Below, in pieces: positions 1 through 64,000 of a stretch of DNA of 64,000 nucleotides (the first letter of the stretch is position 1; each line of letters starts with the position of its first letter). This DNA is from Macrosoma leucophasiata (lineage: Eukaryota; Arthropoda; Insecta; Lepidoptera; Hedylidae), in the NCBI GenBank assembly GCA_036365455.1, contig JAWQUS010000027.1, positions 20,944,501-21,008,500 of the forward strand. The letters are read 5' to 3'. A program made the translations under genes and the position numbers. The notes under the pieces were generated by a model that was not told the DNA's origin, did no database searches, and worked only from the letters and a program-made list of their open reading frames with translations.

Positions 1-34
1 CTTTATTGTATAAATATGCGTTTGGTTCCAGACG

Positions 35-253
35 ATGTTGAAAATCGGTGGCGGTGCTGCTCTGATAGCAGCAATCGTCGCCGTCTTCGTGATCGCCACC
101 CAGGGTCGGGATCCCGACCTGGAGGCGCTGGAGCATGAGGGAAGAGAGTACATTCTCCATCTGGACAAGATGGCTGGCGAGAGGAAGAACAAAGCCAGTT
201 TAGCTGAGTGGGCATATACATCGAATATTACTAAAGATAATGAGGAAAGACGG
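35..253 (+). CDS. Ance: ACE-A exon 1: signal peptide and start of M2 domain
   Basis: 73 codons, ending in phase 0 at a GTGAGT donor. The N-terminus is [20 protein letters not shown], followed by ATQG as the likely cleavage zone, then the M2 hallmark [10 protein letters not shown]. The exon is preceded by CCAG and ACG. ACE-B has CACAG and ATG at the matching place, so the acceptor position is conserved between the two genes. If an upstream exon supplies codons, the hydrophobic stretch would be internal rather than N-terminal. Confidence 0.88.
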
Positions 254-3200
254 GTGAGTTTTGCAAACTTCTACATTTTCGACTACAAATTTGGAGAAGA
301 GTGAATTTTGGATAGTTCAATTATCTGACGTCTTACATTCGGGTTTTCTTCTCTGACGTTGGGTTCATCAGGATGAAACCACTGACGTGGAAATTTCTAG
401 TAGATAAAGTGGCAGGACAATAAAGGATTGTCCCAGTATTCAGTTACCATAAATCTGGATATCTCTAGTCTTGTGTCATCATCACACAAGTGTAGTTGGT
501 TATCCGCATACAATGCTGTATTTATAAGCTCATTGTCCGCATAGATCGACTGAATAACTAATCAAATTGTTGATGAATATTAATACCGTTCAACTAATAT
601 ACTAATTAAGTAGCGATAAATAACAGTTAATCGGTACCGCCCTATTGGAATGGTTTGACCGCCATTGTTCGGATGATTGATTGCATTAGACTTCAATACA
701 AAAAAAAATTAAATACATTATAATAATATGCAATGATATCATATTAACAGATACAAGTCCAACTAGAGCTATCAAAGTTAGAGAAGCAAGCGTGGGAGGA
801 GACGAAGATGTACAGGTGGCAAGACTTCCAAGACTTCACATTGAGGAGGATGTTCAAGAAATACTGTCAGCTCGGCGTGTCAGCGCTACCAGATGACAAA
901 TATAAGTTGCTGATGCAATCTGTTTCGGGGATGGAGTCGAATTACGCCACGTCAAAGATCTGCTCGTTTAAGAATTCGACCAAATGTGATTTAGCTTTGG
1001 AACCAGGTAAGACCTTTTAACTTTTATAAATTACGTAGTTAAAATTTTATTATTTAATTTTATGTAGTTCAAAATCCAAGGAAACTATGAAAAGATAGAT
1101 GGAGATGACGAGAGAGAAAGATGGACAGCAAAATTAGAGCAGAGGATGATGATTACGAGTTTTAGATAAGACATGTATTGATTTGTTTCACAAGAGTTTA
1201 TTTAGTTCATTAGAAAAAGTGCTTATAGACAAATGTTTGTAAGAAAACTCGTGGCTTTATGGGGTGATATTTTAGTTATAATATAGGTTCACATAATATG
1301 AAAGAAATTATCAAGTTTTTTATTTCTTCAAATGTATTGTTATTTTATTCACTAATGAAGGAAATAACCAACATATTTTTGAACCTATATACGGTCAAAA
1401 TAAATGTCCTCAATAATTTTGTTTGCACTTTAGAGATAACGGAGATATTCGCGAAGAGTCAAGACCCTGAGGAGTTGAAACACACCTGGGTGGAGTGGCA
1501 TAAGGCGGCCGGTGCTAGAGCGAGACAGAACTTCACACAATACGTCCAACTCGACAACGAAGCGGCTAAACTTAACGGTAAATATCATTATAATTGTAAC
1601 TGGTTTAGTCGTCTAGTGGTAACAGGCCACTTCTGCTATATTTGGGATACTGGGTTCGATGGTGGTATTGCGAATTCTTTATTTTTCTGGAAGTTTATTA
1701 GTGCCAGCTTCGGAATTTGCTAATGTGCCCGGAGACGTCGATAGGATCGCCACCTAAACTAACTTATCTGGCGAATCATGGATGCTTGCGATTAAATTCT
1801 TGATTATTTATATTATTGATTGTATCGTTTAACAAATCTATTTTATGTATGATTCATTACATCATTACTGCGATGTTTAATAATTTTATTTCATCCATAT
1901 TGTCAATATTCCCAAAACAATTTTTGATAAAAGATCTCTCAGAAGTATCAGGACATTATGTGGAATTTAATCTCCTCTGATGCCTTTTTATGACTACATG
2001 ACCTGAGTATTTTTTTGATAATATCAATGAGTATATCCTTGTCATGATATAGTACATATTAATTTATTCATAGAATCGCCATTCTCGACACTAATACTCG
2101 TGTTCTGATATATTTTTTTTTATTTGTAAAGTAACAATAAAGTATTTATATTGTTCAATTTTATAAACTTGCCATGACAGCAGTATGCGGAAGCTATGAC
2201 GAGGTAACCTAGTATTTTAAAACGTGTTGTCAGCAATAACCGATACGCAGAGCTGAGATTGGACATGAGTGAAAGTTCAAACAAACAATGTTTACGAAAA
2301 TATTTTGTATGATTGTTAAATGTCAAGAAACACTAAACCTTTAGAGGCAGAAATTGCTAGCGCTAATACAATTTTGAACGTATTAGTCGTTCGTCAAATC
2401 GTCAAGTCGTTAGGGTGTATTATTTTCTTTATGACGAAGAAATAATAATCCAGCAAATGCTTCGGTACAAGCAACAACTTTACTGTCGTTGTTAACGCAT
2501 TTATTACATGTCAGCTTGCATCTTCGCAACTTGTTATATTGTAAGCCTATTACTTAGTAAGTACAGTGGTCATCAAGAAATAATACACATTGAACCTATT
2601 AAAGTGACAATCGGCTAGTTTCGGCTTTATAGAGCGTTATCTTTGCTACACACTGCCTACGTAAGTATCCGTAGTCCGGTATTGGTCAAAACTTGATCAA
2701 AATGGTTGACAAACGTCAAATAGGTAAGGTGCGAAAAATATAACGCTCTACAGATCCGAAATAAGCCGATGTCTCTTTCTGAGGTCGATGTGCATTATTT
2801 CTTGTTGGATACTGAATCTGTTTTACCTTTTATTCTTTGAGGGTATTATCGTTATTTCTTAGCGAATTTATTATTCAACTTGATAATCAAATTGATATCA
2901 TATTATATATTTAATAAACACGTCATACAGTTGTCATGATATATCCTATACACGTGTCAGTCAAGAATTAATTTATTAATTCGTTATTAATTATGAATCT
3001 GATCATACACAAGAACAGAATACATTGTAAGATTCTAACTATAAATTAGTTACAGGAATTTACATTGGAATCCGTTAATACTCAGGTAGCTAATAAAATA
3101 ATAATCTTGAATGAGTTGCAATGAAATGCTTAATTATTTAATTTCTGTGAAAACTATCTGATTACCAAACATTGAAAAATACATTTGTACCTGCTGTATT

Positions 3201-6200
3201 TTTTTAAATTGACTGTAAAGCTTAAGAAAGATTGAGATTTTTGTTTGTTTTGTCACTGATAGTTTTCCGAATGGGAAAACACAATATCGTTTTTTTTCTG
3301 TTATAAATTCTTCTATTCTTCTTCATTTTTCTATTATTTTATCAATGATCTTATTTAGCTAGCCTAGCTTGGTCAGCTATTGATGTATCAAAATAAATTG
3401 TATAGAAATTCGAATAGTTTTATAGTTGTTTTCCAAGGCCGTGTTCTGAGCCCACATTTATTCCTTCCAGATTTCAAAGATGTAGCTGAATGGTGGCAAT
3501 CCGAGTATGAAGTACCTGATTTCGAGCAGCAGCTAGATAAATTGTGGGAGGACGTGAAGCCTTTGTATCAGCAACTGCACGCGTACGTGAGGAAACGTCT
3601 ACGCGACAAGTATGGCGATCATGTTGTGTCTGCGAGAGGACCTATACCGGCTCATTTGTTAGGTGAGTTCGATTTGTAATAGAAATATGATTTAAACGAA
3701 CCGCCCGTATTTATAAGTACCAGTCTTTAACATTTTTGTTATTGTTAACTTAATATTTATTGAACTTTTAATTCTAACTTTATCATTAATTTAATAAATG
3801 CGTAAGAAATACTTCGACGATTTGTGAACTTTTGTCATTGCTACCGTCGGCGTCGATTCAGCTTGCAAAATTATACATTTCTTAACATAAACTTAAAATA
3901 AATATGATAAATAGTAAATGCATTGTTTCCAAAAAAAATCTTATTAAGCGTATGCCCATAGTTATCTTGCGGCCAAATATTGAAACGTCACGCAAATTCA
4001 AGTGGTACTTAAAAGTTTTCTATATATAATACGTGCAAACGACGGAGATTTGAAAAATCATTCAAATGACGCAAAACACGTTCTCTGATACAATTAAAGC
4101 TCACCAAGAGATATTTCGGGTACTAACACCTCAAGCTGTAACAGCTATAACTGTGATATTTTTCGACTTTAGTCCCGTAACTTTACACAAAATAAGTTCT
4201 GATCTTTGCTCTATCATAATTTCAGGTAACATGTGGGCTCAAACATGGAACAACATAGAATCCTTCACTCGTCCATACCCAGACAAGAAAGAAATAGACA
4301 TAACAAATACCATGCGCGAACAGAACTTTACGGCCTTGAAAATGTTCCAAATGTCCGATGAATTCTTCAGATCATTGAATCTGACGGCGATGCCGGAGAA
4401 ATTCTGGAAGAATTCCATTATTGAGAAACCAACTGACAGAGAGATCGTGTGCCATGCGTCAGCTTGGGACTTTTATGACGGAGAAGATTTTAGGTAAACA
4501 ATGGATAATTATAAAATAAAATATGAATTTGACGTAAGAATAACTTTAACAATTCAAATACTTCGTGATAGGCCTAAATTTTGAAAAGATTTGTTTTAGG
4601 ATCCCGGTGCAGAATTATTTCGTTTATCGAGATAGGCTGCATACAATAATTTAATTAAAAATACTAGCGGTCATGTTTTGATAGGCAACCTAGTGGATTA
4701 TCTAGATCATAAATATTAAGTTTGCATTTCCTGCATATCTTGATGAACGAAATAATTCTGCTGCGGGATCGTAACTTATTTGTTACGCTTACTCAAGATA
4801 ATTTTTAGAATTAATTATATTGCTAAAGATTTTTAATTGCCTTAATATTAGATGTATATGATAGAAATATTATTCTCATTTTTATCGTATAAGCTAATAG
4901 GTAGATTAGTGTATTGCTGATACTAGTATTTTCACTTAGAAAAACTGTAATGTGGTGGCAGCTATATTCCAAATTGAAACATTTAACATGTCTGGCTTAA
5001 TTTTGAAGGATCAAACAGTGCACTACAATAGATTATGAATATTTCCAAACGACACACCACGAAATGGGACACATTCAGTACTTCCTTCAATATAAACATC
5101 AACCGGCGATATTCCGAGACGGAGCTAACCCAGGTAATTATTTTATTGTGACAGGATCAAAATGTGTACGGTGGTGAATTTTGAACATTTGAGGGTAGTT
5201 CATCATGAGATGGGTCACGTGCAATATTACTTGCAGTACCGCGATCAGCCTGTTGTGTTCAGAGCCGGTGCTAACCCAGGTGATTTATGATGTTTAATTT
5301 ATCATTGTTCATACTTCTTTTCATAAAGGGAAATTTTAAATTGAACTTTCTATCTGAGACATATGTAATGAAAATGATTTTTTTATCGAATGAATTGTAC
5401 TGTATGTCATGGTCTTTTTATCATCTTGGGTTTTAATTTATTATGTTTATATACAATTACTGGAATTAATATTTATCTGCTATACCTTTATCCTATCGGG
5501 AAAAAAAATGAATGGATTCCACGAATGTTTTAGTAGATCACTAATATAGTATTGTGTGGTACTATTTGAATTAATCATGCAACTTTTCTAAACATCACCA
5601 TCGTTCACTATCATTACACTTCAATAACTTTATGTGCTAACAACTTATATGTTATTACTTTAAAATCATCAGTTATCACATTATACACATAATCTTCAGG
5701 ATTCCATGAAGCTGTTGGAGACACAATAGCGCTATCAGTGTCTTCTCCCAAACATCTACGACGTGTTGGACTGATCAGTGGAGACGCTGAGGATGAACAG
5801 ACTGAGATTAATCAACTATATAAAATGGTAAGAGTAGCTGAGAAAAACGTCCAGTTACAGATCAGTATACATTGAATTGTAGTACAATAGCTTGTTTAGG
5901 TTCTATTGGTGAGGTGATAGAAGAAGTAAGTACTATCACATTTTCTTTTTCAAATGACAGACAACAAAATAAATCTATTTGTTTAGAATAATAATTAATG
6001 TAAATTATGATTATTGCACATAACCATCGCAGTAGGAGGAGCATTCACTTTTTTAAATACATATATTAAATATTATGTATTAATGAATTTATGATTCCAA
6101 CAAATTATTGAATAAAATAAATATTTTTTCATTCGAAACTGAATCTAATTCAGTTAGATTATTTAATAATTGTTATATTATTACATTTGAAGGATTGAAC

Positions 6201-9200
6201 AAAAGAAATGCTGTAATATCCTATTTTGCTCATCATCAATATACATTTTCAGGGAATAGACAAAATCGTATTCCTTCCATTCGCGTACACCCTAGATCTT
6301 TTCCGCTATGGGGTGTTCCGTGGCAAGACCAGTCCAGATGACTACAACTGTCATTACTGGAACCTGAGGGAACTGCTTCAGGGTGTGGAGCCTCCGGTCA
6401 ACAGGACTGAAGAGGACTTTGATGCTGCTGCCAAATACCATGTGTCTGCTGATGTGGAGTATGCGAGGTCAGTTAGAGTTGGATTTGGCTTGTTAATCAG
6501 AAAGCAGAGGTTCAGTTAAAGCACACCGCGGACATTCGGCTAAAATTCCATACAAACTCTTATTCTGGTTACATACTACACAGACATCAGTCAGGACGTG
6601 TTTTTACACGCACAAACACACCTCAGTGAGAGTCACTGCACGAGGCTCAAGGGTACTCAAGGGGAGGTGCGGGCTGCAAGAGGGGAAATCAGACGGAACG
6701 TCGAAGTGTCCATTCTATACGTAGTATTATTACATATTCTCTGGTTAAGGTGTCGAGACCCGCACAGGATTATTTTTCTACTTGTGCACCGAACAATGGT
6801 GGTCAAACCATTCCAAAAGGGTAGAAACTATAATATGCCAATAATATAATATGCGGTAGTATAATAATATAATATGCGGATTAGCGATCGCAATGGTGGT
6901 AGTTTTACCGCAGGACGCTGCTGCTCATCCCTTTTATTTACTCAGGGGCGGCTTAACCTATAGGGTGTGCAATACACACGGGCGCCGCCGTCTCAGGGGT
7001 CTCCCTGAGACACCATCGTCTTGAACCATCATGGCACAACAATGATGTGACAGAAGCGGAATTTTGTGTCAACTCGAAATAAACCTTATTTCACTATTTC
7101 AAGTTTACAAAATTTAGTGCGGCGATGTCAAACGACGGCAAAGTTAATAGTTATAGCCGCTGGAGGGGGGGGGGAGCTGTATTTTCTGCTGCCTATTGTA
7201 ATATTGGAATGGTCTCATCGCCATTGTTTAGTTGATTAACTGCACCAGCGGAAGAATTCTCCACCACTAGTTAGCGGCAACGTCACGTCCCTACATAATT
7301 ATGCGGTTTGCTTTTATAATATATTAAATCGATTATGCAATGTTTTCAGATACTACGTATCGTTCATCATCCAGTTCCAATTCCACCGAGCCCTGTGTCA
7401 GCTAGCTGGAGAGTATGTGCCTGAAGATCTCACCAAAAAACTCGTGGATTGCGACATCTACCAGAGCTTTGCAGCTGGCAATGCTCTTTCGTAAGTTTTT
7501 CTTTTATTTCTAAGTCTACTGTATTTGAAATTTCGATTGAATTTTTTCTCGCATCGTAATCTGTCAGGCCGCAAGACAATTGACACATATGACAATTGTA
7601 TTCTAATAGGGAATCGGACAACTTTTGAGAATGTGTCTAAAATTATTCTTTATACGTTTATTTTACCATTAAAAATATTATTTTTATTATTTAAACATGT
7701 TAAAGTACCAGAAACTAAACATACATTTTATAATTTCAAAAATGCCGCGTAAACGGTGCCGAATGACTCTGAACAATGTGACGTCAACTGTTTGCAATCA
7801 AAGTGAATCTTTTAATTTCATACGACTAACCAAGTGCAAATTAATTTTGTTGAATTTCGTATAACTTATTTTTCGTGTAAATAACGTAGAAAAAATCCAA
7901 AAAAAGAGCCAATAAATCAAAGTATCACTTGTGTTAAATATTTGTTGTACAAACATATGACGTCACGTCCTGTGACGTCATATATTTGAATGAATTGATG
8001 TTTCGTTCAACACGGAGCACAGATAAAAAATATTAAAATTATTACATTTTATTTTGCAATTTAAGAATATAAATCATTAATATTTCACGAAAATATTTAA
8101 TGAGTCATCGTATTATTTCACAAAGATTCATTCTAATCATAGTTTACATTTATTTTCCATAGCTGTCCGATTGCCTATTGTTCGTGTGCCGATGGTCCAA
8201 CTGCGGCCTTAATAATAGCCGTAATAACTGTCACAGAGACATAATAACTAAGGTCTCAGGTATACAAAGGTCCTGTAAAGGTGTGTAAAGGTCTTTGTCT
8301 GTAGGCTGCAGTCATCACTTAACATCAATGTGAACTGCATACTGCCACTTCGATTACAAAAAAAAAAAAAAAAAAATCAAGCTTCGTAGGCGACGATATT
8401 ATTTACGAACGACGATACGGTTTTTCTTCAACCTGACCACTTAATCGTCTTCAGTTCATATTATATTTTGACACTTTTGGCTTCCAGGAACATGCTCAAG
8501 ATGGGTTCTTCGAAACCCTGGCCGGACGCAATGGAGGCACTAACCGGCCAACGCGGTATGCGAGCTGACGGTCTACTGGAGTACTTCAGGCCGCTGCACG
8601 AGTGGCTTCAGGCTGAGAACCAACGAACCGGCGAATACATTGGATGGGAACCTAGCAAAATACGTGAGTACTATACAGGATGTGAAGCGCGCATGATCCC
8701 GCGGCTGTTGTAGATTGGAAACCATCTACTCGGTTAAGCAATACGGGCGCGGTCTGGTGTGTGATGGGTGACCGCTAGTAGCAAATTAAAATGCTCGTTT
8801 CCGTGCTTCGGAAGGCACGTTAAGACGTCGGTCCCGGTTACTATCAATAGATAGCAGTCGTCAAACCTTGTCGGAGGCCTTATGGGTGGTTTGAAAACAT
8901 CCGACATCGAGTTGGCCACTAACCCGTATCTCCACCAACCCGCATTGGAGCAGCGTGGTGGAGTAAGCTCCAGGCCTCCTCCCAAGAAGGGGAGAGACTC
9001 GTGCTCAGCAGTGGGACCTATCAAGGGTTGCACAGACCGCCTCCAAAGCCGACACATGGCTGTGACAATTATAAAAAGTACAAATTTTAAAAATTTGATT
9101 TTTTTTCTTCTTATTCTATTTTTTTTTCTGTAATGGAAGTGGCAAACAAGCATGCAGTTCATATTGATGTTAAATTATGACTGCAGCCTGTAGGCACCCA

Positions 9201-10100
9201 GCACCCACACAGAGGCCAGAGGTCAAAATGCAAATACGTTGCCACCCTTGAGACCTTAGTTGTTATGTCTCTGTGATAGTTATTACGGGGCCATACATTA
9301 CCATCTCACCGGAATATGATAATGTTGAACTACCATTTGGCGGCAGATACATTAGGTAATGCGCTGGTGCCTACGCCCTCGAGCTCTTACACTTGGAACT
9401 CTACCACCGCTTACATATTATATGTCGGTGATTAATTTTTATTTAGATACATGAACACATACGACCCGGTTAGTCCAGCGGTGTGAGATGACCGTTTGAT
9501 TTAAGGGTAGCGGGTTCGATCCCAAATATTTGTATGTCCTACAGATATTTGCTTCGGGTCGGGGTGTTTGTATATGTGTTGTATGTGTACAACGGCACCT
9601 ACGACACAGGTTTATAAACCTACTGTGGGGCTGTGAGTGTGAGCGTATTTTATTTATTTTTATTTAAAGAAAAATGGAAAGAAAAATTTGACTTCAGGCG
9701 AGACTCGAACTAGCGACCTACTGGGAATCTAGTCCAGCCGCTCTTCCAATTGAGCTACTGAAGTCCTGCCCGATTTGTCAAATCTTTCCTTCACATTTGT
9801 TGCCTTGCTTTATGGTAGCAGCAGCGCCATCTATTGCCAAACTATGCTAGTTAGGCAACCGATATAATAAAATATTTATTTTTCTTTCCATATTTCTTTA
9901 AATAAAAATATATTTCACAAGCATGTGTTAATGCGAAATAATATAAAACAATTATTAAGCTTATTTAATTTATTTTATTATTTATGTCTTACCCGAAATA
10001 CACCTTCAACCTTTTATCCCCAGAATACTGTACAGCGGAACAGCGAGCGGCACTAGACGCGACCCACACCGAGACCAAGTCCGAGGCGCACGACTCGTGA
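35..10100 (+). CDS. Ance: ACE-A: secreted angiotensin-converting-enzyme-like dipeptidyl carboxypeptidase (M2), complete, 11 exon positions
   Basis: Zinc metallopeptidase of family M2, which removes C-terminal dipeptides from extracellular peptides. Coding exons: 35-253, 751-1006, 1434-1577, 3471-3662, 4226-4493, then 5009-5133 OR 5155-5279, 5700-5827, 6253-6467, 7350-7490, 8488-8663, 10024-10100. All introns are GT-AG, the phases close, and either version gives 646 residues, near the usual length of single-domain insect ACE. Residues 1-23 form a hydrophobic signal peptide and there is no C-terminal anchor, so the product should be soluble and secreted. HEMGH is at 377-381 and the third zinc ligand is E405 in HEAVGD. 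Q276, H347, K505, H507, Y514, R516 and Y517 match human C-domain Q281, H353, K511, H513, Y520, R522 and Y523 (human numbering from memory), so an active enzyme is expected. One residue is missing in the loop before VCHASAWDF relative to ACE-B. The start is the first Met of the exon. A splice acceptor lies 3 nt before it, so an upstream exon lies outside the window. Orthology to Drosophila Ance or Acer is not resolved. Confidence 0.93.
254..750 (+). other. ACE-A intron 1
   Basis: AT-rich intron. A fragment near 600-690 (GTACCGCCCTATTGGAATGG) also occurs near 7190-7260, so it is a piece of a dispersed repeat. No gene is seen. Confidence 0.6.
751..1006 (+). CDS. Ance: ACE-A exon 2
   Basis: 256 nt, phase 0 to 1, with acceptor TTAACAG and donor GTAAGA. 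It encodes [12 protein letters not shown]..., then [11 protein letters not shown] and [19 protein letters not shown]. The two cysteines match the first conserved disulfide of ACE enzymes. Length and phase equal ACE-B exon 2 exactly. Confidence 0.92.
1007..1433 (+). other. ACE-A intron 2
   Basis: AT-rich intron with no recognised element. An apparently open reading frame runs through its end into exon 3 but has no coding character before 1434. Confidence 0.55.
1434..1577 (+). CDS. Ance: ACE-A exon 3
   Basis: 144 nt, phase 1 to 1, acceptor CACTTTAG and donor GTAAAT. It encodes [19 protein letters not shown], then [20 protein letters not shown], and is colinear with ACE-B exon 3. Confidence 0.92.
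1600..1795 (+). repeat. Degraded tRNA-derived SINE (family C) fragment
   Basis: It carries TACTGGGTTCGATGG (B-box-like), then CTAATGTGCCCGGAGACGTC and GGCGAATCATGGATG. The order matches the better copies at 28000-28300 and 48175-48475. Confidence 0.6.
2570..2815. repeat. Foldback MITE (family F)
   Basis: The arms starting CAAGAAATAATACACAT and ending ATGTGCATTATTTCTTG are inverted repeats of about 85 bp. The centre contains CTACGTAAG and a TCCGGTATTGGTCAAAACTT segment shared with copies at 14640, 23505 and 49700. Confidence 0.75.
3471..3662 (+). CDS. Ance: ACE-A exon 4
   Basis: 192 nt, phase 1 to 1, acceptor CTTCCAG and donor GTGAGT. It encodes [15 protein letters not shown], then [20 protein letters not shown] and GPIPAHLLG, a strongly conserved M2 segment. 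Confidence 0.93.
3663..5008 (+). other. ACE-A introns 4 and 5
   Basis: Two AT-rich introns, 3663-4225 and 4494-5008, flanking exon 5. No repeat or RNA gene recognised. Sequences controlling the exon 6a/6b choice may lie in 4494-5008, but none can be assigned. Confidence 0.5.
4226..4493 (+). CDS. Ance: ACE-A exon 5 (fused; two exons in ACE-B)
   Basis: 268 nt, phase 1 to 2. It encodes [13 protein letters not shown] (Q276), then [13 protein letters not shown] and [15 protein letters not shown] (H347). The same region in ACE-B is split by a 950-bp intron after the ISQ codons; here REQ and NFTAL are contiguous. One codon is missing compared with ACE-B, at PTDR-EIV against PNDGRDMV. Confidence 0.92.
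5009..5133 (+). CDS. Ance: ACE-A exon 6a: alternative zinc-motif exon, version a
   Basis: 125 nt, phase 2 to 1, acceptor TTTTGAAG and donor GTAATT. It encodes [16 protein letters not shown], then [14 protein letters not shown] and [13 protein letters not shown]. It has no stop or frame error and all invariant residues. It is 31/42 identical to the single ACE-B exon, closer than exon 6b (27/42). The pocket residues that differ from 6b are Q373, T374, F385 and D397. The 3' end contains GCTAACCCAG, which offers a CTAAC branch point for the acceptor of 6b. Its own polypyrimidine tract is weak. Confidence 0.88.
5155..5279 (+). CDS. Ance: ACE-A exon 6b: alternative zinc-motif exon, version b
   Basis: 125 nt, phase 2 to 1, acceptor TTGTGACAG and donor GTGATT. 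It encodes [16 protein letters not shown], then [14 protein letters not shown] and [13 protein letters not shown]. It is 25/42 identical to 6a, with zinc ligands and the disulfide Cys kept. It starts 21 nt after the end of 6a, so the two cannot be joined. Pocket residues are R373, V374, Y385 and A397. Its splice sites look better than those of 6a, so it may be the default form; this is inference. Confidence 0.9.
5280..6252 (+). other. ACE-A introns 6 and 7
   Basis: Introns 5280-5699 and 5828-6252, AT-rich, with no element recognised. The first lies just downstream of exon 6b and is the shared 3' partner for both alternative exons. Confidence 0.5.
5700..5827 (+). CDS. Ance: ACE-A exon 7: third zinc ligand
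   Basis: 128 nt, phase 1 to 0, acceptor ATCTTCAG and donor GTAAGA. It encodes [20 protein letters not shown], with E405 as the third zinc ligand, then INQLYKM. Confidence 0.93.
6253..6467 (+). CDS. Ance: ACE-A exon 8
   Basis: 215 nt, phase 0 to 2, acceptor ATTTTCAG and donor GTCAGT. It encodes [20 protein letters not shown], then [12 protein letters not shown], supplying K505, H507, Y514 and R516, which bind the substrate carboxylate, transition state and chloride in the family. Confidence 0.93.
7350..7490 (+). CDS. Ance: ACE-A exon 9
   Basis: 141 nt, phase 2 to 2, acceptor GTTTTCAG and donor GTAAGT. It encodes [20 protein letters not shown] and [15 protein letters not shown], beginning with Y517. 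Confidence 0.93.
8205..8377 (+). repeat. Repeat family A, partial copy with 18-A tail
   Basis: The 3' half of the 275-bp repeat (CTGCAGTCATCACTTAACAT, then TGTGAACTGCAT), ending in a run of 18 A. The tail supports spread by retroposition and sets the sense direction of the family. Confidence 0.75.
8488..8663 (+). CDS. Ance: ACE-A exon 10
   Basis: 176 nt, phase 2 to 1, acceptor GCTTCCAG and donor GTGAGT. It encodes [20 protein letters not shown], then [14 protein letters not shown] and YIGWEPSKI, the conserved C-terminal helix region. Confidence 0.93.
8683..9040 (+). repeat. 5S-rRNA-derived SINE (family B)
   Basis: It begins GAAGCGCGCATG. It contains CTCGGTTAAGCAATACGGGC and GATGGGTGACCGC, which match the internal promoter half of 5S rRNA. 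It ends CAGCAGTGGGACC. It lies in ACE-A intron 10, 20 bp past the exon 10 donor. Confidence 0.8.
9105..9412 (-). repeat. Repeat family A, near full length
   Basis: Antisense copy running from the T-rich end (TTTTTTTCTGTAATGGAAGT) to GGAACTCTACCACCGCTTAC, in ACE-A intron 10. Confidence 0.8.
9466..9660 (+). repeat. tRNA-derived SINE (family D)
   Basis: The head GACCCGGTTAGTCCAGCGGT (A-box region) and GGGTTCGATCCC (B box) resemble a tRNA. The body contains TTCGGGTCGGGGTGTTTG and GGTTTATAAACCTACTGTGG. Related copies lie at 48480, 56705 and 57460. Confidence 0.75.
9661..9955. repeat. tRNA-like foldback element (family E)
   Basis: Long inverted arms (AAAGAAAAATGGAAAGAAAA... ending in ...CATGTGTTAATGCGAAATAA). 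Inside the left arm is an antisense tRNA-like sequence (GAGCTACTGAAGTC end). It lies in ACE-A intron 10. Confidence 0.75.
10024..10100 (+). CDS. Ance: ACE-A exon 11: C-terminus and stop
   Basis: 77 nt including TGA. It encodes [20 protein letters not shown] and a short hydrophilic tail, with no membrane anchor. The acceptor is TATCCCCAG. No AATAAA is seen in the next 200 bp; the first one, near 10364, lies inside a hAT-type repeat. Confidence 0.87.
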
Positions 10101-10287
10101 CGCCCCGCGACTGTACTTACCTCCTCACACACACCACACTACGGATAGATCACGTCACACATCATTAATATTGTATTCTTCAGCTCAGGGACACATTCAG
10201 AAAACTTAGACATATTATTCCATTTATCAAGATAGAATTGACAAGATTTTTTATTACATTTTTTATATTTATTTAATTATACTAGCA

Positions 10288-10471
10288 CAGTGATTCCCAA
10301 AGTGGTCCATATAGACCCCCTGGGGTCTATGGGAGACTCGATGGGGTCTACGTATATGCGTAAATAAAAATGGGATATATGGGAAAGTGATATAAATGTT
10401 AGCAAGGGGGTCCACCGAAACCAGAAAAAAATTGTTAGGGGTCTACAAGAAAAATAGTTTGGGAACCTCTG
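10288..10471. mobile_element. hAT-type MITE with 8-bp TSD
   Basis: 184 bp bounded by CAGTGATTCCCAAAGT and TTTGGGAACCTCTG. It is flanked on both sides by TACTAGCA (10280-10287 and 10472-10479), an exact 8-bp target duplication. Confidence 0.85.
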
Positions 10472-10574
10472 TACTAGCATAAATTACTGTAGGTGCCCTT
10501 AGTTATTGCATTAGTTTATGCGGATTTTTAAGCTATTGCATAGCTGTACTATTCATTTTTCGCAATAACACATG

Positions 10575-10665
10575 CGAGTGACCTTTAAAAGTAAAGAAAA
10601 ACCGGAAAGAAAAATATTTGACTTCGGGTAGGAATCGAACCCGGGACCTCAGGATAACCAGTCCA
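10575..10665. repeat. tRNA-like foldback fragment, second subfamily
   Basis: GTAAAGAAAAACCGGAAAGA, then TTCGGGTAGGAATCGAACCC, an antisense tRNA-like 3' half. The preceding AATAACACATGCGAGTGA matches the arm of the element at 45850. Confidence 0.6.
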
Positions 10666-10724
10666 GCATTGCATAAGCTTTTATCGCGGGCTTTGAGCGC
10701 GGCGACCGAAGCGAGAATTTGTTT

Positions 10725-10880
10725 TCATGTGATGGTGGTAGCAAACACGTTGGACTAAGATCTTTTGCCTCTGTGACAGTTTTTACGGGGCCATACATTA
10801 CCATCTAACCGGAACACGATAGTGCTGAACACTACTATCTGGCGGCAGATAGATTGGTGCCTACGCCCTCGAGCTCCTAC
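10725..10880 (-). repeat. Repeat family A fragment
   Basis: It contains GGGCCATACATTACCATCTA, then GGCGGCAGATAGATTGGTGC. Antisense partial copy. Confidence 0.65.
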
Positions 10881-10984
10881 AATGGATTATTTTATCCAAA
10901 TTATACTGGACACCAATATTGGGTCCAAAGTTTTTCTAAACTTGACAAAAGTCATCCCAAACTTCGTTTGGCATATAGAAAGTT

Positions 10985-11335
10985 GTAAATAAAATTATAA
11001 TAATTGTTTTATATTATTTCGCATTAACACATGCTTGTGAAATATATTTTTATTTTAAAGAGAAATGGAAAGAAAAATTTGACTTCAGGCGAGACTCGAA
11101 CTCGACTCTAATAGATGGCGCTGCTTCTACCATAAAAGCAATGCAATAAATGTGAAGGAAAGATTTGACAAATCGGGCAGGACTTCAGTAGTTCAATTGG
11201 AAGAGCGGCTGGACTAGATTCCCAGTAGGCCGCGAGTTCGAGTCTCGCCTGAAGTCAAATTTTTCTTTCCATTTTTCTTTAAAATAAAATATATTTCACA
11301 AGCATGTGTTAATGCGAAATAATATAAAAACAATA
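10985..11335. repeat. Complete tRNA-like foldback element (family E)
   Basis: Both outer arms are present: ATTGTTTTATATTATTTCGC on the left, and its complement GCGAAATAATATAAAAACAA on the right. The right half carries a sense tRNA-like sequence (about 11187-11262) with complementary ACTTCAG/CTGAAGT, D stem and a perfect 5-bp T stem. Confidence 0.8.
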
Positions 11336-11614
11336 TTTAACGGTTTGATTTCAATTCGTATTTTGAGGTTATAGTCCAGTCTATTGAAATTTGTTGTAAA
11401 TATATTGTATTTAAAATCATTACAGTGTCATCAAATAGTATTTATAATGACTAGCTATCTTCATTTATGATTGTGATATTTTTTTGACTAGGTAAGTAGT
11501 GCTACATCCGAGAGTGTTGTGGGTGTAAGGTCTTAGCATAATTTATTGTAGACGATCACAATTCGTAATAGATAATATTTAATATTAATATTTGTTTTAC
11601 TATCCTTGATTTAT

Positions 11615-12170
11615 AAAACGTAACTTCACGCCTGTAATCCCCAAAGGGGTAGGCAGAGGTAAAATGCATCCATTCAAGCATACATGCAAACACCCACGAT
11701 TCGCCTTTTACGTTTTGGCCCATGTAACAGGTGGCGAGCCTGTTGACATCTCCGGGCACATTACCAAACTTCGAGGTACTAAGAAATTTCCAGAAAAATG
11801 GAACTATCCCAATAGAACCAGAGATAAAGGACTTTACACCATTAGGACTTTACTCTGATAACCCCCTACCCGGGAATCGAACCAAGGACCTCAGCGTAGT
11901 AGTCATAGATTTATTATCTACTTCGTTAGATAATTATATTAGTATATAAATATTTATATACTAATATAATGAAGAGAATGATGAAGGTAGACGAGGCACG
12001 AGAGGTTTGTCTGAACCGGGATATCTGGCGCTCTACACTCTCTGCCTACCCCGTTAGGGACCTGGCGTGAAGATATATACATACATACATAAATATTTAT
12101 ATTATATTAGTATTATACATCTATGGTAGTAGTAGTGGCCTGCTACCACTAGGCTACCGAGGCAGTTTAG
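11615..12170 (-). repeat. tRNA-derived SINE (family C), interrupted by LINE tail
   Basis: Antisense copy from ACGTAACTTCACGCCTGTAA to GGTAGCAGGCC-type head (12130-12165). It is split by a LINE 3' fragment at about 11945-12110. Confidence 0.7.
11945..12110 (+). mobile_element. RTE-like LINE 3' tail with (ATAC)n
   Basis: It encodes the end of a reverse-transcriptase ORF ([19 protein letters not shown]) and ends GGGACCTGGCGTGAAGATAT plus (ACAT)n. The fuller copy is at 26955-27340. Confidence 0.7.
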
Positions 12171-12248
12171 TTTAGTTTTACTTGATCTTTACCTTCGGTC
12201 TCAGGTTCTGTCCTTCATTCAGGATTTCATTTATTTTATGTGAGGAAG

Positions 12249-13055
12249 CAGTGCCGGATTAGCAATATAGCAGGAGTAGCAAATGCTACGGGCCCCGCGC
12301 CATTGGGGGCTCCGTGCCTGTGCCCAAAAAAAAAACACAAATATGTAATACACCTTAGCTATTCTCAAAGGGAGCGTTGACCACTAATTATAAAGGTACC
12401 TATATTATTATGTTGCAAGTTGGCAATACCACAATACTTACAGGGGGAATCCCCTAAATTTGTTTTCGATTCCTTTTCGTAAATATTGTTTTATTTACAT
12501 CCTAAAGGAGATGTTGCAAAAATGTATGGACCTCCGGCTATGTATCGTACACAATATCATTAAATAGGCAAAATCAATATAAAAACGTTTTTTACTGCAT
12601 ATTTTCACTTGTTTAGCTTTGTTTGCAGTTACAAAACATTATTTGCAGTTAGAATCGCAACTCAAAACCAACATGGCGAATATGGCGGGCGATGTCATTT
12701 TGACATTTTAATTTTTTTAATTGTATTTTGATTATATAGTACTTGGAGAAAAAAGTAATATTTTCTAAATACTATCAAAATCGATTGATCCCAAGTGTCG
12801 GCTGTATCGCCGCTATGTTTAACATAGTTGAAAATGATAAAATCGTTTGAATTAAATGGGGTTGTATCTCTAAAATATATTCTTGAATAAATTAATTGTA
12901 TTTTTTTCGGAATCTTTATTAATTTACCAATTTTTTGAGGACGTGTACGAACTAGAGCCGAGCTCGCAACATCTCCTTTCAGTAGGCGGCAATGTAACTC
13001 TAGGGCCCCATGGTCACATTTGCTACGGGCCCCGCACCGGCTTTATCCGGCACTG
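12249..13055. mobile_element. hAT-type non-autonomous element with 8-bp TSD
   Basis: 807 bp, ends CAGTGCCGGATTAG and TTTATCCGGCACTG, flanked by TGAGGAAG at 12241-12248 and 13056-13063. It interrupts a family A repeat (left flank to 12248, right flank from 13056). No transposase ORF is seen. A second member is at 33067-34662. Confidence 0.9.
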
Positions 13056-13110
13056 TGAGGAAGTGGCAAACAATCATACAGTTCATATTGATGGTAAGTG
13101 AATAATGTAG
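13056..13110 (-). repeat. Repeat family A fragment split by hAT insertion
   Basis: GAAGTGGCAAACAATCATAC, then GTTCATATTGATGG. This is the continuation of the repeat that the hAT element entered. Confidence 0.65.
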
Positions 13111-13194
13111 CCTATTGTAGTGTGTGCTACGTCACATACGCACACACACTCATTGTATATAGGTATAAACATGTAACGGAAATAGAGGAGCTGG

Positions 13195-13300
13195 CATGAC
13201 GATTCTACTAAGAGGGGAGAAGCGAGGCTAGAGGTGAGGAGAGGAGAGGCGTGGCGTGGTGTGGCGTGATTTGGTGAGGTAAGGAGAGGAGAGCATAAAG
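13195..13300. repeat. Low-complexity purine/GGCGTGG-rich tract
   Basis: Dense GAGGAG, GGCGTGG and GGTGTGG words on the + strand. No function can be assigned. Confidence 0.5.
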
Positions 13301-13394
13301 ATGAAGTACTATTTTGAAGTGAGTTTTTTTTTTAAAGTGATTGACGTTAAAAGACATATTTTTTCAAAAATTGGAATGTTTCTTTTCCTTTTTT

Positions 13395-14232
13395 TAGGGT
13401 TCCGTACCTTAAAAGGAAAAAAGGAACCCTTATGGGATCACTCGTGCGTCTGTCTGTCTGTCTGTCACAGCCAATTTGCTCCGAAACTACTAGACCGATT
13501 GAGTTGAAATTTGATGAATATATGTAAATTGGTGACCCAAAGATGAACACGTCAAGTAAAATAATAAATTTCAAACAGGGGGGCCACTTTCGGGGGGGAT
13601 AAATCAGAAAATTAAAAAAATAATCGTAAACTGTGTTGTGTGACATATTAAATGAAAGAGGTTGTTGTCAGTATCTCAGATACATTTTTATAATTTTTGC
13701 AACAAATTTGAAGTTATTTAAGAAGAACGACGAAAATTGACCACCCGTCCCCTCCCCTATCTCCGAAACTACTGAACTTATAATTTTGAAAAAATGTGGA
13801 AAATAGTTCTTTGCCTATAGATTACTGGAAAACCTATAAGAAGTTTGAGTATTCAAATTAAATCGAAAATTCTTAATAATCCCCCCCTGCCGGTACCACC
13901 GTAACCGCTATGTCCCTGCATTTCAAATCTGTAATATTTTCGAAAATATTTATTTATTGTTTAAATTATTTCGCATTAACACATGCTTGTGAAATATATT
14001 TTATTTTAAAGAAAAATGGAAAGAAAAATTTGACTTCAGGATTTGACAAATCGGGCAGGGCTTCAGTAGCTCAATTGGAAGAGCGGCTGGACTGGATTCC
14101 CAGTAGGTCGCGAGTTCGAGCCTCGCCTGAAGTCAAATTTTTCTTTCCATTTTTCTTTAAAATAAAAAAAAATATTTATTTAAATTACGGAACCCTCACC
14201 ACGCGAGTCGAACTCGCACTTGTCCGGTTTTA
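13395..14232. repeat. GGGTTCCGTA repeat, full-length copy
   Basis: It starts TTAGGGTTCCGTACC, has a (TCTG)n block at 13445-13465, and ends GTCGAACTCGCACTTGTCCG. This family is common in Lepidoptera. A tRNA-like foldback element is nested at 13955-14170. Confidence 0.8.
13955..14170. repeat. tRNA-like foldback element nested in GGGTTCCGTA repeat
   Basis: Left arm ATTTCGCATTAACACATGCT; internal sense tRNA-like sequence from about 14060 (GGCTTCAGTAGCTCAATTGG) to about 14135; right arm ends TTTTCTTTAAAATAAAAA. Confidence 0.75.
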
Positions 14233-14254
14233 TTTTAATATGTAATGCCATCGC

Positions 14255-14575
14255 CATTGCGCATATTGCCAGTGTCAAGTAAAACGATATTTTGTATTCA
14301 TCATAAGCAGCGTAAAAGTTAGAGTCAGTCGGTCAATTATCAGTCAGTCAGTCAGAGTCATAGTCAGTAATTCGAGTAAAGCGACGGCTACTTTACTAGA
14401 ATATTTACAATGAAGTTTTGGAGGCAAACAAAAAAACGTGTTTTCGAACTGTTATTCTATTATATCTCACTATACACGGGCACTGTAATAAACCTATATC
14501 AAAATACCATCAACTTTATTCAATATAACTTAAAAGTACACCAAGAAAATGAAATAAAATAAGAGCACCGCCTCT
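14255..14575 (+). repeat. Repeat family T
   Basis: GTGTCAAGTAAAACGATATT, (GTCA)n block, TTTGGAGGCAAACAAAAAAA, ending AAATAAAATAAGAGCACC. The other copies are 29392-29687 (-) and 57925-58255 (+). Confidence 0.7.
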
Positions 14576-14639
14576 TTCAAGGTCCAAAAAAAAAACTTGG
14601 AATGGGTTGTCTAACATATTTTTTATTCTATTTAAAAAT

Positions 14640-15500
14640 CAATTTCAAATCTTGATGGGCTAGTTTCGACTTCGTAGAGCGTTACCTCTGCTGCACCATA
14701 CGTAGTATTTGTATACTCTGCACCATGCCTACGTAAGCACTGATAGTCCGGTATTGGTCGGAACTTGAATCAAAATAGGGAACAGAATGGCCGAAGTCTC
14801 CTTCCTAAAGTCGATATGCAATAAGGGGCCTAACTCACTAGGATGGTCAAGTTGCCGGCTACGTATCCAAGCAGTCAGCATGGTGTGGAGACGTCGCCGG
14901 CTGTGTATCCAAGCTGATAGTATGGAAATGCATGATACCTTACTCACCTGGCCACCTTGTGGCGACGCTCTCTACTACTCCACACCATTCTAATTGCTTG
15001 GATACGTAGCCGGGGACGTAGATAAGGCGTCCTAGTGAAAATTCATTTAATCACTTGGAAATAATAGAGTTTATATAATAATAGTGAGTTAGGACACTTA
15101 GATATCACGTATTTCCAAAGAGCAACACGGGCCACCGGTTGGGGCGGACTGGAGGGGAGTAGCCATAGCGTTTATTACCGATGCAAAACAGTCTGCCAAT
15201 TTTTGCCGGGGGAAATGCGTGCGACACACACGCACACTACAAAAATCGTCTATTACTACGAAACTCACACCTTGACTTTAACAAAGTACAGAAAAAATTT
15301 CACGCACACATTTAAACATCCAGGCGACAGATACAGGCCCATTTGGGCTTGTACTTTGACAGAGGGGAAAGCCTACATATGGCTTCTCCCCTCCGGTGTT
15401 GCTCTGTGTGTATTTCAATACTAGATGTTTGGATACGTAACCAGCGACGTCGCCATTGCGTCCTAGTGAGTTAGAGCCCTATTTCTTGTTTGATACTGTA
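14640..15500. repeat. Foldback MITE F split by a Tc1-type MITE
   Basis: Family F starts CTAGTTTCGACTTCGTAGAG. It breaks at 14823 and resumes at 15482 with TTTCTTGTTTGATACTG. Confidence 0.65.
14824..15479. mobile_element. TA-flanked MITE inside family F
   Basis: Terminal inverted repeats AGGGGCCTAACTCACTAGGA and TCCTAGTGAGTTAGAGCCC, with TA on both sides. A further repeat (about 15120-15400, GGGCCACCGGTTGGGGCGGA...) is nested inside and recurs at 22855-23275 and 36590-36710. Confidence 0.7.
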
Positions 15501-15714
15501 TTTTCTATTTGCATAACATTGAAATCAAGTTTTCTGACTTTGGCCGTGTTTCATTGGCACTAATAGGAGTGTAGGGATGAACATCATCATCAGATATACA
15601 TATAATTGCTATTAATACCCATCCAAAACGAATAGGGTATTAATTATATAAGAGGCGTGTAGTAACTTGTGCCTACTTACGTCGAGTAACTTCAAGTCTG
15701 AATTCCCTCCCCTC

Positions 15715-16440
15715 GAGGGTTTCCGCCTTGTCGTGGCGGGGAGGCTCAGTACCCGGTGGTTGGCCTCACACCGGAGAAGCCAAGAGGAACCCAGACAGGG
15801 GACCGGCGTTTGGCGTGGCTCTGCCCGCCACTCGCTGCTGTGGTGAGGAGACGGCTGGGGAAGAGGTGTACGGGTGTGTCGTTGCCCTGCACCCTATCCC
15901 CAGCCGCCTAGCGGTTGTCCCGCCGTGAGATGAGGACGTGGTGGGGAGGCGGCTGGGGAAGAGGTGTATGGGTGTGTCGTTGCCCTGCACCCTATTCACA
16001 GCCGCCTAGCGGTGGTCCCGCCGTCAGATAGGGACGTGGTGGGGCCGCGGAGGGGTGGTTGAAGGTCAGTTCATCACTGACACTCCCGCTCCCCCGGGGC
16101 CGGACTGTGTGCCCCTGGACTTCTCCACCCGGGCGTCTTGGGACGCCTGGCGATGTGAGTGGTCGGGGCAGGGACCTTCGGGCGCCGGACTAGGGGATGT
16201 CCGTCGCCCGAATGGAGAGGTCCCGGGCTGGCTGGCGTGCAAGTGTTCCGCACGCCACTAGTGTTGGTTGGAGCCCGAAGGCTCCGAGGAGGGCTCGGCA
16301 ACGATCAGCCGCCGGTGGGGTCGCGGATGTGTGCGATAGCGTTCCCGTGACCCCGCCAGTGATGGCGGACGAGTCGGAATACCCAGGGGTTTTTAGTGGG
16401 TAGACGGATGCCTTTCCCGGAGTAAAAGTGAGGGATAAGG
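15715..16440 (+). mobile_element. GC-rich LINE 5'-region-like segment with 98-bp tandem repeat
   Basis: A sharp GC island in AT-rich DNA. Two tandem units of 98 bp start at 15852 and 15950 (CGGCTGGGGAAGAGGTGTA). It ends with GGAATACCCAGGGGTTTTTA, as seen in the 5' parts of R1/TRAS-like LINEs. A related piece lies at 35008-35350. No intact ORF. Confidence 0.5.
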
Positions 16441-16669
16441 ACCTTGATTTTCTATGGATATCTTCGGATACGTTGATTTACATTCATAGGCACTGTCAAA
16501 TCAATTAAAATGGAACCAGGCAGGATACTCCCCTTGGCAGCTTCGTTCCAGTTTCCAGAAGTCAATTAACCAAACTTTCCAATAGTCTATCCAAGTAACT
16601 ATCCAATTTCCAATATAAATCTATCTATTACATGATAGATGACGTAGAAATGTCTCACTTCAATAAATT

Positions 16670-17195
16670 TAAAACCAGCCAAGTGCGAGTCAAATACGTG
16701 CACAACGGGTTTCATACAAAAAATTGCCCAAAAAAATCCGGTCAAATGTGTGTCGGGCCACGCGCGGTGTAGGGTGCCGTAGTTTTAAGGTTTAATTAAT
16801 GTAATGAAAAAAAAAAATCTATGGAGTTGTTCAACATTTTCGAAACAAACTTGTAAAGCCAACTTAGGTGTGATCGTTTTCTTTTTAATATCGTTAAAGG
16901 TAGCTCCTATTACCGTAACGTTTCAATTTCTAACAACAACCGTTTAGTTGGTAGAGGAGGGGGGGACACTTGACTCTAACGAAAATTGACACTTTATAGT
17001 TTAATAAGTCACGAACAGTTAGCTAAATCCAAAAGTGTTAGCATACCCCTTACATTTTTGAAAGATTTATCCAACGATATCCCACACCAGGGGAGGTACC
17101 CAAAATAATTTTATTTATCATGTTTTTATTCTACCACTTTGTCGACGTGCCAAATTTCAAATCCCTAGTACCAATAGTTTTTGCGCTAAACCGCG

Positions 17196-17242
<47 letters not shown>

Positions 17243-17300
17243 GGACGGACGGACATGGCGAAACTATAAGCGTTCCTTGTTTACTACGGAACCCTAAAAA
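16670..17300. repeat. GGGTTCCGTA repeat, opposite orientation
   Basis: It starts CCAGCCAAGTGCGAGTC, contains (GACA)n at about 17197-17240, and ends TTTACTACGGAACCCTAAAA. Confidence 0.8.
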
Positions 17301-17687
17301 CGGACGTGGCAATTTGTTCCCAGTGTCTTCTCCATATTAAACTGGTTTTAGCCGACTCGTTCCTAAAATATACAGGTACCTTCGCCCACAGCGATATTAC
17401 TAGTAGTTGTATCCTACATTGTATTTTCTAATAATAATGGAGATTTAAATGAAAAACAACCATACATTGAATACTAATACGAAATTATCTTGACAGCAAG
17501 ATCAAGATAAAACTAGAATTTATCCCGCTGCGAGTGACCAGTATCGGTTGACAGGCGTACTCGATCGGTGAGTTGTTAGATTTTTTAATATTATTCTCGA
17601 TTTAAAGTGAAGTTTTTATATTTTATTAGGTTTTAAAATTGTATTGGCAAATAAGAATACTTAGTATTTACTGTATTGATGTTTTTT

Positions 17688-17960
17688 ATGTAATGACGGT
17701 AGCAAACAAGCATGCAGTTCACATTTATGTTAAGTGATGCCTGAAGCCTGTAGATACCCACATAAAGAGCAGAGGTCAAAATGCAGATGCATTGCCACCC
17801 CTGAGACCTTAGTTATTAAGTCTCTGTTATTACGGGCCATACATTACCATCTAACTGGAACTCGATAGTGATGAACTAGTGTTCACCATTTAGCGGCAGA
17901 TAAATTAGGTAATGCGGTGGTGCCTACGCCTACGCCCTCGAACTCCTACGCTGGAACTCT
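17688..17960 (-). repeat. Repeat family A
   Basis: TTATGTAATGACGGTAGCAA, then GGGCCATACATTACCATC, then CTCGAACTCCTACG. Antisense copy. Confidence 0.75.
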
Positions 17961-17990
17961 TAAGTAAGTACTGCAACCATTAGACATTTA

Positions 17991-18178
17991 CAAGGGCGTC
18001 GCCAACCAACGATTTAGAGGGGGGGAAGGCGGTTTGGCTTTAGGGAAGGACAGATTGGCTCTAGGGGCCAGGTTGGTACCTGTACTTTTGGGATTTAAGG
18101 TGATTTTGGTGTATATTGTGCTGTTTTTTATCTCCAGGGAGGGGCAGCCCCCTCTGCTACCCCTTGGCGACGCCTATA
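17991..18178. mobile_element. hAT-type MITE with 8-bp TSD
   Basis: Ends AAGGGCGTCGCCAA and TTGGCGACGCC. GACATTTA lies at 17983-17990 and 18179-18186, with a few extra bases at the right end. Confidence 0.75.
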
Positions 18179-18719
18179 GACATTTATACAAAGTCTAGAG
18201 GTGTCAATGCAGTTGCGTTACCAATTCGAAGCCAAGTTTTTTTGGCTCTGTGACAGGATAAGGAGGGAAATTTATTTACCATCTTACCGAAACACGAAAG
18301 TGCTGAAACGTATATGTTAATTATGTTTATACTCTAGTTTACACATACTATAATTTCTGACATACCTAGAGGCAAAATAAAATATTTTAGGCCCCAGTAG
18401 TTACAATGCATCATTTGGTTTTTTGTTTTTGTATGATATTTGCCTTGATGACGGATCGATGAGAGTATGCTTGTGTTTTGTTAAAAAATATGAGATATGC
18501 GTTGACTTACATACAAAAGTGACACGGCTCCGTCGGTTAGAAGCATCGACTATGGAACCAATAGACACCTTATGTAGGGCGAACGGTGTCTGTCAACGCA
18601 TACGCTAAATCAAGCTTATGTTATCCGCCATCTTAAAATGTTCATTTAATACCAACCACTTCCGTGATCTGAGAGTACATAAAATTTTCAAAAATAAAAC
18701 GAATAAAAAAAACATAAGA

Positions 18720-18798
18720 TGCCGAGTTGTAGTGTGAGATGCTGCAGTAAAATCACTAACACTTCTAATTTGAAAAAGGATGGTATTCTGGCAATAAA
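18720..18798 (+). pseudogene. THAP-domain-like start fragment
   Basis: An ATG followed by PSCSVRCCSKITNTSNLKK and a stop at about 18798. The opening MPSCSVxxC resembles the first zinc-binding residues of THAP domains. The rest of the domain is missing, so this is at most a relic, perhaps of a P-like transposase or THAP gene. Confidence 0.25.
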
Positions 18799-19152
18799 TT
18801 GAACATTCTCAGTCTATAGGAAGGCTGATTGGTCTGTGGTTGGAAGCTTGATGCAGTGTATAAATAAATAAAATCGATTCATCGAAAGATAGTGATTTTT
18901 TTATTTCTCAATATGAAATGTACTGTATGTACCTACATCGGTTTCTTTTTATTTGATACATTGATGAGACAAACCTGCTACAAGTATTTTAATAATACGT
19001 AAACTAGTTGTGGTAGTTCCAGTTGCTAAGCTGAAGCACGTAGGCACTACGGCATTTGTTAGATATTTGTTGCTTGCTACTTATGTAGGTATCTACTTTT
19101 GTGGTTTGTGGTCAATATCACAAGTTTAAAATTATAATGATGACAGTAAATA

Positions 19153-19770
19153 TGAAGCGCGCATGGCCCCGCGGCTGGTGCGGTCGCGGGTGTGTGATGG
19201 ATGACCGCTGGTGGCAAATAAAATGCGCGTTTCCATGCTTCGGAGGGTACGTTAAGCCGCCGATCCCGGTTGCTATCGATATACAGGTGTCCCAGAAATC
19301 AACGATATACCTAAAGTGATGTAGTTTTCATATTATAAGGATTTTTAAAAATATTGGCAAAACTGACATCCTGCGATGATTTTTCAAGCCCTAAGACCAC
19401 AAATATTATATTGTAGTCTTAGGACTTGACTTATTTGCAGTCTTAGGAGTTTTTCCGATATTTTTAAAAATCCTGATAATATTAAAAATACATGACGAAT
19501 ATTACTGTCATGACTTGGCCTATCACCCGTTTTCGGTATATCGTTGATTTCTGGGACACCCTGTATAGCAGTCGTTAAACCTTGCCCTGTTTCCAAATCG
19601 GAGGCCATAGCCCTTATGGCCTCCGATTTGGAAACATCCGAGAGCGGGTTGACCACTAACCCGTCTCTCCACCAACCCGCATTGTAGCAGCGTGGTGGTG
19701 TAAGCTCCAATCCTCCCTCCAAAAAGGGGAAAGTCTCGTGCCCAGCAATGGGACGTCTCAAGGGTTGCTA
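19153..19770 (+). repeat. 5S-rRNA-derived SINE (family B), split by MITE
   Basis: GAAGCGCGCATGGCCCCGCG at the start, GTGATGGATGACCGC inside, CAGCAATGGGACG near the end. The 5S-like part is shortened. A TA-flanked MITE interrupts it at 19284-19563. Confidence 0.75.
19284..19563. mobile_element. TA-flanked MITE in a SINE
   Basis: 280 bp. Inverted ends CAGGTGTCCCAGAAATCAAC and GTTGATTTCTGGGACACCCT, flanked by TA (19282-19283 and 19564-19565), as in the Tc1/mariner group. Confidence 0.8.
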
Positions 19771-20083
19771 TTATTATGAAGATGACCGGTAACCGTGCGT
19801 ACCGCCAGAAAATATGTACCTTACTATTACATAGATACGTTCTTTAGACTGTGCTACATAGAACAGAGCTTTGTGGTAAATATTGACCACGTTTATACCA
19901 CCCAATTATTTAAAAACAGGTTGAGTTTTCATTAACACATTTAAACAAATACTTATACGTAATCTCATAACAATATTGTGTGACAATGTTGAGTTACGGT
20001 CAGTGGTAACGCTAACTAATTACCATTTTACTGCACTGTCTTAAGAGACTGCGAAGAGAAAATGTTATTCAATAAAGAACAAT

Positions 20084-20113
20084 TTTTTTTATTTTTTTTT
20101 TTTTTTTTTTTAT
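20084..20113. repeat. T-rich homopolymer tract
   Basis: Nearly pure T run of about 30 bases with one or two A. Confidence 0.8.
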
Positions 20114-20430
20114 TAGATAAGTCGATATTGATTGCTGGATGGTGATGATCAAAAGTAGAAAGAGGACGGTAAAAACCACATACAGTAAGAAAATCAATTT
20201 AGAATCATAAGGGTTGCTGTGATGAAGGTTTACATGTATGCCTGAATGCATAATATATTTATATGTTTACCCCTGCCTTTCCCATCGGGGATTACAGACG
20301 TCTTACGGTAGATTCACACAGTCACATACAGGTTTTGGTCAAATAAAGGATCCCGTTTAACGTGAAAACTTTAGCGGAAGAAACCATTTACCGTCGAAAA
20401 ATTATTGACCATACCGTTGAAAACGAATGG

Positions 20431-20713
20431 CCGTGCATTAGTTTTTTGACCCGTGCATTAGTTTTTTGACGGTAGAAAAAATAAGTCCATTTGCTCAGCT
20501 TCAAATTGCGAGTCGAATACCTTCAATAAGAATTAAATTATACTTTTTGCAATTTTCACCATGACGGGTTTTTAAACTAATAACCGTGCATTAGTTTTTC
20601 GACCTGTGCATTAGTTTTTTAACGGTAGAAAAAAAAGGATTTTTTCTCAGCTTCAAATAGTGAGTCGAATCCCTTCAATAAGAGTTAAGTGATACTTTTT
20701 ACAATTTTCACCA
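20431..20713. repeat. 153-bp tandem duplication
   Basis: Units start at 20431 and 20584 (CCGTGCATTAGTTTTT). Each contains the same word twice near its start, then CTCAGCTTCAAAT, GAGTCGAAT and CAATTTTCACC. The second unit is shorter at the end. Confidence 0.8.
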
Positions 20714-21169
20714 TTTAAAGGCCTCAGCGTAGCTGCCATTCTTAAAACTTGTGCTAATGTTCGGTAACAAAAGAAATTTTCAATTGTTTTTTACCTAATA
20801 TTAAATTATAAAAATAAACTCGATCAACGTTTTACTAATTTTCTGCAGCTTCATTCTGCATAACACGTTTCATTGGTTTCGGTAGATTCGACCACAACGT
20901 GAAAAACAAAAGAAACAAGACAGACCAGCCAACAGTAATTCATTTGCATGTAAACAATGACTTAGTAGAACTGATTCAGTTTGTGTCAAGAACTTGGTCG
21001 GTTTGCTTAAGTTTAAATATATTTTTTTAATTAGTTTAAATTATTTCTCGCGAAAAATGCCGTGTGGATATTGTACTGATACTACAAAGAAAGTTTTGTT
21101 TGTAAGTTGACAACTACTAATTTCGTATCAACAGAAGATGCCGGATAGAGTAGGTTTGAAACCTACTAG

Positions 21170-21345
21170 GTACCTATCTACCTAGTAGGTTTGAAATTAC
21201 ATAATGCGCCCGGAAATGTCAACGGGTCCGCCACCTGTAAAAAACGTAACGATAAATCGAGGGTGTTTGCATTTATACTCGTATGCATACATTTACCTCT
21301 GCCTACCGCTTCGGGGATTGCAGTTGTGAAGTAACGTTTTTTAAA
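21170..21345 (+). repeat. tRNA-derived SINE (family C), 5'-truncated
   Basis: GCGCCCGGAAATGTCAACGG, then GTGTTTGCATTTATACTC, then GAAGTAACGTTTTTT. Confidence 0.65.
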
Positions 21346-21699
21346 CAATATTTAAATTGATAAAATTTTGATGATGTGATTTCATGACATAGCGAAACTC
21401 AACTTCAATGTAATTGAATGTTTTGAAACCACGTTTCAAATATTGCTTTGTATACTAACATACATAATCAAAGAAACAAATGATTAAACAAAGATGAATC
21501 TCATGGATGTCGCAAAGGTTTTGCAATCATTTATCTTTACTTTTGCACTTAACATTTATCTAGAAGACATATCACATACACTTATAACGTTATCTTAGGA
21601 AAAATGTTTAGATGTTTACGGGCATAAGCGTTTCATGTTTTTTGTATAGAGAGTAAAAGAAACTACAGAGATATCTGGAGTTCATTTACATAATATACT

Positions 21700-21995
21700 G
21701 TTTACTGGCAAACAAGCATGTAGTTCACATTGATGTTAAGTGATGACTGGAGCCTATAGACACCGACACAAAGACCAATGTCAAAACGTAGATGCGTGAC
21801 CACTCCTGATTCATAAGGTACTATGCCTCTGTGCCGGAACTTACAGGGCCGTACCTACATTATTTTGTAATAAATATATTGATTGATTTATTGATACATT
21901 ACCACCTGCCCGGAACACAAAAGTGCTGAACACCAGCATGTAGCGGCAAGTAGGTATATAAGGTAATGCGGTGGTGCCTCTGCCTCTGCCTAAGG
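21700..21995 (-). repeat. Repeat family A, with small insertion
   Basis: CTGGCAAACAAGCATGTAGT, then GGCCGTACCTACATTA, an AT-rich insertion at about 21860-21895, then the remaining part to 21990. Confidence 0.7.
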
Positions 21996-22854
21996 CATGA
22001 TCGGCACTAGCGTTCGGCTTGTGATAGGTTCCTACTCCTACTATTATGACGTTATCACATAAAACAAACCGACATTAAAGACAGCATTTAAAAAAAAAAT
22101 ATGATGATGAGATTTTGACAAACTAGGTATGTGATGACAGATAAAACCAGCAGCTTTCTTCAAATTTGATAATTATCAAAATAAGATATAGGTATTCCCA
22201 GTTGCCCCCGCGGCGATTGCCACCGGTGGCAAATAAATGCATGTACGACTATCTCTTATTATTGTTATCAGCGTTTATATCAATCAACATTGGCTCACAA
22301 TAGCCAATGCTCAGTCATCAAATTGTAATTAAAAAGATCGATCGTGTGAACTGAGTCGTGTCGCGCTATGATCCAAATAAACACCTTGACATTATTCAAT
22401 TCAGTTTTTCTTGCGAATACCTTGTTATTTATTCCAAGTGTAACCAGTCATCTTGTTCAGTTGTGAAGAAGCTGGCACGTATGTATTTCACAGAATTGCT
22501 AAAATAATAATTTTGCTGTTTACTTGAATTAAGTTCTCGTATTTTATTACAAACTAGCTTCTTACCGCGATTTCGTTCACTTGGACTTCGAAACAAAAAT
22601 GACGCGACTGTATACTAACTTTCATCTCCTAATTTAAACCGTGTAGTGGTGGATTTTGAAATAAAAATCACTCGAACCCGCTTGTCAGAGAGTCTGCGGT
22701 TTACACTCCTTTTGATCGCGTTAAAAGATGTCTAAGTCACGTCCTAAATGATCACCTCGATGAGACCACGTTGGTCATCGTCACGATCAATGATCACATA
22801 CAACATTCCAATAACAAATTACACCCGACGAACGAGCCGCGCTCGTCCCTAGCA

Positions 22855-23275
22855 TGCATAGAGCAATAAGGGCCACCTGCTGCGGCGGACTGGAGGGAAG
22901 TAGCCATATGCAGGCTTCCTCCTCTGTCGAAGTACAAGACCAAAATCAAATGGTCTTGTGCCTGTCGCCCAGATATTTATATGTGTGCGTGAAAGTGTTT
23001 ATGTATTTTGTTAAAATCAAGGTGTGAGATTCGTAGTAATAGACGATTTTTGTAGTGTGAATGTGTGAAACATGTATTTCCCCCCGCAAAAATGGCAGAC
23101 TGTTTTGCATCGGTAATAAACGCTATGGCTACTCCCTCCGGTCTGCCGCGACCGGTGGACCGAGTTGCTTTATGATAGCACGACCCGCGTGGTCGTTATT
23201 CTTATGTATCTCCCAACAACGCCCTAAGCCGAGGTTCGGACCTGCAGGGGTCTCTCTTAGGTAGTTGTGTAAATT
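22855..23275. repeat. Inverted-repeat element related to that at 15120-15400
   Basis: GGGCCACCTGCTGCGGCGGA, AGTAGCCATATGCAGGC, GCAAAAATGGCAGACTGTTT and CATCGGTAATAAACGCTATG all recur in the complementary order at 15120-15400. Confidence 0.65.
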
Positions 23276-23504
23276 TATTTATTGGTGAGAGAGACTAGTG
23301 CCGTCTTGGGACGAGCCGCCCATGTGAGTCCATTCAAACGAAAAAAGTTATTAAGTTTTATTATACTAGAAGCTGACCCAACCGAATAAATGTAAAAATC
23401 ATGGACGTAAAATAATTACAAAATGAACTATAACTGCGCCATTTTTTTTACTGTCGTAAAAACAAAGAGATTCTTATTATGTAGATATTGATTTATAGAA
23501 TACA

Positions 23505-23700
23505 ACAAGACTTCGGCTTATTTCGGGTCTGTAGAGTAGTCACCTTACTTATTTCTGGCTTGTCGACCATTTTGATCAAGTTTTGACCAATACCAGACTA
23601 TCAGTGCTTACGTAAGCAGTGTGCAGCAGAGATGACGCTATACGAATTCAAAATTAGCCGATTGTCTCTTTCGTAGGCCCGATGTACAATATTTACTGTA
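23505..23700. repeat. Foldback MITE (family F) abutting ACE-B exon 1
   Basis: CTTCGGCTTATTTCGGGTCT, then CAGTGCTTACGTAAGCAGTG, then TCTCTTTCGTAGGCCCGATG. The terminal part (GATGTACAATATTTACTG) is a diverged version of the usual end. It stops within about 10 nt of the ACE-B splice acceptor. Confidence 0.7.
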
Positions 23701-23708
23701 CTTCACAG

Positions 23709-23930
23709 ATGATGTTGAAGATACTAGTGGAGTTAGCTCTGGTCGGGGCTATAGCCTCGGTGTTCATAGTGGCTGCTCAAGGCCGAGCAGCTGAGAGAGC
23801 TGCTGAGGAAGCCGCTGGCAGAGCCTACATGAGCAACTTGGATGAGCTGACTTCCAAATTGAAGAATAAGAAGACTTTGGCTGCTTGGGCGTACGAGTCC
23901 AATATTACGACTTATAATGAGGAGAAGCAG
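23709..23930 (+). CDS. Ance: ACE-B exon 1: signal peptide and start of M2 domain
   Basis: 74 codons, phase 0 end at GTGGGT. It starts with two in-frame Met codons directly after a CACAG acceptor. The hydrophobic run [20 protein letters not shown] is followed by VAAQG, and the domain begins with [11 protein letters not shown]. The 190 bp before it belong to a MITE, so the acceptor region is close to or within transposon sequence. Confidence 0.87.
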
Positions 23931-26900
23931 GTGGGTTCAAACTTTTTTTTTGTAATGGAATTGGCAAACAAGCATGCAGTTCACATTGATGTTAAGTGAT
24001 GACTGTAGTCTATAGACACCCACACGAAGACCAAGGTCAAGATGCAAATGCTTTACCACTCTTGAGACCTAAGGTATTATGCCTCTGTGTCGGCAAATTA
24101 CAGGGCCGTACATTACCACCTGACCACTACCATTTAGCGGCAAGCATGTTAGGTAATGCGGTGGGCTGCCTACGCCCGCGAGCTCCGTCACTGGAGCCCT
24201 ACCACCAGTAAATCTAATTTTGCACATAGTGGTAAATAAGGTTTCTGACTGCTATGACGAGGCACCTAAAAATATAAATGTCGAATCATATGAACGCCGA
24301 AATGCGTACAGACACTTCCACGCTTTTTGAGTAAATTGAATCTACAAATTAAGTATTACATTAAGTTCAAATGTAATGAAGATAAATGCTTAGCTAAAAT
24401 TCTGTCCATAGCATATGACGTAAGGTTACTTATCATCAAACTTATTTCAGCTTCAAGTAGCATTAGAAGCAGCTGAAGAAGAGAAAGAATATTGGAAGGA
24501 AACAATGACGTACCTTTGGCACGAGTTCGAAGATGAAGACCTGAAGAGAAGGTTCCAGAAGTATTCGAAACTGGGCACATCAGCGCTACCTGAAGATCTC
24601 AATCAGAGACTGATACAGGCGATAAGTAACATGCAGTCCACATATGCTAAAGCCACTATTTGTGACTATAAAGACAGGACAAAATGTGATCTTCACGTTG
24701 AACCAGGTTTGTTTGAATGCTCAACAATTAGTAAAATTGTAATGTGTAGTGTTTTGTGATTCTGTTGAGTGTACAATAAAGAGTATTATTATTATTATTA
24801 AAATTAAAAAAGGACAAATGTTTAGTAGTAGTAAAACTGTAATATGTGGTGGTAGTAAAACAGTTATTTTTTACTTCAGACTAAAATTGTGTAGGAACTA
24901 AATGTAAAAAAAACCAGTCATTTATAGAATCGGTCATTTCTAGAATCGGTCATTTCGAGAATCAGTCATTTATAGAATTGTACATTTCAAGAATCGGTCA
25001 ATCCTAGACTAAACCAGTTATACAAACAATCGTCCGAAGACCGTAGTGCAGAACTGTAATTTCTGTCGCAGAAGCAAAAGGTTTCGGGAATCCGAAAAGT
25101 AATACATCTCATTGGCAACTACAGTGTTCGTAAATATGTCGTAATACAGTTCTTAACAGTGACCAATTCTTTGCCATTAGTATAATCTGTAAAGATATAA
25201 GCAATACATAATGTTTTCAAACAAATAATATTAATGTCCTTATTGCAGAGATAACAGACATATTTGCAACCAGCAGTGATCCTGAGGAACTCAAATACAC
25301 GTGGCTGGAGTGGCATAAAGCTGCTGGTGCCGCTTCAAAAGGAAATTTTACTGAATATGTGGCTATGGACAATGAAGCTGCTAAATTAAATGGTAAATAC
25401 ATTTGTTTTAATAACACTAAATCTGGGTTGCACCAATTTATTGTAACATTTTACATCCTTCTCTAACTTAAAAAAATATTTTAAAGTTAGAGAAGGATAT
25501 GAAATGTAACAATAACTTTAACAAATATCTTGGTGCAACCCAGGCTTAGTCACAAAGAAGTGAATTTGGGTCATCTAATATTTTAGGCCAAAGTTCAAAT
25601 ATACGTACAGAGCAAAAATTCATCTCCGATCTTATATAAATGGTTGTTTACTGTTGTCTTACCAACGAGCATAGGTCTGTCATCAAATCCCAATCAGCTC
25701 GTGACTTTGTAAGGCAGTAATTAAGAGAGAGCTATTCAAAAATAGCTCGAGCTGTAAAAGATGAAAATCTTTTTTGTCTCTTGAAAGTAGAAGTAAAAAA
25801 TACATGGAAAGTTTATTGACGTGATAACGTCTGATAAGTCAATGAACGCCGTCTGCACGCATGAAAAAGTGTCACGTTCCGCCTAAGCCGAGCTGCACGC
25901 TTGGCAGCGAGAGCATAGAGCAAGCGATAGATAGGCATGATCGACGTTAGCGTTCGGCTTGTGACGCATGTTTTCTCATAACCTTATTCCGTAAACTTGT
26001 CATCCGTTAACCGACTTTATATAAAACCTGTTTCGTTTGCATATTTTCTAGGATACGACAGTGTAGCAGAATGGTGGCTCAGTGAATATGAGACCGCCGA
26101 CAGCGAAGACCAGTTCGCGGCTCTCTGGGCTCAAGTCAAGCCGTTGTATCAGCAAATACATGCCTATGTCAGGAGACATCTTCGGCTCAAGTACGGCAAT
26201 GATGTGGTGCCAGCTAAAGGACCTATACCAGCTCATTTGTTGGGTATGCTCATCAATATTTTTATTCATAAAAAGCTATTTGAAAATGTCACGCAATTCA
26301 TAACTTTTACAACATTTTCCCTTCCTTATGCTTAATGATCTCAAAATATTATCTTAAAATAAAATGTATCAGTAGAGGAAAAACTATCTCAAAATGTAAA
26401 AATGTTTGACATTCCTTGATTTTTCTTTAATCCACTTATGTTGCATTATTTATTTTCCTCCAATTCTATAACAGGTAAGTATTCTTTAATAAATTTCCAG
26501 TAATCTTTAATAAATAAAACTCAAAATTATTGATATAATTATGAATTTAAACGTAAATATAACATGAAACCTTTTTTTAAGGTAACATTTGGGCCCAAAC
26601 ATGGAACAATGTGGAGAAATTTACCAAACCGTACCCTGATAAGCCTGATGTAGATGTGACTGCTGCTCTAATTAGTCAGGTAGTTTGCAAGCTTATATTA
26701 TGAATGACGAGAATGGATATATTTAAATTTTCACAATAACACATCCCATGAATTTTCAATTTTTCCTTTTGTAACTTATGGGATAGTGCCGAAACTTCGA
26801 AAATGGTAAAAAGTAAAGAAAAAACATGATGAATTCCATTAGAAAAGAAGCCCGAAAGAAAATACAATAAAACTAAAAGGAAAAATTATAAATTTTTTTC

Positions 26901-29900
26901 GTCCTGTAATATTTTTGTTTGTTTCCAAAATTATTGGGATTCAAATTAATTAATCACCGATCGCGTTCGTAATGAAGATGTAAGAAAGAGACTTTGTGTG
27001 AATGATAGTATCGGTGTAAAAATGAAAAAAGGCATGCTCCGATGGTTCGGGCATATAGAAAAAATGTCGAATGAGCGAATGACTAAACAGATATACAATG
27101 CGAATGTGGATGGTTGCAGAGGCCCAGGAAGACCAAGGCTGACCAACCATGACCAAATAGGTCGAGTTCTGTCTGATGGTGGGGTCAAAAGTCTTAGGAA
27201 TCGGCGTGCATGTATGAAGAGAATGATGAAGGTAGACGAGGCACGAGAGGTTTGTCTGAACCGGGATATCTGGCGCTCTACACTCTCTGCCTCCCCGTTA
27301 GGGACCTGGCGTGAAAATACATACATACATACATACAAATTAATTATTAGTGCGTTCGTTCTTAGAACCCTTACTTTCATACCATACTACTTTGAAACAA
27401 TTGAATAAGAAAAAGAATGTAAGTATGGGAAAACTTATGAAAAATAAACAAAAATAAAAATGCACATTAACAGTGAATAAACAGCTAATAAGTGGCTGAC
27501 ATACTAAACACTTTATCCCAAACCGATCCCAAAACATCGATTATAATGTATAAGTACCTACATATTTTTATTTCTAAATATCTGATGTCAAGGAAACCAA
27601 TAATTACTAGTATATTTTTCATACTTAAGAATTACACCGCATTGAAGATTTTCCAAACTGCCGAAGAATTCTTCAAGTCCTTGAACCTTAGTGGAATGCC
27701 TGATTTATTCTGGGAACGCTCAATCATTGAGAAGCCCAACGATGGTCGGGACATGGTTTGCCACGCATCTGCCTGGGACTTCTTTGACGGTGAAGATTTC
27801 AGGTACCTTTCAGCTAATTGAGATTATTTAGCTTTGATATTATTAACAGACGAAAGCGTCGGGGTGTAACTACCCATCGCTCTCTAGTGGAGGCGAATTC
27901 TACCGCTAGTGCAGTCAGTCAACCGAACAATGGCGATCAAACTATTCCCATATATGCGGTAGTAGATACAGTGTCTACAGTATCTTAACTGCCTCAGCAG
28001 CCTTGCAGGTAGCAGGCCACTACTACTACGCCGAGGTCCTGGGTTCGATTTCCGGGTAGGGGGTTATCAGAGATATTGGTGTAAAGTCCTTTATCTCTGG
28101 TTCTAATGCGAGTTTTCCATTTTCTGGTAATTTCCCAGTACCTCGAAGTTTGGTAATGTGCCCGGAGATGTCAACAGGCTCGCCACTTGTTACATGGGCC
28201 AAAAACATAACCGGAGAATAGTGGGTGTTTGCATGTATGCTTCAAAGCGTGCATTTACCTCTGCCTACCCCTTCCGGGATTACAAGCGTGATTTCGTAGT
28301 TAAGGTAGAACAATTAAATTGCAGTTCAGCAACATTTCCGAAAAAACAGCAATAATTTTTATTTTTTTTACAGAATCAAGCAATGCACCACAATCACGAA
28401 TGCATTCTTCAAGACCACGCATCATGAGATGGGTCATATTCAGTATTATTTGCAGTACAAAGATCAACCTGTCGTTTATAGAGAAGGCGCGAATCCTGGT
28501 ACGTATACGTGACAGATTAATTATAACAGATATCTGTGTACTGATAATCTGTTAATTCCGGGACAGAGGCAAAACACTGTGTTGACTTATGTGAGTGACT
28601 TGACGTCTAAACAGACGTCAAGTCAACGCACAGTCTGGTTATTATATAGATTAAAGAAAAAACGGAAAGAAAAGTCAAATTTATCTTTCCGTTTTTTCTT
28701 TAATTTCTAAAGTTCATGTGTTATTGCGAAAAATAAATAGTACAATTTTTTGTAGATGTACAGGCATTTAAACTGATATACTGGCAACAGTATTTATTTA
28801 CCATCAATGTGAACTGTGTGCTTATTTGCCACTTCATGATAAAACAAAGTACGTATAGTTGACATCGGGCGGGACTCTAGTCCAGCCTTTCTCCCAATTG
28901 AGCTACCGAAATCCTCACTCGATTGTCGATTTTTTTTTGCAGTAGCGTCTTCTATTGCTTAAAATCCATATTACTTAATTATTTTGTTTATAGGTTTCCA
29001 TGAGGCTATAGGTGATGTGATAGCGCTGTCTGTGTCTACTCCGAAACATTTGAGAGTTATGGGTCTGCTCGAAGATGGACCAGAGGATCAGAAATCGAAT
29101 ATAAATCAACTCTACAAAATGGTGACCATTTTATGTATATTTGATAACATTTTCATGTATTAATGGTCGCTTTTCATTTACTAACCCACTCTCACTAACT
29201 CATGACACGCAAAAATATTTCACGCCAGTTTTGAAGAACCCCATATTGCAGCGCCGGGTGAACACCTCAGAAGGAAGTTCATTCCACAATTTGCACGTTC
29301 TGGGCAGGAATTAATGCGTGAATCGGACTATTGAGCACTTACAAATATCCAATCGGAGTTTTGGCGGGTACCTTGAAAGATGCGTGTGGTGCTCTTATTT
29401 TATTTTATCTTCTTGGTGTATTTTGAGTTATATAAAATAAAGTTGGTGGAATTTTGTTTAACATAGGCTTATTATAGTGCTCGTGTATAGTGAAATAGAA
29501 TAAAAGTGCGAAAACACGTTCTTTCGGGTTGCCTCCAAAACTTCATTGTAAATGTTCTGGTAAAGGAGCCATCGCTTTACTCAAATTACTGTGACTCTGA
29601 CTGACTGACGGACTGATAAATTGACTGACTCACTCTGACTTTTACGTTGCTTATTACGAATACGAAATATCGTTTTACTTGACACTGGCTTCGCCGAATC
29701 CAACTCGGCTGGGCAGCGTTCGGGAAGTTAAGGAGCGTTTTCTCGTCAAACATCCCGCAGGCCTTTGAAGACGAAAGTCTTTAACCAGTGCGTTTTACCC
29801 GTGATGACCTACGGTGCCGAGACGTGGTCTCTCACTATGGGTCTCGTACGAAAGCTCCAAGGCACTCAGCGGTCAATGGAAAGGGCTATGCTCGGCGTTT

Positions 29901-32900
29901 CCCTACTGGATCGAATCAGAAATGAGGAGATCCGTAGGCGAACGAAAGTCGCTGACATAGCCAAGCAGATTCCAAGCTGAAGTGGCAATGGGCAGGGCAC
30001 ATAGCTCGGAGATCCGATAGCCGCTGGGGCAAAAAGGTTCTCGAGTGGAGACCACGATTCGGCAAACGCAGCGTAGGACGTCCACCTGCAAGATGGACCG
30101 ACGATCTAGTCAAGGCTGCAGGTACCCGCTGGATGCACGTCGCTTCCGATCGGTCGGCATGGAGGTCATTGGGGGAGGCCTATGTTCAGCAGTGGATATG
30201 ATGATGATGATGAGGACACTGGCAATATGCAAAACAAGCGATGCCATAATTTTTTTTTTAAAAAAGTATCCAATCTGTTTGGGTGGAATTTTACTTTGAT
30301 GTAGGCATGTAGACGATGGCACCAGATCGAACAGTTCATCTGAGCACTGACCATTGTAAATGCGGTAGAAAATGCACAGACATCCGATGTCTCCGCGCAG
30401 ACTCAAATTTTCGAGTCGATCTGTGATTTCTGGGTCGTTCACGATTTGAATGGCACGTTTTTGAATGAACTACGAACCCCTTTTTTTAGGGTTCAGGGGC
30501 ACAAGGGCTGACGTCCACGAATACGGTACTATACCGAGATGGTAGGAGAGCGAGAACAGGCGCCTCAGAATGACGTGTTATTGCATTTTCTACCTTATTA
30601 AATGGGTTAAACCACCATTGTTTGATGTTCGAATGTTTGTTTGAATGCATCAGCAGAAAAAATATCTTCCACTGGTGGGAACCTCCCCAGTTACTCAATG
30701 TTCAATTGCTTCCTTTTCTTTAAAATCACGAAATTTTGGTGACAATTATGCTTGAAGTGATCAAGCAGAGATTATTTCCCAAAATATACATTGTAGTTAT
30801 TTTAACTTCCTATTCTTTTCCAGGGCTTAGACAAGATAGTGTTCTTACCATTCGCATACATATTAGATCTATTCCGCTACGGCGTGTTCCGTGGTACAAC
30901 TTCGATGAGTGACTGCAATTGTCACTTCTGGAAACTTCGCGAGACGTTCCAAGGAGTCGAACCACCAGCGCCGAGAACTGAAGAGGACTTCGACCCAGCT
31001 GCCAAATACCATGTTTCAGCTGACGTTGAATATATGAGGTGAGCATGTCAAGGAAACTTTGTGATCAGATGCTAGGGTTATAATGATGATAATAGTGTCC
31101 TCCAGACCAAATTTTGGGTCATGTAAGCCAATCTGAACGAAGACTAGCGAACTATGAAGGAGATGTACAAGTGATGTTAGCGTATGCGCAAACGCAAGTG
31201 CACTCTCTATTCCCTCATGTTCACAGCCCGGTGCGATGGCAATCTGACCAGAGAGTGATCGCGCGCAAGATCAACGGCTTTTCTTGATCTCGCAGCCACG
31301 GGTATCAGACTTTCGGCCACTGATGGAGATTTTCTTATAGAAAAAATCGATAACAGTTTTTCCCAATATATTCATAGTAAGTACAACCTCCTGTAGCCTA
31401 TAAACATCTTCATGAAACCAGAGACTTCAATGTAGATAGGTTGCCAAACCTGAAGCTTCAGTAGCTTAGTGGCTAAGCGGCTGAATTGGTAATCCTGAGG
31501 TTCGATTCCTGCCCGCAGTCAAAATGTTCTTTCCATTTTTTCTTAAATTTTTTAATTCACTCGCTTGTGCTTTAACGAAAAAGATATAGATATAATGCTA
31601 ACTTTCTCCTGTTAACTTTTTTTTATTTATTGCAGATACTACATCTCTTACATAATTCAATTTCAATTCCACCGATCTCTCTGCGAGTTAGCGGGAGAGT
31701 TCACTCCTGGAAACTCCGATAAACTCCTCTCCAACTGCGATATCTACAGAAGTGCAACTGCTGGCAATGCTTTGGGGTAAGAGATTTATTAGTTTATTTA
31801 TTTATTTTAGTAAAACCAACAGCTTTAGCAATCATAATAATATAAAATGAATTTGACAACAGAGAGCTAATTAAAGGTTCCCGCAAATATAAAACAAATT
31901 ATACACCTTTAGTGCGGGAACACAACACGATAAAACTACATGACATTTAATCTACGCACCCTACGTGAAGGCTTATTTTAAATCAACGCATAAAATACTT
32001 AACATAAATAATTTTAACAAAAAGACATCAAAAAGCTAAAAACAATTTAGTTACTACATAATTTACTACGAGAAACTAGTTAGAACATAGTTTTACTCTA
32101 TTACTTTAAGATCGGAAGACGAAGTGGAGGCAAGCCCCCTACGAGGTGGACCAACGACCTGCTGAAGGTTCGGGAAATATATGAAGGAGGGCCCAGGACT
32201 GTTCGTTGTGGCAATCTTTGGGGAGGTCTTTGTCCAGCAGTTTACGTCTTTTGGCTGAAATGGTGATGACGATGATGATGATTCCCTTTACGCTTCTTTC
32301 AGTAAAATGCTGCAGTTAGGCTCATCTAAACCTTGGCCGGACGCGATGGAGATGCTTACTGGACAGCGCAACATGGATGCAAGTGGTGTTCTGGAGTATT
32401 TCCAACCATTGTATGATTGGTTGAAGGTCGAAAATGAAAAAACTGGAGAGTATATTGGATGGGAACCCAGTACTGTCCGTAAGTATTTTTATGACTTAAA
32501 AGAGACATTATACCCATTGGTCTTCGGTCACTCTTGACCACCTCTAGTTTTTATTGAAGCACATGGATAAAAAAAAATCCATATCGCCCTCGTTCTGCGG
32601 CAATGTTCCCAGAAGGCTGGCGGCATTGCCAAGTTGAATGGCTAATATTCATATCTCGTATTTATTTGTCCTATTTGATTTAAATGTAAATTGGAATCGG
32701 GTCCGAATGAGAAATACTATCTTTATTTTAAAAGATATTCTCTTTCTTTTTTCTTTACTCTTTGCTGTCAGTATGTAAAAGAGGAAGTGAGACATTCTTC
32801 TGATATAGGTACTTCGTACATTAGTATATTATGTTTAGTTTTATCGTAGTGATATTGTATGTTCTTAGGTTTTCGCGAGCTGCACTCATTGAAATAAAAC

Positions 32901-35502
32901 TAGTTTTCGGATTTATCTCGCGTAAATTAAACTACAATGATTATTTATATTTATTATATTTATATAACATTTTTTCTATTTTGTAATCTGACATGTATGT
33001 CAATTGTTGTTCACTTTAATTTATTTTGTTTTTTTATTTTGACTTGTCATAAACGGTGCTTGTCACCAGTGCCGGATAAAGCCGGTGCGGGACCCGTAGC
33101 AAATGTGACCATGGGGCCCTAGAGTCACATTGCCTACTGAATATTTAGGATGTAAATAAAACAGAACATTGACGAAAAGGAATCGAAAACAATATTAGGG
33201 GATTCCGCCTGTAGGTATTGTGGTATTGCCAACCTGCAACATAATAATATACCTATATAGGTTGGGGAAAAAGTTTCTTCGCATTTTTTAAGATAGTTTA
33301 TTTAAATTTAACTAAGGTATGTATGTACCATTTTGTTCGATAATCTTTTGCCATCTTGTAGGTAGGGACATGATCCCATTGCTATAAAAATTTTGGGACT
33401 TCTCATCAAAATACCGCGACGAGTGAATTTGGCAGTCCTCTCGTGATGTTAACCTGACATTGCATAAAGAATTCTGAAGAGACCGAAACAGGTGGAAATC
33501 TGAAGGTGCAAGGTCAGGACTATACGGCGGACGCATTAACACCTCCCAGCCAAACTCTTTTAATTTTTGCTGAGTGGCTATAGATGTGTGAGGTCTACTG
33601 TTATCATGATGAAACACCACACCCCTTCTGTTGATCAATTCCGGCCGCTTTCTCTCAACTTCTTGCTTTAATCTGATCAGTTGTTCGCAGTAGAGTTCGG
33701 AATCGATAGGCCGGCCTGGTGGTAATAGCTCATAATGAATAATGCCCTTCCAATCCCACCGCACACACACAACATCACCTTATTGCGAGTTAACCCGGGT
33801 TTCGCCACAGTCTGTAAAGCCTGACCGGCCTTTGACCACGACCTTTTTCGTACGTTCTTGTCGTACGTGATCCAGTTTTCATCACCAGTTATCAGCTTCT
33901 TCAAAAATGATTCGGTTTCATTACGTCGTAATAAAGAATCACAAATGAGTACACGGTTCATTAGGTTTCTTTCAGTGAGGTCGTGAGGTACCCGAATATC
34001 GAGATTTTTTGTACCCAGCTTTTTTCAAATGCGCCAAAACTGTTTTGTGATCAATTCTCAGTTCTTCAGCTACGTCGTAACTACTAATATGTCGATCTAG
34101 CTCCACTTTTTCAAAAATGGCATCCATTTTATCCGTAATAGGGCGACCAGAGCGAGGTGCATCTTTGACATCAAAATTTCCGGACTGAAAACGCTTAAAC
34201 CAAATTTGCGCTACTCTCACAGACACTGCACTAGGTTCATAAACATAGCAAATTTTTTTCGCGGCTTGCGTTGCTATTTTCACCTTTTTTGTAGTAAAAT
34301 TTTAAAATGTATCGAATTTCTTCATTAGATTCACTCATCTTGACAGTAAGAAAAACAAATGAAAATCACACATTTGCCTAATTTGAATTTGGAATTATGT
34401 TCTTTAAAATGTTAACTTTCAATGGTACCAAAACCAGCCAGTTACAAATACTACAGCCAAAGAGATTTTATTACAAGTTCATACATACTATAATGCGAAA
34501 AGACTTTTTCCCCAACCTATTATTTACAGTGTGGCCAACGCTCACTTTAAGAATAGCTAAGGTATAGGTATTATATATTTTACATATTTGAGGTTTTCTT
34601 CGGGCACAGGCGCGGGGCCCGTAGCATTTGCTGCCTCCTGCTATATGGCTAATCCGGCACTGCTTGTCACCAAATGAGTAAATTAAATTCTGATTCTGAT
34701 TCTAATATTTCTGGTGCGACCGCCTTCCCTGCGAAGAAACAGTTACGGTAGTTCCTTACTTTTAAGAAATGCTTTTTTTATGCAAAGAAGATGGCAAATA
34801 AGTATGCAGTTCACGTGAATGTTAAGTGATGACTGCAGCCTATAGACATCAATGCAAAAACCAGAGATCAAAATGCAGATGCGTTGCCACCCCTAAGACC
34901 TTAGTTGTGACGTTTCTGTGAGAGTTATTACGGGGCCATATACTAAGTACCATCCCACTAGAACACATCAGTGCTGAACACTACCATTTGGCGACAGATA
35001 GACTAGGTAATGGGACTAACCGGGACCTAACTGGGACCTCCGGGTGACGGACTAGGGGTAGTCCGTTGCCCGATGGAGTTAGGTCCCTGAGCTGGTTGGC
35101 GTGCTCGTTTTCCGCACGCCACTAGTGATGGCTGGAGCTCTAAAAAGCTCCTGAAGATGAACCCGGATGCGGGCAGTCGCCGGCGGAGTCGCGGAAGTAT
35201 GCGAGAGCTTTCCCGTGGCTCCGCAACAAAAGGCGCCGAGAAGGAACACCACGAGGTTTTAGGGAGTACGAGTCTCACACTACTCGCCGTTTGTTCCGTT
35301 AAACGGCGGGTGCCCATGAAGGGTTTCCCCGCGTTAAAAAAACTACCTACGCCTGGTGCCTACGCCCACGGGTCTCTGCACTGCAACTCTACCACCAGTA
35401 AAAATACTCTTTTAATTTTCAGAATACTGTACGCCTGAGCAAAAAAGTTACATGGAGAATTCAGAGTTTACACGAAAATTGAAGAAATATGCCGGCGTGT
35501 AA
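23709..35502 (+). CDS. Ance: ACE-B: second secreted ACE-like dipeptidyl carboxypeptidase (M2), complete, 12 exons
   Basis: Tandem paralogue of ACE-A on the same strand. Coding exons: 23709-23930, 24451-24706, 25249-25392, 26052-26243, 26582-26679, 27630-27802, 28374-28498, 28994-29121, 30824-31038, 31636-31776, 32303-32478, 35423-35502. The frame is open throughout and gives 649 residues. There is a signal peptide and no C-terminal anchor. HEMGH is at 379-383 and the third zinc ligand at E407. Q277, H349, K507, H509, Y516, R518 and Y519 are all present, so activity is expected. The pocket residues equivalent to human 391 and 403 are Y387 and E399. Exon lengths and phases equal those of ACE-A except for one extra intron (26680-27629) and a single, unduplicated zinc-motif exon. 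Two donors are weak: GTTTGT after exon 2 and GTGACC after exon 8. Poly(A) signals at 35511 and 35525 fit the 3' end. Confidence 0.93.
23943..24212 (-). repeat. Repeat family A in ACE-B intron 1
   Basis: TTTTTTTTGTAATGGAATTG to TCACTGGAGCCCTACCACC, nearly full length, 12 bp after the exon 1 donor. Confidence 0.8.
24451..24706 (+). CDS. Ance: ACE-B exon 2
   Basis: 256 nt, phase 0 to 1, acceptor TTATTTCAG and a weak donor GTTTGT. It encodes [18 protein letters not shown], then [12 protein letters not shown] and [18 protein letters not shown]. Confidence 0.91.
24707..25248 (+). other. ACE-B intron 2
   Basis: It contains an (ATT)n run at 24785-24800 and a 17-bp tandem array (about 24905-25015, itemised). 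Nothing else is recognised. Confidence 0.55.
24905..25015. repeat. Short tandem array, about 17-bp unit
   Basis: Five to six imperfect copies of GTCATTTCTAGAATCG with single-base variants. Confidence 0.75.
25249..25392 (+). CDS. Ance: ACE-B exon 3
   Basis: 144 nt, phase 1 to 1, acceptor TATTGCAG and donor GTAAAT. It encodes [19 protein letters not shown], then [20 protein letters not shown]. Confidence 0.92.
25425..25545. mobile_element. Small foldback MITE (GGGTTGCACCA family)
   Basis: Inverted ends CTGGGTTGCACCAA and TTGGTGCAACCCAG. The arms run nearly to the centre (TCTCTAACTT / AAGTTAGAGA). Located in ACE-B intron 3. Copies at 54122-54268 and 55940-56000. Confidence 0.8.
25546..26051 (+). 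other. ACE-B intron 3, distal part
   Basis: No gene. A segment at about 25850-25975 (GCACGCTTGGCAGCG, GATCGACGTTAGCGTTCGGC) recurs near 22000 and 40620-40680, so it is another dispersed repeat. Confidence 0.45.
26052..26243 (+). CDS. Ance: ACE-B exon 4
   Basis: 192 nt, phase 1 to 1, acceptor TTTTCTAG and donor GTATGC. It encodes [14 protein letters not shown], then [20 protein letters not shown] and GPIPAHLLG. Confidence 0.92.
26582..26679 (+). CDS. Ance: ACE-B exon 5
   Basis: 98 nt, phase 1 to 0, acceptor TTTTTTTAAG and donor GTAGTT. It encodes [20 protein letters not shown] and ends in ISQ. It corresponds to the first third of ACE-A exon 5. The intron that follows holds an RTE-like LINE tail. 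Confidence 0.9.
26955..27340 (+). mobile_element. RTE-like LINE 3' fragment with (ATAC)n tail
   Basis: Located in the extra ACE-B intron (26680-27629). It encodes the C-terminal part of an endonuclease-reverse transcriptase: [30 protein letters not shown] and [20 protein letters not shown], ending in TWRE before CATACATACATACATACA. The ORF start is missing. Confidence 0.8.
27630..27802 (+). CDS. Ance: ACE-B exon 6
   Basis: 173 nt, phase 0 to 2, acceptor ATACTTAAG and donor GTACCT. It encodes [20 protein letters not shown], then [16 protein letters not shown] with the conserved His. Confidence 0.91.
27855..27970. repeat. Dispersed repeat fragment (CTCTAGTGGAGG)
   Basis: TCTCTAGTGGAGGCGAATTC, CCGCTAGTGCAGTC, GAACAATGGCGATCAAAC, ending ATATGCGGTAGTAG. 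Shared with 6790-7280, 41668-42120 and 49550-49630. Confidence 0.55.
27985..28300 (+). repeat. tRNA-derived SINE (family C), near full length
   Basis: Head GCCTCAGCAGCCTTGCAGGT, B box GGGTTCGATTTCC, body TGTGCCCGGAGATGTCAACA and CTCTGCCTACCCCTTCCGGG. Located in ACE-B intron 6. Confidence 0.8.
28374..28498 (+). CDS. Ance: ACE-B exon 7: zinc-motif exon (single copy)
   Basis: 125 nt, phase 2 to 1, a strong acceptor TTTTTTTACAG and donor GTACGT. It encodes [16 protein letters not shown], then [14 protein letters not shown] and [13 protein letters not shown]. No second version is visible in either flanking intron. Confidence 0.93.
28597..28624. repeat. 12-bp hairpin in ACE-B intron 7
   Basis: GACTTGACGTCT and AGACGTCAAGTC separated by AAAC. 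Confidence 0.7.
28655..28930. repeat. Foldback/tRNA-like element remnants
   Basis: AAAGAAAAAACGGAAAGA and TCTTTCCGTTTTTTCTTT face each other (about 28652-28705). A partial antisense tRNA-like piece (CTAGTCCAGCCTTTCTCCCA, then GAGCTACCGAAATCC) lies at 28875-28915. Confidence 0.55.
28994..29121 (+). CDS. Ance: ACE-B exon 8: third zinc ligand
   Basis: 128 nt, phase 1 to 0, acceptor GTTTATAG and a poor donor GTGACC. It encodes [20 protein letters not shown], then INQLYKM, colinear with ACE-A exon 7. Confidence 0.91.
29215..29391 (-). pseudogene. LINE reverse-transcriptase C-terminal fragment (distal part)
   Basis: The - strand reads SIVRFTH, a stop, [17 protein letters not shown], then [11 protein letters not shown], a typical end of Jockey/CR1-type RT proteins. 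It is disrupted by a stop. The proximal part lies at 30295-30475; nested elements separate the two. Confidence 0.65.
29392..29687 (-). repeat. Repeat family T, interrupted
   Basis: Antisense copy ending CGTTTTACTTGACACTGG. It resumes at about 30212 with GACACTGGCAATATGC after a LINE insertion. Confidence 0.7.
29688..30219 (+). mobile_element. LINE 3' fragment with (GAT)n tail and 8-bp TSD
   Basis: It encodes [40 protein letters not shown] and, in other frames, [10 protein letters not shown] and [20 protein letters not shown]. It has at least two frameshifts and ends TTCAGCAGTGGATATGATGA plus (GAT)n. GACACTGG flanks both sides (29680-29687 and about 30212-30219). Located in ACE-B intron 8. 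Confidence 0.8.
30295..30475 (-). pseudogene. LINE reverse-transcriptase C-terminal fragment (proximal part)
   Basis: The - strand encodes [20 protein letters not shown] and [20 protein letters not shown], characteristic of Jockey/CR1-type RT C-termini, followed by [10 protein letters not shown]. Confidence 0.7.
30824..31038 (+). CDS. Ance: ACE-B exon 9
   Basis: 215 nt, phase 0 to 2, acceptor CTTTTCCAG and donor GTGAGC. It encodes [20 protein letters not shown], then [12 protein letters not shown]. Confidence 0.93.
31450..31560. repeat. tRNA-like element, ACE-B intron 9
   Basis: CTTCAGTAGCTTAGTGGCTA, then GAGGTTCGATTCCTGCCC and TCTTTCCATTTTTTCTTA. It has A- and B-box-like words but is too short for a full cloverleaf. 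Confidence 0.55.
31636..31776 (+). CDS. Ance: ACE-B exon 10
   Basis: 141 nt, phase 2 to 2, acceptor TTATTGCAG and donor GTAAGA. It encodes [20 protein letters not shown] and [15 protein letters not shown]. Confidence 0.92.
32112..32285 (+). mobile_element. LINE 3' tail with (GAT)n, ACE-B intron 10
   Basis: It encodes WTNDLLKV and related words and ends TCCAGCAGTTTACGTCTTTT plus GATGACGATGATGATGAT. Confidence 0.65.
32303..32478 (+). CDS. Ance: ACE-B exon 11
   Basis: 176 nt, phase 2 to 1, acceptor CTTCTTTCAG and donor GTAAGT. It encodes [20 protein letters not shown], then [14 protein letters not shown] and YIGWEPSTV. The acceptor sits about 15 bp after the (GAT)n tail of a LINE fragment. Confidence 0.93.
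33260..34517 (-). mobile_element. Mariner transposon, near full length, TA-flanked
   Basis: 1258 bp with imperfect inverted ends GGTTGGGGAAAAAGTTTCTT and AAAGACTTTTTCCCCAACC, and TA duplicated at 33258-33259 and 34518-34519. It has nested into the hAT-type element. The transposase on the - strand is broken into three frames (next entry). Confidence 0.9.
33312..34283 (-). pseudogene. Mariner transposase, frameshifted
   Basis: Three overlapping or adjoining frames, reading from high to low coordinates: 34283-33972 (helix-turn-helix part, [23 protein letters not shown]), 33961-33677 ([12 protein letters not shown], first catalytic Asp) and 33770-33312 (FHHDNSRPH, second Asp; [13 protein letters not shown], third Asp of the D,D34D triad). 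All three catalytic Asp survive. At least two frameshifts inactivate it. The N-terminal start was not resolved. Confidence 0.88.
34785..35397 (-). repeat. Repeat family A with GC-rich insertion
   Basis: GATGGCAAATAAGTATGCAG up to ACAGATAGACTAGGTAATG, then foreign GC-rich DNA (35008-35350), then GGTGCCTACGCCCACGG to ACTCTACCACCAGTAAAA. Its right end is 24 bp before ACE-B exon 12. Confidence 0.7.
35008..35350 (+). mobile_element. GC-rich LINE 5'-region fragment
   Basis: GTGACGGACTAGGGGTAGTC, TTTTCCGCACGCCACTAGTG and GCAGTCGCCGGCGGAGTCGC parallel the order found at 16185-16330. It is inserted into a family A repeat. Confidence 0.6.
35423..35502 (+). CDS. Ance: ACE-B exon 12: C-terminus and stop
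   Basis: 80 nt including TAA, acceptor TAATTTTCAG. It encodes [20 protein letters not shown] and a short basic tail ending in KKYAGV. It has no membrane anchor. Confidence 0.9.
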
Positions 35503-35510
35503 CAATTGTG

Positions 35511-35530
35511 AATAAAGCAAATTAAATAAA
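35511..35530 (+). promoter_or_regulatory. Poly(A) signals of ACE-B
   Basis: Two AATAAA hexamers, at 35511-35516 and 35525-35530, begin 9 nt after the ACE-B stop codon. The 3' UTR would be very short. A TTGTGTCATC stretch follows. Confidence 0.7.
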
Positions 35531-35609
35531 ATTGATTCACCTTGTGTCATCCTTTTTTTTCCCCATTTCCTAATTGCCATAATTTGGAAATGCTAAACAA
35601 GTAGCATTA

Positions 35610-35860
35610 CGTCATGAAGTGGCAAACAAGCATGCAGCTTACATTGATGGTAAGGAATAATGTGGCCTATAAACATTTAAATGAAACCAGAGATTTAAAT
35701 GTAAATCCGTTGTCACTTCTGAGGCCTGAAGTATTATGCCCTTTTACCGGATGCAGGGCCGTATATTACCACCTGTCCTTACCACGATAGAGCTGAACAC
35801 AACCATTTATCGGCAAGCAGATTAGGTAATACCGTGGTGGTGTCACTGGGGTAAGGTCCA
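35610..35860 (-). repeat. Repeat family A, diverged
   Basis: GAAGTGGCAAACAAGCATGC, then GATGCAGGGCCGTATATTAC, then AGGTAATACCGTGGTGG. Confidence 0.7.
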
Positions 35861-36589
35861 GTAAAAAAAAATATACGTAAGTGGGAACAGGAGGAAATCA
35901 CAAAGATTAAAGAGACATAGAGACATTTAGTATAAATTAGAACTATTCCAGTCGTAGAAATTATATTAGCGGTTTTCTCGCGTGTACAACACTCCCAACT
36001 TCTTATACTTGACGTGTGGCGGGTTGCTCACTTCCCTCTAAAATGGTCGAGGAGGGCAATGGCTATCACATGCGTCATACTCGTGAACGGGTGCTGTTTA
36101 TGGGGACTGGTCTGTTCTGGTTTGCAGGAGCTACATCACATTTGGTAGATAGCAGTTTATTTGCATCTATGCTATGGACGTTCACATTATTTGATTTTTC
36201 ACGATAATCTGTACTAGATTTAAGGTCTCATTTAAAAGAGCTCTTACTGAGTTTGTTAGGTAGCGGAGTTCTTCTCAGTAGTGACTGCACTTGGAACTCT
36301 GCTAAGTGAATAACTTTGATCTTGACGAATAAGTTTTTCTTTTTCTTCATTTATCATCATTGAAGGAATTGAAAAATTTTGTGATTATTATGTTTTAACT
36401 AAGTAGTTTAAATTATATTTTTTAATTTACTATTAATATATGATTTTGCTTTTACTATATGTAATGGTTTTTCACTCTAGATCTTTTATGATTTATTTAC
36501 GTTTTGAAAGTATCTGTAAAGATCTATTCGAAATAAAAATATTTTCTATTTCTATTTCAAAGCGAGACGAGCCAGCGGCCGCTTATTCC

Positions 36590-36780
36590 GCCGGATAGGA
36601 ACGCTTGTGCTTGTGCTTGTGCTGCTTTGACAGAGGGGAAAGCCTGTATACTGTATATGGCTACTCCCCGGCGGTCCTCCGCCGTTGGTGGCCCGTGTTG
36701 CTCTGTTTCGGAAACGTCGAAACGTTGGGTATAAGAAGAAGTTGGGAAATATTTTATACGTGAGAAAATCCGCAAATATA
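36590..36780. repeat. Fragment of the 15120/22855 element
   Basis: TTTGACAGAGGGGAAAGCCT, ATGGCTACTCCCCGGCGGTC, GTGGCCCGTGTTGCTC. The following GAGAAAATCCGCAA recurs at 52610. Confidence 0.55.
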
Positions 36781-37319
36781 ATTTCTACAAAGTATGAAAC
36801 TCGCGGAATCCTGCGAAATCGTTAATCTAGTCGTCTAGACTCCAGTCTCGATTAGTCCAGACACTAACTGAGATACCGAGGTCATCTTATCTTACTTCGA
36901 CCTGATAAGTTTTTCTTTAAATCTTAACAAAGTATAATGATTTTTCAATTCGTGACGATACGGTCAGCTAGGTCACGGCTGACTCATTGTGTGACTTCCT
37001 CCCATTCAAACATAGAACGTCTACAGCGCTTATGTAATCTAGGACGACCTTTGTTTAAAAACAACAATTTCTAGACTCTAAATTTAAGTGTTATCTAGTA
37101 TCCAGTAGTTGACTGTCTCAAACATCGCAAACGTGCATACAGTTGACATGGATGGTAAAGGATCTCATTGTACCCCTAGTACTCCCTACTACTACTGATG
37201 ACGATGTGGGTACGTATAGCTTTTTGCACCTATACCTAACAAAACAGGGTATATTTTAATTAAAGAAAAAAATAATAAAATTTTCTTTACCAATAATCTA
37301 CTGCAGCCCATGGGCTAGT

Positions 37320-37525
37320 AGCTTTTTTTTATGTTATGGTAGTGGCAAACAAGCATGCAGTTCACATTGATGTCAAGTGACGACTGCAGCCTATAGATAC
37401 AAAGACCGAGGTCAAAATGCAGATGCGCTGCCACTCCTGAGGCATTAGGTGTTATGCCTCTGTGCCGGAAATTACAGAGCCGTACATTACCACCTGACCG
37501 GAACACGATAGTGCTGACTACTACA
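37320..37525 (-). repeat. Repeat family A
   Basis: TTTTATGTTATGGTAGTGGC to GGAACACGATAGTGCTGAC. The flanking words ATAATCTACTGCAGCCCATG occur on both sides (37291 and 37538), a possible long target duplication. Confidence 0.7.
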
Positions 37526-37779
37526 CTCTTTACCAATAATCTACTGCAGCCCATGGGCTAGTAGGCTGGGCCCTTAGATTCCTAGGGGATATTCAATAAA
37601 CAAGGTATCATCCAAAATTCTGACAAATCAGATGTGACAGAGAGCTTAGTTTGGAGAAGGCACTCAGCAAGTTGCAAGGCACTGGGTATTCTAATGTGAC
37701 GAGCCCGAGTATATCTCAGGGTTTTTGGCCATTTTCCCTATTGGTAACAAACAATTGAGTTTATAGAATGGCCCAGTTA

Positions 37780-37925
37780 TAATTATCACAGAGGCAAGAC
37801 CACAGGCCTCGGGGTGGCCAATGCATTTGCATTTAGATCTGCAGTTCTTGTGTAGATATAGGCTGCAGTATTAATTTACCATCAATGTGAACTGTATGCC
37901 TGTTTGCCATCATCGTTATAGAAAA
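37780..37925 (+). repeat. Repeat family A, 3' part
   Basis: CACAGAGGCAAGACC, then ATCAATGTGAACTGTATGCC, then GTTATAGAAAAATAAAAG. Confidence 0.6.
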
Positions 37926-37929
37926 ATAA

Positions 37930-38395
37930 AAGAAAACGTAAGTTCACGGCTATAATCCCCGAGTGGGTAGGCAGAGGTAAACGCATGCATACATGCAAAC
38001 ACCCACAATTCGCCGGTTGCGTTTTGGCCCATGTAATAGGTGGCGAGCCTGTTGACATCTCTGGGCACATGACCTAACGTCGAGGTAATTTTTTGTCTTA
38101 AAGTGGACAAGCGAGCAGACGGGCCATTGATGGAAACTGGGCACCGTCACCTATGAACATTTGCAACACCAGGGGAATTGCCAACGCGCTCCCGTCCCTG
38201 AAGGCCTCTTTTGACGCCATTTTTGAAGAATCCCATATTGTAGAGGTACTGGGAAACTTCCAGAAACTGAAAAAATCCAAGTAGAACCAGAGATTAAGGA
38301 TTTTACAGCGTCAATTCTGTTAGTCCCCGACCCGGGAATCGTACCCAGGACTCCAGCGCAGTAGTGGCTTTGTACCACTAGACTACTGAGTCGTT
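37930..38395 (-). repeat. tRNA-derived SINE (family C), interrupted
   Basis: Antisense, from CGTAAGTTCACGGCTATAAT to CCACTAGACTACTGAG. A LINE 3'-UTR piece (about 38100-38250, AGACGGGCCATTGATGG) splits it. Confidence 0.65.
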
Positions 38396-38944
38396 TAATA
38401 GAAAAAACTCCAATAAAATAATACGGAACCTTCACGATACGCATTAAACAATTTTTTGTTACATTTTTTTGATAGCGTGCCGTAGTGTACCTAGAAATTG
38501 ATAAATTGCCTGTCCTTTGTGAGCGACACAATATTATACAATTTCGTGTTATTACAAAGATAACGTGCAAATAGTTATTATTTTATTTCCGGGGTAGAAA
38601 AATCGGTTAATATTTATTGCATATATTAGTCATTGTTACAATTCCGCTATTTATTTTAAAAACATAACGTTACGTCACTTCTTGCTTGTATACAGTTGTA
38701 TGTAAGCCTTTAAATCCCGCATTGTCTGTATTCAATCTCGGTATTTGCGGGATCAGGATATTTCAATCCCCCGAGATCTTGGTATTCCGATAAAACCCTC
38801 GGGAAGATCGTCGCGTTTTCAGGTCAAATTACCAAAAGTTTTGTGAGCATATCAAATAAATCAATAAGATATTTTTGTCAGAATTATTCTCATGTTTTTC
38901 GAAATATCAATAAAATAACAATAAAATTTAGAACCTGGAAGTAC

Positions 38945-39110
38945 TAGTACCTCGAAGTTTGGTAATGTGCCCGGAGATTGTCAACAGAGCCACCCGTTAC
39001 ATGGGCCAAAACGTAACCGGCGAATCGTGGGTGTTCGCATGTATGCTTGAATGCAAGCATTTACCTCTGCCTACCCCTTCGGGGATAACAGGCGTGAAGT
39101 TATGTTTTTT
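38945..39110 (+). repeat. tRNA-derived SINE (family C), 5'-truncated
   Basis: GTACCTCGAAGTTTGGTAAT to AGGCGTGAAGTTATGTTTTT. Confidence 0.7.
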
Positions 39111-39179
39111 TTAATTTAGAAATGAAAGAAAAAGTTGAACGAAAAATTTGCTTTTGGGCAGGAATCAAACCTGCAACCG

Positions 39180-39372
39180 AAGGTTATGTCTCTCTGATAA
39201 TTATTACAGGGCCGTACATTATCATCTAACCGGAATTCGATAGTACTGAACACTACCATTTGGCGGAAGATAGAAGCTCGATGGCGTAGGTACCACTGCA
39301 TTATAGGTAATACGGTGGTGCCTACGCCTTCGAGCGCCTAGGTACTCTTGGAACACTACCATCAGTAAAACT
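39180..39372 (-). repeat. Repeat family A, partial
   Basis: TTATTACAGGGCCGTACATT to GGAACACTACCATCAGTAAA. Confidence 0.65.
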
Positions 39373-39461
39373 AAGCTCAATACTACGATACTGGAACTAC
39401 ATATCAATTTAACTGCAACGTCTACACACAAAACCACAAACATCCTATGAAGCTTTATTGC

Positions 39462-39745
39462 TGTTGTTCACTGGTGGTGGAGCTCCAGTGATGGAACTCG
39501 CGGGCACCATCGCATTACCTAATATACTTGCCGCTAAATGGTAGTGTTCAGCACTATCGTGTTCCGGTCAGGTGGTAATGTATGGCCCTGTAATTGCCGG
39601 CACAGAGGCATAACACCTTGGCCTCAGGAGTGGTATCGCATCTGCATTTTCATCTTGGTCATTGTGTAAGTGTCTTAGCTGCAGTCATCACTTAATATCA
39701 ATGTGAACTGTATGCTTGTTTGCCACTTCAACTACATAAAAAACT
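39462..39745 (+). repeat. Repeat family A, full length
   Basis: CACTGGTGGTGGAGCTCCAG to GCCACTTCAACTACATAAAA. Confidence 0.8.
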
Positions 39746-40025
39746 TTTTTTTTAAAATAAATAATTACCGAACAGTGATCACATTTTGGATTTAAGAGGT
39801 CTCAAAAACATAATGAGTTTATTGTTTGTAAATTATTTTTTTGTTTAAAATTATGATTCAAACATTTAATTTAGATTCACGAGTAATCGGATGTGAACTG
39901 TGATGATTATAAAAGTAATTAGTTTCTTGACCTAATAGAAGCAATGACCCTGTGTCTCAGTTGGCTATTAGGTATTTGGACTGGACAAGTAAAATAGTAC
40001 AATAATTAAAACTTAGGATCTGTTA

Positions 40026-40337
40026 GGGCGGTTTCATACTAGCGTCTTAAAAGCGCCTATAAGTTCGTTTTTGGAAGCGCATGTAGGCACGTATACGCAC
40101 GCCTTTGGCAACAAGCGCAACTCGTACAAGCGTTGACGCGCGTCGAAGCTTGTATAAGCGCGAGCCGCGAGAGACACCTAATAAAGTGACCGGTTCTCTG
40201 TCTTAATGCAACAAAGGGGGTGATATCTTTTTTGTCTTCTCAGTGTATTTTTGGAGCGCGTTTAGTAGCGCGCGTGGCAGCGCGTATGCTGAAACGACTG
40301 TATACGGTCAGAAAAATGCCCTAGTCTGAAACCGCCC
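40026..40337. mobile_element. MITE with TTA duplication (PIF/Harbinger-like)
   Basis: Inverted ends GGGCGGTTTCATACTAG and CTAGTCTGAAACCGCCC, flanked by TTA (40023-40025 and 40338-40340). The interior is rich in GCGCG words. Confidence 0.7.
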
Positions 40338-40354
40338 TTAACTTGATTAGCTGC

Positions 40355-40510
40355 TTTTTTATGTAATGAACGTGGCAAACAAGCTTGCAGTTCACATTGA
40401 TGTTAAGTGATGATTGCAGACTATAGACACTTACACAAAGACCAGAGGTCAAAAAATTTAGATGCGTTGCCAGCCCTGATACCTCAGTTATTATGTGGTC
40501 ATACAATGCA
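40355..40510 (-). repeat. Repeat family A, truncated
   Basis: TTTTTTATGTAATGAACGTG to CTGATACCTCAGTTATTATG. Confidence 0.7.
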
Positions 40511-40699
40511 TGCTTGTTTGCCATCTTCCTTCTTCCTTCCTTCCTTACATAAAAAAATTGGTCGTTTCTAAAGTCGGCTTACAGACGAAAATATTACGTG
40601 ATGACGTCTTATGATAACATGCGTCACAAGCCGAACGCTGAGGTCGATCGTGCCTTATTTTCGCTTGTTCCACGCTTTGGCTTGCACCACAGTACAAAT

Positions 40700-40872
40700 A
40701 TGCTTGTACGGCTCTGTAATTTCCGGCACTGAGGCGTAACACCTAATGCCTCAGGATTGGCAGCGCATCTACATTTTGACCTCTGGTCATTGTGTGGGTG
40801 TCTATAGGCTGCAGTCATCACTTAACATCAATGTGAACTGCACGCTTGTTTGCCACTTTTATTACATAAAAA
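40700..40872 (+). repeat. Repeat family A, 3' part
   Basis: GGCTCTGTAATTTCCGGCAC to TTGCCACTTTTATTACATAA followed by A-rich tail. Confidence 0.75.
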
Positions 40873-41154
40873 AAACGTACAAAACGTTCGAAACGGCTTG
40901 CACGCTCGGCTTAGGCGGAACGTGACACTATTTCGTTCGTGCAGCCAGCGTTCATCAACTTATAAGGCAATATTACGGCAAAAAAAGTTAAGTGTCGTTG
41001 GAGTATTCGTCTTGGAATTCAAAGATTATCAACATAGATTTATTGTATACATGGTCATTTTCATCATTAAGCTATAGATACCTACATTGGATCATATTAA
41101 ACTGATATATATGCTTTATGATAATTCATAACCATGGTCACAGTATCTGACTGT

Positions 41155-41246
41155 CTGTCCTTTTTAGGGTTCCGTAACCCAAAAGGAAAAACGGAACTCT
41201 TGTGTCTGTTTGTCTGTCCGTATGTCACAATTAATTTGCTCCGGAG
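41155..41246. repeat. GGGTTCCGTA repeat fragment
   Basis: TTTTTAGGGTTCCGTAACCC, then GTCTGTTTGTCTGTCCGTAT. Confidence 0.7.
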
Positions 41247-41249
41247 TAA

Positions 41250-41659
41250 AGGCGGGGGCCCACCGCGACGCATGCTGTGCACGGACACGCGGCGCCTTTT
41301 AGCTGCGTGTATTAATTTGTTTGACAACGTGGGTCAATGTTTCCACTGGAGTACAGGACCCGAAGGAGGAGAAGACCCACGAATAATGTATGTATGTATG
41401 TCTGTTAGTGAGTTGCAGTGAACACTACCACATACAATTTCATAAATTCATATTACGAGTAATATTAAATTGGTATTTATTAATACCTATTGGATTATTA
41501 TTATAAGTCATTCTCTCTAGGTAGCATAAAACGCGACAATGCTAAAGTGTCCTTGTAGACCAATTTGAAATAAATGATTTGAATTTTGTTTTTTTTCATA
41601 TATAGCGAAGCTTAATACACGTGCGCAGCCTCTTCGTGCGCCGCGGTGGGCCCGCGCCT
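41250..41659. mobile_element. MITE with TAA duplication (PIF/Harbinger-like)
   Basis: Inverted ends AGGCGGGGGCCCACCGCG and CGCGGTGGGCCCGCGCCT, flanked by TAA (41247-41249 and 41660-41662). 410 bp, with an AT-rich centre. Confidence 0.75.
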
Positions 41660-41732
41660 TAACTGGGCGTGATGACCCCACCCTCTAGTGGAGGAGAATT
41701 CTTCCGCTAGTGCTGTCAACAGAACAATGGCG

Positions 41733-42059
41733 TTTTATATTATTTCGCATTAACACATGCTTGTGAAATACATTTTATTTTAAAGAAAAATGGAAAGAAA
41801 AATTTGACTTCAGGCGAGACTCGAACTCGCGGCCTACTGGGAATCTAGTCCAGCCGCTCTTCCAATTGAGCTACTGAAGTCCTGCCCGATTTGTCAAATC
41901 TTTCCTTCACATTTATTGCATTGCTTTATGGTAGCAGTAGCGCCATCTATTGCCAACTATGCTAGTTAGGCAGAGCGGCTGGACTAGATTCCCAGTAGGC
42001 CGCGAGTTCGAGTCTCGCCTGAAGTCAAATTTTTCTTTCCATTTTTCTTTAAAATAAAA
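41733..42059. repeat. tRNA-like foldback element with 12-bp TSD
   Basis: Left arm with antisense tRNA-like sequence (ending GAGCTACTGAAGTC at about 41880), a centre (CATTGCTTTATGGTAGCAGT), and a right arm with the sense 3' half of the same sequence (41973-42027). AGAACAATGGCG is duplicated at 41721-41732 and 42060-42071, inside another repeat. Confidence 0.82.
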
Positions 42060-42119
42060 AGAACAATGGCGGTCACATCATTACATACCACCTTGTAGAA
42101 ATTAAATTTACGGCATAAT

Positions 42120-42760
42120 AATATAATAATAGGGGGGCAGAGCAGCTTGTGGCGAGCTGTTGGTGAGTAGCGACACCACCCCCTACCATCATCTCGAGTT
42201 CCTCCGAGAGAACTGGGCTCCGCCTCGTCCGCCACACAGAGGTACGGCCGGACGGAGCATCAGGTCTCTCGCCTCTGGCTTGCCTTCATTGGCCGGTCAG
42301 AGTGGGGCGCTAGAGGTATGGCATTTGCAGAAATTTAGATAATAGGCTGTTTGTCTAAATTTCTGCAAGAGCCATACACTCGGGGGTGGAAGTGTCTAAA
42401 GGCATAATAGCGGTGAAGCCCGCTCCGAGCTCGAGATTACTCGCTCGTGATGGTGAAACCGGGGCCACACCTCTCGACATCCCCAGCCTCTCTCAACAGT
42501 GTTGCCCCCTGTCGACCATCGGGTTGGCTGTTTGGGGGGCCCACCAAGGAGAGGCGAGTCACCACCTGCCTAAAATAGGATTCGATAATGTGAGATGTTG
42601 AATATAGGCAGGTGCCGGATCTCACTCCATAGGCCCAGCCAGCTAGTCCCCCCAGTTCACCCACATAGCCCAAAGTTTGGCGAATCACTTATCATTATAA
42701 TAGCCCCATTATATTCTGCGGGGTCTGTCTGTGCCTGTATTAACTATTGATGCAGTCAGA
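42120..42760. repeat. Unidentified GC-rich structured segment
   Basis: GC-rich in an AT-rich setting. It contains a 20-bp stem-loop (42317-42376) and a 10-bp stem (42563-42572 with 42605-42614). It may be the structured 5' region of a LINE, but no family could be named and no ORF is convincing. Confidence 0.4.
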
Positions 42761-42899
42761 GAGAGGTCCCGCCGAATATAACCCATTACAAAGTAGATCA
42801 AAATTCTCGAAAGGGCCTCTACGTGTTGGACCTCCCATGTCCCCGCGCAAGCCTGACAAAGGTCCGGGGTTCAAATTGGACCCCGTGCTGACGAGAGTA

Positions 42900-43255
42900 A
42901 TAATGGCAACCCATTATACGTCCCACTGCTGGCCACGAGTCTCTCCTCTTTTTGGGGGGAGGCCTGGAGCTTACTCCACCACGCTGCTCCAATGCGGATT
43001 GGTGGAGGTGGGTGGGTTAGTGGCCAACCCACTGTCGGATGTTTTCAAACCGCCCATAAGGCCTCCGACAAGGTTTAACGACTGCTATCCATCGATAGCA
43101 ACCGGGACCGATGGCTTAATGTGCCCTCCGAAGCACGGAAACGCGCATTTAATTTGCCACTAGCGGTCACCCATCACACTACCCGACCGCGCCCGTAGTG
43201 CTTAACCGAGCAGATCGCTTACGATCTACACCAGCCGCTGGGCCATGCGCGCTTC
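42900..43255 (-). repeat. 5S-rRNA-derived SINE (family B), full length
   Basis: Antisense: AATGGCAACCCATTATACGT at the 3' end, GCGGTCACCCATCACACTAC and GCCCGTAGTGCTTAACCGAG in the 5S part, GGGCCATGCGCGCTTC at the head. Confidence 0.82.
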
Positions 43256-44079
43256 AGTTTACGGCATATTCTCTCCTAATGAAGCACAACACTATTTTGA
43301 GCATCTCAGGGGATCATCCATTCATTTTTTTTTTATCTTTCGACTGGAATGATAATGTGTCAGTCACTGTCAAAAACACACACGTGGAACAAAATAAATT
43401 AGTTTTAAAAAGTATCTAATAAGAATACAAAGCAGACTGTCGTCGTATAAATTAAATTAAAAAGAATTTTGCAAGTAAATTAACCCTGCAAATGCAAATT
43501 CCCTGTCCCTTTACACACTGCACAATGGCTTAAACAGAGCAAATGCTCACATGTGATTCATGGGACTGGCAACCTGTTAAAATAAGTATTTATGGGGAGC
43601 TCCTATACAACAAACGTGCTTTTCCCGCTTTTAATAATGGCGCGGAACCCTTTATACGCGAGTACATCTCGCATTTTGCAAATTTTTTTTTTATATTTAC
43701 TACACTTAAATATTTATCATTGTCAAAATGTTCTTCGTTTTTTTACTAAGTTTTTTTTTCTAATACAAAAGAAGCCAGAAAAAATGCTGTAAGTCGCTGG
43801 TCAAACTGACCTTGGACTTCACATTACGCAGTCGTGCACGTAATAAAGACAATTTTGTTATTATATGAACGAGTTGTTATGCTGCATTATTTTCAATGGA
43901 ATTCTACTTTTGATTTCTAATATAACTTCACGCGTAGTCCGAAGAGGTAGGCAGAGAAAGGAGGTGGAAAAACATGCATTCCAATTGAAAAATAAACTTT
44001 CGGGACGCCCGAATAACTTGAACTAAATCTAGCAATAATTTGAACTCGCAGAATAGTATACTGTTTTTAATGTCATAAA

Positions 44080-44220
44080 GCTGGCAGACAAGCAGACGGG
44101 CCACCTGGTGGAAAGTGGTCACCGTCGCCTATGAACATTTGCAACACCAGGGGAGTTGCCAGCCTGCCAGCCCTGAAGGACTCTTTTGATGCCATTTTTG
44201 AAGAACCCCAATCTGTTCTG
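44080..44220. repeat. LINE 3'-UTR fragment (AGACGGGCCACC)
   Basis: AGCAGACGGGCCACCTGGTG, then GAACATTTGCAACACCAGGG. The same order is found at 38105-38240. Confidence 0.65.
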
Positions 44221-44249
44221 TGGTTGCGCTATTTAATTTTGAAATAGTT

Positions 44250-44530
44250 TACTGGTGGTAGAGCTCCAGTGACGGAGCTCGCGGGCGTAGGCACCGCCGC
44301 ATTACCTAATATACTTGCCGCTAAATGGTAGTGCTCAGCACTATTGTGTTCCAGTCAGGTGGTAATGTAATTTCCGGCACAGAAGCATTACACCTTAGGC
44401 CTCAGAAGTAGTAACGCATCTGCATTTTGAGCTTGGTCTTAGTGTGGGTGTCTATAGGCTGCAGTCATCACTAAACATCAATGTGAACTGCATGCTTGTT
44501 TGCCACTTCCATAACATAAAAAAAAAAATA
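44250..44530 (+). repeat. Repeat family A, full length
   Basis: TTACTGGTGGTAGAGCTCCA to CCACTTCCATAACATAAAAA. Confidence 0.82.
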
Positions 44531-44705
44531 ACTTGAGGAAAACTGTGGGTTTGATTGAGAGAGAAGGAGCCGGCCTGACGCTGCCATATAGCAAAACAAC
44601 CTGACATCCTGAGACCTGAGTCTTAGGACTGCCAACGCATCTGTGATGATGTGACATGATTTTGACTTCTAGTTTATATCAAAAGGCTGCAGCCGTCCAC
44701 ATCTC

Positions 44706-44771
44706 ATCTTGTAGGATTGTTTGTCACAATCTATCTATATAGATAGATTGTGACAAACAATCCTACAAGAT
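44706..44771. repeat. 66-bp perfect palindrome
   Basis: Centre CTATCTATATAGATAG, with each 33-nt half the exact complement of the other, no spacer. The outer words are ATCTTGTAGG and CCTACAAGAT. Confidence 0.85.
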
Positions 44772-44997
44772 ATATATATAAATCAATTGCTATTCGTTAG
44801 TCTCGTTAAAACTCGAAAACGGCTTCACTAATTTGGCTAATTTTGATTTTGAATGATTTTTGGAAGTCCAGGGAAGGTTTAAAAGGTTAGAAAATATGAA
44901 GAAATTGAAGGGAAATAGTAAAAACCACAATTTTATTTTCCCATACATACATTATTTCATTGTGAGGCAATACGAAGTTTGCCGGGTCAGCTAGTCA
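44772..44997 (+). mobile_element. Probable Helitron-like repeat (CAGCTAG end)
   Basis: GCTATTCGTTAGTCTCGTTA, TTTTTGGAAGTCCAGGGAAG, ending GTTTGCCGGGTCAGCTAG then T. A CTAG-T end fits Helitrons. The 5' end and hairpin are not proven. Confidence 0.45.
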
Positions 44998-45849
44998 TTA
45001 CATAAAAAAAACCATATCGATATCGTGCCTTTGCACGGACAAGAACTTAATAAAAAAATATACATATTGTTATCATAAACTTACGTATGAATCTTCTAAG
45101 TTGTGGTATGTTAAGAAATGTGTAAGGAACATTACCCACAAAACGTAAGAGGTGCGATTGTCTTCAGCAAGCCATCAACCGACTATGCATGTTGTTTATA
45201 CTGGAAATGTGGATTTACATAGAGTTGTTGTTATAGTTCAGATGTTATTTAAAATGTGCTTTATGAAAGTTTTACTACTTCACTAGTTGATTGGAATATA
45301 CATGACAATTAAATACAATAAACAATTAAATACAATAAATGTTAATAAACAAAATAGATCTTGATATTAATTTCAATGTTTAATGATCACAAACCAAACA
45401 GTAAAACCAATCGCTGAATGGCAGTGTTCAGCGTTAACCTAACCGTGACTTTGCATTGATGAAACATTCACATAAAAACATGTTAAAATGGTAGATTTGA
45501 CAGCAGTACGAACGCTAGCACCAACAAGACATTTATCGCAATGCATACTTTATGCGACGAGTTGCGAAACATCATCATGTTTAATGTTTTTAGTGCAAAC
45601 TAGGGGTAATGCAATCAGTAAGCTAATGTACATACCCGTCTTTGCGAATATTTCACTTTTCTGCGAAATAATTATGTTTATAGCAGTGTCAATTACTAAT
45701 GTATCCACTTCATCTAGTCTAGTACTTTCTTTCGTTTCCTTTTCTTATTTTACGGATATTCCATTGTCTCATTAAATGGAATGCTATTAATTTCAGCAAA
45801 TTTCACAAGGACAAAAATGCGCTTCAAATCAGTTATTTAATAATTGTAC

Positions 45850-46030
45850 TATTATTTTTCGCAATAACACATGCGAGTGATCTTTAGAAATTAAAGAAAA
45901 AACGGAAAGAAAAACGGTAGGACTTCGGTAGTTTAGTGGTAAAGCGGCTGGACTGGTTATCCTGAGGTCGCAGGTACGATTCCTGCCCGAATCCAAATTT
46001 TTCTTTCCGTATTTTCTTTAATTTCTAGTT
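45850..46030 (+). repeat. tRNA-like foldback element, second subfamily, intact
   Basis: Arms TTTTTCGCAATAACACATGC and TTTCTTTAATTTCTA. Inside is GACTTCGGTAGTTTAGTGGT, then GGTCGCAGGTACGATTCCTG, tRNA-like with A and B boxes but a mutated T loop. Confidence 0.7.
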
Positions 46031-46844
46031 ATTTAATAATTTTGACTTATTACAAGCTCTAATAATATAGGTAAGTATTCCGGATTCTCTAAGGAATTTA
46101 AGAAAAAATTATTGACAAGTTGTTTAACAGTGGCATCAATGAATATTCTCAGATTTCTTGACCCATAAATATGCAATTTTCCTAAGACCTCGAGAGAGAG
46201 TTTCAGCGGTGAGTAACTAGATCAGCATTGGCTAAAAATCCTAAAAACTGTTTCTTTTTCGAACTCGTATACTTATTAGTTGCTTTTAGCCTCAGAAATA
46301 AATAATCATAATTGTTGTTGTTTTAACGTTAAAACATTTTGCCATAGCTTCGTTATGATGAAATTAAATAAAAGGTTTTTTTCAATCTTAAGCCTTGCAT
46401 AAGCGCCATTAGCTAATTTATACATTTTATCAATAAAAATGTAGAATATTGTTGAATAATTTAATTCAACCTATTGAACCTATATTACTTTATTAACGGT
46501 TTCATCAGCTCTATAAATATCTCCGCACGTCTTGACACGTACGCAATTTTCCTATTGTGCCGGTTACACCGTGGGAATTAGTCGTACTTGATAACACTAT
46601 GGTTTACGTACTGTGTGTGCCTCTGGCATGCTAAACATAAGCCGTAAATATGGACCTCAAGGGAGTCACCTTGTCGCTCGAGACTTTTATTGCGCTACAG
46701 GAGTTTGAAGAATGTTTTTTAGGGTTATTAAAATATTTTTTTTATAATAATGTTTCGAACCTTCATCTACCTATGTAAATAAAAATGAATCAGCGAAATG
46801 AACCTACAAACATATAAAATCGCTAACTTCCAAACAACTGCAAC

Positions 46845-47125
46845 TTTTTTTTTTAATGTAATGGAAGTGTTAAACAAGCTTGCAGTTCACATTGATGTAA
46901 AGTGATAACCGCAGCCTATAGACACCCACACAAAGACCAAGGTCAAAATGCAGATGCGTTACCACTCCTGAGGCCTAAGGTGTTGAGCCTCTGTGCCGGC
47001 AATTACAGGGCCGTACATTACCACCTGACCGGAACACGATAGTGCTGAACACTACCATTTAGCGGCAAGTATATTAGGTAATGCGGTGGTGACTACGCCC
47101 GCGAGCTCCGTCACTGGAACCTTCC
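46845..47125 (-). repeat. Repeat family A, full length
   Basis: TTTTTTTTAATGTAATGGAA to GAGCTCCGTCACTGGAACCT. Confidence 0.8.
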
Positions 47126-47434
47126 CTGTAAATAAAAATGAATCAGCAAATGTGCCTGACAAACATATAAAATAGCTAACATCCAAACAACTGTACCAAA
47201 TTGCATTCATCTTTCTTTTATGTGTTAGTTATTGTCACGAGAAGGTTTGCATGATATGAAAACCTTACTTTGGGCGAGATTGGGAGGGCGACCCCCATTC
47301 TGTCATCCATGAATCCATGAAAGAATCGTTTTGTCGTTTTGTCGTTTGAAGAAAGGTTCTGTCGTTGAACAACAGATAAACGAAACATTCTGTCGGCGTT
47401 TCATTCGACAGAGAAACGTTTGTAGGAGATGTAC

Positions 47435-47610
47435 GTTTCTTCACGCCAGGTCCCTAAAGGGGTAGGCAGAGAGTGTAGAGCGCCAGATATCCCGGTCCTG
47501 ACTTACCTCTCGTGCCTCATCATTCTCTTCATACATGCACGCCGATTCCTAAGACTTTTGACTGCACCATCAGACAGAACTCGACCTATTTGGTCATGGT
47601 AGGTCAGCCT
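47435..47610 (-). mobile_element. RTE-like LINE 3' fragment
   Basis: CTTCACGCCAGGTCCCTAAA, then the complement of the ORF end seen at 27120-27310 (TACATGCACGCCGATTCCTA). Confidence 0.75.
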
Positions 47611-47624
47611 TGTACGAGATAAGT

Positions 47625-47735
47625 TTCAGAATCATTTTTTTTCGCCAGCGATTGCTCGCAACCTTCACCAGATCGTCAGTCTACCTCGTCGGGAGGCCTG
47701 CTTACGCTTCGTCTTCCAGTTTAGTTAATAAGCTC
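47625..47735 (-). mobile_element. LINE ORF fragment (GRPP... type)
   Basis: The - strand contains GGAAGACGAAGCGTAAGCAG and GATCTGGTGAAGGTTGCGAG, matching the coding words of 30060-30120. It is frameshifted. Confidence 0.6.
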
Positions 47736-48174
47736 ATTAATGGTGTATCCAACAGTGGATCTTATGTAGAAGAATTGACTTCTGTAAAACATAAAAATAA
47801 ACTTAAATGTTATGACTCCATTATGTCACGCATAACAATAAATAAAGAAAGAAATCAGGTCACAGCCGTCGCGGCCCATTTCAAACCGTTATCTCCTGGC
47901 TTTCGCGTATTATCGCTTTCTTTACTGCACCTACACTTTCACAGATATTACCATAGACGCGCCTATGTCGTCTATTTTTATGCGTAACTTCAAGACTGCC
48001 TTTCTTGAAGTGGTAGCCAGAGATATATCAAATATTAGATATGATTTTTTTGAGATGTTTATTAAAATTGGCGAATCAATTGACATTTATCGGGTGTATT
48101 ACTGAATGGGAATAACCCACCCAGAGACATATAAAATATGTATTTTTTAGATTATTAATAAATAAATAAAAATT

Positions 48175-48475
48175 TAACTGCCTCAGTAGCCTAGTGGTAG
48201 CAGGCCACTATTACTACGCTGGGGTCCTGGGTTTGATTCCCGGGCTATCAGAGATAATGGTGTAAAGTCCTTTATCAGTGGTTCTATTGGGATTTCTCCA
48301 TTTTCTGGAAAATTCCCCGTACCTCGAAGTAATATGCCCGGAGATGTCAACAGGCTCGTCACCTGTTACATGGGCCAAAACGTAACAGGCGAAAAGTGGG
48401 TGTTTGCATGTGTTCTTGAATGCATGCATTTATCACTGCCTAGCCCTTCGGGGCATACAGGCGTGATGATACGTT
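48175..48475 (+). repeat. tRNA-derived SINE (family C), full length
   Basis: GCCTCAGTAGCCTAGTGGTA head, GGGTTTGATTCCCGG B box, body to GGCATACAGGCGTGATGATA. Confidence 0.8.
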
Positions 48476-48479
48476 TCTT

Positions 48480-48625
48480 AAATAAAATAAATACGCTTAC
48501 ATTCACGGCCCACACTAGATATAAACCTGTATCGTGGGTACCTACCGTTGTAAACACACAAATACCCAGACCCGAAGAAAATTGGTAGGCCATACATATT
48601 TGTCCCGGTGCGGGAATCGAACCCA
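48480..48625 (-). repeat. tRNA-derived SINE (family D), partial
   Basis: AATACGCTTACATTCACGGC, then AAACACACAAATACCCAGAC, then GTGCGGGAATCGAACCCAC. Confidence 0.65.
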
Positions 48626-49214
48626 CCCAAGAGACCTGGCGTAAAGTACATACTTTGGACGTAACAGTACTAAGTATTTTGACTGATTGTAGACTTTCAT
48701 GTAGATGTTTAAAGGCTACAATATTACTTACCATCGATGTCAACTGTATGCTTGTAACAAACAAGCAAGACTAATACGGAGAGTTGCATAAACCCTTGTG
48801 CGAGAAAAATGAAATTATGTTTAAAATACAAGCTCTTATAGCTCACAAATATGTTAACAATTGTATTGAAAATTGAAAAACAATTCTATCCCTTTCTTTT
48901 ACTAATCAAATAACAAGGATAACAATACATAATTATCGTGAATTAGGTCTCCAATGTCGTAACATTTAGTCCACTTTCCTAAAACTATTTGTAACAGTTG
49001 ACAAGTAGGTATTTCCAAAAAAACCTTACACCATCAGTAAGTAAGTAATCTTGTGTTAATTGTCAAACGGTGTAAGGTGCGTACGGGACCACACCTGCGG
49101 TTGCGCAACTCTTGTATAATACCAGGTAATACTCATTATGCGCTTTCGATAGATAATAATGTCCTTTGGGAAAAAACCGTCGTATTGCGAAAGGGCCTAA
49201 CTTAGGAACATTGT

Positions 49215-49480
49215 TCTTTTTTTAAATGTAATAGAAGTGGCAAACAAGCATGCAGTTCACATTGGTGTTAATTGATGACTGCAGCCTATAGACACTCACG
49301 CAAAGACCAAGGTCAAAATGTAGATGCGTTACCACTCCTAAGGTGGCTGTGCCGGAAATCACAGGGCCGTATATTACCACCTGACCGGAACACGATAGTG
49401 CTGAGCACTACCATTTAGCGGCAAGTATATTAGGTAATGCGGTGGTGCCTACGTCGGTCACTGGTGCTCTACCAATATCT
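49215..49480 (-). repeat. Repeat family A
   Basis: TTTTTTTAAATGTAATAGAA to TCACTGGTGCTCTACCA. Confidence 0.8.
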
Positions 49481-49699
49481 TTGTTTTAATGCATTTTTAT
49501 TCATATGCAATAATCGGGCTTTTATGCCTGTATTCCCTTTAGAACGGCATCGGGACGTCACGTCCCACCGCCTACTAGCGGAAGAATTTTCTTGTACTTG
49601 AAGAGAATTTTCCACTAGTGCGCCTCACGGACGGCAAGTATACAAATACACATTTTATTTAAATGTGTTAAGTGTGTACACTTAAAATCATGGTACAGT

Positions 49700-49940
49700 A
49701 TCCAACAAGAAATAATGCACATCGACCTCAGGAAGAGACGTCGGCTTATTTCGGATCTGTAGAGCGTTATCTTTTTCATACCTTTCCTATTTGACGTTTG
49801 TCGAGCATTTTGATCAAGTTTTGGCCAATACCGGACTACGGATGCTTACGTAGGCAGTGTGCAGCAGAGATAACGCTTTATGAAGTCACAACTAGCTGAT
49901 TGTCACTTTCATAGGCTCGATGTGCATTATTTCTTAATGA
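49700..49940. repeat. Foldback MITE (family F), best preserved copy
   Basis: CAAGAAATAATGCACATCGA to TCGATGTGCATTATTTCTTA, with a centre containing CTACGGATGCTTACGTAGGC. Confidence 0.8.
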
Positions 49941-50079
49941 GCACTGTAAGCTTGTGTGTACTCCTTACATTAGCAAGTAAAATTGAATGGAAATACCTCG
50001 CTTGACGCTAGCACATCCGTAGTTTTCCTTATGGTTAGTGCGTTACTTTGGGGCGTTTCTATATGTGTTTGTATCTTCA

Positions 50080-50250
50080 CGCAAGTATCTTAACAAGTTA
50101 GGCAGGGAGCGTAGAGCGCCCGAGCCTCGACTTCATTCATCTCTCTCGTCATATATACACGCTCTGTGCTCTTGTCCCACCTTCGGGCAGTAATCGACCT
50201 ATTTGGTCAAGGTAGATTGTCATCAGTATTGGTCTTTTGCGACCATGGGA
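50080..50250 (-). mobile_element. Diverged RTE-like LINE 3' fragment
   Basis: GGCAGGGAGCGTAGAGCGCC, then GTAATCGACCTATTTGGTCA. Order as at 47450-47600 but more decayed. Confidence 0.55.
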
Positions 50251-50324
50251 GTTTCTCTGAAAAAGTTATTATACTGTTGTAGTACCTATAATATTGTGTA
50301 GTCGAATCGAAAAAACGACCGTTT

Positions 50325-50625
50325 CTTCTCTTTTTTTTTTTTTTATGTAACTGAAGTGTCAAACAAGCATGCAGTTCACATTGATGTTAAGTGATGACTG
50401 CAGCCTATAGACACCCACACAAAGACCAAGGTCAAAATGCAAATGCGTTACCACTCCTGAGGCCTAAGGTGTTATGCCTCTGTGCCGAAAATTACAGGGC
50501 CGTACATTACCACCTGACCGGAACACGATAGTGCTGAACACTACCATTTAGCGGCAAGTAAATCAGGTAATGCGGTGGTGCCTACGCCCGCGAGCTCCGT
50601 CACTGGAGCTCTACCACCAGTAATC
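50325..50625 (-). repeat. Repeat family A, full length
   Basis: T-rich start (50331-50345), ATGTAACTGAAGTGTCAAAC, to CTGGAGCTCTACCACCAGTA. Confidence 0.85.
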
Positions 50626-50634
50626 TCTATACTA

Positions 50635-50835
50635 TATAACTAGCGGCCCGCCCCAGTTTCGCCCGCGCTGCTCCGCTCCTATTAGTCATAGCGTGATGAT
50701 ATTTAACCTATAGCCTTCCTCAATAAATGGGCTATCTAACACTGTAAGAACTTTTCAAATCGGACCCGTAGTTCCTGAGACTAGCGCGTTCAAGCAAACA
50801 ACAAACAAAAACAAACTCTTCAGCTTTATAATACT
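50635..50835. repeat. Dispersed repeat (AACTAGCGGCCCG)
   Basis: AACTAGCGGCCCGCCCCAGT, then AAATCGGACCCGTAGTTCCT, ending CAGCTTTATAATACTAG. A related start is near 22550. The class is uncertain. Confidence 0.5.
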
Positions 50836-51004
50836 AGCACAGTCCAAAGAAAACGGACATGTTAATATAAATTATGTATTTGACATTGAAATATAATAAT
50901 TCAGTTTTTGAATTTCATACCCGATAGTCAAAAATGAGAAAATTAAACAAAATATTCGCACATTGATTCACTCAGCAGAGTTACAACTGAAATCAAGTTT
51001 TTCA

Positions 51005-51150
51005 AGGCAAGATTTACTGCTGGTAGAGCATCAGTGTCGGAGCTCGAGGACGTAGACACCACCAAATTACCTTATCTATCTGCCGCCAAATGGTAGTGTT
51101 CAACGCTATGGTGTTCCGATTAGAACTAGACTGGAACTCTACCACCAGTT
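51005..51150 (+). repeat. Repeat family A, 5' part
   Basis: TTTACTGCTGGTAGAGCATC to GGTGTTCCGATTAGAACT, then a short inverted piece. Confidence 0.65.
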
Positions 51151-51183
51151 AAAAAAGTAAATAAAAAGCTTGAATGTAAAACT

Positions 51184-51465
51184 TTACTGGTGGTAGAGCT
51201 CCAGTGACGGAGCTCGCGGGCGTAGACACCACCGCATTACCTAATATACTTGACGCTAAATGGTAGTGTTCAGCACTATCGTGTTCCGGTCAGGTGATAA
51301 TGTACGGCTCTGTAATTTCCGGCACAGAGGCATAACACCTTAGGCCTCAGGAGTGGTAACGCATCTGCATTTTGACCTTGGTCTTTGTGAGGGTGTCTAT
51401 AGGTTGCAGTCATCACTTGACATTAATTTGAACTGCCACTTCCATTACACATAAAAAAACAACTA
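51184..51465 (+). repeat. Repeat family A, full length
   Basis: TACTGGTGGTAGAGCTCCAG to CACTTCCATTACACATAAAA. Confidence 0.85.
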
Positions 51466-51784
51466 GAATCATACAGACAGTAATTCGTACATATTTCTTT
51501 ACGCCCTTTGGTGGCTTTGCCAATATGGTGGCAACCGGACCTAACTTCTGATTTTATCAACCTTTGAGAATTCATAGAATCAAACAAAAACCATCGAGTA
51601 ACAGACAACCATTGATATTATTTATATCATTGAGTCATTGTTCGGTCATGATATCCATGTAATTATTAAGTAGACTCAATAACAAGGCAATGGCCATCAA
51701 GGATAAGATCGTCTTATTTTTACGGTGTAATTAAATGCTTATTATAGTAACACAATCCAATGTCATTACTTTCGTCTGAATACG

Positions 51785-52285
51785 TAACTTCATAATTTCA
51801 CGCCTATAATCCTCGAAGCGCGCATGGCCCAGCGGCTGGTGTAGATCGTAAGCGATCTGCTCGGTTAAGCACTACGGGCGCGGTCGGGTAGTGTGATGGG
51901 TGACCGCTAGTGGCAAATTAAATGCGCGTTTCCGTGCATCGGAGGGCACGTTAAGCCGTCGGTCCCGGTTGCTATCGATGGATAGCAGTCGTTAAACCTT
52001 GTCGGAGGCCTTATGGGCGGTTTGAAAACATCCGACAGTGGGTTGGCCACTAACCCATCCACCTCCACCAATCCGCATTGGAGCAGCGTGGTGAAGTAAG
52101 CTCCAGGCCTCCCAAAAAAAAAGGGGAGAGACTCGTGCCCAGCAGTGGGACGTATAATGGGTTGCCATTATTATTATTATTAATCCTCGAAGGGGTACGC
52201 AGAGTAAATCCATGCATTCAAGCATACATGTAAACACCCACGATTCGCCGGTTGCCTTTTCGCCCATGTAACAGATGGCGAAAAC
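51785..52285 (-). repeat. tRNA-derived SINE (family C), split by 5S SINE
   Basis: GTAACTTCATAATTTCACGC before the insertion, CGAAGGGGTACGCAGAG to ATGTAACAGATGGCG after it. Confidence 0.7.
51819..52180 (+). mobile_element. 5S-rRNA-derived SINE (family B) with 12-bp TSD
   Basis: Starts CGCGCATGGCCCAGCGG. The 5S-like part contains CTCGGTTAAGCACTACGGGC and GTGATGGGTGACCGC. The body holds GGTCCCGGTTGCTATCGATG, and it ends AATGGGTTGCC plus (ATT)n. TAATCCTCGAAG is duplicated at 51807-51818 and 52181-52192, showing target-primed insertion into a family C SINE. Confidence 0.88.
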
Positions 52286-52798
52286 AAAAAGTACATATAT
52301 TATTTGTTATATTATCATAATAATTATTTTAATTACATTAAGTGATAAAATACCATGAAAGAACTGACTAGAGTATATTTGCCCATGACACGGTTTTTAT
52401 TAAGTTTAAGATAACTTTAGCCTGTATTTTTCCTCAATTTATAAGGCAATTTACTGTCTATCCCCATGCCAAATAATATAAATAAAGTTCTCAATTTAAC
52501 TCTGAAGAGATAACAAACCATCGTCGAATTAGTCAGCCCGTGACCACGGTAGCTGGAAAGCGACCCAAACCTCGGGTGTATGAAGAAGTTTGGGAGTGTT
52601 GTATACGCGAGAAAATCCGCAAGTTTAATTTCTACAAAATAACAAACCAAGCCTTAAAGCAACACCCATTTATCCAATGTTACGTTTACACCCATATCCT
52701 CCAATGGTTACCCTAAAAACTGTTTCAACAAATTAAAATATCCTCAAGTCACACAAGGCCCTTACTATTGTTAATGATTCACGAGTTCAGAGGTAACC

Positions 52799-52814
52799 GT
52801 GCGCCTGCGCAGTG
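52799..52814. promoter_or_regulatory. Possible NRF1-type site upstream of ACE-C
   Basis: GTGCGCCTGCGCAGTG lies 50 bp before the chosen ATG and matches the NRF1/erect-wing core GCGCCTGCGCA. No TATA box was found. The site may mark a promoter or lie in the 5' UTR. This is motif-based only. Confidence 0.3.
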
Positions 52815-52863
52815 TTTGACGCGTTTGCAACCACACAACACGCACCACTGGTTGCCGACAACC

Positions 52864-53490
52864 ATGGCTTGTGTTCAAGGGAGAAAACTTATTAAACTTA
52901 TTTTCGCTCTTTCTCTAGTGCCCCTGTGTCTGACTGAGCCCCAATTAGACCTACCCCCGCTTCCAGTTTCAAGTACCCAAAGGAACCCCTACTATGGATT
53001 CTCCACACAATCGATCAACTCACCGGGAAATCAATTCGATAACCGCAATTACCAGTTCACCACACCCCGAGGGCAGAGTTCTACTGGAGTATATCCAGTT
53101 TCGTCAACATTGAACAGCCGAATTAATCCAGATATTAGTAACAATGGCTACCCGAATCTGGATTACGGGAATGGAAGGAATCCTAGCTCAACGTTACGTC
53201 CCTTTGACGATACGTCGCGGGATGATAGGATAGATGTGAACAATGATCCAAATTTTAGGAGGAATGATCCGAATTTTGTTAGGAATGATCCAAATTTCGC
53301 CGGCGCCAATCCGTACAACTTCAATGGAGATAGGAACACGATAGACGATAGATATGTCCAAGTGAATTTGCAGCAAGTGAGGGAGTTTCTCATCAGGGCG
53401 GATGAGCAGGCTTCTAAGGAATGTACAAACAATGTTGCGGCGCAATGGAATTTTGAAACAGATGTCAATGATGCAACTCAGCATGCTGCC
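52864..53490 (+). CDS. Ance-3: ACE-C: first coding exon of an Ance-3-like gene (partial)
   Basis: 209 codons from ATG 52864 (context ACCATGG) to a GTGAGT donor, phase 0. An in-frame Met at 52768 is less likely because the downstream Met directly starts a signal peptide (MACVQGRKLIKLIFALSLVP). A Pro/Asn/Ser/Asp-rich extension of about 130 residues follows, containing three heptads DPNFRRN, DPNFVRN and DPNFAGA near residues 128-146. The start of the M2 domain comes last: QQVREFLIRADEQASKEC, then AAQWNFETDVNDATQ. The extension plus this domain start suggests Ance-3. In Drosophila, Ance-3 is membrane-anchored and thought to lack catalytic residues; nothing here tests that. No later exon appears before 64000, so the first intron is over 10.5 kb, or the gene is broken. 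Confidence 0.72.
53245..53301 (+). repeat. 21-bp coding tandem repeat in ACE-C
   Basis: Two full units and a partial third starting at 53245, 53266 and 53287 (GATCC-AATTTT...), encoding DPNF heptads in the low-complexity extension. Confidence 0.8.
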
Positions 53491-53627
53491 GTGAGTAATT
53501 TCTATTGTCTCCACATTTAAGTGTAACGGTTTTTACTTATTGAGCTGTTCATTGCTATTTAATGTGAATACTTTATTTGGGTTTGAACTGCGCTTAAGAT
53601 GTTTGTTTTACAAATATTTGTCCTGAC

Positions 53628-53907
53628 TGGTGGTAGAGCTCCAGTGACGGAGCTCGCGGGCGTAGGCATTACCGTATTGCCTAATATACTTTTCGCTTAA
53701 TGGTAGTGCTCAGCACTATCGTGTTCCGGTCAGGTGGTAATGTACGGCCATGTAATTTCCGGCACAAAGGCATAACACCTTAGGCCTCAGGAGTGGTAAC
53801 GCATCTGCATTTTGACTTTGGTCTCTGTGTGGGTGTCTATAGGCTGCAGTCATCACTTAACATCAATGTCAACTGCATGCTTGTTTGCCACTTCCATTAC
53901 ATAAAAG
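53628..53907 (+). repeat. Repeat family A, full length
   Basis: ACTGGTGGTAGAGCTCCAGT to CACTTCCATTACATAAAAGA. Confidence 0.85.
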
Positions 53908-54121
53908 AAACTGTATTCGTATGAATTTTCCTGGGTAAAAAATGTCTTTGATGCTCATCTAGGTCAAGGTCTACCTGTGTATGAGAAAATTCTACTATGT
54001 GTTTCCCTGAATTAATATAATGACTAATGAGATCCAAAGAGACGTATGTGAAAATCTATTTACTTAATAATACAACACCTGAGTATAAGTTTTTTTTATA
54101 TCATTGAGACATTAAAGTTAC

Positions 54122-54268
54122 TCAATCTGGGTTGCACCAAGATATTTGTTAAAGTAAAAGTAATTGTAACATTTGACATCCCTCTCTAACTTTAACAGAT
54201 TTCTTCAAGTTAGAGAAGGATGTGAAATGTTACAATAACTAGCAAATATTTTGGTGCAACCCAGCCTA
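54122..54268. mobile_element. Foldback MITE (GGGTTGCACCA family)
   Basis: CTGGGTTGCACCAAGATATT and ATTTTGGTGCAACCCAG, with arms meeting near AACTTTAACAGATTTC. Confidence 0.8.
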
Positions 54269-54296
54269 ACAGTTACATTGACTACTGAAGTCAATG

Positions 54297-54450
54297 TAAC
54301 TGACTTCAGTAGCTCAATTGGAAGAGCGGACTAGATTCCCAGTAGGTCGCGAGTTCGAGCCTCGCCTGAAGTCAAATTTTTCTTTCCATTTTTCTTTAAA
54401 AATAAAATATATTTCACAAGCATGTGTTAATGAGAAATAATATCAAAAAA
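54297..54450 (+). repeat. tRNA-like foldback element, right half only
   Basis: ACTTCAGTAGCTCAATTGGA, a shortened anticodon arm, GCGAGTTCGAGCCTCGC T arm, then TTTTCTTTCCATTTTTCTTT and the outer arm ending at about 54442. Confidence 0.75.
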
Positions 54451-54559
54451 ATAATATAAAACAGTTACATTGACTTTAACAGTTACCGCAGAATGCGTTG
54501 CACCAGTTCACATAACTGGATGCACATTGTTAAAGTTATCAGGGCTGACAGATAATTTT

Positions 54560-54668
54560 ATGGCACGAGAGGCACGAGAGGTTTGTCAGAACCGGGATGT
54601 CTGGCGCTCTACACTCTCTGCCTACCCCGTTAGGGACCTGGCGTGAAGATACATACATACATACAGAT
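54560..54668 (+). mobile_element. RTE-like LINE 3' tail with (ATAC)n
   Basis: GCACGAGAGGTTTGTCAGAA, ending GGGACCTGGCGTGAAGATAC plus (ATAC)n. Confidence 0.75.
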
Positions 54669-54934
54669 AATTTTGAGGTTAAAGTTAAAATTATGACGTC
54701 ATTTAATAATTTTCAAATGATACAACTAAACATTTTTTCACTTACTACAACTTCCTACTACCGATACTCTAACAAATTTGTTAAAGTTTAAGTAAGGTGT
54801 TAAGTTGTAACCCAGCCTAAGTAGCGACAAGTGAGTAGATAAGAATCAAAATAACTGAAAAAAATAACTTTGAGTAGGGTGCGTAAATAGAACCACATAT
54901 TCTTGGATTACTAAACAAGCCACCGAAGTTGCGA

Positions 54935-55115
54935 GCTTCAGTGACAGAGCTGTAATCGGCCCTGTAATTTCCGGCACAGATGCCTAACACCTTAGGCCCA
55001 GGAGTGGTAACGCATCTGCATTTTGTCCTTAGTCTTTCTGTGGGTGTCTATAGGCTGCAGTCATCACTTTACATCAATGTGAACTGCATGCTTGTTTGCC
55101 AGTTCCAAAACATTA
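54935..55115 (+). repeat. Repeat family A, 3' part
   Basis: CTGTAATTTCCGGCACAGAT to TTGCCAGTTCCAAAACATTA. Confidence 0.7.
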
Positions 55116-55939
55116 AAATCAAATAGCTTCAAGTTTTACGACATGGTAGGTAAGGTAAACCTTATGATGTGATATGATGTGACATAGTTATCTAAGCCAA
55201 ATTTTCAGGGTTCCAATAAGTTTATGGCATCACGGATCTCTAAAAATGTAGCTGATGTAACGGAAATCTCAGCTTAATATTTCAGTGTGAAGAAAATAAT
55301 ACGAATGTTGCTCTATAGAGAAGCTAATGTTAATGGACGTCGTTTTCGAGATGATTATCAAATAAACAATGCGTTTGTTTAAATTAAAATTGCCGTCGGT
55401 CATGAGAAAAAATAGTTTTTGTTCGCCGACCATAAATAATTAGACGGTCAAACTTTGAAAAAATAAAGTTTTATGTATTTTTGTGTGAAGTGATTCTTAA
55501 GCTCGTAATGAGCAATTCTTGTATAAAATTGAATATACTGTGTTGTGATTTCTATGTACTTCTTTAAAAACTAAACAATCTTTAAAAAAACTTCTGCCAT
55601 TCTTTGTGGCCACAGCCAAAAAGATTTGAAATATTTACTTTTCCGATATGTTGCTAAAATATTAAATATTGATTCGATAAATTAAATTTTCTTTGATTAT
55701 TGTGACACCATTTCAGTTAATCATTAAAAAAAATATAGCGAGTTCACCATTTCTTCGTATACAGGGTGTAATCATTGTGTGAATAGGCGATTATTCTGTA
55801 ACCATTACAGATATCAAGTAACTCTATACTGATATCGAAAGTATTTTACCTAATGAGTAAAATGACAATTAGGTATAAAGTTTTTTTTATATCGTTGAAA
55901 GATTAAAGTTACCTTCGTCGTTGTCAAATGTAACAATTA

Positions 55940-56000
55940 GTCTGGGTTGCACCAAGATATTTGTTAAAGTTAAAGTAATTGTAACATTTAACATCCGACA
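55940..56000. repeat. Half of a GGGTTGCACCA MITE
   Basis: TCTGGGTTGCACCAAGATAT to GTAACATTTAACATCC; the other arm is missing. Confidence 0.6.
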
Positions 56001-56054
56001 CTTTTTATTTTCAAGTTTTTTTTTTTAAATAAAACTTGAAAAAATATATAAGTA

Positions 56055-56438
56055 CTGGGTGACTTTTTTTACCGTCTTGAAAAAAATAGGGCGTGATAAG
56101 CAAATGAAATAAAAGCCTATGGCATAGTTATTTATATTATTTTTTTATATTTTCTAACTTTATCTGAAATTAAAATTTCATTAAACATTTCTATTCATTA
56201 TTCTATTACCTACAAAACTTCCAAAAACAGGATCGTGTAAAGTTGCCGGCGTTTGTTTGTTGAAATTCAGTGTTCTAAAATTAAAAATAGAATAATGAAT
56301 AGAAATGTTTAATGAAATTTTAATTTCAGATGAAGTTAGAAAATATAAAAAAATAATATAAATTACTATGCCATAGGCTTTTATTTCATTTGCTTATCAC
56401 GCCCTATTTTTTTCAAGACGGTAAAAAAAGTCCTCCAG
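56055..56438. mobile_element. Long foldback MITE, TA-flanked
   Basis: Arms of about 150 bp, nearly perfect (CTGGGTGACTTTTTTTACCG and CGGTAAAAAAAGTCCTCCAG), around a loop of about 90 bp with GATCGTGTAAAGTTGCCGGC. TA on each side. Confidence 0.85.
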
Positions 56439-56704
56439 TATATATTAAACACTTCTTAGTTACATATCGCTATCACTAATCCGTTTTCCACACGACAAAA
56501 ACGTTAGCGTTTACGAGAGTAGATCCAAAGAAAACGTAATCATTTGAAATCTCCCGCGCATTGTGCGCCTGGGAATCTACTACCCGGAAACTTTCCATAA
56601 GTGATTAATTTGTGCGCGACTGTATACCTTAATTATGAAAGTTCTATTTCCGTGTGATATAGATATACGCAATACTTAAGGTGGAGACACACTATCGTGT
56701 TATG

Positions 56705-56942
56705 TTATGGCTTGACGCATTATAAAAATAAATAAAATACGCTTACACTCACAGCCCCACATTAGGTATAAACCTGTGTCGTGGATGCCGTTGTACACAC
56801 ACAACACATACACAAACACCCAGACCCGAAACAAATATCTGTAAACAAATATTTGTCCCAGTGCGAGGATCGGACTCTCGACCCTTCGAATCAAACGGTC
56901 GTCTCACACCGCTGGACTAATCGGGTCGTCAAATATTATAAT
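56705..56942 (-). repeat. tRNA-derived SINE (family D), full length
   Basis: AATAAAATACGCTTACACTC to ACCGCTGGACTAATCGGGTC. The B-box region GAGGATCGGACTCTCGAC is mutated. Confidence 0.75.
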
Positions 56943-56984
56943 ATTATCGGTTTCCTACATTTAACTAAATCAGTAGTAGCAGTA

Positions 56985-57255
56985 GCAGTAGTACGCCGGA
57001 GCGGGGTCCTGGGTTGGATTCCCTGGATTGGGGTCACGGGCTATCAGAGACAAAGGTGTAAATCTATTATCTCTGGTTCTAATGGGATTTTCCCATTTTC
57101 TGGCAGTTGCACCGAAGTACTAGATACTTCGTTGTTTGGTAATGTGCCTCGAGATGTCAACAGGCTCGCCGCCCAAGCCAACGTAAAACGTAACCGGGGA
57201 ATCGTGGGTGTTCGCATGTATGCTTGAATGCATGCATTTACCTCTGCCTACACGA
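56985..57255 (+). repeat. tRNA-derived SINE (family C)
   Basis: GGGGTCCTGGGTTGGATTCC, ATGTGCCTCGAGATGTCAAC, to CATTTACCTCTGCCTAC. More fragments at 57355-57410 and 57725-57775. Confidence 0.7.
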
Positions 57256-57459
57256 AAAAAGCACTGATTGTAGAACTATCGACTAAGGTACCACCGCTAT
57301 TCGCCCTATTTTTGTCCAATGCATGTTAAATTAAACTGAATTTTGCCAACTCGAACATAGAACCCCAGCACAGCAGTAAGGAGCTGCTACGTCTAGGCTA
57401 CAGAGGCAGTGTCTGACTTTTTCATTTCTTGTAATGTTTGCCTAAAGCCTGATTATGTG

Positions 57460-57608
57460 CAGTCATGGGTGCCGTTGTACACATACAACACATACACAAC
57501 AGACCCGAAACAAATATCTGTATACAAATATTTGTCCCGGAGCGCAGATTGAACTCGCGACCATTCGAATCCAACGGTCGTCTCAAACCGACAGACTAAC
57601 CGGGTCGT
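57460..57608 (-). repeat. tRNA-derived SINE (family D), partial
   Basis: GTGCCGTTGTACACATACAA to ACCGACAGACTAACCGGGTC. Confidence 0.7.
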
Positions 57609-57924
57609 CGTATTAGCAAAATAAAGTGTCTTTAAAATAATTACAGGAGTTAAAAGCATTATTTGTCTCATCAGTTTGTGCATTTTCTTTCTTTTGTATT
57701 TCTGCAGCGCGAACTCAGAGTAGCTCCCAGTGTAGCAGTAGTGGTCTGCTACCACCAGGCTACTGAGACAGTGTCAATTATAGTTTTAAACAGTTGGATC
57801 TGTAGTAATTGATCATTGAAAATAGCATCAAATTACCAGTATCAGAATAAGAATCATAATCAGAAACTCATTTATTCATTAAGGGTGACAGCACCTCTTT
57901 TATTTTTATTTTTTTTATTTAATG

Positions 57925-58255
57925 GCATCGCTTATTATGCATATTGCCAGTGTCAAGTAAAACGATATTTCGTATTCGTTTAAGCAACGTAAAAGTCAGA
58001 GTCAGTCAGTCAATTTATCAGTCCGTCAGTCAGAGTCACAGTAATTCGAGTAAAGCGATGGCTACTTTACTAGAAAATTTACAATGAAGTTTTGGAGGCA
58101 ACCCGAAAGAACGTGTTTGCGCACTGTTATTCTATTTCACTATATACGAGCACTGTAATAAGCCTATATCAAACAAAATGCCACCAATTTTATTTAATAT
58201 AACTCAAAAATACACCAAGCAAATGAAATAAAATAAGAGCACTACACGCAACTTT
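57925..58255 (+). repeat. Repeat family T
   Basis: TGGCATCGCTTATTATGCAT, TCAGTCAGTCAATTTATCAG, to AAATAAGAGCACTACACGCA. Confidence 0.75.
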
Positions 58256-58824
58256 CATGCTTCCCTCCAAAAAACCCCAGGCACCTCTTATGACACGTCA
58301 AAAACAAACAAAATAAATTAAAGTGAATAAGAATTGATATACAAGATAAAAAATATACGTATAGTGAAGAATATCACTAAGATATAACGAAATATAATAT
58401 ACTAATTTAATTTAGTATACCAATAGAATGTCTCATTTCCCCTTTTACAAACAAACAAAGAGTAAAGAAAAAAAAAAAAAAAAAGAAAACAGTAACAATC
58501 TACATTGCAAGCGCGCGAAGCCGGGGCGGCTCGCTAGTGTTAATTTAAACCTGATAATGTCCAGCCCTAATTACAATAACACGTCACTGCCAGCGTCTAC
58601 CGTGTGAGATCAACTAGATTTTATCAGCCAATGTTAAGGTCATTATAATAAAAACATTCATACATAGGTATAATAATTTAACACAATCATTATCACGACT
58701 GCCCTATGTTTCTCACGGTCTATTACACATTTATATACCTATTTGACACTGAAAAATATGTGGCACTGGTTTATGATTAGTAGCGGTTGTGTGGAAGAGC
58801 GAAGGCGTATATATGTATAATAAT

Positions 58825-58975
58825 AATGGCAACCCATTATACGTCCCACTGCTCGACACGAGTCTCTTTCGTTTTCGGGGGGAGGCCTGGAGCTTACTCC
58901 ACCACGCTGCTCCAATGCGGATTGGTGGAGATACGGGACAGTGGCCAACGTGGCGGAGTCATGCGCGCTATTTAA
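58825..58975 (-). repeat. 5S-derived SINE (family B), 3' half
   Basis: AATAATAATGGCAACCCATT to CAATGCGGATTGGTGGAGAT. The 5S part is missing. Confidence 0.7.
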
Positions 58976-59027
58976 GAAGCGTTCGAAGGCGTATGCATAC
59001 GAGGATCCCACTGCAGAATTATTTCGT

Positions 59028-59285
59028 TTACTGGTGGTATAGCTCCAGTGAAGGAGCTCGCGGGCGTAGCACCACCGCATTACCAAATATACTTGCCGCT
59101 AAATGGAAGTGTTCAGCACTATCGTGTTCCGTTCAGGTGGTAATGTCCGGCCCTGTAATTTCCGGCACAGAGGCATAACACCTTAGGCCGCAGGAGTGGT
59201 CTTTGTGTAAGTATCTATAGGTTGCAATCATCACTTAACATCAATGTGAACTGCATGCTTGTATGCCACTTCCATTCCATAAATA
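59028..59285 (+). repeat. Repeat family A, near full length
   Basis: TTTACTGGTGGTATAGCTCC to TGCCACTTCCATTCCATAAA. Confidence 0.8.
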
Positions 59286-59639
59286 AAATATCTCGCGTAA
59301 ATAAATTAAAATAAAATGATTTCATGTGGATGCGAATCATTCGTGTGGATTGCATATTATCTTGTTCATCAAATCTGACTCATTCCAAAGAACCAGCCCG
59401 AACAACAACAATACCAAATCGAACCATAACAGATCTGTAACAAATTAATTGACGCAACATCCCGTCAGACATTGTATTAATGGCCGATCGGAAGTCGATG
59501 GCGTTGCGTATTTTGTACAGAGGTCAGTCATGGAATATTTGCGAGCTATGGTGTCCTACTATTTAAGTAATAATATAGCTACAGCGATCGCCAATCCGCC
59601 TGCCAAGCGTGGCGATTATAGCATATTCTCCCCAAATGG

Positions 59640-59715
59640 CGCACAATGATGTTGGGCGTCTTTGGGGATGGTTTTGTCCAGCAGTGGACGTCTTTTGGCT
59701 GGAGTGATGATGATG
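59640..59715 (+). mobile_element. LINE 3' tail with (GAT)n
   Basis: TTTGTCCAGCAGTGGACGTC, then GATGATGATGAT. Confidence 0.6.
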
Positions 59716-60075
59716 ATAGCTACAGCAGTAGTGGTGCAGCGATACTGAGATCCCGGGTTGAATCCCGGTTCGAATATAATACCTGTAGCTACAATAATAG
59801 TGGCGCAGCGATGCCAGCGGTACTGACATCCCGCGATTAATCCCTGTTCGAATACAATATAGCTAACTGCGCCACTACGCAGCGATACTGAGATCTTGGG
59901 TTGAGTCCCGGTTCGAATATAATACCTGTAGCTACAGTGTAATAGTGGCGCAGCGATGCCAGCGGTGCTAACATCCCGCGATCAATCCCGGTTCGAACAT
60001 AATATCGCTACAGTAGTAGTGGCGCAGCGATACTGTGATCGCGGGTTCAATCACGGTTCGGAGTTGAAGGTGTAA
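59715..60075 (+). repeat. Tandem array of tRNA-like SINE heads
   Basis: Five units of about 70-76 bp, each with GTGGCGCAGCGAT-type A-box words and a CCCGGTTCGAAT-type B box. Alternate units resemble each other most (period about 150). A SINE-like body follows the last unit. Confidence 0.65.
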
Positions 60076-60956
60076 ATGGAATTATCCCATTTTGCACATT
60101 CCTTGTGACACTCTTCGGGATTGATGTGTCCGGACGGATTTGTGGATATGTATTACTTGTATTAGCTCAAGTAATGAACATTAAATACCTTCAAGTAATA
60201 ATATATAATAGTTCAAAGTCAAGAACAGTTAAAGAAATTACATTAAATCGACGTGTGGCACTCGGGGACTGCCGCGGTAAAGCTATTGCATAGCATTTTA
60301 TATCAACTTATGCAATCATAATTATTTATTTATTTTATTTATGCAATATTTTCTTTTTTCTTTGATATTAATTCAAGTTACACTTTTTGAGCGTGGTGAC
60401 CGATAAGAAAACATTTTTTTTTTATTAAATAAAAAAGTTAATACTGTTTGAAATATTCTTATTATTTTACAATACATATAAACAACTGCTTTTGTATTCG
60501 TCCGATTTCGGAGCAACTCGTCTCGATTCGTGCGAGCTTCGTAGAGTCATATAATACTAGTAGTCTAGTTGCACGCACACAAACACCGCGTCGAAGACTG
60601 CCGAAAAGAAACGACGTTAGACAATGCACGGCCTTCAAGCCACACCTCCATGCCCGTCGGAGTGGGGAGCGTGAGGTTTTTTCGTTATGGAATTTCTGGA
60701 TTCGATCCCCGCGCTCAAGGCCCTCGATAGAAGCTATGCAATAACTTAAAAAAAATATATTAATGATAAAACCTATTGGAGTTGTACAAAATTCCAATTA
60801 GATTAGGAGAACAACTGGTTATTCTAAACCTAGGTTTCAAACATTAGTGCTCAAACTCTTATCTGTTAAACGTCCTATAATTTGATCCCTAGAAGTGCTA
60901 GATTTTGAATTTTGACAGATTACTGACGAGAGGAAACAATTGATAACATATTTTGT

Positions 60957-60998
60957 ATCTTCACGCCAGGTCCCTAACGGGGTAGGCAGAGAGTGTTG
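60957..60998 (-). mobile_element. Short RTE-like LINE tail
   Basis: TATCTTCACGCCAGGTCCCT, then GGGTAGGCAGAGAGTG. Confidence 0.6.
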
Positions 60999-61261
60999 AT
61001 AACATATTTCATCAAGATTATCATCAATTAGTTTAGCGGAATAGTTCAAAATTAACGGAAGTTTCCCATTGCTATTTATAGAGTTTGGCAAGGTTCCAAG
61101 ATATGCCAGTAGACTTGGCATCTATTTATTATGTGAGACGAAACGTATGACGTGAAATTAATTAATGCGTTTACCTCGGCCTACAGTAGGTAGGGAAATA
61201 AATTATAGGAGAAATAAAGACGTGAAGTTAGGAATACATCTTCATCATTTGATCTGATAAC

Positions 61262-61873
61262 TATAAAAAAACCGGTCAAGTGCGTGTCGGGCCACGCGCA
61301 ATATAGGGTTCCGTAGTTTTTAGGTTTCAATAATGTAATGAAATAAAAAAATTCTATGGAGATGTTCAAAGGTTTTGAGAATTACATTTGGTCGACTATT
61401 ATTCGCAAACTTGTAAAGCCAACTTAGGCGTGATAGTTTTCCTTTTAATTTCGTTACATGTATCTACTATTACCGTAACGTTTGAATTTCTGTCAATAAC
61501 CGTTTAGTTGATAGAGAGAGGGGGACATTTGACTCTAACGAAAATTGGCACTTTAAAGCTTAATAAGGCACGACCAGTTAACTAAATCGAAAAATGATTT
61601 TAACACACCCCTATCATTTTTGAAACACCTATCCAACGATATTTTACACTATATAGAAAACGAAAAATAAAAAAAAAATTTGTGCGTCACCCAAAATAAT
61701 TAAATTTCCATGTTTTTATTCTACCTCTTTGACGGCGTGATAAAGGTGTATACTTGTGTCAAATTTCAAGACTCTAGTACCAATAGTTTTTGCGCTGAAC
61801 CGCGGACGGACAGACAGACAGACGGACATGGCGAAACTATAAGGGTTCCTTGTTTACTACGGAACCCTAAAAA
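61262..61873. repeat. GGGTTCCGTA repeat, full length
   Basis: AAAACCGGTCAAGTGCGTGT to TTGTTTACTACGGAACCCTA, with (GACA)n at 61810-61823. Colinear with 16670-17300. Confidence 0.85.
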
Positions 61874-62269
61874 TTTACGTTATTGCTTGACCATTTCAAA
61901 GTAATGTTGACTATAGTAGACCTATGCTAATATTATGTCATAGTAACCACAGACCAATGATAGTAACCTCACAGCAATCAAAACAATAACACCAAATGGC
62001 GGACCAATATGGCGGTCTAAAATGGCGGAACTAAGGAGTCCTCGACCGTACAGACTCCTGACCTATAAGGCCTGTGACCATTCGACAATGAGATAATTCA
62101 TTACTCCAAGGCCTGTCATTGTATTGTACAGTGTATAGACCATTAAGTTTACAGATGGGGAGTCACTATGAATATGAAGAACGATATTAATGCTGTTGCT
62201 ATTTTCTGATAACTCCAAGGCCCAGAAAATGGGGGTCAGATATTTTTATCCGTGTGTGAAAAAAAAATA

Positions 62270-62582
62270 CAGTGGTAGAGTTCCAGTATAAGGACGTAAG
62301 CACTCTGCTACAATGCCCCCAAATGATAGTAGAAGACATTTTACTAGTGGTAGAGCCCCAGTTACGGAGCTCATGGTAATGTTCAGCACTATCGTGTTCC
62401 GGTCAGGTGGTAATGTACGGCTCTGTAATTTCCGGCACAGAGGCATAACACCTAATGCCTCAGGAGTGGCAGCGCATCTGCATTTTGACCTCTGGTCATT
62501 GTGTGGGTGTCTATAGGCTGCAGTCATCACTTAACATCAATGTGAACTGCACGCTTGTTTGCCACTTTTATTACATAAAAAG
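62270..62582 (+). repeat. Repeat family A, with internal duplication
   Basis: CAGTGGTAGAGTTCCAGTAT, a second start at 62342 (TACTAGTGGTAGAGCCCCAG), to GCCACTTTTATTACATAAAA. Confidence 0.75.
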
Positions 62583-62721
62583 AATACCTGACAAGAAACC
62601 ATTAAAACTCGAAGATGGTTAAATTGAAAATTGGGCCCAGAAAAGTATGGAACAAGTAGCATTGTCCTTCAAATGCCAGTTGATTTGGATAACTTGCTTG
62701 GACGAAATACTACGGATTTTA

Positions 62722-63018
62722 CAGTTTTTTTTTTTTTTATCTAATGGGCGTGGCAAACAAGCATGCAGTTCACATTGATGTTAAGTGATGACTGCAGCCT
62801 ATAGACACCCACATGAAGACCATGGTCAAAATGCAGATGCGTTACCACTCCTGAGGCCTAAGGTGTTATGCCTCTGTGCCGGAAATTACAGGGCCGTACA
62901 TTACCACCTGACCGGAACACGATAGTGCTGAACACTACCATTTAGCGGCAAGTATATTAGGTAATGCGGTGGTGCCTACGCCCGCGAGCTCCGTCACTGA
63001 AGCTCTACCACCAGTAAA
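62722..63018 (-). repeat. Repeat family A, full length
   Basis: T-rich start, ATCTAATGGGCGTGGCAAAC to GAAGCTCTACCACCAGTAAA. Confidence 0.85.
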
Positions 63019-63359
63019 GTTAGTTGGTACTTAACTTTAAACCCCAAAGTAATTAGATTAATGTATTGTTTCCTTATTTCTACCAGAAATACGGAATCTT
63101 AAATCTTATAATCTATAACAAGGTAACATAGTTTACCATTCTAATCTCAACTGTGAGTTTTAGTAATAAAGTACATTTTGAAATGTTAAAAAAAGAGCTT
63201 AGAAATGTACGGTTACGTGCGTCTACAATACAACACGTAATGCGATCGTGAGAAGGACTTCGACGTTTTTTAGCTAAAATTAAGTTTTTTCGGTAATATG
63301 CCAATTGCTTTTCAGAGCATAGAGAATACGCACAGTCTGTACTGGCAGTTACTCTACAG

Positions 63360-63706
63360 CAGTGGTTCTCAAACTTTTTAAATGACGGAACCCTTTTGGG
63401 AATCAAAATACTTGATGGAACCCTACAATAAAGCAATTGTTTTTATAAGTGTTTGTTTTATTAATCAGCATAATAAAAGTACAAAAGGCAAGGACAATAA
63501 AAGAAAACATAAAAAAAAGTACCAGCTATTGTAACACATGTTTCTACAAATACAAATAAATAAATAAATAACGTTCATAGCGTTTTGTGCGGCCGCGGAG
63601 CGACCAGAGAGAGGTGTTTTAATTTTTTTTTCAAAATTCTTGCGGAACCCCGACAGTGGTATCACGGAACCCTAGGGTTCCGCGGAACACACTTAGAGTA
63701 TAGCTG
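63360..63706. mobile_element. hAT-type MITE with 8-bp TSD
   Basis: Starts CAGTGGTTCTCAAACTTTTT, ends TTAGAGTATAGCTG, flanked by CTCTACAG (63352-63359 and 63707-63714). Confidence 0.85.
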
Positions 63707-63837
63707 CTCTACAGCTATATCGATTATGTAGTAATTGGCAACCAAGCTGATATCACTAATGGATGGAGTAGGTACCAAAGAAGTTAAATCTAATGTGAGT
63801 TCTGGGTAAAGTCCTCACATAGGCACATTATTCGTTT

Positions 63838-64000
63838 TATTTTTAAAGAAAAATGGAAAGAAAAATTTGACTTCAGGCGAGGCTCGAACTCGCGACCTAC
63901 TGGGAATCTAGTCCAGCCGCTCTTCCAATTGAGCTACTGAAGCCCTGCCCGATTTGTCAAATCTTTCCTTTACATCTATTGCATTGCTTTATGGTAGCAG
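63838..64000. repeat. tRNA-like foldback element, cut by window end
   Basis: AAAGAAAAATGGAAAGAAAA, antisense tRNA-like sequence from about 63869 to 63945 (GAGCTACTGAAGCC end), then the centre TGCATTGCTTTATGGTAGCA. Confidence 0.75.

Follow-up and report, generated by a model that had tools for sequence, protein, structure and literature searches.

A gene for an ACE-like peptidase in the window, the whole stretch of 64,000 nt of Macrosoma leucophasiata DNA that was analysed, carries two consecutive versions of the exon that encodes its zinc site. A fundamental question is what the second version is for: would both be used, and would the choice between them alter the enzyme? The explanation that we regard as very probable is that exon 6 is duplicated in tandem and spliced in a mutually exclusive manner, giving two isoforms with altered peptide specificity. 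According to this model, exon 6 of the lepidopteran single-domain ACE gene would have been duplicated in an ancestor common to the moths and butterflies sampled, and mutually exclusive splicing would now yield two isoforms of 646 aa that differ at 17 of the 42 positions of the zinc-site segment. Exclusion would operate in two layers, the first being a 21-nt spacer without room for an intron together with a likely branch point for 6b in the last codons of 6a, and the second being a frameshift in any message that contains both exons or neither. The catalytic residues would be kept in both isoforms and the side chains of the S1' and S2 subsites would differ, for which reason the switch would most likely alter which peptides are cut.

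The gene model at window positions 35-10100 encodes a 646-aa single-domain ACE-like peptidase. It has 11 coding exon positions, of which position 6 occurs twice, and every junction is GT-AG.

35 to 10100, forward strand: ACE-like gene (peptidase M2), GT-AG junctions and open frame, 646 aa
35-253, 751-1006, 1434-1577, 3471-3662 and 4226-4493, forward strand: coding exons 1 to 5
5009 to 5133, forward strand: exon 6a, 125 nt, 42 residues, checked base by base
5155 to 5279, forward strand: exon 6b, 125 nt, 42 residues, checked base by base
5700 to 5827, forward strand: exon 7, common to both isoforms, holding GFHEAVGD
5700-5827, 6253-6467, 7350-7490, 8488-8663 and 10024-10100, forward strand: coding exons after 6a or 6b

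Both isoforms match Pfam family PF01401, a family with many solved structures, across the whole domain (residues 33-616), with 833.3 bits for the 6a isoform and 835.0 bits for the 6b isoform against a cut-off of 23. This match and the HEXXH zinc motif point to peptidase M2 (ACE) as the gene product. The motif HHEMGH in 6a or 6b and the downstream Glu of exon 7 provide what we take to be the zinc ligands, the third presumably being Glu411 within GFHEAVGD. Residue numbers are those of human testis ACE, in which the second His of HHEMGH is 383. Both isoforms share the catalytic parts that lie outside exon 6.

The initial annotation described two consecutive 125-nt exons of the same phases, with AG acceptors, GT donors, HHEMGH and no stop, and a base-by-base check agrees with that description. 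HHEMGH and GANP are found in 6a and 6b alike, neither exon contains an in-frame stop, and their entry and exit phases are identical. The two exons are thus adjacent, homologous and equal in phase and size, as is characteristic of mutually exclusive exons. They are identical at 77 of 125 nt and at 25 of 42 residues, a count that reproduces the one first given, and 17 residues differ. At the first, second and third codon positions 28/42, 32/42 and 18/42 are identical, a pattern of protein-level constraint. The proposal that this is an old, selected duplication holds, based on the third codon positions and on the presence of both versions across lepidopteran orthologues. A recent duplication is ruled out by the nucleotide identity of 77/125 and by the third codon positions. 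When the gene's own 6a protein is searched against the window with tblastn, residues 360-402 match two places within 1-10100 (E = 2e-15 for the 6b copy) and no second copy of any exon but 6 is found within 1-10100, in line with the claim that every other exon is single; in this search the exon-3 match extends into the intron (1352-1576) and overlaps residues 127-158 of the exon-2 match.

How would the gene avoid using both exons at once? Either 6a alone or 6b alone gives an open protein of 646 aa, which bears out the suggestion of two full-length enzymes that differ only at the catalytic centre. Joining 6a and 6b together shifts the frame and brings a stop after residue 408, and omitting both shifts the frame and brings a stop after residue 362. 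Neither double inclusion nor skipping leaves a functional product, as is characteristic of mutually exclusive exons. The geometry of the locus bears on the same question.

5134 to 5154, forward strand: spacer between 6a and 6b, 21 nt, with the 6a donor GTAATT and the 6b acceptor GACAG
5125 to 5129, forward strand: CTAAC, candidate branch point for 6b from a motif scan, within the last codons of 6a

The spacer measures 21 nt, compared with 420-1893 nt for the other introns of the gene. In the 60 nt upstream of 6b, CTAAC is the sole match to the pattern YTRAY. Its branch A, at 5128, precedes 6b by 27 nt and also precedes the 6a donor; when the pattern is relaxed to YTNAY, a single further site appears, at just 10 nt from 6b. 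The putative use of CTAAC as the 6b branch point is weak on its own since this motif arises easily from Ala-Asn codons. The available portions of two sources place the steric minimum between donor and branch point at ~50 nt (PMC5740500, PMC7969005). With a whole spacer of 21 nt and a candidate branch point upstream of the donor, the distance here would fall below that minimum, as in exclusion of the steric type. Because of the short spacer, the branch-point candidate inside 6a and the ~50-nt limit, direct splicing of 6a to 6b would be very unlikely, and any message that escapes the steric block is removed by the frame rule. Inclusion of both exons is ruled out by the frameshift and the spacer taken together. 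The spacer and the CTAAC candidate are known from the window DNA alone, that is, from one species. Comparison of splice sites shows that the 6a donor matches CAGGTAAGT at 8 of 9 positions and the 6b donor at 7 of 9, with a range of 6-8 for the gene's nine further donors. At its acceptor 6a has AAG, with A at -3, and those of 6b and the nine other acceptors are CAG or TAG; the 6a acceptor may be a weaker, regulated site.

The initial annotation proposed a look for both exons in other Lepidoptera, and at the protein level this look is positive. Three protein searches were run with the best 120 matches listed for each, and 83 matches (P0038-P0120) were aligned; 32 of the 83, those whose identity to the window protein is 78% or higher when exon 6 is set aside, are treated as orthologues. 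The list of orthologues is incomplete, since each search lists the best 120 matches and the clusters of the database, formed at 90% identity, may merge isoforms of one gene. Among the matches listed, the 32 lepidopteran orthologues divide into 16 of the 6a type and 16 of the 6b type. Sources of the 6a type among these matches are Euphydryas, Danaus, Spodoptera exigua, S. litura, Ostrinia, Plutella, Achroia, Plodia, Choristoneura, Bombyx and Arctia, and those of the 6b type are S. exigua, S. frugiperda, Phthorimaea, Diatraea, Chilo, Loxostege, Scirpophaga, Aphomia, Galleria, Cydia and Eumeta. Window 6a is identical at 39 of 42 residues to the Euphydryas, Danaus and Plutella proteins, and window 6b at 38 of 42 to the Eumeta japonica protein; S. 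frugiperda P0060 is nearer 6b than 6a by only 29 vs 28 of 42. Two S. exigua entries (P0050 and P0059) are 605/606 identical outside exon 6 and 28/42 identical inside it, and these separate database records would be annotations that each take one exon of the same gene. The window is the one DNA in which both exons are seen together, and for the other species we infer their presence in one gene. The 6a- and 6b-type proteins derive mostly from genome annotation and are evidence of conservation rather than of usage.

For further comparison, near-duplicates (P0045, P0046, P0047, P0048, P0061, P0063, P0064 and P0071) were omitted to leave 24 proteins, and the 26-row analyses add the two versions of the window (13 6a-type and 13 6b-type rows in all); P0199, P0200 and P0116 are left out of both counts. 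Among these non-redundant proteins from the matches listed, the nearest neighbour by exon 6 is of the same version in 24 of 24 cases, compared with 9 of 24 when the remainder of the protein is used. A maximum likelihood tree of exon 6 places all 6b-type sequences and P0116 in one clade with support 92; no supported 6a-type clade appears in this tree, in which 42 residues resolve little beyond the 6b clade. A tree built from the remainder of the protein mixes the versions by species. It pairs carriers of 6a with carriers of 6b (Choristoneura-Cydia 100, Achroia-Galleria 100, P0055-P0082 100, Ostrinia-Loxostege 97), holds both S. exigua entries together on near-zero branches and sets the window sequence beside Euphydryas and Danaus with support 99, a position that agrees with a lepidopteran source, probably a butterfly. 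Exon 6 tracks version while the rest of the protein tracks species, and for this reason the duplication would predate the split of the sampled lineages, with both copies kept. One scan of viral contigs for relatives found none.

Which version is older, and how far back does the pair go? P0116 branches outside all orthologues, with supports of 100 and 98 on either side, and its segment is 6b-like with E at 379; this would put the origin still earlier, on a margin of 29 vs 27 of 42 for 6b over 6a. The segment of the caddisfly Arctopsyche (P0200) is intermediate between 6a and 6b. At position 369 the 6a residue Q is present in 14 of 15 chosen outgroup sequences. The 6b residue M occupies this position in 85 of 239 ACE proteins, among them some from sawflies, spiders and molluscs; these 239 are the fetched proteins with a readable motif and were in part drawn with a 6b query. 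The latter count indicates that position 369 changes readily or that both states are old, and it tempers the idea, prompted by the outgroup Q and by the lower variability of 6a, that 6a may be the ancestral type.

Evidence that resembles transcripts comes from three proteins on short contigs. P0055 is 6a-type (648 aa on a 2111-nt contig), P0082 is 6b-type (648 aa on a 2154-nt contig) and P0116 is 6b-like (645 aa on a 2131-nt contig). The same protein spans 10 kb in the window gene, so these ~2.1-kb contigs look like assembled spliced messages, and all three, which carry the source label 'lgn', would be of that kind. P0055 and P0082 are identical at 539 of 606 positions outside exon 6 and on that ground probably come from different species. 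We infer that Macrosoma leucophasiata itself uses both exons. An unlikely alternative is that only one is in use in this species and that the other is a relic or pseudo-exon. Such a reading would accord with the greater variability of 6b (mean pairwise difference in the 26 rows 0.232, backbone 0.160) than of 6a (0.118, backbone 0.158) and with the 6a acceptor, whose AAG is a weaker site than the YAG found at the others, but both exons are intact with matching donors and a complete zinc motif, the window copies retain 39/42 identity to Plutella (6a) and 38/42 to Eumeta (6b), and cDNA-like contigs encode full-length proteins of each type.

What would the swap change in the active site? Among the matches listed and the window, the 13 6a-type and 13 6b-type sequences never overlap at positions 369, 375, 377, 379 and 381; the version-specific residues (6a / 6b) include Q / M at 369, Q, E or A / R or K at 379 and T / V or I at 381. 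Position 403 nearly separates the versions, being D in 13 of 13 6a-type sequences and E in 8, A in 3, N in 1 and D in 1 of the 6b type. Table 3 of PMC12025037 compares Drosophila AnCE with the two human domains at subsite positions where they differ, and in the portion of that source available to us five of these positions fall within exon 6, namely 376, 379, 380 (S1'), 391, 403 (S2). At four of them the two window exons carry different residues (379 Q/R, 380 T/V, 391 F/Y and 403 D/A); this enrichment at human domain-selectivity positions is not significant (4/5 vs 17/42 overall, P = 0.077). Two of these positions are inconsistent across species, since 380 is T in 9 of 13 6b-type sequences and 391 is Y in 3 of 13 6a-type sequences. 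Position 391 is equivalent to Tyr369 of the N domain, and the accessible part of PMC3875237 reports that an N-selective inhibitor binds 36-fold more weakly when this Tyr is replaced by Phe. The prediction with the best conservation behind it is that 6b places a basic side chain at S1' position 379, and function beyond the existence of two versions, both kept, is likewise a prediction.

A somewhat less likely alternative than disuse of one exon is that the pair would serve mainly as an on/off switch through frameshifted, degraded message, with the protein difference incidental. Messages with both exons or with none are indeed frameshifted, but an on/off switch does not need a second conserved catalytic version, the version-specific residues (e.g. 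369, 379, 381) are kept across the sampled species, and the 21-nt spacer hinders double inclusion.

The window also contains a second ACE gene, whose exon 6 serves as an internal control.

23694 to 35500, forward strand: second ACE gene, in tandem and in the same orientation, with matches from ~23.7 to 35.5 kb
28374 to 28498, forward strand: exon 6 of this ACE paralogue, 125 nt, one copy found

A scan of both strands of 27804-28993 finds one zinc motif and no second one near the paralogue's exon 6. The double exon 6 is particular to the first ACE gene of the window. Paralogue-type ACE proteins of other species are ~61-67% identical to the protein of the first gene. The tandem ACE genes invite the thought that 6a and 6b derive from two paralogous genes and that the window is a chimera or misassembly, which is hardly credible given that the exons lie 21 nt apart within one gene, that the S. 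exigua proteins of the two types are 605/606 identical elsewhere, that the backbone tree mixes the types and lacks two gene clades, and that proteins of the paralogue type are so distant and the window paralogue has one exon 6. Two further proteins are of note in their own right. P0080 from Doratifera vulnerans is an ACE of the paralogue type and goes under the name of venom polypeptide precursor in its source, and P0199 from Dendrolimus kikuchii (697 aa, 6a-like) has the zinc motif HQEMGR in place of HHEMGH and is probably no longer a peptidase. Overlapping open frames at 33315-34301 on the reverse strand, between late exons of the second ACE gene, read like what we presume to be a broken mariner-type transposase. 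The 64 kb also hold several tRNA matches.

9689-9765, 11181-11257, 14059-14135, 41805-41881 and 63868-63944, both strands: five tRNA-Ser matches
45921-45995: tRNA-Thr match

The anticodon is AGA in four of the tRNA-Ser matches and GGA in one, and the tRNA matches of the window are possibly tRNA-derived repeats.

Returning to the tandem duplication with mutually exclusive splicing, what would such a switch achieve? Insect ACE is tied to metamorphosis and to reproduction, and little is known of its natural substrates, as is generally held and as the consulted part of one review has it (PMC10926456). Regulation of the exon choice by tissue, sex or stage would be expected. We hypothesize, at roughly even odds, a lepidopteran ACE specificity switch under splicing control that predates the families sampled, in which 6b, with its conserved basic residue 379 and altered S2, would be used in another tissue, sex or hormonal state than 6a and exon choice would do the work of the two vertebrate catalytic domains. 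Swapping the zinc core by exon choice would be a direct way to alter what an enzyme cuts, not where it is made. A pair of natural enzymes that differ only within a 42-residue segment offers a ready experiment for assigning substrates and is also suited to probing the residues that distinguish the two human ACE domains. The 21-nt spacer and a branch point apparently in the upstream exon make the locus an extreme, testable case of steric exclusion.

How does this gene compare with known systems? Drosophila AnCE and the Bombyx 'ecdysteroid-inducible ACE-related gene product' share PF01401 with it. Outside exon 6 the Bombyx protein P0054 matches the window protein at 85% identity, and it has a 6a-type exon; the window gene is likely its orthologue. 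In the open literature on insect ACE and alternative exons, outside which most subscription papers lie, no description of alternative active-site exons in any ACE was found in the available parts of the sources, including PMC1325048, PMC10926456, PMC4764262, PMC4351530 and PMC12758981. The Cydia 6b-type entry is named 'isoform X2', showing that automatic annotation already lists several isoforms, and the exons may therefore sit in databases without having been described. Mutually exclusive splicing is a known mechanism, and at the ACE zinc site it is new to the literature searched.

Other ACE genes with more than one transcript achieve this by different means. According to the parts of the reports at hand, Anopheles AnoACE3 resembles our proposal in having more than one transcript but uses alternative first exons (PMC1325048), and pea aphid ACE3 also has more than one but does so through a retained intron of 80 bp, which introduces an early stop (PMC4351530). 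Double- and single-domain forms of Bombyx ACE from one gene are mentioned in the excerpted review (PMC10926456), which is a different matter from the exon-6 swap. A likeness in splicing is OGDH 4a/4b, cited with alpha-tropomyosin and Dscam exon 17, where tandem alternative exons are subject to steric exclusion as would be the case here, and in many mutually exclusive exon clusters double inclusion breaks the frame (PMC5740500 and PMC7969005, in the sections available). Unlike those cases, the window gene has a spacer of 21 nt and a candidate branch point inside the upstream exon, and the piece that would be swapped carries the zinc motif and catalytic Glu of a peptidase. A likeness in outcome is to the N and C domains of mammalian somatic ACE, which like the window gene represent two ACE active sites from one gene. 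Residues that differ between those domains include 379, 380, 391 and 403, as in the window pair, in the portion of PMC12025037 that lists them. In mammals both sites lie on one polypeptide, or an inner promoter gives the testis form (PMC1325048, in part), whereas in the window gene a single site would be swapped by exon choice.
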